64,000 nt of DNA from Nicotiana tabacum (Eukaryota; Streptophyta; Magnoliopsida; Solanales; Solanaceae). Shown one piece after another: positions 1 through 64,000 of this stretch. A program made the position numbers and the translations under genes. The notes under the pieces were generated by a model that was given only the letters and a program-made list of their open reading frames with translations, made no database searches and had not been told where the DNA came from. Each line of letters begins with the position of its first letter. Position 1 is the first letter of the stretch. The stretch covers positions 25,660,609-25,724,608 of the forward strand of contig NC_134100.1 of NCBI RefSeq assembly GCF_000715075.1. Reading direction: 5' to 3'.

Positions 1-530
1 CAACCAAATGATCCCTAATACAATCCTCGCCCAAAAGAGCCTTTCAGAAAGAATCAGTTCACCCTTATTAGTGAATCGTATTCAAACTTGTTCCAAAAGC
101 TAATTAGGCTAAATCTATTGTAGTCAGTGGCCCCGAACCGGCTGAACCCCGAGTCCCCAATGCACCAAGCTGATGCTAGATGTGAATACCACTCTAGAGC
201 AGTAGGACACAGTACAGAGGACCGTTGGACCCTCAAAAGGGCAGTTGAAGATTTGATTGAAGCTGAAAGAATTGTTTTTCAGGATGAAGAAGCTCTTGAT
301 GTGATAAACAATTTGTTGTCTGCTCACAACACTAGGCCAATAGTCAGAATAATTTGTGAAGATGAGGAATTTGATCTGGCACCGAAGGCCATTGTAGCCA
401 TTGCCGAGACAGAAGAAAAGTCAAGAAAATCGCCAAGCATGAAAGTTCCCCATCAGACCGGAGTCTTAGTAGCCAATCTTGCTATTCTTTGTATGTATGG
501 ATTATCTCAGGGTATGATCTGGATGTTTTA
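1..530 (+). pseudogene. gag C-terminal fragment with zinc-knuckle-like motif
   Basis: The translation around positions 170-420 matches the gag C-terminal region of the intact Ogre (24300-24540). It includes the cysteine/histidine spacing CxxHxxxxGHxxxxxW and the acidic EDEEFD block. In this copy the last Cys of the knuckle is replaced by Trp or Arg context (TEDRW in place of TNDCW), so zinc binding is doubtful. A stop at about 121 interrupts the upstream proline-rich part. The frame ends at 531 in sequence that corresponds to intron. There is no protease. It is a remnant and probably not translated as a functional protein. Confidence 0.8.
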
Positions 531-970
531 ATTTATTGTCTTACTTTCCGAAGTAAACCCTTTTATCTTCAAAAATTGAAAAAAATCAAAAATCAAAAAA
601 ATCAAATGAAATTAATATTTCATTGTCTAGGAGTGTCTCTTTTCTTAATCTTATCATTTTTCTTATTCTCCTTTTAGTTATGTTAAATTCAAATTTCAAT
701 AACATGACATGCTTGCGGACTTCATGCCCAGATCCTAAAACGTTGTCTGACTTCGAAATAATGAATCAAGAATCAGAATGCAATGAAGATAAGTTTAAGG
801 AAATAAAATAAAGAGTTGGAACAGCTGAAGGAATATTGGTTCCTGATTGGAAAGGCCCATACATTGCAACAAGAATACTGCCAAAAGAGTGTATTGTACT
901 TGGGACACATCGAAGGAAATATTCCTGAAATAATTTTTAATTCAAATGCAGCCAAAAGGTACTATGTTTG
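531..970 (+). pseudogene. intron remnant, pol N-terminus fused to integrase C-terminus
   Basis: T-rich sequence ending in a splice-acceptor-like TTTTAG at about 670-678 precedes a short reading frame containing MTCLRTS. The same motif starts the pol exon of the intact Ogre (26450). After about 45 codons and a stop, the sequence jumps to the integrase C-terminal block with WKGPYI and ends with AAKRYYV and a stop near 970. About 3 kb of pol is missing between these points. The minus-strand element at 53440-53720 has the same junction, which makes this a founder deletion and not private damage. Confidence 0.8.
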
Positions 971-1272
971 ATCCTCCATATAGTATTAATATTCTCCGGT
1001 TGGAATGATGAAGGCTTTCATTCTCGCTAACCAAACATCATTAACCTTTTTTTAAACCATTTGAGTCGGTTACTCTTCTTTGATTACTCTCTTTGGAACC
1101 TGAAAGTGTTATTGAAAAAATAAAAAATGAAAAAAATGAAATGAAGAAAAAAAAGGTGAAGAAAAAGAAAGATACCAAAAATGAACAAAAGACAAAGAAA
1201 AAAACGAAAAAAAGAGAGAAAAAAGGAAAGGAAAAAGAAAGAGAAAACAAAACAAAATAAAAAATAAAGTTT

Positions 1273-1332
1273 CTGAACTACATTCCACTTGATTCCGAAA
1301 GGATATGTAGGCAACCTCTCTCTGGGGTTCAG
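1273..1332 (+). other. Ogre inter-module structured motif, post-pol copy
   Basis: The motif starts CTGAAC and closes with GTTCAG. Inside it, CTACAT pairs with ATGTAG, and TCC-GAAA-GGA forms a small tetraloop hairpin. It is the counterpart of the copy at 30023-30082. The second stem there is CTACGT/ACGTAG, so the two differ by a compensated G-C to A-T change. Function unknown. Confidence 0.75.
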
Positions 1333-1585
1333 TCACACCAAAATAAAAATCCAAATTTTCCCAAAAGTTGAAACTAGGGCAGAAGTTACAATGGTTCGAC
1401 GATGGTTTCGCTTGAAAGGTTCCAAAGTTTTAATTCAATCCAAATTCTTTTTACCCCAAATCCTATTAAGTCCTTCCGATCAATCGATGAGAATGTTCAA
1501 GGATCGAAGAATGCATCTACTTGGATCCTATGCAATCAAAATGAGAGAAATAAAATGAGAGAGTCTTATTGGTGAAAAACCACAC

Positions 1586-2190
1586 TGTCGTGCCCCCTTT
1601 TTCCCCTCCTTGGAGAGGAGTCCGAGTTTCGACATTCATGGGGTGTAATGACTCCTTTTATTTTGGAAAAGAGGTTTTGCAATTTTGAAGAGTCGCCACC
1701 TAACAATTTTTAAGGTGTGTTAGGGCACCTACAAGGTTCATTTCTAACTATGTTTGATAACTAGAGATAGAGTAAGGGCTTGAAATTATCCTAAAGGGAA
1801 GGTGTTAGGCACCCCTCAGGATCCACTAGTATGGTTCCCGGCCAGACAGTTTTGTGAATTTGTGCAATTAGGAAATAAATAAGTAGGGCTCAAATAATAG
1901 GGGATTTAAGTTTAAATACACAAGCGTTTGAAAACAATTATTGAAAGGCGAAATTTTGAAAAGAGTTACAATCTAAAGCATGCTTATGAATGTAAAGGGG
2001 GTGTCCTAGGTTTATTTGTAATATGGATCACATCAATGCAATATCCGGTATGACACTCCTCAAAAGAGGGGATACACGTGGCATTAGCGCACCGGTCATC
2101 ATATCCATATCTACCCTTCCCACCCCGTGAAGGTAATTAAAGTGAGGGTTGGTCTCGACCCCTATTGCATGTTGTTACCCATCCCATTCC
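1586..2190 (-). mobile_element. LTR 3'-end fragment of a Tat/Ogre-type element
   Basis: Read on the minus strand, this fragment ends in the LTR terminus GGGCACGACA. It carries the block GTGCCTAACACCTTCCC flanked by complementary arms (1788-1823), which also occurs near the LTR ends of the intact Ogre. It is similar over about 450 bp to the fragment at 5169-5605. The right boundary with Tekay gag, near 2190, is approximate. No PBS or PPT adjoins it, so it is a broken LTR and not part of a complete element. It begins abruptly inside the 3' UTR of copy N1. Confidence 0.65.
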
Positions 2191-3487
2191 GTATAACAAG
2201 CCCTCGGCTGCTGAGACTACTGACCCTGTCGACCTGAATGACCACCCCAAAAAACTCTGAAGTGGCGGTGCACTAATAGGAGCTGGTGGTGCACTGTAGG
2301 ACTGATGATTGGAATACTGCATCTGAGGACCATGGCCACTTGAGGCACCATGAGAAACCTGAAGTGCTGATTGAAAAGGCCTAGGAGGATGGACTCTACC
2401 ATACGAATCCCTACCTCGTGACGAGGTACCACTGAATCGGTCTAAATGATGAGGCCTCTTGTCCGACCCACGACCACCTCCTTGTGACAGAACCATCTCG
2501 ACTCTCCGGGCCACATTGGCCGCCTCATGGAAAGATATCTCACTCCTAGTCTCCCTAGCCATCTGAAGATGAATCGGCTGAATAAGTCCATCAATGAACC
2601 TCCTCACCCTCTCTCTCTCTCTCGGTGGGAAGTATGATAAGAGCATGACGAGCCAAGTTGATGAATCTGGTCTCACACTGGGTAACAGTCATAGAACCCT
2701 GCTGGAGATGCTCAAACTGCCTCTGATAGGTCTCTCTATGAGTGATGGGGAGAAACTTCTCCGTAAATAGTTGTGTAAACTACTCCTAAGTCAAAGCTGG
2801 CGATTCGGCTGGTCTAGCCAAACGGTAATCACTCCACTATGTCTTGGCAGATCCATAAAAGCAAAAAGTGGAAAAATCGACCACATTGATCTCAACTATC
2901 CTCATGTTCCTGAGAACCTCATGAAAACTGTCTAGATAATGCTGGGGATCCTCAGAAGATGCACCACTGAAAGTAGTAGTGAAGAGATTGGTGAACCTAT
3001 CCAACCTCCACAAAGCATCGACAGACATAATTGCTCCATCACCGGTCTGAGCTATCACACCCGGCTGAACTTCTCCAACTGGCTAAACCGCTAGAGTCTG
3101 GAACTGGGGAGCTACCTTCTCCGGAGTGCGAGTAGCAGGAGTCTTGGCTCCTCCTCCAACCTGAGAGACTGCTGATGCTACATGAAGCAAGCTTGCCTGG
3201 GTGACACTCTCCATAAGGCCCACTAGACGAACCAGAGCATCCTGGAGTACGGGGGTAATAATAAACCCCTCTGGGACCTGAACTGGGCCCACTGGAACTG
3301 CTGGGGCCGGAACCTCATCATCAAAGTCAACCTGAGGCTCCGCTGTGGGTGCTGCTGCTCTTGGTTGAGCTCTGCCCCTACCTCAGCCTCTAGCACGACC
3401 TTGCCCTCGCCCTATGCCCCTCGTGGGAGCTACTGCTGGGGGCTCGGGATGCTGGTCAGTAGATGAGGAAGCGCGTGTTCTCGCCAT
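2191..3487 (-). pseudogene. Tekay/Del-type chromovirus gag, truncated and mutated
   Basis: The frame begins at the ATG complementary to 3485-3487 with MARTRASSS, as in the abundant Solanaceae Del/Tekay gag. Conserved pieces follow on the minus strand in separate frames: PVGPVQVPEGFI (about 3290), ALWRLDRFT..SGASSEDPQ (about 3020), ERERVRRFIDGL (about 2610) and EAANVARRVEMVLSQGGGRGSDKRP (about 2540 to 2450). Stops and frameshifts separate them. The protein is cut just where the CCHC zinc knuckle should begin, at the junction with the LTR fragment near 2190. Everything downstream (protease, RT, integrase with chromodomain) is missing. The family call rests on remembered family sequence. Confidence 0.8.
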
Positions 3488-3669
3488 CTGTGAAAGAACA
3501 GAGTAGAAATTTAATTAGCATTAAGAAACCAAACCACACGACAGGAAAGAATAAATGTGAAGTGTTTCCTAACTCTGTAGCCTCTGGGGGATAAATACAG
3601 ACGTCTCTGTACCGATCCCTCAGTCTCTACTAAGCTTGTTTGTGAATTGTGAGACCCATGTAACCTATA

Positions 3670-3681
3670 GCTATGATACCA
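3670..3681 (-). other. primer-binding site, initiator tRNA-Met type
   Basis: On the minus strand the sequence is TGGTATCATAGC, one base from the canonical TGGTATCAGAGC complement of initiator tRNA-Met. It lies three bases inside the LTR end at 3685. This fixes the element orientation as minus. Confidence 0.75.
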
Positions 3682-3684
3682 ACT

Positions 3685-5168
3685 TGTCACGACCCGTACT
3701 TCCCACCCTCGGGAGTCGTGATAGCACCTACTAATGAGCTAGGCAAGCCAATCGTTTAAACTAATTACTTCATTATCCATTTATTATTTTTAACAAACAT
3801 AAAGCGATAACGTATAAACAGTGGAAATTTAATTTTAAGTGGAAGAAAACAATAAAATATCTGAAATCTATATCTATTACAACTGCTTAAACCTTAATCA
3901 CCCAAAACTTGGTGTCACAGTGCCACAGACGGTCTAAGATTTACTACATACAAAGTCTAAAGAAAATATCAATACACTGTTTCTGAATTAAGGAAAATGA
4001 AACAGGGAATAAGGGAGAGAGGGAGACACCAGGGCCTGCGGATGCCTGCAGGTCTACCTTGGATCTCCGCGTGGACTGAAGGTAGCCTCCGAACTATGGT
4101 CCAAGAGCTGCTCCAGGATCTGCACATAGTGTAGAGTATAGTATCAGCACAACCGACCCCATGTGATGGTAAGTGCCTAGCCTAACCTTGGCAAAGTAGT
4201 GACGAGACTAGGACCAAACTACCAAATAAACATGTGCAATTCAAATATATATACAAAAAATAAACAGTCAAGTATGGGAGGGGTAGCATGCTACGGGGGA
4301 AGATATCAATTCCGAATAGAAATACAACAAGTAAACGAAAGAAACAATATAACTCGGATATCATCAAGGAATCAGAATCAATAAATGCACGGCATCACCC
4401 TTCGTGCTTTTACTCTCGTCCTCACCAAAGCAATCATATAATAATAATAATGTATAATGGCATCACCTTCGTGTTTTTACTCTCTTTCCTCACCATATAA
4501 TCAATATAATCGGCACGGAATGGTACATCATGCGGCACGACATCACCCTTCGTGATTTACACTCTTTCCTCACAAATCATACACGGCATCACCCTTCGTG
4601 CTTTACACTCTTTCCTCACAAATCATACGCGACATCACCCTTCGTGCTTTACACTCTTTCCTCACAAAACAATACACGGCATCACCCTTCGTTCTTTAAC
4701 ACTCTTCCTCACCCAAACAATAATCACAAATAATAGGGCAAAGGAATAAATGAAATTACAATAAGAATCCCGGCAAGTGAACAATAGTTCAACAATCAAG
4801 TCCTGGCAAGGGAATAACATCAAAAGACAACAAATTCCCGGAAAGAGAGATAATATCAAAAGCAACAATATACCGGCAAGGGAGGCAACATACTGATTCT
4901 CTTCTCTTTCTAAATTTTTACTTCACAATTCACTTCACAACTTGAGCCAATGTTCTAAAAGGTTCAATTACCACTTATACTTTCACATTTTATTGTACAA
5001 CTTGAGCCAACGCTCCTCTATGTTCAAATGTCTCAATTACTTCCACAAGCTTTTCCCAACAATAGAAATCATCATAAAAGTATGAATAATACAACGAAGT
5101 CATAATAATCATAATATAAGATTCACAGTCATGCTTGACACCAACGTATAGATACTCGTCACCATGCC
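3685..5168 (-). mobile_element. 5' LTR of the Tekay/Del element (interrupted)
   Basis: The inner end is TGTCACGACCC on the + strand at 3685, directly outside the PBS. The LTR runs right for about 1.5 kb and is cut at 5168/5169 by the TGTCGCACCC terminus of another LTR. It contains a small tandem repeat at 4388-4710. The outer terminus and target-site duplication are not visible, so the true LTR length is unknown. Confidence 0.7.
4388..4710 (-). repeat. minisatellite inside the Tekay LTR
   Basis: About six imperfect units of roughly 50-80 bp each carry GGCATCACCCTTCGTG followed by a TTTACACTCTTTCCTCAC-like block. The best preserved are three consecutive units of about 50 bp at 4536-4700. Unit length varies through inserted spacer sequence. 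This subrepeat is a usual part of this LTR family, as far as I recall. Confidence 0.7.
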
Positions 5169-5605
5169 TGTCGCACCCACTTTTCTCACAAAATCGGGTT
5201 TATGACATTTGAAAGGACAACTAGTCCCTTTTGGGACTGAGTTTTTGCATTTGAAGAGTCGCCACCTAATGATTAAGGTGCATTAGGACACCAATAGAGA
5301 TTCAATTCTAAGTTTGTTTAGGTAACCAGAGATTGGGTAAGGGCTTGAAATTATCCCAAGGGGAAGGTGTTAGGCACCCCTTAGGATCCACTAGTGTGGT
5401 TCTCGGCTAGACAGTTATTGTGAATTTGGGGTGCAATTAACATATAAGCAAACAAGGATCAAATAAGAGGGGATTTCAATGCACAATAGTTTGAAAGTAA
5501 ACAAAGTTTGAAAGAGCAATTAAAAGAGATGATTTTAAATAAGGAGTTACAATGCTTAAAATAAGAAGGGGGAAATAAAGAAAGGGGGTCCTAGGTTTAC
5601 AAAAC
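5169..5605 (-). mobile_element. LTR 3'-end fragment, Tat/Ogre type
   Basis: It begins TGTCGCACCC on the + strand and is similar to 1586-2040. It includes the hairpin block at 5353-5387 and the phrase GGGGTCCTAGGTTTA, after which the two copies diverge because copia sequence starts here. The left neighbour is Tekay LTR and the right neighbour is copia protease. It may be the other end of the LTR whose opposite terminus is at 9419, split by the copia element. The flanking bases do not form a target duplication, so I cannot prove this. Confidence 0.6.
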
Positions 5606-7849
5606 TTTACTTCCTTCTTAACGATACATTCCCTTCCTGCAGGGTTGTCAGTGAGAAGAGATTCATGTTGTTTTTAGCTGCATGCTTTACGTATCCATTG
5701 TCCATGATCCATAGCAGCCCACTTCCTATCACTGTTCCCTGGTCATGCAAATCAAGGGTTAGATTTAGGAACCCAAACTAGTGTGGGTCCCTTGTTACTA
5801 TAAAAAAAGATGAATGAGGGATTTCCTAGTCAACGCAGGCAGCATACGCTTTTTGCAAGTGGTACCTGGTCCTTTGTTAGTAGTCACTCTCTCAGTAAAT
5901 GCTTTGTTCTTCTGAGCAGATTGAACCCTGGCCTGACAATTTTCTTTAAAATGCCCATTGTTTCCATAGTGGGTACATGGCCAGTTATCAGGTACAGTGA
6001 CATACTTGTTGTATGGGTTGTAGGGAGTTTTCTCCCTTTGGAACCCGATGCCCTGCTTGTTCCCACTATTGTTTAGATACATAGTAGTAATAACATTTGA
6101 GGACTAGGTCCACTTCAAGGATTTTTCAAGATCATTTCTTACTTTCTCCAACTCAGATTGGAGTTGTTGATTCCTCTCGAGTTCACTGCAGAGACTAGTT
6201 TTTACAACAGTTAACTCCTTTTCCAGCAAGATATGCGACTCACTGGCTACTTCCTTCCCTTTCCCAAGACTTACATTCATATGTTCTCTATTGAGTCCCT
6301 CAATGGTTTCCTCTAGATCAGTGCATATCACTAGAAGGTCATCTCTTTCCTCTTCAGTGGAGGCAATTTTTTCTTCTAAGGAATGTTTCTCATTGCTAAA
6401 ACCTTCTATTGTTTCTTTTAGATCAACACCTACTACCATCAGATCATTCTCCACACTGGTTATTTTTTTATTTAGGGCCTCCTTCTCTAGTTCAAGATTA
6501 GCTATGGTTTCATTTAAGCCCACTACACAGACCACTAGATCATTTCTAGATTGTTCGGCCTCCCCTAGTTCTTAAGTCAAAATCTCCTTATCATTTACAA
6601 GACTATAATAAGCGTCAATTAGGACATTTGATAAAGACCTTAGTTTCTTAGAGGAATAGGATTTCAGATTTCTCTAAACATCCCTGAAGTTTACCTCATT
6701 GTCTTCATCTTCTTCATCATCATCATCTGACTAAGCCATCAGCGAGAACAATGAATCGTACTTTGTTGCTTCAGTTTCCACTACCATCATGGAACTGTTT
6801 TCTGCATCTAATTCCCTTTCGGATTCACTTGAGGAGTCTCCCCAAGCAGCAAGAGCCTGCTTAACGATATTGTCTACAACACTTTTTCAATTGAATCTTT
6901 TCTCTAGAACCAGGTTCCTTCTTCCTGCTTTGTCAAGATTTTGCTTGTACTACTCCTGTTTCGCGAGTGGGTAGTCTTTGATGAAATGCCCTGACTTTCC
7001 ACTTCCGTGACAGAGATCGTTGTTCCTTGTTTTACTTGAACTGCCCCACTTTGGTATGCCACCATTTCTTCAAACTATTTTTTGAAATCTCTTAGTAAGA
7101 TAGGCCATGCCACTGTCTTCATCACTTGAATCACTCCTTTCAGCCTTAAGAACCAGGTTTTTTTCCTTCTTAGGCTCTCTTCTTTCACTGTCTTTCTTTC
7201 TTTTCATCTCGTATGTTTTCAGATTATCAATCAACTCATCCATGGTCAGAGTCTGTAGATCTTTAGCTTCTGTGATGGCATTTACCTTACTTTCCCAAGA
7301 CCCAGGTAGAACACTGAGAATTTTCCTTACAAGCTTATTTCTGGGAATGACATCTCCAAGTGAGTGAAGCTCATTTATGATGGAGGTGAATCTGGTGTGC
7401 ATATCTTATATGGACTCATCATTATTCATCCTGAAGAGCTCGTATTCAGTGGTGAGCATGTCAATCTTGGATTGTTTGACTTGAATGGTTCCTTCGTGTG
7501 CAGTTTGTAAGGCTTCCCATATCTCATTGGCAGTATCACAAGCTGATACTCTGTTGTACTCATCAGGTCATATGCCATACATCAAGATTTTTTTGGCACG
7601 ATAGTTCTTTTCTACAGCTTTTTTGTCAGTGTCATTGTACTCTCTTCTCCCTTTGGGCACCAATGGTCTTGTTTCTTCAAGTTTCTTTATGGGAACATGT
7701 GGACCATCACAAATGATGTCCCAAAGTTCTGAATTTTCAGCCATTATGAAATCATGCATCTGAGTCTTCCACCAGCCGTAGTATTGACCATTGAAACTGG
7801 GAGGTCTATAGGTTGGTTGTCCTTCTTCAAAGTTTGATGGAGCAACCAT
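5606..7849 (-). pseudogene. SIRE-like Ty1/copia gag and protease start (copia 1)
   Basis: The minus-strand frame opens at the ATG ending at 7849 (MVAPSNFEEG) and reads the copia gag core with FNGQYYGWWKTQMHDFI and SVLPGSWESKVNAI. A lysine-rich stretch, a degenerate zinc knuckle near 7010 and a long glutamate-rich coiled coil (6535 to 6104) follow. A second degenerate knuckle (CTHYGNNGHFKENC, about 5960) and the protease region near 5700 complete it. About ten in-frame stops and a few frameshifts make it a pseudogene. The long gag with coiled coil and two knuckles resembles the SIRE/Maximus lineage. Integrase, RT and RNase H are missing: the element is cut at about 5605 by LTR sequence. Confidence 0.8.
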
Positions 7850-7903
7850 TTAGGATCCTTCCTAGGTGTTAGTCTGATAGGAGGAACCCACTTTGATACC
7901 AAT

Positions 7904-8983
7904 TGATAGCTTATATGAGTCCACCAAACTATAAAGTACATGGTCCCGTATGATACTGATACGTAGAATGTTGTAAAGTCTGAAAGTAAAGAAGGCAAGA
8001 GGTTTTTCTACGTGGAAAAATCCCATACAACGGGATCAAAAAAACTATAACCTACTATTGTAGGCTTTTAACTCAACTAACTTGTAATCTACCTATTACA
8101 AGCCACTTTGTAATCTCCGTATTGCAAAGACTTTAAACTAACTTGTGATACAACCACCACAAGCCACTCTCTAACTCTCCTAGTTACAAAGGATTTAACT
8201 TATGACTATTTCTAGTCACAATATATAAACTCTAAAGTTTACGAATTTTGTTTGTTCCTAAAATAGCGCTTCTAAGAAAGCAAACTAGGAATTACAATGT
8301 AGAACAATTAACAAGATTACAACTCAACTATGGATATACATAAGACTTCGTTTAGAAACTGATCCTTAGTGGAGTTGTCTTTTTGTTCTTGACATAGCAG
8401 TGATTTCAATGTCGGATCGATGCTTCTTCTTCTTGAGTGAATATCACTGAATGCACAAATCCTGGTGTGTCATGCACCAGGTTGTTTTATTACAAAAGAT
8501 ATCACAATAGGTAGTGATGTCAACTCGTGGTGTACTTTTTCCCAGAGAGAAGTGACTGTTGCACTGTCTGCACAGCCACTACTAGGCAGTTGCATTCCTG
8601 CTGGATAGTAGACTTTGTACTTCTGTCAAAACACACTAACGGACCAGGCCCTCGTTGTGTTCCGCTTCTGTAATAGTTACCAGATGGTCACTTTCTTCTG
8701 TCACATTCCAGCTATGTACTTGACCTGTACTTCTGTCAGAGAACCTACAGGGAGTAGGTCCCTGTTGTGTTCCTCTTTATATTGATTGCGTACAGTTACT
8801 GACTTGTGCTTTTGTCGGAGAACCCTGAGGGACCAGGTCATCAGGTCCCTATTGTGTTCCTCCATGTGGTCATTCATCCATTAGCTGATGTGCAGGCTTT
8901 GACCAGTTCATATGAGATGTGTATCCTGTGGAGCAAGTTCTCTACCTGGTTCTTCACGAAAAGTTTGTTAGATCATCAAAACA
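7904..8983 (-). mobile_element. 5' LTR of copia 1, with adjacent PBS
   Basis: The inner end is TGATAGC at 7904. The minus-strand PBS TGGTATCAAAGT lies at 7890-7901, a variant of the initiator tRNA-Met type. The outer end on the + strand is ATCATCAAAACA at 8983, so the LTR starts TGTTTTGATGATC in element orientation. The copia 2 LTR ends in the similar AATCAAAACA at 12849. The length is about 1080 bp. The element lacks its 3' LTR. Confidence 0.75.
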
Positions 8984-9419
8984 TAAGGTTAATTAAAAAC
9001 CCATCAGAATCTGAAATTGGGCTAGTTTTGGGGTTGTTCAAACTTTTGAGTTAAAATCCCAAATCTTCTTCTGAAATAATATAATGTATTTATAAAATAT
9101 AAAAATCACTCTTAAGTAATTAACATAAACTACTAAAATAAAACTAAATACTAAAAGTGAAACTATTTTTGTATTTTCAAATGTTATAATAAATTAAAAA
9201 GTAGAGAAAAAGCTAAAGTCATGGTAAAATTAAAATACTATAAATATAAATATACTAATTGACCTTAAACTAAAGATGAAAATATTTTTATGTTTTTTTA
9301 AATTGTAATTTGAAGTAAAAATTGACTAAAACTCCACTAAAATTAAAGTAAAGTTAATAAATATTTTAAACACTAAAAATAGCTCAAAAACGTGACGGGT
9401 CAAAAATTACGTGTTTACA
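8984..9419 (-). mobile_element. LTR 5'-end fragment, Tat-type
   Basis: AT-rich sequence ends at 9419 with ACGTGTTTACA. On the minus strand this gives an LTR start TGTAAACACGTAATTTTTGACCC, a form I recall from Tat-lineage LTRs. It is sandwiched between the copia 1 LTR and truncated copia 2 gag. I see no gene here. It could be the continuation of the fragment at 5169-5605. Confidence 0.5.
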
Positions 9420-11228
9420 CCAAGTTCCTTAACAATTGGTACTTTTTCAGCAAAGTCTTTATTTTTCTGTTGGGACTGAAGTTTGGCTCTACCAGAGTTC
9501 TTGTAATGACCAGTTTGACCATAATGAGTACAAGACCAGTTATCAGTCGCAGTAACATACGTGTTATATGGGTTATTGGGAGCTTTAGCCTTGTGGAACC
9601 CGATTCTTTGCTTGTCCCCCCCTCCTTACTTTTATACATAGAAGTGATTGTATCAGAGGACCAGGTCCACTTAAGTGACTTATCTAGATCATTTTTAACC
9701 CTGCTTAAGTCCTTTTGAAGTTGTCTATTCTTTTCAAGTTCAGCTACAAGACTTAATTTGACATTTTTGAGTTTATTTTCATGCTAAAAATGTTCCACAT
9801 TTGCCACTTCCTTTCCTTAGAGGTGTTCATGCAATTTTCAATTTGATTTCTTAACAATATATTTTCTCTCATTATTTCTTCTATTGTTTCCTTCAGGTTT
9901 ACAACTACAACTAACAAATCTTCTCTCTCTTGTTCTACCTCTCCAATTTTCTCAGTTAACATATTTTTTATCATTAATGAGGTTGTGATAAGCATCAATT
10001 AAAATATTTGCTAAAGAAACCATCTTCTTTTGAGAGTAAGTTTTCAAGTTTCTTTGAACATCAAGAAAATTTACCACATCATCATCATTTCCTTCTTCAT
10101 CATCAGATTATGCCATGAGTGCAAATATAGAGTCATACTCTTCAGATTCACTTTCAGCAACCATCATGGAAATGTCTCCTTGGTCATCATTACCCTCAAA
10201 TTCACAAGAGGAATCTCCCCGGGCAGCCAGAGCTTGCTTCACAATATTGTCAGCGAAATCTCTTCTCTTGAACCTCCTGTCAGAGACCGGGTTCCTCTTA
10301 ACCGCCTTGTCTGTGTTGTGTTTGTAGTGGTCCTTCTTGTGGAGAGGACACTTTTTGATGAAATGTCCTGGCTTTCCGCACTTGTGGCAGCAATCATTTC
10401 CTTTGGTATTTCTGATAGAGCTACCTTTCTTGGGAATTCCTCCATTTCTACGAACTATTTTCTAGAATCTTCGAGTAAGATAGGCCATGTCTGTGTCATC
10501 ACCACTTGAGTCACTATTATCCGCCTTGAGGACCAGGTTCTTCTCCTTTTTGAGTTCTCTTCTTTCAAGATCCTTCTTCTTCATCATCTCATAGGTTTTT
10601 AGATTTACAATGAGTTCATCAATGTTCAGCTTCTGCAAATCCTTGGCTTCCATTATGGTATTAACTTTACTCTCCCAAGAACTTGGTAACACACTGAGTA
10701 TTTTCCTGACCAGTTTGTTCTTAGGATAAGTTCTCCAAGGGAGTGAAGCTCACTAATGATGGAGGTAAAATGCGTGTGCATGTCCTGAATAGACTCATCC
10801 TCCTTTATCTTTGAAGAATTCATACTTAGTAGTAAGCATATTGATTTTTGACTGCTTGACCTGAGTAGTTCCCTCATGTGCAGTTTGGAGAGCTTCCTAG
10901 ATCTCGTTGACAGACTGATATGCTGAGATGCGGTTGTATTCATCTGGTCCAATGCCACAAATAAGAATCTTCTTTGCCTTTAAGTTCTTCTCGATGGCCT
11001 TTCAATCAGCATCATTATACTCTTTTCTTGTCTTTGGAACTATAACTATTCCCTCACTAATGGTTTTCATAGGGACAAAAGGTTCGTCACATATCATATC
11101 ATAGAGATCTGAATCCTCAGCCATGATAAAATCATGCATTCTCATTTTCTACCAACCATAGTATTGACCATTGAATCTTGGTAGTTGTAAGTTGATTGTC
11201 CATTTTCGAAGTTTGGTGGAGCATCCAT
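9420..11228 (-). pseudogene. SIRE-like Ty1/copia gag (copia 2)
   Basis: This is a second gag of the same family as copia 1, also on the minus strand. It starts at the ATG ending at 11228 (MDAPPNFENGQ). Recognisable parts are LPSSWESKVNTIMEAKDLQ (about 10690), a lysine-rich linker, a knuckle-like CHKCGKPGHFIKKCP-type stretch near 10380, an acidic region, and the coiled-coil remnant at 9998 to 9753. Frameshifts and stops occur throughout. It is cut near 9420, before the protease. The two gag copies are clearly diverged, so they look like separate insertions and not a recent duplication. Confidence 0.8.
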
Positions 11229-11254
11229 AGGTATTAACCTTTTAGAAAGAACCT

Positions 11255-11266
11255 GCTCTGATACCA
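11255..11266 (-). other. primer-binding site of copia 2
   Basis: The minus-strand sequence is exactly TGGTATCAGAGC, the complement of the initiator tRNA-Met 3' end, two bases inside the LTR end at 11269. Confidence 0.85.
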
Positions 11267-12044
11267 ATTGATAAAAACTAAGGGTTTACCAAACTGAATA
11301 AAGAACCTGGTTCTCTATCAATTCCCATAGTAAACACAGTAAGTAAACAACACAATAATATTTACGTGGAAAACTCCCAGCTCACGGGATTAAAAATCAC
11401 TACTTACCCTAGTAGGATTTCAACTTCACCAACTGAGTAAACTTTAGATTACAACCTATTGCAATCCAAGAATTAAAATATTAATCCCTCAACCTTTACA
11501 ATAACTCTATTGTAAGCATCTTTGTAATAACTCTATTACAAAGCTACTCACTTGACTACCTCTAGTCAAAACAACCAAAACGATAATGGTTTTAAAAGAT
11601 GTCCTACTGAATGCTTCTGAAAAGCTGTGTAGGAATTACCAGTAAATAATACAAAACAACGACACAACAATATTAAAGGACATAAGACATAATCAATGTA
11701 GGGAGCTGGTCCTTGTTCTATCGCTGCTTTGTTCTTCAATGCCTCATAGGAAATAAGGGCATCTGCACACTTGAGAGGATTCAGTGTTTAGGTTTTGCAA
11801 GTGTTGAGTGAAACCCCTTGCCGCAAGTTGATAATATATGTGTGAGGTCATGAAAGATGATGCAAGGGGAGTGTCCGGTCCATTGCAAGCTTCAACGGTG
11901 TTGTTGTACTCTTGCGAGTACAGTACAGCAATTTTAACAACTATAGAGTTGACTTGTACTGCGATGCGAGGAACTGATCCCTATTTGTTCCCTCTGTTGT
12001 TCCCTTATTTGATTTCCTTGAGAATTAAACCAGACATCTGACTA

Positions 12045-12766
12045 AACTACTAGAAATTCGGCAAAAACCGACCAAGAAAAATCGACCAACTTCGGTCGGT
12101 CAAAAAACCGGCCAAAAACCTGACCAACTTTGATCGGTTTTTCAAAATATTTTATTTTTTAACTTTTTTTTAAGAAATCGACCAACTTTGGTTGGTTTTC
12201 TTTGGAGCAAAAATGCGGGAAACTATTTTTGAGTCCCGCGAAATTTATTTTTCAAGAAACCGACCAACTTTGGTCGGTTTTTCAATTAAAATAAATAAAA
12301 ATTAATATTAAAAAACCGACCAAAATTGGTCGGTTAATTCGGCCGGTCATTTTAAAAAACTGACTAACTTTGGACGGTAATTTTTTTTAAATAAAACCGA
12401 CCAACGTTGGTCGGTTATTTTCGTGGAAAAATACAATTAAAGAGTATAAATAAATAAAAACACAATCTTAAAATAAAATACACCAATGGTCTAGTGGTAG
12501 AATAGTATCCTGCCACAGTACACCCCGGTTCGATTCCCAGATGGTTAATCTTGTAATTACATAATTAAAATACCGACCAACTTTGGTCGTTTTTTTTTTC
12601 AATATTTTTTTTTGAATTTAATATACCGACCGACATTGGTCGGTATATTAAAACGACCATCAAAATATCGTCCAAGCGTATTTGGCCGCGTTTTGGTTGG
12701 TAATTGGCCATAACCGACCAACTTTGGTTGGTTTTTTTGGTCGATTTTGGCGGATTTCTAGTAGTG
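12045..12766. mobile_element. non-autonomous CACTA (En/Spm-type) element, 722 bp
   Basis: The termini are inverted: the right end is TTTCTAGTAGTG, which is CACTACTAGAAA inverted, and the left end is AACTACTAGAAATTCGGC with one terminal base changed. A 3-bp CTA duplication flanks it (12042-12044 and 12767-12769), as expected for CACTA elements. There is no transposase ORF. At least eight palindromic units of the form ACCGACCAA-n-TTGGTCGGT are scattered through it. They resemble the short subterminal repeats bound by transposase-accessory proteins in this superfamily. It sits inside the copia 2 LTR, so it is younger than that element. Confidence 0.85.
12480..12550 (+). tRNA. tRNA-Gly(GCC)-like pseudogene inside the CACTA element
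   Basis: About 70 bases follow the tRNA-Gly pattern. There is an A-box-like TAGTGGTAGAAT (12492-12503), an anticodon-loop region TGCCACA with GCC, and a perfect B box GGTTCGATTCC (12527-12537). The acceptor stem keeps only about four or five pairs, and one base is missing before the T stem. It is therefore a tRNA-derived remnant and not a functional gene. Both internal Pol III promoter boxes remain readable. Confidence 0.7.
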
Positions 12767-12849
12767 CTAGTTACTTTGAACGCAAAAAAACTAATTGTAT
12801 CAGGTTCCTTATCTGATTCTCTCATGAAATTTGTCAAATAATCAAAACA

Positions 12850-13140
12850 AAAGACGTTTAACTTATCATCACTCTTCAACTTCTCATTGATTTCAGCAAA
12901 GTCACTATGCATACTCCGATCCCACCGATTCCCGATCGATTATCGTCATCGGGTCCTGTAGAGGATCGAATTGGAGTTATCTAGAGGCTTATACGGTTCG
13001 GATTGTGGTGGTGGAGCGAGGAATGAAGCTACTTCCCAGGATTGACTGGTTAGGGTTTTAGTTAGCTCATTGAGGTCCTTTTTAATGCCGCGTGACGACG
13101 GTGAATCGTTCGTTAGTTGGATCACCGGAAATGGTCAGAG
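12850..13140 (-). pseudogene. fragment of a BSD-domain protein gene (N-terminal part)
   Basis: A minus-strand frame reads RGIKKDLNELTKTLTSQS, then EVASFLAPPPQSEPYKP, two stops, and SDFAEINEKLKS. This follows the order and wording of the N-terminal region of plant BSD-domain proteins (pattern RGVKEDLSELT..WGVASFLAPPP..SDFAEIGGKF), recalled from memory. The fragment ends at 12850 where the copia 2 LTR begins, so the retroelement appears to have landed in it. No BSD domain itself is visible. It may be a retrocopy or a captured fragment. Confidence 0.5.
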
Positions 13141-13411
13141 TTTACAGATCGCCGGCATTGAGTGTTTAACAGTTGTGATTTAAGTTGCAAATGCTAGCTG
13201 ATGAATTAGAAAGATACGCATAATGAATGTCGTCGTTGTGTACGTAGTACGACCACACTAGAAGGGGAAAAAATAGAAAAGAAAATGTATTTATTGCATA
13301 GAACGGTTTTATTGGTTTGTTTGCTTTTTTGTCATTCCATTTTTTGTTTAATTTTGTCGTTAGTACTTTTTTGTTAACAATTCATGGCCTATTTGTTTCT
13401 GCCATTAACAG

Positions 13412-13815
13412 TACTCCGTTATTTAAAAAAAAAAAAAAAGGTAAACTCCACGATGTTCAAATTTGAGATTAAATGTTTAAATTATCCATCAAATTTTGAT
13501 TATGATTTTAAATTTACTCAAGTTAAAGCTCTGTCAAAGTTCAAAGGTAAAACGGAATTTTTTTTTCAATGGCAGGATAATATTAGATCAAAAGTTTGAG
13601 GGAGGTCAAATTATTTGATTGGACACAAATTTAAAATGAAAAACTTTTGAAATTTGTGGTCTAAAACAAACCCTATATTTTTATGTGGTTATAAATTATT
13701 TCATCAAGGATAAAATGTGAAGTATAATATTACATCTTTTTCAAATTTAGAGAGTTGTTCTTTTTGAAAGGAATTAAAAAGAAAAAAGGTTCTTTCTTTT
13801 GAAACGGAGGGAGTA
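13412..13815. mobile_element. Stowaway-like MITE (about 404 bp)
   Basis: The right end is GAAACGGAGGGAGTA, the inverted form of the classic TACTCCCTCCGTTTC terminus. The left end TACTCCGTTATTT is a shortened match. TA dinucleotides border both ends. The interior (phrases such as TTTGAAATTTGTGGTCTAAAACAAACCC) is the kind widespread in Solanaceae MITEs. There is no ORF. The 270 bp to its left (13141-13411) is AT-rich and holds nothing I recognise. Confidence 0.55.
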
Positions 13816-14202
13816 CTCTATAAGAAAATATGACCATTTTTCTCTAGCCTTCACAAAGTTTTTGAATTCTACAATTGGTCAAAGCCACGAACTTTTTGAT
13901 ATTATAACCCAAACAAATTCTAAAGTTTCAAAATTATGTAACATGCATTTTTCATAACAATCTGTTCCAACAAATTAAACTAACAATATATAAGTACTTA
14001 GTACGCCAGCAACTAATGCTGTCTTTGTCCAATACTTATATCTTTTGATCAATTGCTCCATTTTCACTCTCTCAAGTTCCTATTACCTTATAAGTACCTT
14101 TCAACATATATATTTCCAATTTTCCATTGAATATATATCAACATTTAGCTTTATTAATTACTCCTTTATTACTCATAAAGGAACCAAGTGTTCAACGTGA
14201 AG
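13816..14202 (+). promoter_or_regulatory. upstream region of the small host gene
   Basis: AT-rich sequence without repeat signatures separates the MITE from the ATG at 14203. Possible TATA boxes are CTTATAAGTA (about 14088) and CATATATATTTCC (about 14104). I cannot place the transcription start. The MITE ends about 390 bp upstream of the ATG and could contribute regulatory sequence. Confidence 0.35.
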
Positions 14203-14514
14203 ATGAGGTTCAACGCTGGCATAGAAAGCAGAATCAGTAGGTGCATTAAATCACCAATTATTAGAGTTCTTATTAAGGCGAGGGATTTTTATATCAGAAA
14301 CCTATGGGATTATTCTGAAAATGTCGTCTATGGCTGTCTAATGGGCTGCTCTTCAGCTTCACAATTGCAGCCGACTACTAATTTCAATGCCAACTCTTTT
14401 ACATCAAGCAGAGATGAAGAGTACTTCAGGGAGCTGATGGGGATTGCATACAAAAGGACTCCGCTCAAGGGACAATCTTCTGCTAAAAGCAGGGTGCGTG
14501 TTGTTCCTCAATAA
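14203..14514 (+). CDS. small plant-specific protein, 103 aa, uncharacterised family
   Basis: The ATG at 14203 opens an uninterrupted 103-codon frame, MRFNAGIESRIS to VRVVPQ. The earlier GTG in the same frame at 14188 is unlikely to be used. The core CIKSPIIRVLIKARDFYIRNL resembles a family of small plant proteins with the pattern CIKAPxRxLxKARDFYVxxM, followed by a serine-rich stretch and a D-E-E-Y-F-R-E-L motif. I remember no established function. There is no signal peptide, membrane segment or zinc motif. The C-terminal half is basic. It is the only ORF here that is neither transposon-like nor broken. An Ogre element starts about 150 bp downstream. It could be a single-exon gene or a recently isolated copy. 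Confidence 0.55.
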   Translation: MRFNAGIESRISRCIKSPIIRVLIKARDFYIRNLWDYSENVVYGCLMGCSSASQLQPTTNFNANSFTSSRDEEYFRELMGIAYKRTPLKGQSSAKSRVRVVPQ

Positions 14515-14650
14515 GACAATTATAATAAGGATATTATATAGTCGCTCTCAAAATAATAGTAAAAAAAAAATTATTTATACAATCTGTATGTTATATACAA
14601 AAATATATAAATTTTATGCATATTTTTGGCTACCAATTATAAATAATTTC

Positions 14651-14666
14651 TGGAGTCGAGGGTCAT
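14651..14666 (+). mobile_element. SINE, left part (interrupted by the Ogre element)
   Basis: TGGAGTCGAGGGTCAT reads on across the Ogre insertion into CGAAAACAGCCTCTC at 38006. Together they form the start of an Au/SolS-like SINE. The last five bases (GTCAT) are the left copy of the Ogre target duplication. Confidence 0.75.
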
Positions 14667-15203
14667 TGTGAGCACGTGATTTTTGTTTTTTGCGCGACAG
14701 TCGCTCCAAAAGAATAAAAATTGGTCCTGCTGTACAATTTTTGGATTTCTGTGCGGCACTTTGTTGATTTATTTGTGACTTTGGCCCATTTTTATTTATT
14801 TACTTTATTAAAACAAAATTAAAAAAAAAATGTGTACGTGTCATGCATAATCTGAACCGTAACATGGTTTAAATAGAAAGGCATAAACAGGCATCTTTGT
14901 CCGTGATTTTGTTTTGTTTGATTTTACTTGTTTTGAAATATTTTAGTGTGTGTGCGAATAATTGTATTGAGTGTGTATTTAATTTTTGATTTTTTTGTTT
15001 AGTTTTGTTTTTAAAATAAATAAGGAAAAGAAATAAAAATAATAAAAAAAAAGAAAAGAAAAGGTCCCTTCTTCCTTTCCGGACTTGGGCCAATTTGTCA
15101 AAATTGGCCCAAACAAATAATGCCCAAAACCCAGGCCTGCCCGGTCCAGACCACCTGATACCCAGGGCGTCCAAACGACGCCGTTTTGGTCCAGTGTGAT
15201 CTG

Positions 15204-15232
15204 GGCCGTTGATCTCAGAGTGATCAACGGCC
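15204..15232. promoter_or_regulatory. perfect 11-bp inverted repeat in U3
   Basis: GGCCGTTGATC and GATCAACGGCC are separated by seven bases, about 160 bp upstream of the TATA box. The same arrangement is in the 3' LTR (34556-34584). It is a candidate transcription-factor palindrome. Related half-site wording (GATCTAACGG) recurs nearer the TATA box. Confidence 0.5.
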
Positions 15233-15390
15233 AAGATCAACTCCCCATAACCCGCTAATGGCCTCGACCCGTTTCCACCCGGACCAACCCAAACCCCCAT
15301 TAGTTGAAACGACACCGTTTCCCCTAAACTCTTAGATCCAGACCGTAGATCTTGATTGATCTAACGGTTGAGATCCACCTACCCACTAAC

Positions 15391-15398
15391 TATATAAG
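15391..15398 (+). promoter_or_regulatory. LTR TATA box
   Basis: TATATAAG in CTAACTATATAAGCCC is the clearest TATA box in the LTR. It is preserved in the 3' LTR (about 34743). Transcription would start about 30 bases downstream. A palindromic AACGACACCGTTT lies about 75 bp upstream. Confidence 0.65.
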
Positions 15399-15797
15399 CC
15401 CATAATCGTACCCTGCCCCCCCTATCCGAACCCCAGCCTTCGTCTCCACAAACCCTAGCCGCCCCTGCACACCTTCACCAGAACCCCGGCGGCATGAACG
15501 CCGGTGACCTCCACCTGAACACCATAGAACCCCCATGCCATCCTGAACCCAAATCTACCAACCACACACTTCGAATCCTATCCCACATTCTCGAATCTTC
15601 ATTTGAAGATTCGAGTCGGAACCTAATCTACACCGATCTGCTTTAAATTCATACCAGATACTCCCCAGACCCCCCTCGTGACCAAACCATACTTGGTTTG
15701 GTCCGAATCTGATCAGGGAAGCATGAATCCCAGATCTGAGTTTTGGAAATTTTGTGTTCCTCCGTCACTGGTTCAACCGAAGAGATTAAGGTCTAAT

Positions 15798-15847
15798 GGA
15801 CTTTAATCAAAGTGTTTCTCATCTGAGAAACACTTTGTTTAAAGTCC
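15798..15847 (+). other. long hairpin in R/U5
   Basis: GGACTTTAA pairs with TTAAAGTCC, and CAAAGTGTTTCTC pairs with GAGAAACACTTTG around an ATCT loop, giving about 22 bp of nearly perfect stem. The 3' LTR copy (35163-35212) has one change, which leaves a mismatch. It would fold in the genomic RNA leader and could serve packaging or dimerisation, or feed small-RNA production. Confidence 0.6.
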
Positions 15848-18368
15848 GTTCAGCCTTAAGAAAGGCCTGACCAAGTCCGAGTTAAGGTTTTTGATCTGTT
15901 GCGGTTTAAGGTGAGTTTCTTTCTTTTCTTAGTTGTTTTGGTTCGTTTGATTGTTGTAAGGGTCTGTTCGTTTTCTGTTCATGCCCTTGACTTCTATCAA
16001 CTGTGCTTCAACCACTTTGCCTGAACCTCTGTTGTTTGTCTAAATCCCCCCTCCTATTCTGATAAGGCATTATGTATTTGTTTGTGCAAGTAGCTGATTT
16101 TCGAGTTTGGACTGACTAGTTGACTCCTCGAGTGTATTTCTGCTTAGTCAGTATAATTCAAACCATGTATCGATACTGTTTAAATGTCTGATTTTTGGCT
16201 ACGATTGTGTATGTTAATGCTAATATAGTCGAGTCGACATGTGTCGTCAATTAGTTTCAACTGTCCGAACAATAACAAATCGACTTACTTCTGCTAAGCA
16301 TTTGTTGAGTCAATTAAGAACCAGTTTTTGTTTACTTATTGCTGTTGAATTGGATCAGTAATGTAAGAGGGATGTTTGGTTTAAATTCTGAATTGGAGGG
16401 CATGTGCACTCCTGCACAGCATGTGCATTGGTGCACCTCATGTGCCTTGTGCCCAGCCTGTGGCCTGCATAAAGGTCTTTGTTAAGTTTTAAATGGTTTG
16501 ACAGCATATGCTGTCAGATATATCCTATTGCCCATATTTGCTTTTAGTTAATAAAATGGGAAGGTTTAAGCCTGCCAGGGGAATGATGGGGGTTTAATAC
16601 TTAATTAGCTAAAGTTGGAATTGAAAATGGAAGGCACATGAGAGGGTACTGTGATATTCTAAAACAGGATGTCAAAAGGGTTGGTGTTAAGGCTTATAAA
16701 GGGGAGATAGACATACAGAAGAAAGGGATCGGATAGAGATAGACGGAATTAGAGGGGCTAAAAAATATAGGGAGAGGGGAAAATACACTGTGAGGAGTTT
16801 TGAAAGAGAAAGCTTGAAATACATACATTGTGAGGATAGAAAAGAAAAAGAAAGAGTTGGCAGGAATAGAAAGAGAGCAAGAAAGAGATAAAACAGATTA
16901 AGAAATCAGAAACTTGGTCTTGTTTGTCTGAAGTTCATCTATTGTCAATACGTTAGGCAGTGTTCCTTCTTCTAAATTTCAATCGAGATTATTGTTAGTG
17001 TTTTGTTGCATTTGGTATATTCCGGAATTGGATTGTCTGGAGTATTGTTGCCATCACATTGTGTGCTGTTTCATTTGGCTGTTTCTTCTTCAACTCTAGT
17101 TCCACCTCGCAACAGAATCCTTTCTGTTGTGCTGTTCTGATTGCTGCTGCTATTTTGCTCACTATTGCTGCTGCATTTCTGTCCTGCTGCTACTGTTAAT
17201 TCTGCTTCTTGCTGCTGCTGATTCCCCCATCTTCTTCTTCTTCTCCTTTGCATTTTCAGCATTTTCAGGTACACATTTCAAGTCCCATATTGATGTAATT
17301 GAAACAGTTTGAAAGCATGAAATGAAAAAGGTTGAAGAAGTTCAAGTATTCGTTGTAATATTCATAGTACATTAACAGGCCTGTGAAAATTGATTAGTTT
17401 ATAATTCAACAGTTCGAAAGTATGTACTGATATTCGACTGAGTTTATCCTGTTGTATTTTAGCTCGGTAGTTGTTTGTTAATATGGGCATGTATACTTCG
17501 ACCTTATACAATACTGTTCCTGTTTCATTTAGTTTTTTTAGTTAAGATTAGTCCACATAAGTTTAGTTAAGTTCAACTCGAGAAGTGTTCGGATTAAGTG
17601 TTGTATTTCGTTAGCTCGTACATGATTCTTTGTCAAATTAATTGATTTTACTTTGCCAGTCATCCTTTAATCTAGCCCAAATAAGTTCAGTTAAGTTCAA
17701 CAAGAAATCTTTTCGTATGTAATGTTCGGATTAAGTATTGCATTTCATCAATCTCATATATAATCTTTTTGTTCGACCAAAGCATTTTCGTAAGGCATGA
17801 TGTTTTTTTACTTTATAAGTAATTAATCAGAAATTGATAGGAGTCTGATTTAGGCCAAAACATATACTTCAGTTAGCATACATTTTTCGTTCTTCTATCT
17901 CTGGAAACAAAATAATAGAAATGTAGTCACTGTAGGATGCCCTTCTAAAATAATGAGACGAGCCTCGCCAAATAAAAATACAAATTGCGGGGCCCTCAAT
18001 AATTGACAATGATAAATATTTAGAGTTTGGGAGGGACGGTTTAGTGAATTCCACTGCCTTCCCCAAAGATAATAACGCGTTTAGATTCTTTAGGCGCGAC
18101 TTTAAGTAAATTATATTCTTAAAATCGGGTGCACATTGATGTGACCCAAATCCAAGTCTCAACGGAGTCAAAATGTGTTAACAACTACGGGTGCATTGAT
18201 TGTGACGTGGTTCGAGATGCATTTTCACGACGTTGCAATTCTATAAAAATAAATGATAATAATAAAAGCGGTTTAAACTTAATAAAAGCACATAAGTCAC
18301 AACATGTATTTAAATCAGATATTTAGCCATTATAACAATTTAAGCGACCGTGCTAGAACCACGGGATT

Positions 18369-18393
18369 CGAGGGTGCCTAACACCTTCCCTCG
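18369..18393 (+). other. conserved hairpin near the LTR 3' end
   Basis: CGAGGGTG-CCTAA-CACCTTCCCTCG folds into a short stem-loop. The loop and inner arm GTGCCTAACACCTTCCC also occur in the unrelated LTR fragments at 1586 and 5169, and in a changed but still paired form in the LTRs at 45984 and 56521. It may act in polyadenylation or another R-region role. Confidence 0.55.
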
Positions 18394-18640
18394 GGTCAAC
18401 AGAATTACTTACTTAGAATTTCTGGTTTGCAGACTTCATTTGGAAAAGTCTAAAATTTCCTCGATTTGGGATTCAAGATAAACCGGTGACTTGGGACACC
18501 AAAAGCCAAACCTTTCCCAAGTGGCGACTCTGAATTAAATAAATAATCCCATTTCGAATATTGTCACTTAAATTGGAAAAACTCCACCCGCGCATTTAAC
18601 CCTTCGGGGCCGGGCACGCAAAAAGAAGGTGTGACAGCTC

Positions 18641-18657
18641 TGGCGACTCTGCTGGGG
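18641..18657 (+). other. primer-binding site, tRNA-Arg type
   Basis: TGGCGACTCTGCTGGGG follows the LTR end after a four-base spacer (GCTC). This is the PBS form I recall for Ogre elements, complementary to a tRNA-Arg 3' end. The inner element at 56500-56516 has the same PBS with C in place of T at one position. Confidence 0.8.
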
Positions 18658-20019
18658 AATGTATGACCCAGAACCACTGGTTCAGGGTCCAAGAATTCGA
18701 GCTTAGAATAATTGTTATATTTGGCTTTATTATCTGATCTTTATTACATGTTTTTGCATAACGTGCTAAATGTTGTCTTTTACCGCTTTGATATTATCTG
18801 AACTGTATATAAACTGTGCCGAAACCCTTCTCTTCTCACCTCCGGGGAGAAGCTCGCTGGTCGAGACTCCCTATTCTGTTAGTGTCAATACCTGAAATAA
18901 GAAAGAGGTCGGACAAGTTACAAAGCCGGACGATCTCGCGAGTCCCCGGTACGTAGCCCCCCTCCTCGACTCGAGTTGTCCGCTCGGGTACCCAGTCAAG
19001 AACAAATACCCAGGTTACGAACCTAGAATAACTTGACTCCATGCCGGATCCCTAGTAGGAACGCTTATTCGCATCATGTTGCATTTGACTTAGGGGACTC
19101 AACACAGGGATTGGGTCCGTCTAGGGCAGGCAACCTGAAATGAAAAAGACCATCATGCTGCATTCCTATCTGTGTTGTGCATTTATTTGCTTCGGTTCCG
19201 CATGTCGACCGGTTCCTAAAAAAAGAAGGAAAAAATAGCAGCATAGGGGAGATAATTACTTATTTTTGGAAAACAAAACCAATGTCCAAGTAGTGTCAAA
19301 ACCTCGCCGGAATTTTTCTAAAAAAAAAAAAAGAAAAAGAATAAAAGCAAAATTTGTTTTCTTAGTTTGAATTATTAAAAAAGAAATATACAAAAATTTT
19401 CTTTTCATCATTTCCAAAATCAAAAAAGGGTATTTATTTAAAAGAAAAAAAAAACGGAAATTCATAATTAAAAAAAAAAAAAAGTTGTTTCTTTTATAGT
19501 ACCCCTTTTTTATAAATTCAGGCTAATAGTCCAAATATTTCCAAAAAAAATTAGTGATAAATATTTTCTTTAATCTTTATCTCTTTTCAAATAACAAAAA
19601 AATATGTATTCTTGATTTCTAGGTTTATTTGATTTTCTCTATTCATGATATGCCTGAACTACGCCGGTTTGATTCTCACCGGATGTGAGATACGTAGGCA
19701 ACCCTCGTCGGGTTCAACCCCCATTTTCGCTAAAATAGCCAAAATCAATAAATAAAAAAAATGTGTCAAATTTTAAAAGGGTCATAAATAAGTCGGGTGA
19801 CGTTGTTTTGTCATAAATAGCCGAATGTTCCCGAAAGGGACGCCGGAAGGCTGACTTCGCATAAACAGCCACCTTTGGGTCTTGTTTAGCATTTTTGTCC
19901 AGTTGACCCACACAGCCTTAAAATCTTCATCCCCGAAGTGTTTAATGGCCGTGTTCAAAACTTGACCCCCTTTGTAAAATATTTTTGAGTCAGTCATTTT
20001 GTTAAAATCACCTTAATAA
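18658..20019 (+). other. Ogre leader between PBS and ORF1
   Basis: This is 1.36 kb without a credible gene. The first 450 bp is related to the leader of the element at 45984-59808 (56000-56180 on its minus strand). An A-rich stretch (19230-19490) and the structured motif at 19654-19716 follow. A T-rich tract and AATGTGCAG just before ORF1 could be a splice acceptor, which would make ORF1 the first exon after a leader intron. I see no decisive donor. Confidence 0.7.
19654..19716 (+). other. Ogre inter-module structured motif, copy 1 (before ORF1)
   Basis: Outer stem TGAAC/GTTCA, second stem CTACG/CGTAG, inner hairpin TCTCAC-CGGAT-GTGAGA, and the constant phrase GATACGTAGGCAACC. The matching copy in the inner element is at 55641-55703. 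Confidence 0.75.
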
Positions 20020-22077
20020 ATGTGCAGGATGAGCACGATGCAAAATGAACATTTTTCAATAATGACAAAAATCCCTGTCAAGTTACGGCTATGGTGGAAT
20101 GATCTAGGTGTTGAAGGACAAAATGAGGTTAAGAAATATCTGAAAGGTCTTGTGGGTTTATTGGAAATCCAGCCTCGGGGAGATATCATAAGAGCTTTGG
20201 TTACCTATTGGGACCCGGCGCACAATGTTTTCCATTTCTCTGATTTTGAACTCACCCCGACTTTGGAAGAAATGGCCGGATACATCGGGAATACTGAGCT
20301 TCCCTTGAGGGAAAAATACTTGGTCGCCCCAAGAGTCGTCACGGTACATCGGTTCCTAGATTCATTGAAGATACCTAGAACAGTCCACAACCCGGATCTG
20401 GCAGCCGGATTTTGTACTCCATGCTTCATATATGATAGGTACGGTCATGAGGGGGGATTCAATAATCCAATCAACAAACTGTGCAGCAAAGGAGTTCGTC
20501 AGAAGTGGGACGAGCACAGACGGGTAGCGTTCATGATAATGTTCCTGGGCCTTCTGGTATTTCCAAGGAAAGATGGAAACATTGATTTGAAGGTATCTGG
20601 GGTCGTCAGCACTTTACTCACGCAAAGTGACAGCACTCTCGCGCCTATGGTGGTATCCGACATCTTTCGAGCTCTCACAGCTTGTAAGGCTGGGGGAAAT
20701 TTCTTCGAAGGTTGTAACTTGCTCCTACAGATATGGATGACCGAGCACCTCTGCCATCATTCCGAGATTTTGAGCCATGGTTCCCCGGAAAAGACCCGCA
20801 TAGAAGAATCTTACACGAGAACCAAAGAGATCATTTTGCCCAAAGGAGTCCTGGCATGGACCTCGTTCTTTCAAGCTCTTACTGCCAGCCAAATACAATG
20901 GACGTTGGGATGGTTGCCTGTTGATGAGATCTTATATATGTCGGTGGCTAAAACTCATTTCTTGCTGATGGGGCTTAAGAGCATTCAACCTTACGCACCC
21001 GGCCGAGTCTTGAGACAGTTCGGAAGATGCCAGACAGTACCTCATAAGGAAGATCTTAGCGTTCAAGCAGTTGAGATAAGTCCTAACGGACAGTTCCCAG
21101 AAGCAAAGATTCGCCAAATCTGGAATGAGGGTCAATATTTGAAATCAGATACTTGCGTGCGGGATCGAGCCAAAGGAGAAACGGTGCCAGGTTACCTTGC
21201 ATGGTACAGAAGGGAACTTGAGCATGAAAGGCCAGCTAAGAGACCCCACATCCGGAATTTCACCGAGTCATCGCAAAGGCATTGGGATTGGTTAGCAAAG
21301 GAAAGAGGCTATTGTGCCGAAATCAGCAGGTTAAAGCAACATGTAGAAGGCATGAAATACGAGCACAACGTGCAAATTGCTACCGATCTGGGAGAGCGGA
21401 ACAGGTTAATTCAAGAAAATGAAATTCTCAGAGCCCAGATCAAACAGATAAGGTTGGATGCAGATAAACAGCCAAGGCGTCGATCAGACGAGCACCTGAT
21501 AAAAAGACTAAAAAGCGAGATCAGAGAATGGCAATATGGTTTGGAGAAGTCCGAAAGCGTCATAGCAGAGCTCAAAACGCAGTGGGATACGAGAGCAGAT
21601 AAGCATCGTCGACACCTGAATCGATTGGAAGGCGACCACGAGAAAACTATTGCTGAAATAAAGAGGGAGATGGCTACACTTAAGACCAAAGCAGCTAATC
21701 AAGCCAAGGATTTCCAAATTGAGAGCAGATATTGGTACGACTCAATAGCCCAGATGAAGTTGGAAGTACGGCGACTAAAGCATCAGCATGTACAAGATGC
21801 TCAAATCTTCGAGATATGCAGCGATCAGATAAAATGCATGTTCGAAGAGAAGAAGCAAACCAGAGATAGGATCAAGGCTATTGCCCATGCCATCACCAGA
21901 CGATGTCTACGATGTGAGAACATGTCCAGCGTTACCGTCCTCTCGGCAGTAATGAGTTATGTCAAGCAGACTATGCACGAGCTGGAGCAACTTGAGAGGG
22001 ATCTCACGCCTAGGACCGCGGCGAGGCCGAACGATGCCCCGCGGAAACCAATTTTCAAAACCATAATGCACTCATAA
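20020..22077 (+). CDS. Ogre ORF1 protein, plant-mobile-domain-like with coiled coil, 685 aa
   Basis: This is an intact 685-codon frame starting ATGTGCAGG; another ATG in frame at 20029 could also serve. Residues of about 20-370 resemble the plant mobile domain/DUF7745-type fold found in Ogre ORF1 and in some host proteins (RLWWNDLG, GDIIRALVTYWDP, FSDFELTPTLEEMAGYIG). Residues of about 420-640 are highly charged and heptad-like, so probably coiled coil. A CLRC pair lies near residue 628. There is no signal peptide or membrane segment. ORF1 lies upstream of gag in Ogre elements and its function is unknown; nucleic-acid or chromatin binding is only a guess. The inner element at 45984-59808 has lost it completely. 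Confidence 0.85.
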   Translation: MCRMSTMQNEHFSIMTKIPVKLRLWWNDLGVEGQNEVKKYLKGLVGLLEIQPRGDIIRALVTYWDPAHNVFHFSDFELTPTLEEMAGYIGNTELPLREKYLVAPRVVTVHRFLDSLKIPRTVHNPDLAAGFCTPCFIYDRYGHEGGFNNPINKLCSKGVRQKWDEHRRVAFMIMFLGLLVFPRKDGNIDLKVSGVVSTLLTQSDSTLAPMVVSDIFRALTACKAGGNFFEGCNLLLQIWMTEHLCHHSEILSHGSPEKTRIEESYTRTKEIILPKGVLAWTSFFQALTASQIQWTLGWLPVDEILYMSVAKTHFLLMGLKSIQPYAPGRVLRQFGRCQTVPHKEDLSVQAVEISPNGQFPEAKIRQIWNEGQYLKSDTCVRDRAKGETVPGYLAWYRRELEHERPAKRPHIRNFTESSQRHWDWLAKERGYCAEISRLKQHVEGMKYEHNVQIATDLGERNRLIQENEILRAQIKQIRLDADKQPRRRSDEHLIKRLKSEIREWQYGLEKSESVIAELKTQWDTRADKHRRHLNRLEGDHEKTIAEIKREMATLKTKAANQAKDFQIESRYWYDSIAQMKLEVRRLKHQHVQDAQIFEICSDQIKCMFEEKKQTRDRIKAIAHAITRRCLRCENMSSVTVLSAVMSYVKQTMHELEQLERDLTPRTAARPNDAPRKPIFKTIMHS

Positions 22078-22688
22078 GTCAAAACTGTATCTTAGCACTT
22101 TCTGCCTATTTTTCCCATCAGGGTGATTTTTAGTCTATTTTTGAGTTTAGGTTTATTTTCAAAGTTTGCCTTTTCTTTTGCAAAATGTAGCTTGTAATAG
22201 AACGTTGCAACAATAAAGAGGTTGTTTCTTTTACGCTCATTTGTGTTTTTCGAACTACGTAATGATTTGATTCACGTAGGCATCGTGATACGTAGGCAAT
22301 CCTCATCGGCTCCGGTCGCATTTCTTTTACTGCAAAATAAAAAAAACATAAAAGAAAAACAAAAGAGAAAAAGAAAAAGAAAAGAAAGAAAAAAAAAAGA
22401 AAACTAAATGCCGGAATGACGCATGCTCTCGTAGCAAACATATAGTAATCCACTTAACTGTATAGGTGCATCATGCCCAACGTGAGATTAACTATCTGTT
22501 ATTTGCTACAAAATTAACCGTACGTTTGTCATTGAGTATCCCAGGGTTTTTGAAAAGACGGTTGGTTTGGTGAAAGTCTGGCCTCGCACTCATATTTCAC
22601 GAGGTCAAGGAGAAGTGTTCGACTACCTGTTGTTAGGGCCAGAAGCAGCACTCACACTTACTTCACCAGGTCAAAAGGAAGTGTGGAA
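22078..22688 (+). other. spacer between ORF1 and gag
   Basis: About 610 bp. It holds the structured motif at 22251-22314, an A-rich stretch (22337-22405), and a region of about 120 bp before gag with repeated CACGAGGTCAAGGAGAAG- and CACCAGGTCAAAAGGAAG-like wording. No separate gene is supported. The gag protein probably needs its own translation start or a spliced message, because ORF1 ends with a stop. Confidence 0.65.
22251..22314 (+). other. Ogre inter-module structured motif, copy 2 (ORF1-gag)
   Basis: Second stem CTACGT/ACGTAG is perfect. The inner hairpin TCACG-TAGGCAT-CGTGA is perfect. The outer stem is weak here. The counterpart at 54919-54983 has TCATG/CATGA, a compensated change. 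Confidence 0.75.
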
Positions 22689-25600
22689 ATGTCTTCAGAA
22701 ATTCCATTGCAAACGATCCCTGTTTCTGAGGAGAGCTCAATCTCAGCCGTCCTCACACCTGAATCCGCAACTGCGGAGGAAAATAGAATCCTACGGCTCC
22801 GCATGCTGGAAATGCTGGACGATTGGAATAATGGGAAAGAGCCGCCAAGTGTCGTCCCCGGATTCCCTGAATTATTCTCCAGGTCAAGTGGAACGTCTAA
22901 TGTCCCCATAAATTATCCTGCTACCCCATTTGGGTACCCAGCCACCTCCGCCTTCTCTGCTGGATCACCTTCTGAGCCTCATCCCCGAATGTCGGCCACT
23001 GATGCAAGCATGAACATCTTTGCTGCATCGCCTTGCCCGGTTACGGCACAGCCCACCACGTACAAGCCAAGCTTTGACTCATCCTCTTTTACATTCCAAG
23101 CACCATCGTTCTCAATGGAACCAACTAGGTTCGCTACCAGTACCAATCCTCTACCGCCTCAGTGCGAGCTTGCACCTGGGCAGGATCAGAACCCCAGAAT
23201 TGCAGAACAAAATGAGATTGCCAAGAGAATGAGAAGCCTTGAACAAAGTCTGAAGAATATGCAAGGATTGAGCGGACAAAAAAGCGTCTCTTACGCCGAC
23301 CTGTGCATGTTCCCTCACGTGCACCTGCCAACGGGTTTCAAGACCCCCAATTTTGAGAAATACGATGGGCACGGTGACCCCATTGCACATCTTAAGAAAT
23401 ACTGCAACCAATTGCGGGGAGCCGGCGGAAAAGAAGAACTGCTAATGGCATACTTTGGGGAAAGTCTAGTGGGGATAGCTTCGGAATGGTATATGGATCA
23501 GGAAATGTCCCGATGGCATATATGGGATGATCTCGCTAGAGATTTTGTAAAACAATTCCAGTATAACATCGACATTGCGCCGGACCGAAACTCTCTGTCG
23601 AATTTGAAGAAGAAGCCTTCGGAGAGCTTTAGAGAGTATGCTATTAAGTGGCGTGAACAGGCGTCGAGAGTGAAACCTCCCATGGACGAAGTGGAAATGG
23701 TCACTACCTTTCTCCAGGCTCAAGAGTCTGACTATTTCCAAAACATTATGTCGGCCATGGGTAAGCCATTCGCGGAAGCGATCAAGATCGGAGAGATGGT
23801 GGAAAATGGGTTGAAGACAGGTAGGATTCTGAGTCAAGCAGCCATAAGGGCAACCTCCCAGGCTGTCCAAAGTGGGTCCGGAGGAACGACGAGGGGGAAG
23901 AAGAAGGAAGAAACGACTATGGCAGCCTCTGAAGCAAGGGAGTATCGTCATCCCAGGCCCCATTTTCCGGAAAGAGCCCCACAACACTACTACCCCCACT
24001 CAAATTTGGCATATGCTCATCAACCTTATATGGTCATGAATGCCCAACCTTACAACCATCCACCACAACAAGCCAACCGAGGCCCAGCTCCACCTCCCAG
24101 AAATCAGCCTCCTTACCGCAACCACTATAACCCACAACCCCCGCAGAATAACTACCGCCCCCAGGAGCCACCTCGACGGCGGAATTTTACGCCCATCGGT
24201 GAACAATACTCTACTTTGTTCCCTAAGCTAGTCCAGTTGGGTTTCTTGCAACCAATTCCCCAAACGAGGCAAAACCCAACATCGCCTTCTTACAAAGCCG
24301 GAGTCAGATGCGCCTATCATTCAGGAGCCGAGGGACATGATACAAACGACTGCTGGTCATTGAAAAGAGTGGTCGAAAATTTGATAGAGCAGGGGAAAAT
24401 AGTGCTAAGGGACGAAGAGATCCCAAATGTGACTAACAATCCATTTCCCGCTCACAATAATGGGCCGCTGATCGGCATGATTTGTGAAGACAAAGAGTTC
24501 GACCCTGCTTTGAAAGCCATAATTGCCATTGTCGACACGGGGAAGAGGCCAGAAATAAACCAGAAATCAGAAAAGGGGGAGGAGGCCAAGGCTGTAAAGA
24601 GCAAGCCTGAAAAGAAGGTGGAGAAGAAAGTGGTACCAGCAAAGGGTGGAGTTCTTTACATACCACGAGGTCAAGCCAAGAAGACGCAGAACTTCGGGAT
24701 CAAAAAGACAAAACCTATGTACGTGCCGAAAGGGGCCTATGTGGTCCGGGGGACGATTCAACCACCTCGGCTGAATGAGCCAGTGGTTATCGGACGCGTG
24801 CCACAAAAGCCAATGACCAACCCGTCCACAGTACCGTGGAATTATCAAAAGACTTTGGTAATGTACAAAGGTAAAGAGGTCATGGGAGAACTTCCAGGAA
24901 ATACTTTCATTGGAGGGTACTCAAATACCCAAGAACTGAACAACGCCACACAAAGGCGCTTCCCTCCAAAGAAGCCTGTGAGTGTTGAAGAAGCGGAAGT
25001 GTTCTTCCAACAAATGAAGATGCCGGATTACGAAGTGATAGATCAGCTGCGCAAGTACCCTGAGCAAGTATCCATGCTGTCATTATTGATGAGGTCGACT
25101 GAGCATCAAAAGATCCTATTGAAAACCCTGAATGAAGCATATGTACCAGTTGAAACCTCGGTAGAACAACTAGAGCGGATGACAGAAAGATTCTTCGCTG
25201 TCAACCAAATCTCTTTCAGCAAAAACGATTTACCCCCGGAAGGAGCAGCACACAACAAGGCCTTGCATTTAACAGTTAAATGCGAGGTCTACTATGTCAA
25301 GCGGGTAATGTTGGATGGAGGCTCAGGCGTTGACATTTGCCCGCTCTCCACGCTACAAAGGATGGAAATTGGGACCGGAAGAATCCGACCCAACAATGTC
25401 TGCGTAAGAGCTTTCGACGGCATCAAGAGAGATACCATGGGAGAAATAGACCTGTTGTTGGTCATAGGACCAGTCGAATTTCGAGTAACCTTCCAGGTGA
25501 TCGACATGGACACATCCTACAATTTTCTCCTTGGCAGACCTTGGATCCATGCGGCAGGAGCCGTGCCTTCCACTCTTCACCAGATGGTAAAGTTCGAGTA

Positions 25601-26215
25601 TGAAGACCGAGAGATCGTGGTCCATGGGGAAGATGAGCATGCCATTTATCGGGACCCATCCATCCCGTACCTCGAACCGAGAGAAGGAAGTGAACATACG
25701 GTCTATCAAGCTTTCGAGATTGTACTGGCAGAGCAGCACGAAGATGGAATACCCTACCCCCAGCCTTTCTTGTCTAACGCCTCGTTTATGGTGGCCAAAG
25801 AGATGATCCGGCACGGATTTAGGCCAGGGAAGGGGCTTGGACGAACCCTTCAGGGAATAACAGAACCTATTACTTTGCCAATCATCAAGAAACCTTTTGG
25901 ACTAGGTTTCAAACCTACTCCAGCGGACGAAGAATTGGCCAAGAAAAGGAAAAATGAGGGTTGGAAGTTACCTCAACCACTGCCGGATTTATATGCGACT
26001 TTCATCAGGCCGAGGTACATTGAAGAAGAAGATGATGAGGTCTTCACAGCTGAGGAAATCGAGGAGATATGTGGGGCAATGAGAGAGATGCTCTACGAGA
26101 TCCACATGGTTCAGCCAGGTGAAGGAACGAGCACTGCCGAGATGCTGTACATGGGGCCGAGCGCCCAACTACAAAACTGGGAGGCTACGCCATTCCCGAC
26201 TAGACGGAAGTCCGG
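22689..26215 (+). CDS. Ogre gag-protease (first exon of gag-pro-pol)
   Basis: The ATG at 22689 is chosen over the in-frame GTG at 22683. In order: a proline/serine-rich N-terminus; a gag capsid-like region (about residues 215-400, with ARDFVKQFQYN near 285); a proline-rich linker; a knuckle-like CxxHxxxxGHxxxxC motif (Cys about 541); a lysine-rich segment; and an aspartic protease with LDGGSGVDICP (Asp about 876). A G-patch-like GFRPGKGLGRTLQGI follows (about 1040-1065). The frame has no stops until TAG at 26217-26219. That stop lies just inside a GT donor at 26216, so splicing bypasses it. The protein is the structural and maturation part of the particle. Confidence 0.9.
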
Positions 26216-26427
26216 GTAGACCTGTCCTTCCACCTTTCCTGTGTCACAAGCTATCTCCGGGACATAACTTGAACGTTTTCTTGTTTTTATTGTTGCTTTG
26301 AATTCCTAGTTGTGAACATTGTTGTCTTCCAACTTTCCAAAGAAAATATAAAAAAAAATCATCATTGCTTTCCTATTCTTTCTTTTGTTCTGATTTTTAT
26401 CATTTTTTCTTTTATCTTCCTTTTCAG
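26216..26427 (+). other. intron between protease and RT (212 bp)
   Basis: The donor is CCGG|GTAGAC and the acceptor is ATCTTCCTTTTCAG. Exon 1 ends with two bases of a codon (GG) and exon 2 begins with T, giving Gly and then the pol frame, so the removal is in phase. The intron is T-rich and contains in-frame stops. Ogre elements are known to carry an intron here, and unspliced RNA would make gag-pro only. Confidence 0.85.
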
Positions 26428-29400
26428 TCCTAATAATGCGGCTTTAAATATGACATGCTTGCGGACTTCACGCCCAGATCACAATGAGTTATTTAACTGT
26501 GAATTAATGAACCCAGAACCAGAATATGATGCGGAAGAGGCTTTTAGGGAGATAAACCAAGAGTTGAAATATTTCGAGAATAAACCTAAGCCAAATCTGA
26601 ATGACACTGAATCAGTAAACTTAGGAACCCCGGAAGAAGTCCGGGAGACCAAGATAAGCATTCACACGGACGAGAAAACGCGAGAGGCGATAATTCAACT
26701 TCTTCTTGAATTCAAAGACGTGTTTGCTTGGTCATATGATGACATGCCGGGACTAGGTGTTGATCTAGTGGTTCATAAATTGCCGATTCATCCTGATTAT
26801 CCTCCAGTTCAACAAAAGCAACGAAAGTTCAAAACTGAGGTCAGTGACAAGATTAAAGAGGAGATCACCAAGCAGCTGAAAACGGGAGTGATTCGGGTAG
26901 TCCAATATACAACATGGCTGGCGAATGTGCTTCCAGTACCGAAAAAGGACGGGAAAACTCGGGTATGTGTAGATTACCGAGATCTGAACAGAGCAAGTCC
27001 TAAAGATAATTTCCCGCTGCCCAACATCCACATCCTCGTTGATAATTGCGCCAAACACGAGATACAGTCTTTTGTAGATTGTTATGCTGGGTATCATCAG
27101 GTGTTGATGGATGAAGAGGACGCCGAGAAAACTGCCTTCACCACGCCTTGGGGCACCTACTGTTACCGGGTCATGCCATTTGGTCTGAAGAATGCTGGGG
27201 CTACTTACATGAGGGCCATGACTGCCATTTTCCATGACATGATGCACCAGGAAATAGAGGTGTACGTGGATGACGTGATAGTCAAGTCTAGGACGCAGGA
27301 TAATCACATCCAAGACTTGAGGAAGTTCTTCGAGAGGCTAAGGAAGTATGACTTGAAGCTGAACCCAGCCAAATGTGCTTTCGGAGTTCCGTCGAGCAAA
27401 CTTTTGGGCTTCATCGTAAGCAGGAGAGGAATCGAGCTAGATCCAACCAAGATAAAATCCATCAGAGATCTGCCTCCCCCAAAAACAAAGAAAGACGTGA
27501 TGAGTCTTTTGGGCAGGTTGAACTACATCAGTCGGTTTATTGCCCAGCTGACAAGCACGTGTGAGCCCATATTCAAGTTGTTAAGGAAAGATGCGGCGAT
27601 TAAGTGGACAACTGAGTGTCAAGAAGCCTTTGATAAAGTCAAAGAATACCTTTCGAATCCCCCGGTCTTGGTCCCTCCAGAACCGGGAAGGCCACTTTTC
27701 TTATATCTAACAGTCTTGGAGAACTCTTTCGGCTGCGTCCTCGGGCAACACGACGTAACCGGAAAGAAGGAGCAAGCAATCTACTACTTGAGCAAGAAAT
27801 TCACCGGCTACGAAGCCAAATACACTCTGCTGGAAAGGACATGTTGCGCTCTCACATGGGTTGCTCAAAAGCTAAGACATTATCTCCAAGCCCACACTAC
27901 ATTCCTCATAAGCAGGTTGGATCCTTTGAAGTATATATTTCAGAAACCAATGCCTACTGGGAGACTGGCTAAATGGCAAATCTTGCTTACGGAATTCGAC
28001 ATAGTTTATGTCACTCGCACGGCAATGAAAGCCCAGGCATTAGCAGATCATTTGGCCGAAAATCCGGTCGATGAGGAATACCAGCCATTGGATACCTACT
28101 TTCCAGATGAAGAGGTAAACACCGTAAAAGTGATCTCGGAGGAAGCTCATGTTTGGAAGATGTTCTTTGACGGAGCCGTGAACGCCAAGGGTGTAGGGAT
28201 TGGGGCAATTTTGATCTCGCCTTCCGGTCAGCATTATCCCGCCACAGCTAGGCTTCGTTTCTTTTGCACAAATAATACAGCTGAGTACGAAGCCTGCATC
28301 ATGGGCATGCATATGGCAATCGATCAGGATGTCGAAAACTTATTGATTATGGGAGATTCTGACCTGATCATCCGGCAAGCTCAAGGCGAATGGGAAACTC
28401 GGGATGTCAAACTTATCCCATACCGACAACATGTGGAGGACCTCAGCAAGCGCTTTACATCAATAGAATTCAGGTACATTCCGAGGTGTCACAATGAATT
28501 GGCAGATGCACTTGCTACTTTGGCTTCAATGCTACCCTACCCGGGCAACGCCCACGTCGATCCTTTGGAAATCCAAATCAAGGAAAGACACGGTTACTGC
28601 AGTGTAATCGAGGCGAGATCAAATACGCAGCCTTGGTACCATGACATCAAGAGGTTCCTGAAGACGCAAGAATACCCCGAGCACGCTACTGGAGATCAAA
28701 AGAGGACCATCAGGCGACATGCAAGTGGTTTCTTTTTGAGCGGTGAATTGTTATATAAGAGGACCCCGGACCTCAATCTCCTAAGATGTGTCGATATCGA
28801 GGAAGCGAAAAAGATCATGCATGAAGTACACGCAGGTGTGTGCGGACCTCACATGAACGGGTATGTCTTAGCGAAGAAAATCCTTAGAGCAGGTTATTAC
28901 TGGATGACCATGGAAAAGGATTGCTTTAGCTTCGTTCGGAAATGTCATCAGTGTCAGGTGCACGGTGATTTGATTCATGCACCTCCCACGGAACTGCATC
29001 CCATGTCCGCACCTTGGCCATTTGTCGCTTGGGGCATGGACGTCATTGGACCAATTGAACCAAAGGCCTCGAATGGACACAGGTTTATACTGGTTGCCAT
29101 CGATTACTTCACAAAATGGGTAGAAGTTGTCACTCTCAAGTCGGTCACTAAGAAAGCTGTGGTGGATTTTGTACACTCAAATCTTATCTGTCGCTTCGGT
29201 ATTCCTGCGACTATCATTACAGATAACGCAGCAAACTTGAACAGTCACTTGATGGGAGACGTATGCGAGCAATTCAAGATAACGCATAGGAATTCCACTC
29301 CTTATCGGCCAAAAGCCAATGGTGCCGTGGAAGCAGCAAACAAAAACATCAAGAAGATTTTGAGGAAGACTATCCAAAGTTCCCGACAGTGGCATGAGCA

Positions 29401-29881
29401 GTTACCATTTGCACTATTAGGGTACCGCACTACGGTACGCATATCGGTGGGAGCGACTCCTTATCTTTTGGTTTATGGGACCGAGGCTGTAATACCAGCA
29501 GAGGTAGAAATTCCTTCGCTTCGAATCATTGTCGAAGCAGAAATCGAAGACAGCGAGTGGGTTAAGACTCGACTGGAGCAATTGACGTTGATTGATGAAA
29601 AGCGAATAGCCGCAGTTTGTCACAGACAGTTATACCAACGAAGGATGGCCCGTGCTTACAACAAGAAAGTCCGACCCCGGAATTTCGAAGTAGGTCAGCT
29701 GGTACTAAGGCGTATTCTGCCACATCATGAAGAAGCAAAAGGAAAGTTTGCCCCAAATTGGAAAGGCCCATACATCGTAAGGAAGATATTGCCGAGAGGA
29801 GCATTGTATTTAGGTGATATAGAAGGAAATGACCCCGACACAGCAGTAAATGCAGATGCAGTCAAGAGGTACTACGTCTAA
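26428..29881 (+). CDS. Ogre pol: RT, RNase H, archaeal-type RNase H, integrase
   Basis: The exon has no good start codon of its own near 26428 and continues from the spliced gag-pro exon. RT has VCVDYRDLNRASPKDNFPLP, MPFGLKNAGATY and the catalytic YVDD (27263-27274). The native RNase H (about 27690-27910) reads LYLTVLENSFGCVL where LYTDAS is usual, so its first catalytic Asp is gone. The second, archaeal-type RNase H (about 28150-28530) keeps Asp (28169), Glu (28283), Asp (28354) and Asp (28505). Integrase has an HHCC zinc module (about 28820-28955) and a DD35E triad at 29039, 29222 and 29330, and ends with a GPY/F-like module. No stops or frameshifts are seen. Confidence 0.95.
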
Positions 29882-30022
29882 ATCATACTCCAGTGGTCCT
29901 GACACATTTGAAAATGGCAAAGGTTTTATTCCCCACTACTCCCCAAACACTACCCAATTCTCTCTGCCAACTTTCGAGCCGCTTACAAAACAAAAAAAAA
30001 AAAACATAACATTGAAAGAGGC

Positions 30023-30082
30023 CTGAACTACGTTTGACTTGATTCCGAAAGGATACGTAGGCAGCCTCTCCCTGAGGTTCAG
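30023..30082 (+). other. Ogre inter-module structured motif, copy 3 (after pol)
   Basis: Outer stem CTGAAC/GTTCAG, second stem CTACGT/ACGTAG and inner hairpin TCC-GAAA-GGA are all perfect. It starts 142 bp after the pol stop. The same block ends the coding part of the non-autonomous copies (1273 and 53078). Confidence 0.8.
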
Positions 30083-30244
30083 TCACACCAACAATAAAAT
30101 CCCATTCACCTTGAAATTGAAACCGGGGCACGTCGAGCAGTTTAGAAGTTAGTATCAGCTACTTCTCTTTACCAAGTACAAGCCTTCAAATCAATTACCA
30201 AAGATAGTAGGAAACCAATAAGCGTCACAAATGGAGACCAGCAC

Positions 30245-30430
30245 ACTCTGAATTGAGAGAGATAAAATGAGAGAGTCTCGGCGGTGAAAACCTTCGGGCA
30301 CCACGAGGCGACGGGAGTAGAGAAACCAAAATGAGAGAGCTTGTTTAGTAAAAAACTCGTAAAGAGTGCTATCAAGTGATGACAGGAAGAGAAATGAGAG
30401 AGGTCAGCCAGCGAAAACCCGCAAAGGGCG
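30245..30430 (+). repeat. three spaced ATGAGAGAG blocks
   Basis: Three imperfect repeats of about 60-70 bp each contain (A)AATGAGAGAG followed by a GGTGAAAAC or GTAAAAAAC phrase and a GGGCACCA or GGGCGC phrase. A related triplet is in the inner element on the minus strand (52695-52875), so it predates the split of the two families. Confidence 0.55.
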
Positions 30431-31619
30431 CTGTTGGCCGAAAAAGAATGACGCCACCCCAAGAAAGTTTCGGCAGAGTGCCACCAGTTTGGAATCACAA
30501 AGATCCGTTCTGGTTCAGGAAAACGCAAGCTCTTAGAAGGTCAGACGTCCAGTCCAAAGAGCATGTCATGTCAATTAAAGCCAGCGTTATCTTCCTCAGA
30601 TAAGTCTCTCTCGTCCCGAAAAGGGTATTCCTTTTCTGATTTGTTTTCCCCTTTCTTTGTTTCTTCCCGAATCCCTTTTGCATTTTAACCCCGAGTTCAG
30701 GACACACCGGAAAGGACAGGTGGCAGGTTTGTTTGCACGGAATCCCGTCTCATGAAGGAAAGCGCCTCATCTCGTTGATATGATTACCCCAGCATGATGA
30801 ATCATGACGTTTGATGGTGTTTCGGAGTAAAGAAGAAAGAGAGAAATCTTGAAATCTACCCCAGCAAGTCCACCTTCGGACAAATCCCCACAGAGTCTCC
30901 CCCTGTACAAAACCCCACAGAGTTTCTCTTTTTGTACAATCTCCCACAAAGTCTCCCTAGTATGAAAAAAAAAAATCCCCGTTGGAATTTCATCAGCACA
31001 TCCCCAGCGAGTCCTTTTGTAAATATTCCCCAACAAGCTTACCCCAACAAACCCTGGGAAACCCGTTTTGAAACAAAAACCCAGCATACCCCATTGTACA
31101 GAATCCGCACAAAGAATCCACTTTGTAAATATTCCCCCACAGAGCTTCCTTTTGTACAAGTTCCCACAGAACACCTCCAATAAAATCCCCGTTGAGAACC
31201 TTCAATCAAAACGGGACAAAAAGAAAAAAGAGGCCTTACGAGGTAAATCATCACAGAATCCGGAAATACAAGCCTGAGCAGTCTAAGGGTTTCGCCATTC
31301 GAATCAAATCAATGGCGGGACTTCGCAACAGAAATAGAGACGCAACAAAGCAATTGGGAACGATCAAGGTCACCAAACCAACCGTCGTTTCCGAACTAAC
31401 AATTGTTCTTTGTCTGAAAAGTTGAAACAGGAATAATCCAAGACAACCATGCAAGAAGCGGGTGTCGCCCAAAGAAGAAGGTACACGGGTACAAGAAACA
31501 TTTTGGCAATAAGGAATTCACTCAAAAGGTAAGTTCCCGCAAAACTCCCTTTTATATTCTATTAAAACAAGAAAACTCAAAAATAGATCGTGTAGTATTC
31601 TCGAGCTTTATCCCCAGCC

Positions 31620-33275
31620 AATCAGCATTAGGGTTTTAAAACCCTATACTGAATTTTCCTTTTAATCAGCATTAGGGTTTTAAACCCTAAACTGAATTTT
31701 CCTTTTAGTCAGCATTAGGGTTTTAAACCCTAAACTGAACTTTTTCCTTTCAGCCAGCATTAGGGTTTTAAACCCTAAACTGAGCTTTCCCATGCAATCA
31801 GCATTAGGGTTTTAAACCCTAAACTGAATTTTCCTTTTAGTCAGCATTAGGGTTTTAAACCCTAAACTGAACTTTTTCCTTCCAGCCAGCATTAGAGTTT
31901 TAAACTCTAAACTGAGCTTTTTCATGCAATCAGCATTAGGGTTTTAAACCCTAAACTGAATTTTCCTTTTAGTCAGCATTAGGGTTTTAAACCCTAAACT
32001 GAACTTTTTCCTTTCAGCCAGCATTAGAGTTTTAAACTCTAAACTGAGCTTTTTCATGCAATCAGCATTAGGGTTTTAAACCCTAAACTGAATTTTCCTT
32101 TTAGTCAGCATTAGGGTTTTAAACCCTAAACTGAACTTTTTCCTTTCAGCCAGCATTAGAGTTTTAAACTCTAAACTGAGCTTTTTCATGCAATCAGCAT
32201 TAGGGTTTTAAACCCTAAACTGAACTTTTTCCTTTCAGCCAGCATTAGAGTTTTAAACTCTAAACTGAGCTTTTTCATGCAATCAGCATTAGGGTTTTAA
32301 ACCCTAAACTGAATTTTCCTTTTAGTCAGCATTAGGGTTTTAAACCCTAAACTGAACTTTTTCCTTTCAGCCAGCATTAGAGTTTTAAACTCTAAACTGA
32401 GCTTTTTCATGCAATCAGCATTAGGGTTTTAAACCCTAAACTGAATTTTCCTTTTAGTCAGCATTAGGGTTTTAAACCCTAAACTGAACTTTTTTCTTTC
32501 AGCCAGCATTAGAGTTTTAAACTCTAAACTGAGCTTTTTCATGCAATCAGCATTAGGGTTTTAAACCCTAAACTGAATTTTCCTTTTAGTCAGCATTAGG
32601 GTTTTAAACCCTAAACTGAACTTTTTCCTTTCAGCCAGCATTAGAGTTTTAAACTCTAAACTGAGCTTTTTCATGCAATCAGCATTAGGGTTTTAAACCC
32701 TAAACTGAATTTTCCTTTTAGTCAGCATTAGAGTTTTAAACCCTAAACTGAACTTTTTCCTTTCAGCCAGCATTAGAGTTTTAAACTCTAAACTGAGCTT
32801 TTTCATGCAATCAGCATTAGGGTTTTAAACCCTAAACTGAATTTTCCTTTTAGTCAGCATTAGGGTTTTAAACCCTAAGCTGAACTTTTTCCTTTCAGCC
32901 AGCATTAGAGTTTTAAACTCTAAACTGAGCTTTTTCATGCAATCAGCATTAGGGTTTTAAACCCTAAATTGAATTTTCCTTTTAGTCAGCATTAGGGTTT
33001 TAAACCCTAAACTGAACTTTTTCCTTTTAGTCAGCATTAGGGTTTTTAACCCTAAACAGAACTTTTTCCTTCCAGCCAGCATTAGGGTTTTAAACCCTAA
33101 ATTGAGCTTTTCCATGCAATCAGCATTAGGGTTTTAAACCCTAAACTGAACTTTTCCTTTAATCAGCATTAGGGTTTTAAACCCTAAACTGAATTCTTCC
33201 TTTGTTCGGCATTAGGGTTTTAAACCCTAAACTGAACCTTTCCCCATCTAGTCGGTATTAGGGCTCCAACCCTGA
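31620..33275 (+). repeat. tandem satellite, 43-45-bp monomers in a 132-bp higher-order unit
   Basis: About 38 monomers each carry CAGCATTAGGGTTTTAAACCCTAAACTGA-type sequence. From about 31796 the starts of the AATCAGC monomer recur every 132 bp (31796, 31928, 32060, 32192, then 32281 after loss of one monomer, then 32413, 32545, 32677, 32809, 32941). Each monomer has an inverted pair TTAGGGTTT/AAACCCTAA. In one monomer of the three, both arms are changed to TTAGAG and CTCTAA. The edge monomers are more diverged, as expected for unequal exchange. Confidence 0.95.
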
Positions 33276-33832
33276 ACTGAGCATGCATATCCTCTTTCAT
33301 CAATTTTATGAACTTCCTGGTGAATAATTAACGAAATTTTCCTAGTGAAACTGGGGCAGAAAATTTCGTCCGTTTGTTTTCTCCCGCAGGTCTAACCTCG
33401 AGCCACACGGATCGAAATGACCCACGAGATGAGTCTCAACTCAGAATCAAAGAAGAAAAAGACAAAAGAAGACATCCCGAGATATTAGAGTAAATGGAGA
33501 GCAGATCGACTCCAACATTTGACTAAGGTCCTAAACCCTGCCAATCGCGTCTCACTCAGTATCCCAGAGGTTAAACAAGTCGCTGCAACTCGCAAGCATC
33601 GAGATTCAGATCGGAGTCTACAAGCAGAATCAGCTAAGACCCAAGATCAAGTCGTAAAAGAATCATAGATAGGAATCTTGTAACTAGCAGTTGACGTGCA
33701 TATAAGTAGTTAGTTCAGTTTCCAATTTTCGTTTGGTTGTAATAAGGCGGTCAGTGACGTAGCAGTGACAACAGCAGCAGCAGTAGCAGCAAGCATTGCA
33801 ATCCCATGGTAGTCCCAGCTACCAAAACCTCT

Positions 33833-33899
33833 CGAACTACATTGACCTGATTCCTGTTTAGCCCAGGATATGTAGGAAATCTTTGAAGCAAGATTCGGT
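33833..33899 (+). other. Ogre inter-module structured motif, copy 4 (before the PPT)
   Basis: Second stem CTACAT/ATGTAG and inner hairpin TCCTG-TTTAGCC-CAGGA are perfect. The outer pairing is CGAA/TTCG. The counterpart at 49456-49522 has TCCTT/AAGGA. Confidence 0.75.
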
Positions 33900-34002
33900 C
33901 AGATCTTTCAAAAAAAACATGCTTCATACGGAGTGGTCCATAGGCAAAAATCGCTCATACACGCTCACTTTATCTTTGCACGAAAACTATTCGTGTTTCC
34001 GA

Positions 34003-34017
34003 ACAAAGAGGGGCAGC
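34003..34017 (+). other. polypurine tract of the Ogre element
   Basis: ACAAAGAGGGGCAGC lies immediately before the 3' LTR. It matches the PPT of the inner element (49343-49357, minus strand: GCAAAGAGGGGCAGC). Confidence 0.9.
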
Positions 34018-37000
34018 TGTGAGCACGTGATTTTTGTTTTTTGCGCGACAGTCGCTCCAAAAGAATAAAAATTGGTCCTGCTGTAAAATTTTTGGATTTC
34101 TGTGCGGCACTTTGTTGATTTATTTGTGACTTTGGCCCATTTTTATTTATTTACTTTATTAAAACAAAATTCAAAAAAAAAAATGTGTACGTGTCATACA
34201 TAATCTGAACCGTAACATGGTTTAAATAGAAAGGCATAAACAGGCATCTTTGTCCGTGATTTTGTTTTATTTGATTTTACTTGTTTTGAAATATTTTAGT
34301 GTGTGTGCGAATAATTGTATTGAGTGTGTATTTAATTTTTGATTTTTTTGTTTAGTTTTGTTTTTAAAATAAATAAGGAAAAGAAATAAAAATAATAAAA
34401 AAAAGAAAAGAAAAGGTCCCTTCTTCCTTTCCGGACTTGGGCCAATTTGTCAAAATTGGCCCAAACAAATAATGCCCAAAACCCAGGCCTGCCCGGTCCA
34501 GACCACCTGATACCCAGGGCGTCCAAACGACGCCGTTTTGGTCCAGTGTGATCTGGGCCGTTGATCTCAGAGTGATCAACGGCCAAGATCAACTCCCCAT
34601 AACCCGCTAATGGCCTCGACCCGTTTCCACCCGGACCAACCCAAACCCCCATTAGTTGAAACGACACCGTTTCCCCTAAACTCTTAGATCCAGACCGTAG
34701 ATCTTGATTGATCTAACGGTTGAGATCCACCTACCCACTAACTATATAAGCCCATAATCCTACCCTGCCCCCCTATCCGAACCCCAGCCTTCGTCTCCAC
34801 AAACCCTTCCCCTCAAACCCTAGCCGCCCCTGCACACCTTCACCAGAAACCCGGCGGCATGAACGCCGGTGACCTCCACCTGAACACCATAGAACCCCCA
34901 TGCCATCCTGAACCCAAATCTACCAACCACACACTTCGAATCCTATCCCACCTTCTCAAATCTTCATTTGAAGATTCGAGTCGGAACCTAATCTACACTG
35001 ATCTGCTTTAAATTCATACCAGACACTCCCCAGACCCCCCTCGTGACCAAACCATACTTGGTTTGGTCCGAATCTGATCAGGGAAGCATGAATCCCAGAT
35101 CTGAGTTTTGGAAATTTTGTGTTCCTCCGTCACTGGTTCAACCGAAGAGATTAAGGTCTAATGGACTTTAATCAAAGTGTTTCTCATCTGAGAAACACTT
35201 CGTTTAAAGTCCGTTCAGCCTTAAGAAAGGCCTGACCAAGTCCGAGTTAAGGTTTTTGATCTGTTGCGGTTTAAGGTGAGTTTTTTTCTTTTCTTAGTTG
35301 TTTTGGTTCGTTTGATTGTTGTAAGGGTCTGTTCGTTTTCTGTTCATGTCCTTGACTTCTATCAACTGTGCTTCAACCACTTTGCCTGAACCTCTGTTGT
35401 TTGTCTAAATCCCCCCTCCTATTCTGATAAGGCATTATATATTTGTTTGTGCAAGTAGCTGATTTTTGAGTTTGGACTGACTAGTTGACTCCTCGAGTGC
35501 ATTTCTGCTTAGTCAGTATAATTCAAACCATGTATCGATACTGTTTAAATGTCTGATTTTTGGCTACGATTGTGTATGTTAATGCTAATATAGTCGAGTC
35601 GACATGTGTCGTCAATTAGTTTCAACTGTCCGAACAATAACAAATCGACTTACTTCTGCTAAGCATTTGTTGAGTCAATTAAGAACCAGTTTTTGTTTAC
35701 TTATAGCTGTTGAATTGGATCAGTAATGTAAGAGGGATGTTTGGTTTAAATTCTGAATTGGAGGGCATGTGCACTCCTGCACAGCATGTGCATTGGTGCA
35801 CCTCATGTGCCTTGTGCCCAGCCTGTGGCCTGCATAAAGGTCTTTGTTAAGTTTTAAATGGTTTGACAGCATATGTTGTCAGATATATCCTACTGCCCAT
35901 ATTTGCTTTTAGTTAATAAAATGGGAAGGTTTAAGCCTGCCAGGGGAATGATGGGGTTTTAATACTTAATTAGCTAAAGTGGAACTGAAAATGGAAGGCA
36001 CATGGGAGGGTACTGTGATATTCTAAAACAGGCTGTCAAAAGGGTTGGTGTTAAGGCTTATAAAGGGGGGATAGACATACAGAAGAAAGGGATCGGATAG
36101 AGATAGACGGAATTAGAGGGGCTAAAAAATACAGGGAGAGGGGAAAATACACTGTGAGGAGTTTTGAAAGAGAAAGCTTGAAATACATACATTGTGAGGA
36201 TAGAAAAGAAAAAGAAAGAGTTGGCAGGAATAGAAAGAGAGCAAGAAAGAGATAAAACAGATTAAGAAATCAGAAACTTGGTCTTGTTTGTCTGAAGTTC
36301 ATCTATTGTCAATACGTTAGGCAGTGTTCCTTCTTCTAAATTTCAATCGAGATTATTGTTAGTGTTTTGTTGCATTTGGTATATTCCGGAATTGGATTGT
36401 CTGGAGTATTGTTGCCATCACACTGTGTGCTGTTTCATTTGGCTGTTTCTTCTTCAACTCTAGTTCCACCTCGCAACAGAATCCTTTCTGTTGTGCTGTT
36501 CTGATTGCTGCTGCTATTTTGCTCACTATTGCTGCTGCATTTCTGTCCTGCTGCTACTGTTAATTCTGCTTCTTGCTGCTGCTGATTCCCCCATCTTCTT
36601 CTTCTTCTCCTTTGCATTTTCAGCATTTTCAGGTACACATTTCAAGTCCCATATTGATGTAATTGAAACAGTTTGAAAGCATGAAATGAAAAAGGTTGAA
36701 GAAGTTCAAGTATTCGTTGTAATATTCATAGTACATTAACAGGCCTGTGAAAATTGATTAGTTTATAATTCAACAGTTCGAAAGTATGTACTGATATTCG
36801 ACTGAGTTTATCCTGTTGTATTTTAGCTCGGTAGTTGTTTGTTAATATGGGCATGTATACTTCGACCTTATACAATACTGTTCCTGTTTCATTTAGTTTT
36901 TTTAGTTAAGATTAGTCCACATAAGTTTAGTTAAGTTCAACTCGAGAAGTGTTCGGATTAAGTGTTGTATTTCGTTAGCTCGTACATGATTCTTTGTCAA

Positions 37001-38000
37001 ATTAATTGGTTTTACTTTGCCAGTCATCCTTTAATCTAGCCCAAATAAGTTCAGTTAAGTTCAACAAGAAATTTTTTCGTATGTAATGTTCGGATTAAGT
37101 ATTGCATTTCATCAATCTCATATATAATCTTTTTGTTCGACCAAAGCATTTTCGTAAGGCATGATGTTTTTTTACTTTATAAGTAATTAATCAGAAATTG
37201 ATAGGAGTCTGATTTAGGCCAAAACATATACTTCAATTAGCATACATTTTTCGTTCTTCTATCTCTGGAAACAAAATAATAGAAATGTAGTCACTGTAGG
37301 ATGCCCTTCTAAAATAATGAGACGAGCCTCGCCAAATAAAAATACAAATTACGGGGCCCTCAATAATTGACAATGATAAATATTTAGAGTTTGGGAGGGA
37401 CGGTTTAGTGAATTCCACTGCCTTCCCCAAAGATAATAACGCGTTTAGATTCTTTAGGCGCGACTTTAAGTAAATTATATTCTTAAAATCGGGTGCACAT
37501 TGATGTGACCCAAATCCAAGTCTCAACGGAGTCAAAATGTGTTAACAACTACGGGTGCATTGATTGTGACGTGGTTCGAGATGCATTTTCACGACGTTGC
37601 AATTCTATAAAAATAAATGATAATAATAAAAGCGGTTTAAACTTAATAAAAGCACATAAGTCATAACATGTATTTAAATCAGATATTTAGCCATTATAAC
37701 AATTTAAGCGACCGTGCTAGAACCACGGGATTCGAGGGTGCCTAACACCTTCCCTCGGGTCAACAGAATTCCTTACTTAGAATTTCTGGTTCGCAGACTT
37801 CATTTGGAAAAGTCTAAAATTTCCTCGATTTGGGATTCAAGATAAACCGGTGACTTGGGACACCAAAAGCCAAACCTTTCCCAAGTGGCGACTCTGAATT
37901 AAATAAATAATCTCATTTCGAATATTGTCACTTAAATTGGAAAAACTCCACCCGCGCATTTAACCCTTCGGGGCCGGGCGCGCAAAAAGGAGGTGTGACA
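34018..38000 (+). mobile_element. 3' LTR of the Ogre element
   Basis: Begins TGTGAGCACG and ends GGTGTGACA. It is nearly identical to 14667-18636, with about 36 mostly transition differences counted by eye and a 13-bp extra segment near 34806. The TATA box is at about 34743 and the terminal hairpin at 37733-37757. Confidence 0.95.
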
Positions 38001-38005
38001 GTCAT

Positions 38006-38112
38006 CGAAAACAGCCTCTCTACCTTTTTAAAGATAGGGGTAAGATCTGCGTACACTCTACCCTCCCCAAACCCTGCTTGTGGGACTACACTGGATTTGT
38101 TGTTGTCGTTGG
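38006..38112 (+). mobile_element. SINE, right part (Au/SolS-like)
   Basis: This continues 14651-14666. Diagnostic phrases are ACAGCCTCTCTACC, GGGGTAAGATCTGCGTACA, CTACCCTCCCC, TTGTGGGACTACACTGG and a TTGTTGTTG tail. The remaining bases up to 38202 are AT-rich and unassigned. Confidence 0.75.
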
Positions 38113-38208
38113 CACATGCTAAAAGTGAAAAAAAGCCCTTATAATAATTGTCGAAACATGAGGTTTCTAATAATATTAACGTTTCCTACAAGATTCAACA
38201 AACTCTTT

Positions 38209-38855
38209 TGTTTACCTCGAAAAATACGAGTAACAACTAAATAAAATTAGTGGTTTTAAAGCTATGTGATTTAGTTCAATACCAATTAATAATCAAGAAA
38301 TATGAAGTAGAAATGAAAAATAGAAATGATTCAAACCAATGTTACTTAGCAGCAGTGACCTCGAGGTAGCTGAGGGTAGTAAGAACAATTAAGTAATTAA
38401 TAAAAATAAAGCAAGAACAATGGAGCTAAGGACAATACTGATGAACAGTAGGCAAAAAGGAAAAGCGTATATTCTTTTCTCAGTGATGATAAGATGATCT
38501 TACAAATAATTGGGGTCCGCTTTATATAATAGGGGAATCCTAAATAAGAAATATTTCTATTTACAGTAAAGAATATTCTTGGTACAGTTGTCTAACCGCC
38601 TAGTACGAAATCGTACAATCCTATTCCGAGATTTGAGCCATGACTCTGGGGACGTGGCAGGATTCCAACTCATTCTGGTACAAATCCATAACAGCACTAT
38701 TTCGAGGTCGAGCACACTCAACCTTAGTGTGCATCGTGCCTCGGCTTCGAACCCGGGTTTAGTCCCTCGAGCTCAAACTTGATCTCGCCCGGACTCGAAC
38801 TTAGGATGGGTCCTCGAGCTTGTGAATCTGAGTCATGTAATTTTGACCATATACA
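38209..38855 (-). mobile_element. 3' LTR of the Tat element
   Basis: 647 bp. In element orientation it begins TGTATATGGTC (TGTTTACGGTC in the 5' LTR). The polypurine tract AAACGCGGGGACTATC adjoins it at 38856-38871 on the minus strand. It lacks a 15-bp duplication around GACCTCGAG that the 5' LTR has at about 62976-62990. Confidence 0.85.
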
Positions 38856-39053
38856 GATAGTCCCCGCGTTTCTTAGAATAAGATGATAAGAAATGATTTG
38901 ATCTCGATCTCCTCGATGTCTTGATCATGATGCTAGTCTCGTGATGTCTGCGTCTGAAGTGACTGAAAGGTTGCATCTGCATGACTTCCTAGGTCATTAA
39001 TTAGAGGTGGTTGACGGTCGGCTTTTCAGCTTCCGCAGTATGATTAAATGACC

Positions 39054-39064
39054 TTTATAAATAG
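39054..39064 (+). promoter_or_regulatory. TATA box of the antisense gene
   Basis: TTTATAAATAG lies about 140 bp upstream of the antisense ATG at 39195 and is not part of the LTR. It is a well-formed TATA box facing away from the LTR. Confidence 0.55.
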
Positions 39065-39194
39065 ATAAACTTCACGCTCTTGCAAACTTTATTCTCATAT
39101 AATTCCCAAAGCCTTATTAGCTCTTTCAATTTCTCTGAATTCTTCCTTCTCTTCACTATCAACATTCTCCATTTTCTTGAATTCTAATATTATA

Positions 39195-41718
39195 ATGGCC
39201 AAGACCTCTAAATCGATTCCCCAAAAGGAAAATGCTCCTTCATCTTCTCGATCGACCAAGGGAAAACCAGTAGTGCCCCCTCGTATTGAGGAATGCAATC
39301 CCCCGCCATGCAAAATAACATCTGATTTCAAGATCGAGAAACCTGTATCGATGACAGGCCGATGCGAACCCATGTCTCGGTACGTCTGTTTGATAACCAA
39401 GGACGAGCTCGAGCAGGTGAAGAAAGATTGCAACTGGGGTGACAAAGATGTGGTGATCCCCTCACTGGAAGAGGACATCACTACTCATAAAGCGGGGTAC
39501 TTAAGCGTATACCTACCCATTCACGTTGGGTCCTGCCGACCCAACTTTGGGTATCATAGATCCAGTTATTCTCGACTTATGTCAATGGTACCAAGTGACG
39601 ATTGGCCAGATCTACCCTTTATTCTGGCAAATTTTTCATTTGATCAGATTCTTTTCGAGCTAGGTCAAGGGGATACCTTTCACCCTTGACCATTTAATTA
39701 GGTTGTACAGTCCTCGACTATACCCAGGTGGCTTGATAAAACTGCAATGTCGATCCATGAAGTCTCTCTTCTCCAACACCGATGAAGACAAAGACCGAGG
39801 ATGGATGAGCCAGTTTGTCCAAGTCAGGACCTCCGACTTGATTCCTACCGAGAGGATGCCATTCCTTGAGGAATGGAACATGGAACGTAAGTACATAGCG
39901 ACTTTATACCTTGCTTCCCTTTTTCTTTCATGATTTTATCTTTTTCTCGATATAATCCTTCTCCGATGGTGCAACTGTCGCTTGGTTTCCTAGGGCGGTC
40001 CAGGACCTTGAGGGTTGGGTCCGCAAACTGGCCTCTACTTCTTCTTATGCGAAGCGCTGCTGGCGCAATTTAGCCAAAGGACGATGGGAGGCAAAAAACC
40101 ACGATGAGTTTTCTTGTTTGCTTACTTGTATTCCTTAACGTAATACTTACTTCATTTTTATGCAGGCCCCGGAGAAGGTACTAAAATGCGACTGCCCCTG
40201 CCTGGTGAAGAAGAGATCTCAAAGCCTCCCAAAGAAAATAAGAGAAAGAAGGGGTCATCTGCAAATACCCCGAGGTGAAAGAAAATCAAAGCTCGAAAGC
40301 CCAAGGCTGACACCATGGCCCTATCTCCGGAAATGGCTCAACGCCTTCGGGATCAGGAGGAAGAGGAAGAGAATGATGACTGCCTCCTAGTAGCTCGGGA
40401 AAGAGGAAGCCCTAACGCTTCGAATAATGATGAACCGACAACGACGAAGGAGGTTAAATCTTGAACCTAAGAAATTTCATAGGGGAGATGAGCAAAGTCT
40501 CCGAGCCATCAAGCAGAAAAGGTGCTCCTCGTCCCGGGTGACGTTTGGTGAGTGAGCTTAAAGTGCCTAATTTTGAGGCTTTTCAAAGTCAGGATAACAC
40601 CCCAAGTGAGTCACTTGGGGTAATCAACATAGATGGCTCGCCGCAGGGCCCGGTGTTTTTTGAGGGGCAACTCCGAATTGCCCAGGATATGGAGACTCCT
40701 GATGTGGCAACGCCTCATAAAGAGAACGATATTTTTCGGGAGTGTCTCGCGGGAATCGAAGAAGGTCCCGATCTTTATTCCTTGTTAATCTTGAGGAAGC
40801 TGAGAAGCTCCTCAAACAAGTAAGTTTATTCTTTCATTATTTTAAGTTTAATCTTCATCTTTCTGATTCTGACCTCCTTTCCTTGTAAAAAGGTCGTGTC
40901 GCCAAATCTCAGACTGAGCTTGCCCGATGTGAAGTCAAGCTTAAGAAAGTCTTGGAATAGAGGGACAACCTTAAAATCCTCTATGTCAAGAAAGAGGGGG
41001 AGATCAGCGATCTACGAGTGGAATTGAAGAAAGCTTGTTAAGAACAGGCCAAGTTTATTGACGAGGTAATATAGTCTTTGAGGGTTTGTTATGTACTTGT
41101 TTGTTTTAACGACTAATACTTTTAATTTCGCAGTTCCATCAGAAGGGCGAATTGGTGTTGCAGCTTCGGGAGGAGCTTAAGACGAAAGAGGCCGAGACCT
41201 TGGGGTGGAGACAAGGCATGGACAATCTTGTCTCTAAGAAGGAAACTCTTCGAGAGCAGCTGGCTTCACTCGAACACTAGCTTCAAAGTGTGAAGGAGGA
41301 GAGCCTAGCTCGGGGTCGTGAAATCGAGGGGCTTAAAGCAAGATCCGTTGCTGAGCTGGCCAAGGCCAAATCTAACGCTAAGGCCATTGCATCTTCGTAC
41401 CAAGTCGATGATGAAGCAGCTAATGCTCAGGCAAAGGAAATCTCTGTTGCGGCAGAAGTCAAGCTATCAAGTGCACTTGACCATTCTAGGCGACAATCCC
41501 GTAGGGTAACGCTCGAGGAGGTACATGCTCGCAGCTTTGATCTCTCAGCCGATATTGAAAGGGCGAATATTTTGGAGGAAGAGAGTGCCACTCTGCTTTC
41601 TGACGAGGATGATTCAGCCAGTGGCTCTGAGAGTGGAGGGGACGAAGATGGAGTCCCCGAGGGTGAGGCTCTCGAAGGTGCGGCTCCTGCAACTGCCGAA
41701 GATATGACCCCGAAGTAG
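39195..41718 (+). pseudogene. antisense gene (aORF) with putative gypsy-type transposon domain
   Basis: This gene is on the strand opposite to the host element. Exon 1 starts at ATG 39195 (MAKTSKSIPQ). After one frameshift near 39690 it reads PRLYPGGLIKLQ and WMSQFVQVRTSDLIP, the pattern I recall for Pfam Transposase_28 (putative gypsy type transposon). A strong donor GTAAGTAC is at 39887 with an acceptor at 39993, then VQDLEGWVRKLASTSSYAKRCW. Other splice signals are acceptor 40165, donor 40820, acceptor 40892, donor 41066 and acceptor 41133. The C-terminal part is coiled-coil-like and ends in an acidic tail at 41718. Several in-frame stops (for example near 40958 and 41279) make this copy dead. 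Function of the family is unknown. Confidence 0.75.
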
Positions 41719-43380
41719 TTTTAGGTTTCTTTATTTTTCTTTTGTGTAAAGGCCCCTCGTGGGCATTGTAAATATATTTTTGCAAAACTCTCTTTAAAAA
41801 CACAAGGTATCCTTTTGTTTTATCCTCGACTTATGTTGAATTTTGTTCTTATTTGTGGAAGATTTCGATAATTCGAGTACCGGTTTGGACTCAGAACTTA
41901 GTAAATACCTTAGGTTTTTATTAGGTCAGTATAATACCCTTTAAGGTTTTAGATAATCCTCAATTTGATATGAGCTCGGAACAATGGGAATCTTGGGTCC
42001 GAGTTGAGTGAGAACCAAGTCTCGAACTCTCATATGCTTTTGGCCCTTGAGCTCTTTTAAGCTGGCCCTTAGGCTCTTATATATCGGTTCTTATGCTCTT
42101 TAAGTTGGCCCTTAGGCTCTTAGACATCGGCCCTTAGTCTCTTTATGCTGGGTCATTTTGGCCTCAAATATGGCTATAATTTTTTCCTCTTTTTCGGCTA
42201 AAAGACTTGGTAAAAATTTTGTATGCCTTAGCATGTATTTTTTTGTTCCCGTTGGGTTTTTAGAGGGTTCGACGTGTCGGAACCTTATTAGTAATTTGTC
42301 TGTGTAAACATAATCAAATACCTCTTGAGTTTTTTTCGAAGGTTGATGCTTATCAAAGCCTTTAAATTATTCGAGGGCTGAATTTATCGAAGTCTTTAGG
42401 TGTTTCGAGGGCTGAATGTATCGAAGCCCTTTATATTTTGCTTTTGCCAATGGTTGCCTAATTTAATCGGTTTTTCAATGTTCAAAGGCCTTTAATTTAT
42501 GGCAGAAGTCGAACGTCTCCGAGCCGCATTATTTTGGCCGGAGCCTTTATATGACTGTAGTCTTTAATATGGTCGTAGCCTTCGGGTATGTCACTTGGAC
42601 TTGTTTCCCGATAACTTTTCCAACTTGTCTGAAGAGTTAGTCCCTGAGTACATTTGCCTTGGCCTTTGTTTCAAGGGGGTTCCTCTTTGAGGTTTTATGG
42701 GTTTAACTTTTTGATAACACAGATGTATTGACTATCAGTGACAATCCCCGAGTATTTCGAGGTGCTTTGGCACTTGAGCCGCTTCCCGTAGGATTGTAAG
42801 TGTAGAGCTCGTATGATAGTAAACTTCATTGAGATACAAAGTATTTTTGATATAACCAGAATGCTTCTTCAAATAATTGATACATGCGTACATGTTTTGC
42901 CGTCAGGGCTCGACTATTCTACATGGACACGGTTCATTTGACCGTTTGGCCCATTACAAAGTTCTCCTATCGAGGCCTTCTTAGGCGTGAAGTATTTTTC
43001 TCAAAATATAACCTCTGAGGGTGATGCCCCCAGTATTCGAGGTTGATTGAAAAGAAGCCTTGGATACTGTTGAGTTTTTCTTAGGTAGCACATAATAGTT
43101 GCCTCGTTAAAAACCTTGCCGGTAAAACCCATTTGGGACAAAATCCAATCTAAGGGAAAAAAGAGTGCAACGCGTGGTTTAAAACCTAAGGTCTTCATGT
43201 AAAAAACAATTGTATGCCTTCGATCGAAAATTTGTAATGAGGTAGTTTTAAACTCAAATGGACAAAAAGGATAAAGTCGTACCTTAGCAGTAGTATCGTT
43301 TGAGCAATGATATGTTCCAGTTGTTTGGCAATTATTGACCTTCCATTGTGTTGAGTTTGTAAGATCCTTTACCGAGGACT
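41719..43380. other. non-coding region between antisense gene and integrase
   Basis: No supported gene. At about 42030-42160 there are four imperfect copies of a GGCCCTTAGGCTCTT-type unit of roughly 40 bp. At 42340-42440 the phrases CGAGGGCTGAAT and ATCGAAGCC recur. It probably contains the 3' end of the antisense transcript, and its other strand is the Tat element 3' UTR. Confidence 0.5.
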
Positions 43381-44560
43381 CGGTACAGTCCTTCCCAGTT
43401 CGGGCCCAATTTTCCTTCATTAGGGTCTCGAGTATTGAGGGTGACTTTTCATATAACTAAGTCCCCGATTCTAAAATGCCAAAGGTTGATTCTTCTATTG
43501 TAGTATCTCTCGATCCTTTACTTTTGCGCGGCCATCCGAACAAGTGCCGCTTCTCGATTTTCATCTAACAACTCGAGGCTAGTATTCATGGCCTCTAGTT
43601 TGATTCCTCTGATGAATGTCGAAACCTGCCGTTGGGTTCCCCGACCTCAACGGGGATGATGGCCTCAGAGCCATATACTAGAGAAAATGGGGTGGCCACT
43701 GTGCTAGACTTCGATGTTGTCCGATATGCCCAAAGGACCTCGGGTAAACTTTTATCCATTTTCCCTTTGCATCGTCTAACCTTTTTTTTAGGTTTTAAAT
43801 GGTAGTTTTGTTTGTTGACTCAGCCTGCCCATTTCCAGTCGGATGGTACGATGTTGATAAAATCCTCTTTATTTTATGTATTTTGAGAAACTTCGTTACC
43901 TTGTTGCCGATGAATTGCTTTTCGTTGTCACATACAATCTCGGCAGGTATCCCGAATCGACATATGATGTGGTCCCAGATAAAGTCAATAACTTCTTTTT
44001 CTCGGACCTTCTTGAAGGCCTGTGCTTCCACCCACTTAGAAAAATAATCAGTCAAACAAAATAAATTTAGCTTTACTTGGGGCCGTTGGCCAGGGTCCAA
44101 CTATGTCATTCCCCATTTCATGAAAGGCCACGGGGATAGGACTGAATGGAGTTGTTCTCCGGGCTGATGGATCGTCGGTGCAAATCGTTGACACTTATTG
44201 CATTTTCTGACAAATTCCTTAGTGTCTTTTTCCATGCTATCCTAATAGTAACCTGCTTTGATGATTTTCCGAACCAAAGACTCGGCACCGGAGTGATTCC
44301 CACAAGTGCCTTCATGAATTTCTCGAAGAACATAATCGGTATCCCCCAGCCCCAAACATACTGCCAATGGACCATCGAAAGTTCTTCGGTACAATGTTAC
44401 ATCTTCATCTAATGCAAACCTAGCAGCCTTGGCTCTCAAGGCTCTCGATTCTTTGTGGTCCGGTGGAAGTTTACACTCTTCAAATAGTCGATATACTTAT
44501 TCATTCAGTCCCATGTTAAACTTGTTGAATTTATTTCGGCATGACCCTCTTCAACCATGT
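43381..44560 (-). pseudogene. integrase of the Tat element
   Basis: Minus-strand fragments follow the integrase order: REIHEGTCGNHSGAESLVRKIIKAGYY (about 44320), the CNKC zinc-finger end, KLNLFCLTDYFSKWVEA (about 44070), FGIPAEIVCDN (about 43950) and YHPTGNGQAESTNKT (about 43820). A stop interrupts the zinc module and more stops follow the core. The DDE Asp and Glu residues in the surviving pieces are still readable. Non-functional. Confidence 0.85.
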
Positions 44561-45110
44561 ATCTTAGTAGTTGGACGACAATCCTCGGGACGATGTCATC
44601 TTCCTCAACCGAGGATACCAAGTTAGCAAGTGCATCGGCCTCGCTATTTTGTTCTCGAGGGACATGATCAAAAGTCCACTCCTTGAAGCGGTACAAAGTT
44701 ACCTATATCTTATCCAGGTACCGTTTCATTCTATCTTCTCGAACCTCGAAACTTTTATTTACTTGGTTTACCACCAATAGAGAATCACATTTGGCCTCGA
44801 TGACCTCTACCCCCAAGATTTTGGCTAAATTGAGACCTATAATCATGGCCTCATACTCGGCCTTATTGTTAGTTAATCTTGGAGTTTTGATAGATTGCCT
44901 AATAGTATCACCCATGGGTGGTTTTAAGACAATGCCGAGCCCGGACCCCTTCACATTCGAAGCACCATCTGTGAAAAGGGTCCATACCCCCGATGTTGTA
45001 CCCGAGCTCAACAGGAGTTCTTTCTCCACTTCGGGTACGAGGGTCAGCATAAAATCGGCCACGAAGTCGGCTAGGATTTGACACTTGATGGTCGTTCGGG
45101 GTTGATATTC
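44561..45110 (-). pseudogene. archaeal-type RNase H of the Tat element
   Basis: WTLFTDGASNVKGSG, NNKAEYEAMIIGL, EAKCDSLLVVNQV and EADALANL give Asp, Glu, Asp and Asp in the order of the additional RNase H typical of Tat elements. A frameshift divides it near 44700. The domain itself is better preserved than the neighbouring RT. Confidence 0.8.
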
Positions 45111-45983
45111 GATATCATACCCGCTAAGTTCGATGGCCTATTTGGCCAATCGCCCCAATAATTTGGGCTTATGTAAAACATTTCGAAGGGGGTAGGTGGT
45201 TCATATACATATAGGATGACATTGGAAATATGGTTTCAACTTTCGAGATGCGCTTATCAATGCAAGTGCTAATTTTTCTAAGTGAGGGTATCTAGTTTCA
45301 GCATCCCCTAGAGTTCGGCTTACGTAATAAATAGAAAATTGTGTACCTTGTTCTTCTCGAACTAGGACCCCACTTACCTCTATCGGATACTGCCAAGTAT
45401 AGATAAAGCTTTTCATCTACCTTCGGGGTGTGAAGCAAAGGCGGGCTTGATAAGTATCGCTTTAATTCTTCTAGGGTTTGTTGACATTCCAGGGTCCATG
45501 CGAAGTCCTCTTTCTTTTTGTGTAAGGAAAAGAACCGGTGACTCCGATCTGATGACCTCAAAATGAATCGACCCAAAGTAGCTATTCGACCCATCGACCT
45601 TTGCACGGCCTTCACACTGTCCATGACCGTGATGTCCTAGATGGCCTTGATCTTATCGGGGTTAATTTCAATGCCCCGGTTCGACACCATAAAGCTGAGG
45701 AACTTACCCGAGCAGACTCCGAATGCATATTTCTCCGGATGAGCTTCATGTTGTTTGTCCTCAAGATTTTGAATGTTTCCTGCAAATGAGTCAAATGGTC
45801 CTCTGTACGCGGGGATTTAACCAATATATCATCAATGTAAACTTCCATTGTTTTACCATTTATTCTTCAAACATTCTGTTAACTAGGCATTGGTATGTAG
45901 CCCCCACATTTTTTAGCCCGTAGGGTATTACATTGTAACAATAAGTCCGGTCCCCCGGGTTCATCTGAATTTTTTATTGTATC
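45111..45983 (-). pseudogene. RT C-terminal half and native RNase H of the Tat element
   Basis: The minus strand contains the RT catalytic box as VYIDDILVKSPRTEDHL (about 45845) and later EELKRYLSSPPLL and LYLYLAVSD (RNase H start). As in the Ogre, the native RNase H lacks the usual first Asp context. Frameshifts are numerous. The RT continues at 59814 beyond the inner element. Confidence 0.8.
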
Positions 45984-48900
45984 TATCACACCCCTTTTCT
46001 ACCCTCAAAATAATAATAATATGTGTATGGGCCAAAGAGCTTTTCCAATTAAAGAGACAAAATTTCAATAGGGATTATTTTATTGTTCAGAGTCGCCACT
46101 TAAAATTGATTTTCTCGGTGTTCCAAGTCCGCATTTATTTGGATCCCTAGTCAAAGGAAGGTTTGACTCTATTTTAATCGGTTCGCAAAAACAAAGTTCG
46201 GTTAAGGAATTCTGTTGACCGGGGAGAAGGTATAAGGCATTCCCCGAGTCCCGTGGTTCTAGCACGGTCGCTTTATTGACTTAAACTTGGCTTGAATTAA
46301 TTTTGGACAAACTGTGATTTATATTATTTTCATGTTTTACCTATCCTCTTTTGTCTTTTGATTATTAGAAAAAATTAAAGAATATATTTGAATAATAAGA
46401 TGTAAAAACCACACTACGCAAGCAAATGCGTGATCGACGAAATTTATTAATTTTGTTATAACACCGCTACGCAAGCGAATCCGCAGTCATGACAAGAATT
46501 ATTATTACATTATTATTTTTTATTTGAAAAAATTAAAACATTTGAGAAAATTTATTTTTTTATTAAAAGCTACGCAAGCGAGTCCGTAAAAAAAGGTTGA
46601 AGCATGCTTACTATTTGCCTAGTGTTTAAATTAATTATTAAAGTTATTAAGTCATTAAAATATTTTAATTACAAAAAGAAATCTGATTTTTATGAAAATT
46701 AATTAATTTTGGGGCGAGCTTTGATGTACAAAAAAAAGGAAAAAAAAGGGGGGGGGGGACCATACTGCTAACCCAAACCAAATGCAAGACCGACTTAATT
46801 CATTGGAATGACAATGAGAAAATAATAGTCTCAAAAATAAAAGTGGCATGTTATATAAGGTGGAATCCAATGTGTCGTTCTTTCATTTTATTTTCCTTTG
46901 TTTAAGAATCAACTTTTATAAGCCCATAATTCAATTAATCTAAAAGTAAAAATCACATGGACCAAGACCCCACACCTATGTGTATAATCAACTTAAACTA
47001 GTCTTTTTAAATATGCAAACTCTAAAATAATATTACATATGTAAACCGCTGACTTACTAATTGAACAAAAGAAACGAAACAAAGTAAATAAGACTCACTT
47101 CATTATCACCTATTATATGATAATAATAATATTAATAATGAACTCTAAACTTAGTAAATGCTCTAATCCTTTAAAACAAACTCTAAAATATGATAACATT
47201 TATGAGTTATGGTGCAAAAATGGATCTGGACAGAATATTTTCAAAAGCTCAAAATACACAGAATGACTCAAGTTGCTTCACTTGCATTAATTCTTGATCA
47301 ATAATTTCATTACATTAAAGGAATTACCTGGATAGCAGAAAAATTGTCAGCAATGGATGAACTAAAAATCAGCAGCAGTGACAACAACAAATGGCAAAGG
47401 GACAGCAGCAAACAACAGAAAAATAACCCAGAAAACTCAACAAGGATGTTTGAAACTAGTAGCTAACAACTTCATGAATTGCTCAAAAGATCCTTCTATT
47501 TTTTTTCCAAGGTTTTTGCACTCTAAGAAACAACTCACCAAGCTCAAAATTTTCAGCTTACTATTTGCTATTTAGTTCTTGATTTTTTTCTCTCAAAATT
47601 GTATTTTTAAGGTGTAAAAACTGTTTAACAAATGTGTGATCCCCCCCCCCCTTAAAAATGAGGAAAGGGCAACCCTTATATAGGCAAAGAAAAACCAACT
47701 TTTTGAACATATTTTGATTCACTAAAAGTCTGCCCGACAAGGACTGACATTGTGTGCTAAACGTTGTTCAAAATTTGTAAAAAGGTGAAAGGAAATCTAC
47801 TATGTCAGAAGCAAGGAGAAAAAAATATCATTTCAGCCATCCTACTAGGAAAAGTATGCTACTGGCACCCTATTTTGCGATAAAATAACATAAACTTCAG
47901 ATTTTAACAACATCAAATATCAAACCACTTGCTCAAAAACAAATAACTAGAAACCATTTAACTAATTGAACTATTAACCAACAAGGAGAAAGAGAACTTC
48001 AAGATTGAAACAAAGCAAGAAACAAGTATTAACCTATGAAGTACTTAAAACTAATCTGCTTGAACCAAAACGAACATTAGAAATACTAACCTAAAATCAG
48101 AACTAAACGACGTAAAGCAAAGCAAAAATACGTCAACAATGACACAAACTAACACAATCAATTAAGCTAAACAAACAACAACAATAAAAATCAGAGAATA
48201 GATTAAGAGCTAAATGAAATGATCAACAACAACAACAACAACCCATTGTAATCCCACAAGTGGGGTCTGGGAAGGGTAATATGTACGCAGACCTTACCTC
48301 TACCCTGAGGGGCAGAGAGGCTGTTTCCATGAGACCCTCGGCTCCAAATGAAATGATCACTAAACAGAATTATAACAAAACTACAAACAAAGGACGAGAA
48401 ACAGAAAATCAAAACATGGAGGAAAGCATTAAGGTTCGAGTTTTACCAAATTTGAGTGTTCGAACAGTGGTGGCATAGTGACGATTGGGCAGTGGTACGA
48501 CTTCGAGCAAGCTTCTATTGTTGATATTCTCGAAACGAAAAACTCCGACGAATTCGAGTCCGGTTGCAATGATACCAACGACACAACCTTGCTCGAGGTC
48601 AGTTTGAGAAGAGAAACGAGAGGCAGTGGTGGTTGAGGGACGGAAGTGACGGTGGCAGACCTGCAATGGCGGCGGTGGACCGGCAGTGGCGGCGACGGAT
48701 CGGCAGTAGGGGTGGTCACCGGTGGTGGTGAGGGTTTTTTGAGGTTTTGAGTTGGAGATATGGAACGAAGGGGAGAAGAGGAGGCCGGTAGTGTAAAATT
48801 TTTTGGAGTTTGCGGTAGTGGGCGGCGGCTAGGGTCTTGGTTAAGTAGTGAAATTTTGGGGGGGGATTGGAGGTTGGCCTCCGCCCGTGGGCGATTTCCG

Positions 48901-49342
48901 GTGGCGGCGTTGGGCAGCGGAGATGAGAGGGTGAGGAGAGAGGAAGAAGAAAAGATAATAGGGAAAAAGTGGGGGCCAAATTTTTTATTTTGAGGCCTTA
49001 TATACATGGTGTGGAGAGTGAATTAGAGCCCTTAGATCAAAGTGGTATGAACGGATGGGATTTAATCTCACATCACTTATCAAAACGACGTAGTTTCAAG
49101 ACAAAACTACGTCATTTTGAGCTCTTTATTGGCCAACCAACTAATGGACCGGGTATGGCCGAATTGGGCTCAAAATTTGGGCCAATTTTGGCACACTTTT
49201 AATTAAAATATACTAGCACAACCCCTTTTCCCTCTAATGAATTAATTAAACTAAAATTCTAATTCTCAAATCTCCAAACACACACAAAAATAATTACTCA
49301 AAACTACAATGTAAAAGAAAGAACAAAAATTAGGCATTTACA
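45984..49342 (-). mobile_element. 3' LTR of the non-autonomous element
   Basis: Similar to 56521-59808 but with visible divergence of a few percent. A SINE insertion (48226-48345) and loss of 77 bp present in the other LTR at 59234-59310 are the main structural differences. The TATA box is near 48997-49004 on the minus strand (TATATAAGG). An inverted repeat GACGTAGTTT/AAACTACGTC lies at 49087-49113, upstream of it. Proline-rich reading frames in R/U5 are not convincing genes. Confidence 0.9.
48226..48345 (-). mobile_element. SINE insertion in the LTR (Au/SolS-like, 120 bp)
   Basis: It is flanked by a 14-bp duplication AAATGAAATGATCA (48212-48225 and 48346-48359). On the minus strand it reads GAGCCGAGGGTCTCATGG to a TTGTTGTTG tail, with ACAGCCTCTCT, GGTAAGGTCTGCGTACA and CCCCACTTGTGGG. 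The other LTR (near 58755) has the empty site. It starts at the same internal point as the SINE at 14651, so both are either equally 5'-truncated or a short SINE type. Confidence 0.9.
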
Positions 49343-49357
49343 GCTGCCCCTCTTTGC
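49343..49357 (-). other. polypurine tract of the non-autonomous element
   Basis: Minus-strand GCAAAGAGGGGCAGC directly precedes the 3' LTR start TGTAAATGCC. It is almost identical to the PPT of the intact Ogre. Confidence 0.85.
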
Positions 49358-49455
49358 TCAAGTACATGAAGAGTTTTCGTGCAAAGATAGTGAATGCCAT
49401 GACTAACTTTTGCTCACCTATGACTCTAATGAAAGCGTTTTTGAAAAAGGGGTGA

Positions 49456-49522
49456 CCGAACCTTGCTTCTGAGGTTGCCTACATATCCTTGGCTGTAAAG
49501 GAATCAGGTCAGTGTAGTTCTG
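49456..49522 (-). other. structured motif, pre-PPT copy of the non-autonomous element
   Basis: On the minus strand: outer GAAC/GTTC, second stem CTACA/TGTAG, inner hairpin TCCTT-TACAGCC-AAGGA. It corresponds to 33833-33899 with compensated changes in the hairpin. Confidence 0.75.
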
Positions 49523-50224
49523 GAAAAATTTGGTAGCTGGGACTACCAGACACTGGAGTTAAAACTGATGTTGTTGCTGCTGTTGCTGTTATTCTTACTG
49601 CTACTGCTTCTTACATCAAAAGAAAAAGAGAAGAGCACTACATTTGTCTGCAAACTAAGAGTACAAAAATTCCTATACACGTGTCTTCTAGAGTCAAATC
49701 TTGATTCTTGACCTGCTCGCTTGTGTTGACCTTAGATTGGATCTTAATTCTTTTGAAGAAAAGATTATGACTCAATCTCGATGGCTTGCTTTCTGGATCA
49801 GAATTTGAGAAGATGAATCTTGAGAAGCTAGGCTGCTGACACATTATCAATGCTAAACTCCGACTATCTTGTGATCGAAGGATTTCTTTCTTCTGATGAG
49901 AAACTGAAACTGCAAGCTTTAATCGTCACTTGTGATATACGGCAGAGCCTGCAAAGCCATCAAAGACAAACAAAAACGAACAAAATTTTTCTGCCCCAGT
50001 CTGGCACTAGGAAAATTCTGTGAGTTATTAGAGAAATCTATAAATTATCTAATTTATTGAAAAGGCAGATAGAAACAGTAGTATAAACTAGCTGAAAGAG
50101 ATAAAATTTGGTAACGAAGGATAGTTTAACCAGGGATCGGTACCTTGTGCAACTGAAAGGAAATGTAATCATAGGCTGGTACCCTCTCTTACTGGAAGGA
50201 AATAGAATCGGGTGTTAGCACCAT

Positions 50225-51600
50225 GTATTATCGATTAAGTGTTGAATCCCTCTAGGAGAAACGGTTCGATCTGAGTTAAACTGTATTTAAACAACCTGAG
50301 CGAAGATTACTTCTATCCGGAACTACGAACTAGATTCCCCTAGGCGAAATGGTTCTACCTGGGTTAAGCTACGTAAAACACCCTGAGCGAAGAGTACTTC
50401 TACCCGAAAACTATGAGCTAGATCCCCCTAGGCGAAACAGTCCTACCTAGGTTAAGCTATGTAAAACACTCTGAGCGAAGAGTACTTCTACCCGGAAACT
50501 ATGAGCTAGATCCCCTAGGAAAAACGGTTCTACCTGGGTTAAGCTACGTAAAACACCCTGAGCGAAGAGTACTTCTACCCGGAAACTATGAGCTGAATCC
50601 CCCTAGGCGAAACGGTTCTACCTGGGTTAAGCTACGTAAAATACCCTGAGCGAAGAGTACTTCTACCCGGAAACTATGAGCTAGATCCCCCTAGGCGAAA
50701 CGGTTCTACTTAGGTTAAGCTACGTAAAATACCCTGAGTGAAGAGTACTTCTACCCAGAAACTATGAGCTAGATCCCCTTAGGTGAAACGATTTTACCTG
50801 GGTTAAGCTACGTAAAACACCCTGAGCGAAGAGTACTTCTACCCGGAAACTATGAGCTGAATCCCCCTAGGTAAAACGGTTCTACCTGGGTTAAGCTACG
50901 TAAAACAGCTTGAGCAAAGAGTACTTCTACCCGGAAACTATGAGCTAGATCTCCTAGGCGAAATGGTTCTACTTGGGTTAAGCTACGTAAAACACCCTGA
51001 ACGAAGAGTACTTCTACCCGAAAACTATGAGCTGAATCCCCATAGGAGAAATGGTTCTACCTGGGTTAAGCTACGTAAAACACCCTGAGCGAAGAGTACT
51101 TCTACCCGGAAACTATGAGCTCGATCCCTCTAGGCGAAACGGTTCTACCTGAGTTAAGCTTCAGAAAACACCCTGAGTGAAGAGTACTTCTACTCGGAAA
51201 CTATGAGTTGGATCCCCCTAGGCGAAACGGTTCTACCTGGGTTAAGCTACGTAAAAACAACCTGAGCGAAAAGTACTTCTACCCAGAACTATGAGCTGGA
51301 TCCCCCTAGGCGAAATAGTTCTACCTGAGTTAAGCTGCGCAAAACAACCTGAGCGAAGAGTACTTCTACCCGGAACTAATGAGCTTGACCCCCCTAGGCG
51401 AAATGGTTCTACCTGAGTTAAGCTGCATAAAATAGCCTGAGCGAAGAGTACTTCTACCTGGAATTATGAGCTGGATCCCCCTAGGCGAAAAGGTTCTACC
51501 TGGGTTAAGCTATGTAAAACAACCTGAGCGAAGAGTACTTCTACCCGGAAATATGGAGTTGGATCCCCCTAGGCGAAAAGGTTCTACCTGGGAAGCTATG
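50225..51600 (-). repeat. tandem satellite, about 88-bp monomer
   Basis: About 15-16 copies of a unit with CTGGGTTAAGCTACGTAAAA, CACCCTGAGCGAAGAGTACT, TCTACCCGGAAACTATGAGC and TCCCCCTAGGCGAAACGGTT in + strand order. GGTTCTAC recurs at about 88-bp steps (for example near 50526, 50614 and 50702). Edge units are more diverged. It sits in the 3' UTR at the same relative place as the unrelated satellite at 31620-33275. Confidence 0.95.
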
Positions 51601-52690
51601 TAAAAATATGAGGTGTGAACAATAGTGATGTATGCCGAAAGTAAAAGGAAAATGGAGATTTTAAGGAGCTTACGTTTGGTGACATTCCTTCTTTTAGAAT
51701 CACCATTCTGCATTCTTTATTCCTGCTTCAAACAAAGTATAATTTGTGAGTTTTCAAAGTGGTGGTTGGTTTTGTGGCCTTGATTGTTTTGATCACTTGA
51801 TCTCGGCCCTTTCAACTGAAACTGGTTGCTTCCTGAATACCAATTGCCTTTCTGACTCTGGAGAAACTCTAGCTTATCTAGACTTTGTCATGATGATTGG
51901 TTGGTGGAACTCAACCTTTTCGACTTTATCTTGCCTTCGTAGGCCTTTTCCTTCTGATTTTCTCTCTTCTTCTTTTTTTATATATATTCTTTTTTTCATC
52001 ATTTTTTTCTTTTCTTTTCTTCGGAGCATTGGGGAACTCTCGGCTCCTCAAACTTTGCTGCAACGGCTAGTCGCGTGGGACTTAACCTTTTCCAATTTTA
52101 TTTCGCCTTCGTTGGCCTTTCTTTTCTGGCTTCTTTCTCCCAACTTCAAATTCAGAGTATTTGGGATGCCTTGACTTTTTTCAACTCTTTGATGAGACGG
52201 TTAGCCATGTGGGACTCAACCTTTTCAACTTCATTTGCCTTTATAGGCGCTCCATTTGATTTTCTCTTTTTAAGAGTTTTAATTTTGAAGCATCGGCCGC
52301 CATGGCTAGTTGGGGTCGACTTGATGCCCGTAGAGGCTGGGTGCCTTTCTACACATTAGCTCGCGCCAAATGAGAACCCTATAAATCAGTCTTGCCATCC
52401 TTTCTTTGTCTTAGTTTCGGAACAGTGTTAGACCGAAATAGATTCAAAGAAAACAAATAATGGAATGGAGAATGAGTTTAAAACAAGAAGTGTCCCTTTC
52501 GGGGAAAGGAAAGAAGGACTTATCTGGAGTACATGCGGACTTCAATGAACATGACATGCCTTTTGGACTGGATACCTGATCTGTGTAAACCGTCCGACTC
52601 TCAGAAATTCATCACAATGTTTTCCTCAAAATCAAGAAACCTTGCCAGGACTCTGTCGGTGCGGATGGCTGTAAGGATCCTCTTTTCGAT
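51601..52690 (-). other. 3' UTR segment without recognised features
   Basis: T-rich on the + strand, with a thrice-repeated phrase like GTGGGACT(C/T)AACCTTTTC (about 51905, 52075 and 52208), suggesting an old repeat of about 140 bp. No ORF is supported. Confidence 0.4.
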
Positions 52691-52694
52691 CAGG

Positions 52695-52875
52695 GGTGCC
52701 CTTTGCGGGTTTTCACGAGCTGACCTCTCTCATTTTTCTTCTCGCCTTATAGTGCTCTTTACGAGTTTTTACTACAAAGACTCTCTTATTTTTCATTTCT
52801 CTTCTTACCATTGTCTCATGGTGCCCGTGTGGGTTTTCACCAATAAGACTCTCTTATTTTATTTCTCTCATTTTT
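52695..52875 (-). repeat. three spaced ATGAGAGAG-type blocks
   Basis: The + strand shows CTCTCATTTTTCTTCTC, CTCTTATTTTTCATTTCTC and CTCTTATTTTATTTCTCTC at intervals of about 65-70 bp, each preceded by a TTTTCAC or TTTTTAC phrase. They mirror the triplet at 30245-30430. The last unit also matches 1540-1585 in copy N1. Confidence 0.55.
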
Positions 52876-53077
52876 ATTGCATCGGATCCAAGTGGTTGTA
52901 TTCTCTGATCCTTGAACATTCTCACTGATTGATCGGAAGGACTTGAAAGGATTTGGGTAAAAATGATTTGGATCGAATTACAACTTTGGAACCATTCAGG
53001 CGGGATCATCGTCGGACCATTACAACATCTGCCCCAGTTTCACTTTTGGGGGAATTTGGATTTTTATTTTGGTGTGA

Positions 53078-53137
53078 CTGAACCCCAGAGAGAGGTTGTC
53101 TACGTATCCTTTTGGAATTAAGTCGAACGTAGTTCAG
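53078..53137 (-). other. structured motif, post-pol copy of the non-autonomous element
   Basis: On the minus strand: CTGAAC/GTTCAG, CTACGT/ACGTAG and a TCC-AAAA-GGA hairpin. It is the same block as 1273-1332 and 30023-30082. Confidence 0.75.
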
Positions 53138-53439
53138 GGAACTTTTTTTCTTTCGTTTTTCTGTTTTGTTTTGTTTGCTCTTTCTTTTTCCTTTCCTTTT
53201 CCTCTTTTGTTTTTCTTTTTCTTTGTCCTTTCTTCCTCTTTTTTTTGTACATTTTTTTTTCTTTTTCTTCTTTTTTTTTTCATTTCATTTTTCAATAACA
53301 CTTTCAGGTTCCAAAGAGGGTGATCAAAGAATGGGAGCCGCCTCAAAGGGTTTGCAAAGGGTTGATAGTGTTTGGGTAGCGAGAATAAAAGCCTTCGTCA
53401 TCCCAATTGGAGAATATTAGTACTATATGGAGGATCCAA

Positions 53440-54535
53440 CATAGTACCTTTTGACTGTATTTGCATTGACAGTTATTTCAGGGACATTTCCTTTGATGTG
53501 TCCCAAGTGCAACACACTCTTTTGGCAGTACTCTTGTTACAATGTACGAACCTTTCCAATCTGGGAACCAATTTTCCTTCAGTTGTTCCAACTCTTTGTT
53601 TTATTTCCTTAAACTTTATCTTCATTGCGATCTAATCCTTGATTCATTATTCCGAGGCCTAACAACTTTCAAGATATGGGCATGAAATCCGCAAGCATGT
53701 CATGTTATTGAAATCTGCATTTAACAGAACTAAAAAGAGAATAAGAAAGAAAAATAACAAGATTAAGAAAAGAGACATTCCTGGAAAATGAAATATTAAT
53801 TTCATTTGATTTTTTGATTTTTGATTGTTTTTTTATTATTATTTTTTTCAATTTTTTGAAGATAGAAGGGTTTGCATCAGAAAGTAAGAAAATAAGGTAA
53901 AACATCCGGATCACTCCCTGAGATAATCCGGATGTAGAAAGGATAGCAAGACTGGCCACTAAGACTCCCGTTTGATGGGGAACTTTCATGTTTGGCGACC
54001 ATTTTTGGCTTTTCTTCTATCTCGGCAAAAGGATGAAATGGCCTTCGGTGCCGGATCAAATTCCTCATCTTCACAAATCATTCTGAACATTGGCCCAATG
54101 TCGTGGGCAGGCAACAAATTGTTCATCACATCAGAAGCTTCTTCATCCCGAAAAACGATTCTTTCAGTTTCAATCAAATCTTCAACTACCCTTTTGAGGG
54201 TCCAACGGTCCTCTGTACTGTGTCCCAATGCTCTAGAGTGGTATTCACATCTAGCTTCAGCTCGGTACGAGGGGGACTCGGGGTTAGGCCATTTCGGGGC
54301 CACTAGCTACAATAGATCTAGCCTGATTAGCTTTTGGAACAAGCTTGAATACGATTCACCAATAGGGGTGAACTGATTCTTTCTGAAAGGCTCTCTTGGG
54401 CGAGGATTGTATCAGAGATCATTTGGTTGGGGATTATATGGAACTGGGTAAGGATGTGCATTTCTGGGAGGTGGAGCTCGGTTTTGTGTATAATGTTGTG
54501 GCCGCGTGCAAGGTTGCGTGTTCATCACTACATAC
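53440..54535 (-). pseudogene. gag C-terminus, intron remnant, pol start and integrase end
   Basis: On the minus strand, gag wording begins near 54535 (MNTQPC...NRAPPPRN) and passes the knuckle-like region CEYHSRALGHSTEDRW (about 54230), ending near 53900. A T-rich intron remnant leads to MTCLRTS-equivalent sequence at about 53700, then jumps to the integrase end at about 53575 and stops near 53440. The junctions match those of 1-970. A knuckle Cys is replaced in both copies. Confidence 0.8.
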
Positions 54536-54918
54536 CAAAAAAACCAACCACCTGAACAGAACCTGACTAATTTGCTCACACCACAACCTCGTTAGTTTTG
54601 AGACATTTAACACATAGAAAATCGCACGTTGGGGATGCAATGTACCTAATAGTTAAACATTTCTACCATGTGTTTGAACGGTTGCATGTTTCATCCCGGC
54701 CTTAACTAACCCTTTAAGTATGTACCTCTTTTCTTCTATTTCTACCTCTATTTAATCACTCTTGATTTTTTTTAGTCTCTGTCGCTTTTTATTTTTTTGG
54801 CATTCTCCTTTCTTTTTTTTTTGGTCACTCTTTTATTTTTTTTCTCTCTCTTTTTTTTCTTTCTTTTTTTTTCTTTTTTTTTAGTTTATTTTTTCCTCAG
54901 TTAATTCTATGGTTATGA

Positions 54919-54983
54919 TTGAATCCGATGGGGATTGCCTACGTATCATGACGCCGCATGAATCAGATCATTACGTAGTTCAG
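54919..54983 (-). other. structured motif, ORF1-gag position of the non-autonomous element
   Basis: On the minus strand: second stem CTACGT/ACGTAG, inner hairpin TCATG-CGGCGT-CATGA, outer TGAA/TTCA. It is kept although ORF1 itself is deleted. Confidence 0.75.
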
Positions 54984-55059
54984 AAAAAATCAAAAATAAA
55001 GCACACAAACTAGCTCTCATTTTTTACTCATAAACAAATTACTCCACGAAAGTTCCTAA

Positions 55060-55630
55060 CAAGGAAAAGAATTTTGGATTTATTTTTTTTGGTAGAAAGA
55101 AAGGATTCAAAAGAAGAAAGAATTTATTTTTTTTAGATTTTAATTTTTTATTGAATTGTTGAAAGTGAGACTTCTAAAGAAGAGCGATTTTTTTTTTTGA
55201 AATTCGATTTTTTTTTCATTTTGTTTTTGGAATTGTTGAAAGAAAGAATTAAAAAAAAAGATTTTTTTTTATTTGCTTTTGGAATTTTTTGAAATAAACA
55301 CTTCTAAAGAAGAAATAAAATATTTTTGAATTTCGAATATTTATTTTTCAATTTTTGAAAGAAAAGCTTCTGAAGCAGAAAAAAAATTTGGAATTCAACA
55401 ATTTTATTTTGGGAATTTTCGATTTTTTTTCATTTATTTATTTTTGTGATTTTTGAAGAAAAAAAAAATCTGATTTTAAATTTTTTTTTTTGTGGAAGAA
55501 AACTTATAAAAGAAAAAAGAAGAAAATATTTTTGAATTTTTTTGTTGATTTTTTTTAAAATTGGGGTCTCTAAGAAATTATTTTCTAAAAAAGGAAGTAA
55601 AGGGAAATATATTTGAATTTTTTTTTTGAA
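55060..55630 (-). repeat. decayed A/T-rich tandem repeat in the leader
   Basis: Units of roughly 80 bp repeat the theme GAAAG-n-ACTTCTAAAGAAG followed by long T runs and TTTGAATTTC. The CTTCTAAAGAAG core is itself palindromic. Compare the A-rich stretch at the same position in the intact Ogre leader (19230-19490). Confidence 0.5.
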
Positions 55631-55640
55631 AATTGGGGGC

Positions 55641-55703
55641 CAGAACCGATGAGGTTTGCCTACGTATCTCACATCCGATGAGAATCAGACCCGCGTAGTT
55701 CGG
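55641..55703 (-). other. structured motif, leader copy of the non-autonomous element
   Basis: On the minus strand: CGAAC/GTTCTG outer arms, CTACG/CGTAG second stem, TCTCA-TCGGATG-TGAGA hairpin. It corresponds to 19654-19716. Confidence 0.75.
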
Positions 55704-55775
55704 TAAAACTGGATACTCTCCCATTTTGTTTTTTTATAATGAAAATTAATCTTTACAACTCACACCAGACTACTA

Positions 55776-55779
<4 letters not shown>

Positions 55780-55816
<37 letters not shown>
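55780..55816. repeat. (TA)n microsatellite
   Basis: An uninterrupted TA run of about 18 units in the leader of the non-autonomous element, followed by a shorter TA run at 55824-55836. Confidence 0.95.
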
Positions 55817-55817
<1 letters not shown>

Positions 55818-56499
55818 TGCAAAATATATATATATTTAAAAAAAAGGTTTATTTGCACTAAACTAGGAGAATTATTCTCTTTTTTTCATTTTTAATAATT
55901 ACACTAATTTTTTTTTAAAACCGGTCGACAATGCAAGTAAGCCTTCCAAATGATGTATCAAGTAGCACATACGTGAACACGATGGTCTCAAAGAGCATAC
56001 CTGTCTTATACGGACCCGGCCCGTGTGCCGAGTTTCGCTAAGTCAAATGCACGTGATGCAAATAAAGCGAACCTACTAGGGATATCCGGCATGAGGGTTG
56101 TTCTTCTAGGTTTAGATCCTATTGGAGAAGGTATCTAGAGTGGCTTACTCGAGCGGACAACTCGAGCCGAGGAGAGCCAGTGTACTGGTAGCATTGCTTT
56201 CGGGCTTAACTGGTGGTGCTCCCCGCCTAAAATAGGTATGACTAAAATCCTTCACCGGGTGACGAACACCTCGGCTATCTCAAAAAAAGCGGGTTATGTC
56301 AAGCAAATGCCCAATTTTTAATTTCAAAAAGACTCAGAGGGGGTGCGTGAGAAAACAGTTTATATGTACAGTTCAACAATATCAAAAATGACAATAAGCG
56401 AACAGGTAGCGCATTAGGTACAAATAAATCACAATATTTACAAAATTAATAAAGCCAAATAAAAAGTCAACATGTACAAGCTCGAATTCTTATGTAATT

Positions 56500-56516
56500 C
56501 CCCAGCGGAGTCGCCA
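56500..56516 (-). other. primer-binding site, tRNA-Arg type
   Basis: Minus-strand TGGCGACTCCGCTGGGG, four bases (GCTC) inside the 5' LTR end at 56521. One base differs from the PBS at 18641-18657. Confidence 0.85.
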
Positions 56517-56520
56517 GAGC

Positions 56521-59500
56521 TGTCACACCCCTTTTCTACCCCTCAAAATAATAATAATATGTGTATGGGCCAACGAGCTTTTCCAATTAAAGTGACAAAA
56601 TTTGAATAGGGATTATTTTATTGTTCAGAGTCTCCACTTAGAATTGATTTTTTTCGGTGTTCCAAGTCACCATTTATTTGGATTCCTAGTCAAAGGAAGG
56701 TTTGACTCTATTTTAATCGGTCCGCGAAAACAAAGTTCGGGTAAGAAATTCTGTTGACCGGGGAAAAGGTATAAGGCATTCTCCGAGTCTCGTGGTTCTA
56801 GCACAGTCGCTTTACTGACTTAAACTTGGCTTGAATTAATTTTGGACAAACTGTGATTTATATTATTTTCATGTTTTACCTATCCTCTTTTATCTTTTGA
56901 TTATTAGAAAAAAGTAAAGAATATTTTTGAATAATAAGATGTCAAAACCACACTATGCAAGTGAATGCGTGATCGACGAAATTTATTAATTTTGTTATAA
57001 CAGCAATACGCAAGTGAATCCGCAGTCGTGACAAGAATTATTATTACATTATTATTTTTTTTGAAAAAAATAAAACATTTGAGAAAATTTATTTTTTTAT
57101 TAAAAGCTACTATCATGCTACGCAAGCGAGTTCGTAAAAAAAGATTGAAGCATGCTTACTATTTGCCTAGTGTTTAAATTAGTTATTAAAGTTATTAAGT
57201 CATTAAAATATTTTAATTACAAAAAAAAATCTGATTTTTATGAAAATTAACTAAGTTTGGGGCGAGCTTTGATGTACAAAAAGAGGAGAAAGGGGGAAGG
57301 ACCATGCTGCTAACCCAAACCAAATGCATGACCGATTCAATTCATTGGAATGACAATGAGAAAATAATAGTCTCAAAAATAAAAGTGGCATATTATATAA
57401 GGTGGAATCCAATGTGTCGTTATTTCATTTTCTTTTCCTTTGTTTAAGAATCAACTTTTATAAGCCCATAATTCCACTAATCTAAAAGTAAAAATTACAT
57501 GGCTCAGGACCCCACACCTATGTGTATAATCAAATTAAACTAGTCTTTTTAAATATGCAAACTCTAAAATAATATTACATATGTAAACCGCTAACTTGCT
57601 AATTGAACAAAAGAAACGAAACAAAGTAAATAAGACTCACTTCATTATCACCTATTATATGATAATAATAATTATGAACTCTAAACTTAGTAAATGCTCT
57701 AATCCTTTAAAACAAACTCTAAAATATGATAACATTTATGAGTTATGGTGCTCAAATGGATCTGGACAGAATATTTTCAAAAGCTCAAAATACACAGAAT
57801 GACTCAAGTTGCTTCACTTGCATTAATTCTTGATCAAGAATTTCAGTACATTAAAGGAATTACCTGGATAGCAGAAAAAATGTCAGCAATGGATGACCTA
57901 AAAATCAGCAGCAGTGACAACAACAAATGACAAAGGGACAGCAACAAACAACAAAAAAATAACCCAGAAAACTCAACAAAGATGTTTGAAACTAGTAGCT
58001 AACAACTTCATGAATTGCTCAAAGGATCCTTCTATTTTTTCTCCAAGGTTTTTGCACTCTAAGAAACAACTCACCAAGCTCAAAATTTTCAGCTTACTAT
58101 TTGCTATTTAGTTCTTGATTTTTCTCTCTCAAAATTGTATTTTTAGGGTGTAAAAACTGTTCATCAAATGTGTGATCCCCCCCTTAAAAATGAGGAAAGG
58201 GCAGCCCTTAAATAGGCAAAGAAAAGCCAACTTTTTGGACAGATTTTGGTTCACCAAAAGTCTGCCCGACAAGGACTGACATTATGTGCTAAACGATGTT
58301 CAAAATCTGTCCAAAAGGTGAAAGAACATCTACTATGTCAGAAGCAAGGAGAAAAAAATGTCATTTCAGCCATCCTACTAGGAAAAGTAGGCTACTGGCA
58401 CCCTATTTTGCGATAAAAAACCATAAACTTCAGATTTTAACAACATCAAATATCAGACCACTTGCGCAAAAACAAAAAACTAGAAAGCATTTAACTGATT
58501 GAACTATTAACCAACAAGGAGAAAGAGAACTTCAAGATTGAAACCAAGCAAGAAACAAATATTAACCTATGAAGTACTTAAAGCTAATCTGCTTGAACCA
58601 AAACGAACATTAGAAATACTAACCTAAAATCAGAACTAAACGACGTAAAGCAAAGCAAAAATACGTCAACAATGAAACAAACTAACACAATCAATTAAGC
58701 TAAACAAACAACAACAACAACAACAATAAAAATCAGAGAATAGATTAAGAGCTAAATAAAATAATCACTAAACAGAATTATAACAAAACTACAAACAAAG
58801 GACGGGAAACAGAAAATCAAAACATGGAGGAAAGCATTAAGGTTCGAGTTTTACCAAATTTGAGTGTTCGAACAGTGGTGGCGTTGTGACGATTGGGCAG
58901 TGGTACGACTTCGAGCAAGCTTCTATTGTTGATATTCTCGAAACCAAAAACTCCGACGAATTGAGTCCGGTTTCAATGATAACAACGACACAACCTTGCT
59001 CGAGGTCGGTTTGAGAAGAGAAACGAGAGGCAGTGGTGGTTGAGGGACAGCAGTGACGGCGGCGGACCGGCAGTGGCGGCGGCGGATCGGCAGTAGGGGT
59101 GGTCGCCGATGGTGGTGAGAGTTTTTTGAGGTTTTGAGTTGGATATATGGAACGAGGGGGTGAAGAGGAGGCCGGTGGTGTAAAAATTTTTTGGAGTTTG
59201 GGGTGGTCGGCGGCAGCTAGGGTTTCGGTTAAGCTTAGATCTGCGGAGATTGAGAAGGGTTATGGGGTTTTGGGGTTCGGATTCATGGAGAGGAGGTTGA
59301 GCGGAAGAAGTAGTGAAATTTGGGGGGGGGGATTGGAGGTTGGCCGCCGCCCGTGTGCGATTTCCGGCGGCGGCACTGGGCAGCGGAGATGAGAGGGTGA
59401 GGAGAGAGGAGGAAGAAGAGAGAATAGGGAAACAATGGGGGCCAAATTTCTGATTTTGAGGCCTTATATACATGGGGTGGAGAGTAAATTAGAGCCCTTA

Positions 59501-59808
59501 GATCAAAGTGGTATGAACGGATGGGATTTAATCTCACCTCACTCATCCAAATGACGTAGTTTCAAGACAAAACTACGTCATTTTGAGCTCTTTCTTGGCC
59601 AACCAACTAATGGAATGGGTATGACCGAATTAGGCTCAAAATTTCGGCCAATTTTGGCACAATTTTAATTAAAATATACTAGCCTAACCCCGTTTCCCTC
59701 TAATGAATTAATTAAACTAAAATTCTAATTCTCAAATCTCCAAACACACACAAAAATAATTACTCAAAACTACAATGTATAAGAAAGAACAAAAATTAGG
59801 CATTTACA
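56521..59808 (-). mobile_element. 5' LTR of the non-autonomous element
   Basis: 3288 bp, beginning TGTCACACCCC on the + strand and ending CATTTACA. It lacks the SINE found in the 3' LTR and keeps 77 bp (59234-59310) missing there. The terminal hairpin is near 56758-56786. No gene is supported. Confidence 0.9.
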
Positions 59809-59813
59809 GTACC

Positions 59814-60279
59814 CGGAGTAGGCATCTAGAAAAAGGATTTCGTGGCCGGCTGTGGCATCGATTATACGATCGATGTTGGGCAGTGGGAAAGAATCCTTTA
59901 GGCATGCTTTGTTCAAGTCTTTATAGTCTACACATATTCTAAGTTTGTTTCATTTTTTAGGAACTACAACTACATTGGCTAACCACTCGGGGTATTTTAC
60001 CTCCCGTATAGATCCTATTTTAAGAAGTTTGGTTACCTCATCCTTTATGAAAGCATGCTTTATCTCGGATTGAGGCCTCTTTTTTTGCTTCACCGGTTTG
60101 AACTTGGGATCGGTGCTCAGCCGATGCAAGGTGATCTCCGGTGGAATCCTTGTCATATCTAAATGGGACCAAGCAAAGCAATCTATATTATCAATAAGAA
60201 TTTGAATGAGTTTTTTCCTGAGTTCGAGGGTCAATCCCGTTCCCGAGTATACCTTTTTCTCGGGCATATGTTCGATCAA
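59814..60279 (-). pseudogene. RT N-terminal half of the Tat element
   Basis: The minus strand reads DPKFKPVKQKKRPQSE, IREVKYPEWLANVVVVPKK, a stop, CVDYKDLNKAC and LDAYSGY, then stops at the inner-element insertion (59808). The RT resumes at 45983. The target duplication GTACC lies in the DAYSGY-to-next-codon region, so the insertion destroyed the RT. Confidence 0.9.
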
Positions 60280-61135
60280 AATGACCTACTCCAGCTCCTC
60301 GATAGTTGACATGGTTGTATCGGACTCTTCGGGGACGACGAAGGTTCGGGGAGTAAGGAAATCCTCGTCTTCGTCTTTGATTACCTGTTGCTCTGATTCC
60401 ATTGAGGCTGGAGGCGGTGATTGCTATTTGGATGCCTATTTACCTCCAACGCTCGATTTCTCCGAGGTCGAGGGTTCTAAAGTTTGAATCACTTCCTCGA
60501 TTGCAAACATATCCTTTGCATCATGTTACTCCCCATAGACTATTTTTACTCATTCTTCTGTTGGGAACTTCATCATTTGGTGAAGAATTAAAGGCACTGC
60601 CCTCATGTTGTATATCCACAGTCTCTCGAGGAGTGCATTATATCTCATGTCACTCTTGATGACATGGAAATTCATATCTTGTATGGTCCCGGCTACGTTT
60701 ACTGGCAAGATAATTTCTCCCTTTATTGTTTCGCTTGCCATGTTGAAGCCATTTAGGACCCAGAATGCAGGTATGATCTGATCTTGTAGGGCGAGTTATT
60801 CCACGACTCTCAATCTAATTATGTTTGCTGAGCTACCTAGATCCACTAAAACACATTTAACTTGAATTTTATTCAAAAATATAGAGATTACCAGGGCGTC
60901 ATTGTGAGGCTAAGATATGCCTTCTACTTTCTCATCACAGAACGATAAGACATCCTCGGGCACATAGCTCCGAGTCTATTTTTCTTTGGTGATTGATACT
61001 TTGGTGTGCTTGAACACGGGCCTTTGAGGGACATCGACTCCGCCGATGATCATGTGGATTACATGTTGTGGTTCTTCTTATTCATTTTTCCTTGCATCCT
61101 TCTCCCTGAAGTTATTCTTAGCCCGATCAATTAGG
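60280..61135 (-). pseudogene. protease region of the Tat element
   Basis: Minus-strand VKCVLVDLGSSANI (about 60850) is the protease active-site region with DLGSS in place of the usual DxGSS pattern. VAGTIQDMNFHVI and YNALLERLWIYNMRAVP (about 60680 to 60600) continue it. Stops are frequent. The stretch up to the RT is acidic linker. Confidence 0.75.
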
Positions 61136-62705
61136 AATTCTCGAAGATGGCCCTCGTTGAACAAACGAGCCACTTCTTCCCTTAGTTGTCTGCAATCTTC
61201 CATTCGATGACCATGTGTGCCATGATATTTGCACATCAATTTGGATTTATTTGAGAAGGATCAGTCTGTATAGGCCTGGGCCACCTGATATCTTTGATTT
61301 TCCCAATAGCTGAGACAATCCCGGACGCATCTACGCTAAAGTTGTACTCCGATAAGTGGGGAGCTTCTGTGGGGTCGGCATGTTTATCGAACCCACTCTT
61401 GCTCATGAGTCCCCGAGAACTTTGACCTCGATCGTTTCTCTGTTCGCTCCGAGGGGCATTGCGGCTCAGGCCGCTGTTCCTTCGATTAGCATATGGCTGA
61501 TACCGTTCTTTGTTGAATCTTGATTCCTGGTCTGTGTCCCTCAGGGGCTTGGATGCAAATCTGTTAGGATGAACTGAACCCAAGGGGGCTCCCAACTGGT
61601 CGTCCTTGACCCTGATTTTTGACTGGTAACGATTGTGCACATCCGACCATGTCACGACTGGATATTCAATCAAGTTTTGCTTTAGTTGTCGAGATGCAAT
61701 CGAGCTCCTTTCATTCAAACCTTGCATAAAGGCCTGAACTGCCCAATCATCAGAGACCGGCGGCAATTCCATTCTTTCCATCTGAAACCTAGATACGAAC
61801 TCTGTTAGCATCTCGTCGTTCCTCTATTTTATCTTGAAGACGTCCGATTTTCTCGCGGCCACCTTTATGGCCCCGGCGTGTGCTTTTACGAAGGCGTCTG
61901 CCAACATAGCAAATGAATCAATAGAGTTAGGAGCCAAGTAGTGATACCAGATCATAGCTCCTTTTGATAGTGTTTCCCCAAACTTTTTCAATAACTCGAT
62001 TTCATCATCATTCAAGTCATTTCCTTTGATTCTACAAGTGTATGAAGTAATATGTTCGTTAGGGTCAGTTGTCCCATTATATTTGGGTATATCGGGCATA
62101 CGAAACTTCTTTGGAATGGGCATCAGAGCCACACTTGCGGGGAATGGTTTTTGTATGAACTTTTTGGCATCTAAACCTTTCAAGACCGGAGGTGCCATCG
62201 GTATTTGATCAACACGGGAGTTGTAAGTCTCAACCTTTTTATCATTTTCTTCAATCTTCTTTTCTCCAGTCTCGATCCTCTTGGCGAGCTCTCCGAGCAT
62301 CCTCATGATGGTGGGGTCAGTCCCCGAGTTATTTCTGTTTTATCTCTCCAGTTCTAGTTCAGCAGGCCGAGTATTCTCATGTTCAGCTACGCTCGGGCTC
62401 TTATTTTGACTCTGAAGTTGAGCGATGGCGATTTGTTGAGCCTGCAGCATCTCAAATATCACTTGGAGGCTGATTCCCCCATGTCCCATTCCTCGTGCTC
62501 CTTGGTCACCAGATCAAGCTTCCCTGCGTTGATTCCCTGCAGGATCTGTGCCTGAGTCCGCGTTTAGAACATTATGTGAGTTGAGATCAACTGGCTCCAT
62601 ATTTGGCACTTCCTCAGGGTTGATTGGTGGTACACCGACCCTTATACTGCTATTTTCTCCAAGACCTTCGTTGTCATGGACATGTGCATTTTGTGTGCTA
62701 GACAT
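61136..62705 (-). pseudogene. gag of the Tat element
   Basis: The ATG is complementary to 62703-62705 (MSSTQNAHVHDNEG). Conserved gag wording follows: FRMPDIPKYNGTTDPNEHI (about 62090), GAMIWYHYLAP (about 61960), MLTEFVSRFQMERMELP (about 61810) and a knuckle CKYHGTHGHRMEDC (about 61220). At least three in-frame stops interrupt it. The CxxHxxxxGHxxxxC spacing of the knuckle is the same as in the intact Ogre gag. Confidence 0.85.
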
Positions 62706-62805
62706 GTTTCAGCTTGAGAATCAAAAAAACTTTGACAAGAAAAAATGTAAAAACAACGTGTGTAATGAGAATCAGTAAAAAAAATAATCACTATTATCTT
62801 TAGCT

Positions 62806-62820
62806 CCACGGTGGGCGCCA
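62806..62820 (-). other. primer-binding site of the Tat element
   Basis: Minus-strand TGGCGCCCACCGTGG begins three bases inside the LTR end at 62824. It is unlike the Ogre PBS. I cannot assign the tRNA with confidence. Confidence 0.65.
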
Positions 62821-62823
62821 AAC

Positions 62824-63481
62824 TGTTTACCTCGAAAAATATGAGTAACGACTAAATTTGATTAGTGGTTTTAAAGATATGTGATTTAGTTCAATACCAA
62901 TTAATAATCAGGAAATATGAAGTAGAAATGAAAGATATAAGTGAATCAAACCAATGTTACTTAGCAGCAGTGACCTCGAGCTTAGTGACCTCGAGGTAAC
63001 TGAGCGCAGTAAGAACAATTAAGTAATAAAAATAAAGCAAGAACAATGGAGTTAAGGACAATGCTGATGAATAGTAGGCAAAAAGGCAAAGCGTATATTC
63101 TTTTCTCAATGATGATAAGATGATCTTACAAATGATTGGTGTCCCCTTTATATAATAGTAGAATCCTAAATAAGAAATATTTCTATTTACAGTAAAGAAT
63201 ATTCTTGGTACATCTGTCTAACCGCCTAGTATGGAATCGTACAATCCTATTCCGGAATTTGCGCCATGACTCTGGGGATGTGGCAGGATTCCAACTCATT
63301 CTGGTACAAATCCATAACGGCACTATTTCGAGGTCGAGCACACTCGACTTCAGTGTGCATCGTGCCTCGCCTTCGAACCTGGATCTAGTCCCTCGAGCTC
63401 AAACTTGATCTCGCCCGGACTCGGACTTAGGACGGGCCCTCGAGCTTGTGAATCGGAGTCATGTAATTTTGACCGTAAACA
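62824..63481 (-). mobile_element. 5' LTR of the Tat element
   Basis: 658 bp, TGTTTACCTCG...GACCGTAAACA on the + strand. It is similar to 38209-38855 with an extra 15-bp duplication. CTCTT follows as target duplication. A TATA-like CCTTTATATAATAG is near 63147. Confidence 0.9.
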
Positions 63482-63486
63482 CTCTT

Positions 63487-64000
63487 ATGTTATAAAACAA
63501 AAGCAGCAAAAACACAAATTTATAAGTTAAAAAAAAAAAAAAAACAGAGTATTTTTTTAGTTTATGTTTTCAAAGTAGCAAATTAAAGGTCTGAAATTTA
63601 CAAATTATATACTTGTAATTTAGAAGATGACTAGGAGTGGACCTCGCGTATATCTCGAGCTCCGGGCAAATTCACCACCTTTGACTTTCCGTTCATTTCT
63701 CATTAGCGCGAGCTCAATTTTTTTACTAACTCTTTACTAGCTCACTAAAAAATTACGAGTAACTTTTTATAAAGTGAAAGAAAAAATTGTCTTTTAACAA
63801 GAAGATCTTCCATTTTGAGATACTATTCGTATCCTCCGGGTGGATTTATAGCCCTTATGGCCAAATGAACCTATAGTTTTCCCCAATAACGGAGCAAGGA
63901 TTTTTACTATGGTGTAAAAAGTTAAATACACCGAGACAGTATATATATATATAAAATAAAAAAAAATTATCTAGTAATAGTATAATTTTCCAAGCGAAAG
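63487..64000. other. AT-rich flank without recognised features
   Basis: About 510 bp to the window end. It has a long A run at 63530-63544 and a short TA run near 63942. I see no ORF, repeat terminus or RNA gene here. Confidence 0.5.

What the first reader, a model, noticed from the sequence alone, without database searches (positions are those of the whole stretch)
19654..33899. A covarying RNA-like motif repeated at every module boundary of the Ogre elements
A block of about 60-70 nt occurs at 19654-19716, 22251-22314, 30023-30082 and 33833-33899 in the intact element: before ORF1, between ORF1 and gag, after pol, and before the PPT. It recurs at the same four places in the non-autonomous element (55641-55703, 54919-54983, 53078-53137 and 49456-49522, minus strand) and at 1273-1332. 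All share GAACTAC...TGATTC...GATACGTAGG wording. Three nested helices are visible: outer GAAC/GTTC; second CTACGT/ACGTAG, which becomes CTACAT/ATGTAG in other copies; and an inner hairpin that appears as TCTCAC/GTGAGA, TCACG/CGTGA, TCATG/CATGA, TCCTG/CAGGA, TCCTT/AAGGA or TCC/GGA. Pairing is kept while bases change, and the motif survived deletion of the ORFs around it. This suggests a selected cis-acting RNA (packaging, translation re-initiation, splicing control or processing). I know of no description of it.
Basis: partly seen in the sequence, partly recalled or inferred. Interest (0 to 1): 0.87.

Follow-up and report, generated by a model that had tools for sequence, protein, structure and literature searches.

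The report
Four-copy RNA pseudoknot in plant Ogre retrotransposons
Giant plant retrotransposons carry the same knotted RNA structure of about 60 bases in each of four non-coding places, and evolution has kept its base pairs while changing its letters, so it very probably does a job for the element's RNA that has not yet been worked out.

Summary
The repeated block is real: nine copies in the window, four in each of two Ogre elements plus one in a fragment. The genome has 38,367 matches to one form of it. The CTACGT/ACGTAG stem (P1) and inner hairpin (P3) are supported. The outer GAAC/GTTC helix is not: it has no two-sided changes. Two helices were missed. One is a hairpin after P1 (P4). The other is a pseudoknot (PK), in which four bases inside the P1 loop pair with four bases beyond P4. 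PK pairs in 95% of cells, with two-sided changes in 4 of 4 pairs. Parsimony infers about 11 double changes there. G·U outnumbers A·C 81 to 19 in eight pairs, which points to the element's sense-strand RNA. Each copy resembles the same position in the other element more than other positions in its own. Copies persist in elements without ORFs. Rfam has no match. Most likely it is a cis-acting RNA tag for selecting or moving genomic RNA (packaging, perhaps export). That function is inferred, not shown. Other plant species could not be searched.

The parts
19656..19719 (+). motif copy m1 of element E1 (5' leader, about 1 kb after the PBS, before ORF1); PK GGTT/AACC
22252..22317 (+). motif copy m2 of E1 (between ORF1 and gag); PK GATT/GGTC
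30025..30084 (+). motif copy m3 of E1 (about 140 nt after the pol stop); PK GACT/AGTC
33834..33900 (+). motif copy m4 of E1 (117 nt before the 3' LTR); PK GACC/GGTC
55638..55701 (-). motif copy m1 of element E2 (minus strand, non-autonomous); PK GGTC/GGCC
54917..54981 (-). motif copy m2 of E2; PK GATC/AATC in register, imperfect
53076..53135 (-). motif copy m3 of E2; PK GACT/AGTC
49454..49520 (-). motif copy m4 of E2; PK GACC/GGTC
1275..1334 (+). motif copy of m3 type in a fragment of a further Ogre-like element at the window start; PK CACT/AGTC, one mismatch
14667..38000 (+). element E1 (autonomous-type Ogre): LTRs 14667-18636 and 34018-38000, 98.6% identical over 3997 aligned columns; target-site duplication GTCAT
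   Evidence: boundaries read from sequence
20020..22077 (+). ORF1, plant mobile domain / DUF7745
22683..26219 (+). gag-pro ORF with Retrotrans_gag and a G-patch domain
26312..29881 (+). pol ORF: RT, RNase H, second RNase H (RVT_3), integrase
45984..59808 (-). element E2 (non-autonomous Ogre, minus strand): LTRs 56521-59808 and 45984-49342; only gag and pol remnants matched inside

Best explanation
The block is one structured RNA of 56-69 nt on the sense strand of Ogre elements, present four times per element. 5' to 3' it reads: GAA; helix P1 5' strand (CUACG plus one further, often unpaired, position); 1-3 nt; pseudoknot strand PK5' (4 nt); UGAU; hairpin P3 closed by UC/GA; U; P1 3' strand; G(C/A); hairpin P4; mostly C; PK3' (4 nt). 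It is an H-type pseudoknot with a hairpin inserted in each long loop. Shown by sequence comparison: the structure, its conservation at four positions, and independence from the coding regions. Inferred: it acts in cis on the full-length RNA as a repeated recognition tag, most likely for selection of genomic RNA into Gag particles. The element's own gag-pro carries a G-patch domain, so a further step is conceivable: the G-patch recruits a DEAH-box helicase that remodels these knots during packaging, as in M-PMV, where the viral G-patch recruits DHX15 and DHX15 contacts the CTE region of the genomic RNA. Estimates: structured and selected RNA, about 0.95; packaging/selection as the main role, about 0.45.
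For: Structure: on 79 copies (78 distinct) 92.5% of cells pair; 236 cells change on both sides against 82.5 in shuffles, 0 of 500 as high; PK 97.4% paired. On 122 copies (120 distinct): 90.2%, 370 against 137.5, 0 of 500. Sliding the 3' partners by 1-3 columns drops pairing to 19-40%. All four PK letters pair in 91 of 100 rows not chosen by PK, against a shuffled mean of 55.4 and maximum of 66 in 2000. Parsimony on trees built without the tested columns: double Watson-Crick changes 11 in PK, 12 in two P3 pairs, 6 in two P4 pairs, 2 in one P1 pair. m1 copies show GGTT/AACC, GGTT/AACT and AGTT/AACT, a G-C, G·U, A-U series. G·U 81 against A·C 19 in eight pairs of PK, P3 and P4 (44 against 9 without the 20 PK5'-selected rows). 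Position: m1 predicted upstream of m2 was found in 12 of 14 regions, m4 beyond m3 in 6 of 8. Same-position identity between E1 and E2 0.78-0.89 against 0.58-0.74 between positions. cis role: loci L039 (four copies) and L047 (three plus one cut off by the locus end) have no ORF1, gag-pro or pol match at 1e-8; L034 (four), L044 (three) and window E2 (four) have only remnants. G-patch in gag-pro; M-PMV parallel from passages of PMC11459146.
Against: No experiment and no binding partner. All copies come from one genome, so conservation across plant genera is untested. Four copies, two of them far from the 5' leader, is unusual for a packaging signal (recalled). Two shuffle measures do not favour the structure: further pair types (377 and 379 of 500 shuffles reach the observed value) and, in A2, the number of pairs with a two-sided change (312 of 500; 35 of 500 in A1). 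Of 20 copies chosen for unusual PK5' letters only 9 pair fully, as expected if many are dead, but it shows PK is not always kept. Copies were gathered with patterns that ask for most of P1 and the TGATTC box, so conservation of those is overstated. Only one P1 pair covaries; there A·C is 6 and G·U is 0. The site list required C on the 3' side, so G·U was under-sampled, but the looser pattern used on the loci would have admitted it and found none. The last P1 pair is unpaired in 64 of 119 rows, 63 of them C·A. Some flanks are as conserved as the motif (m2 downstream flank 0.79 against 0.78 for the motif).
Confidence: 0.5

Rival explanations
1. It is a nuclear export or RNA stability element read by host proteins, comparable to CTE, RTE or MTE of animal retroelements, protecting or exporting a transcript with long non-coding parts and a partly retained intron.
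For: MusD's MTE works through a pseudoknot and kissing loop, and its ability to form the pseudoknot matters more than its letters (PMC3362945 passages; PMC12786077 passages). Ogre transcripts of pea and Medicago are partly spliced between gag-pro and pol (PMC6317226 passage). m2 and m3 lie soon after the ORF1 and pol stops (175 and 143 nt in E1). Non-autonomous RNAs would also need export.
Against: PMC12786077 says that plants use TREX rather than the TAP/NXF1 receptor (passage), which CTE, RTE and MTE use. A single element usually suffices for export (recalled); four position-specific copies are not explained.
Confidence: 0.25
2. It is an active RNA: a slow or regulated self-cleaving ribozyme, or an exonuclease-blocking RNA that defines fragment ends.
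For: Strand order P1-PK-P3-P3'-P1'-P4-P4'-PK' is that of the HDV ribozyme (HDV layout recalled), with a mostly conserved C (111 of 120) between P4 and PK3'. Pseudoknots also build exonuclease-resistant RNAs (recalled).
Against: No Rfam match even at permissive thresholds on one m1 stretch (E up to 10) and on seven short loci (E up to 1). HDV's A-rich J4/2, 7-bp P1 and L3/P1.1 core (recalled) are not seen. Cleavage at four sites would break the genomic RNA needed for reverse transcription.
Confidence: 0.1
3. It controls translation (internal entry, re-initiation, recoding) or splicing.
For: m1 and m2 precede ORF1 and gag. The TGAT box followed by GTAG|G could resemble a branch point and 3' splice site (inference, not tested).
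Against: In E1 no ORF of 200 aa or more follows m3 or m4. Copies stay in elements without ORFs. No copy lies in the gap between gag-pro and pol of E1, the place of the Ogre intron in pea and Medicago.
Confidence: 0.1
4. It acts as DNA (protein site, cruciform, recombination site) rather than RNA.
For: TACGTA is palindromic.
Against: Strand asymmetry G·U 81 to A·C 19 in eight pairs, pseudoknot pairing, variation CTACAT/ATGTAG that destroys the palindrome, no copy in the LTRs of E1 and E2.
Confidence: 0.03
5. Recent duplicates with chance matches and no function.
For: High copy number.
Against: In the window copies group by position, not by element; copies lie beside pol genes whose aligned pieces are 51-97% identical to E1's (47% in one 45-residue piece); about 11 double changes in PK.
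Confidence: 0.02

Closest known systems
MTE, the MusD RNA transport element (mouse LTR retroelement)
   Same: cis-acting retroelement RNA; forming the pseudoknot matters more than the letters (PMC3362945 passages)
   Different: one complex structure with a kissing loop; animal NXF1/NXT1 pathway; not described as repeated at four places
M-PMV constitutive transport element with the G-patch/DHX15 packaging route
   Same: retroelement that encodes a G-patch, and a region of its genomic RNA that includes the CTE is bound by the helicase (PMC11459146 passages); Ogre gag-pro also has a G-patch
   Different: CTE is not known as a pseudoknot and sits once near the 3' end (both recalled); no link between the Ogre G-patch and this motif has been shown
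Retroviral Psi and the Ty1 leader pseudoknot (packaging signals; both recalled)
   Same: pseudoknot or hairpins kept in non-autonomous relatives
   Different: mostly in the 5' leader; here four dispersed copies
HDV-like ribozymes (layout recalled)
   Same: same strand order of helices
   Different: no Rfam match; junction and loop core not seen; repeated within one transcript
Variable 3' UTR tandem repeats of Ogre elements (recalled)
   Same: arrays lie in the same m3-m4 region of E1 and E2
   Different: different sequences; not covered by the motif model

Membership tests
Ogre (Tat) LTR retrotransposons, as host of the motif | plant mobile domain ORF upstream of gag | tested here: met
   PF10536 and PF24924 in ORF1; the domain is reported in 57% of Ogre elements (PMC6317226 passage)
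Ogre (Tat) LTR retrotransposons, as host of the motif | gag-pro and RT-RH-INT in two ORFs separated by a short gap | tested here: met
   26219 and 26312, 92 nt between; the mean reported for Ogre is 274 bp
Ogre (Tat) LTR retrotransposons, as host of the motif | additional RNase H in pol | tested here: met
   RVT_3 besides RT_RNaseH
Ogre (Tat) LTR retrotransposons, as host of the motif | PBS type | not tested
   sequence after the 5' LTR was read but not matched to a tRNA
Any Rfam family, release 15 | covariance-model match | tested here: not met
   none at gathering score in the window; none up to E 10 in window 19600-19800; none up to E 1 in seven short loci
HDV-like ribozyme | strand order P1, P2, P3, P1', P4, P2' | tested here: met
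   helices counted; HDV layout recalled
HDV-like ribozyme | catalytic core (J4/2 with C then A, L3/P1.1, 7-bp P1) | tested here: not met
   between P4 and PK3' there is one base; P1 is 5-6 bp; P3 loop differs widely between classes; core features recalled
HDV-like ribozyme | self-cleavage 5' of P1 | not testable with these tools
   needs transcription in vitro
Retroelement packaging signal | required in cis; bound by Gag; enriched in particles | not testable with these tools
   only retention in elements lacking ORFs was seen
Retroelement packaging signal | kept in non-autonomous elements | tested here: met
   window E2, L034, L039 (four copies each), L044 (three), L047 (three plus one cut off)
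RNA transport element (CTE/RTE/MTE) | promotes export of unspliced RNA | not testable with these tools
   needs reporter assay
tRNA-like structure | ARAGORN call | tested here: not met
   0 in window

The most novel reading that the evidence does not exclude
An undescribed class of RNA pseudoknot, with the helix order of the HDV ribozyme but another core, kept at four separate non-coding positions of a retrotransposon genome. It may act as a distributed assembly code, with several Gag or helicase docking sites spread over a roughly 20-kb RNA, or as an active RNA (ribozyme or exonuclease block) that sets RNA ends.
Probability: 0.3. Interest if true: 0.9.

Novelty: new variant of a known kind. 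Interest (0 to 1): 0.76.

Why it matters
Plant LTR retrotransposons fill large parts of many genomes, yet the searches made here (listed under Tried and rejected) showed no cis-acting RNA signal described for Ogre elements apart from their intron. A motif with tens of thousands of natural variants in one genome gives a precise, testable structure. If it is the packaging or export tag, it would show how giant elements and their ORF-less relatives are recognised, and would give a sequence signature for finding non-autonomous Ogre elements.

Tried and rejected

Literature: ten searches of the open-access library, seen as listings and abstract starts, showed no description of the motif in what was listed; several lists were capped. 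Ten- and eleven-letter words of the motif gave 67 papers, of which the listed 40 looked unrelated by title and abstract start; none was opened. Passages only were read of PMC6317226, PMC12786077, PMC10817978, PMC11459146 and PMC3362945. PMC2596294 is not held. Subscription papers are not covered, so 'not in print' is not claimed.

Rejected: outer GAAC/GTTC helix; tRNA-like; known Rfam family; DNA-level site (G·U/A·C asymmetry). The free-energy fold alone gives mixed structures and cannot show the pseudoknot.

Not obtained: whole-genome counts of G·U and A·C at the variable P1 pair. The tool was busy at every attempt. R-scape was not available.

Limits: the parsimony tree comes from short sequences and is rough. 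Related copies are not independent, so shuffle counts and the binomial p of 2.7e-10 are not true probabilities. P4 is shifted by one column for one m3 class in A2, so P4 is best read from A1, and the P4 part of the G·U/A·C count (28 to 2) carries that noise.
Full report
What was claimed.

Where it lies. The window sits at C21:25660609-25724608 of a 3,996,098,646-base assembly. Its contig C1 has 222,086,288 bases, the same length as a contig listed for a Nicotiana tabacum protein, and the total is close to the published N. tabacum assembly (3,995,756,195; PMC10817978 passage), so the host is very probably tobacco. Element E1 spans 14667-38000 (boundaries read from sequence), with LTRs 98.6% identical. 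It encodes ORF1 (plant mobile domain), gag-pro with a G-patch, and pol. E2 (45984-59808, minus) has only gag and pol remnants. PMC10817978 lists 135.7 Mb of Ogre in tobacco, 3.4% of the genome.

The observation. A strict pattern finds 8 of the 9 copies, 0 expected. A covariance model finds exactly the nine, then a chance-level tenth; since the model contains these nine this checks completeness, not reality. The genome has 38,367 exact matches to one form (control read backwards: 0) and 8,859 to the CTACA/ATGTAG form (control 0). The tool says such counts can be lower bounds.

Position. In 28 loci around copies (8 of 3 kb, 20 of 10 kb, partly overlapping), copies lie by element order: m1 in the leader, m2 after ORF1, m3 after pol, m4 before the 3' end. 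Neighbouring pol pieces are 51-97% identical to E1's (47% for one piece of 45 residues in L044). Two tests by distance, without choosing by motif: m1 was found in 12 of 14 regions (misses L069, L080) and m4 in 6 of 8 regions of 3.5 kb (misses L095, L096). In the window, copies at the same position of E1 and E2 are 0.78-0.89 identical; at different positions 0.58-0.74. The 70-nt flanks are at or below the random level for m1 (both sides) and m3 (upstream), but are conserved at m2, m4 and downstream of m3 (0.64-0.79); the m2 downstream flank (0.79) is as conserved as the m2 motif (0.78). So the motif stands out at m1 and m3 only.

ORF-less elements. L039 carries all four copies and L047 carries m2, m3, m4 and a cut-off m1, with no match to ORF1, gag-pro or pol at 1e-8. 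L034 (four copies), L044 (three) and window E2 (four) have only remnants of gag or pol.

The structure. 87 raw matches gave 79 distinct copies (re-parsed to 79). MAFFT aligned them without structure. Reading the rows showed that the four bases before TGAT pair with the four bases after P4: GACC/GGTC, GGTC/GACC, GGTT/AACC, GACT/AGTC, GATC/GATC and others. With P1, P3, P4 and this pseudoknot, 92.5% of 1513 cells pair; two-sided changes 236 against 82.5 in shuffles, 0 of 500 as high; slid versions pair 20-40%. Not all measures favour it: pairs with a two-sided change (11) are reached by 35 of 500 shuffles and further pair types (26) by 377 of 500. PK is paired in 97.4% of cells, 4 of 4 pairs with two-sided changes. 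I then added 43 copies: 17 model hits (12 of them m1 found by position; an eighteenth, truncated hit, L086, dropped), 6 m4 found by position, and 20 chosen for unusual PK5' letters. On 120 distinct rows PK is paired in 95.0% of cells, P3 92.6%, P1 89.7%, P4 84.5%; two-sided cells 370 against 137.5 (0 of 500), but pairs with a two-sided change (12) are reached by 312 and further types (30) by 379 of 500 shuffles. All four PK letters pair in 91 of 100 rows not chosen by PK (shuffles: mean 55.4, maximum 66), in 17 of 18 position-found copies, and in 9 of 20 PK5'-chosen copies.

Independence. Trees built without the tested columns and simple parsimony give double Watson-Crick changes: PK 11, two P3 pairs 12, two P4 pairs 6, one P1 pair 2. 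In PK there are also 24 single changes from Watson-Crick to G·U and 18 to mismatches; in the P1 pair 7 to mismatches. The m1 series GGTT/AACC, GGTT/AACT, AGTT/AACT shows the intermediate.

Strand. In eight pairs (four PK, two P3, two P4) G·U occurs 81 times and A·C 19 times; without the PK5'-chosen rows 44 and 9. This fits pairing in the sense RNA. At the variable P1 pair the count goes the other way, G·U 0 and A·C 6. G·U was under-sampled there, because the site list required C, but the looser pattern on the loci would have admitted it.

Constant parts. GAA, CTAC, the A of UGAU, UC/GA at the base of P3 and the U before P1' are the same in 120 of 120; U, G of UGAU and G after P1' in 118-119; C before PK3' in 111. 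Much of this is asked for by the search patterns; C before PK3' and the closing GAA-P3 spacing are not.

Lineage. Another, degenerate element in the window (pol pieces 33-53% identical to E1; Retand-like by recall of its antisense ORF) has no copy. This is one element only, so it merely suggests that the motif is not general to all Tat-type elements.

Function. Shown by comparison: a selected sense-strand RNA structure, four per element, retained without ORFs. Inferred: cis-acting selection of genomic RNA. Gag-pro has a G-patch. In M-PMV a G-patch recruits DHX15, which contacts the CTE region and aids packaging (PMC11459146 passages). That parallel is a lead, not a test. Export through a pseudoknotted element has a precedent in MusD, but plants use another route according to PMC12786077. 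The helix order equals that of the HDV ribozyme (recalled), but no Rfam family matches and the HDV core is not seen, so a ribozyme is possible only as a new class.

Novelty. No Rfam match and nothing seen in the listings of ten searches of an open-access library; subscription papers were not available. A pseudoknotted cis-acting RNA in a retroelement is a known kind. Four position-specific copies per element, with this architecture, is a variant I have not seen described.

Noticed in passing
window 45984-59808 within about 38209-63481: E2 is nested in the RT region of another, degenerate Tat-like element (minus strand) whose LTR-like repeats lie at 38209-38855 and 62824-63481 (90% identical); an open frame antisense to it lies at 39069-39689, and it has no motif copy.
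   Followed up: partly
window 31613-33282 and 50241-51606: Tandem repeats (44/88/132-nt and 88-nt spacing) fill much of the m3-m4 interval of E1 and E2. The E2 unit, read antisense to the element, contains words like GAACTACG and GATTCC; probably chance.
   Followed up: no
just upstream of m4: window 33834 and 49520 (minus), L034, L039, L047: A short perfect hairpin (GGTAG-loop-CTACC) precedes m4 in these five places; its stem does not vary, so it is not testable by covariation.
   Followed up: no
window 33970-34012 and 49349-49392 (minus): Before the 3' LTR a CTTTG/CAAAG inverted repeat leads into the polypurine tract in both elements.
   Followed up: no
L026, L034, L044 and window E2: Elements without pol often keep a similar gag segment (within about residues 450-620 of E1 gag-pro), which might hold another cis signal.
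   Followed up: no
window 22683-26219: gag-pro contains a G-patch domain, as M-PMV does; a link to RNA packaging would be worth testing.
   Followed up: partly
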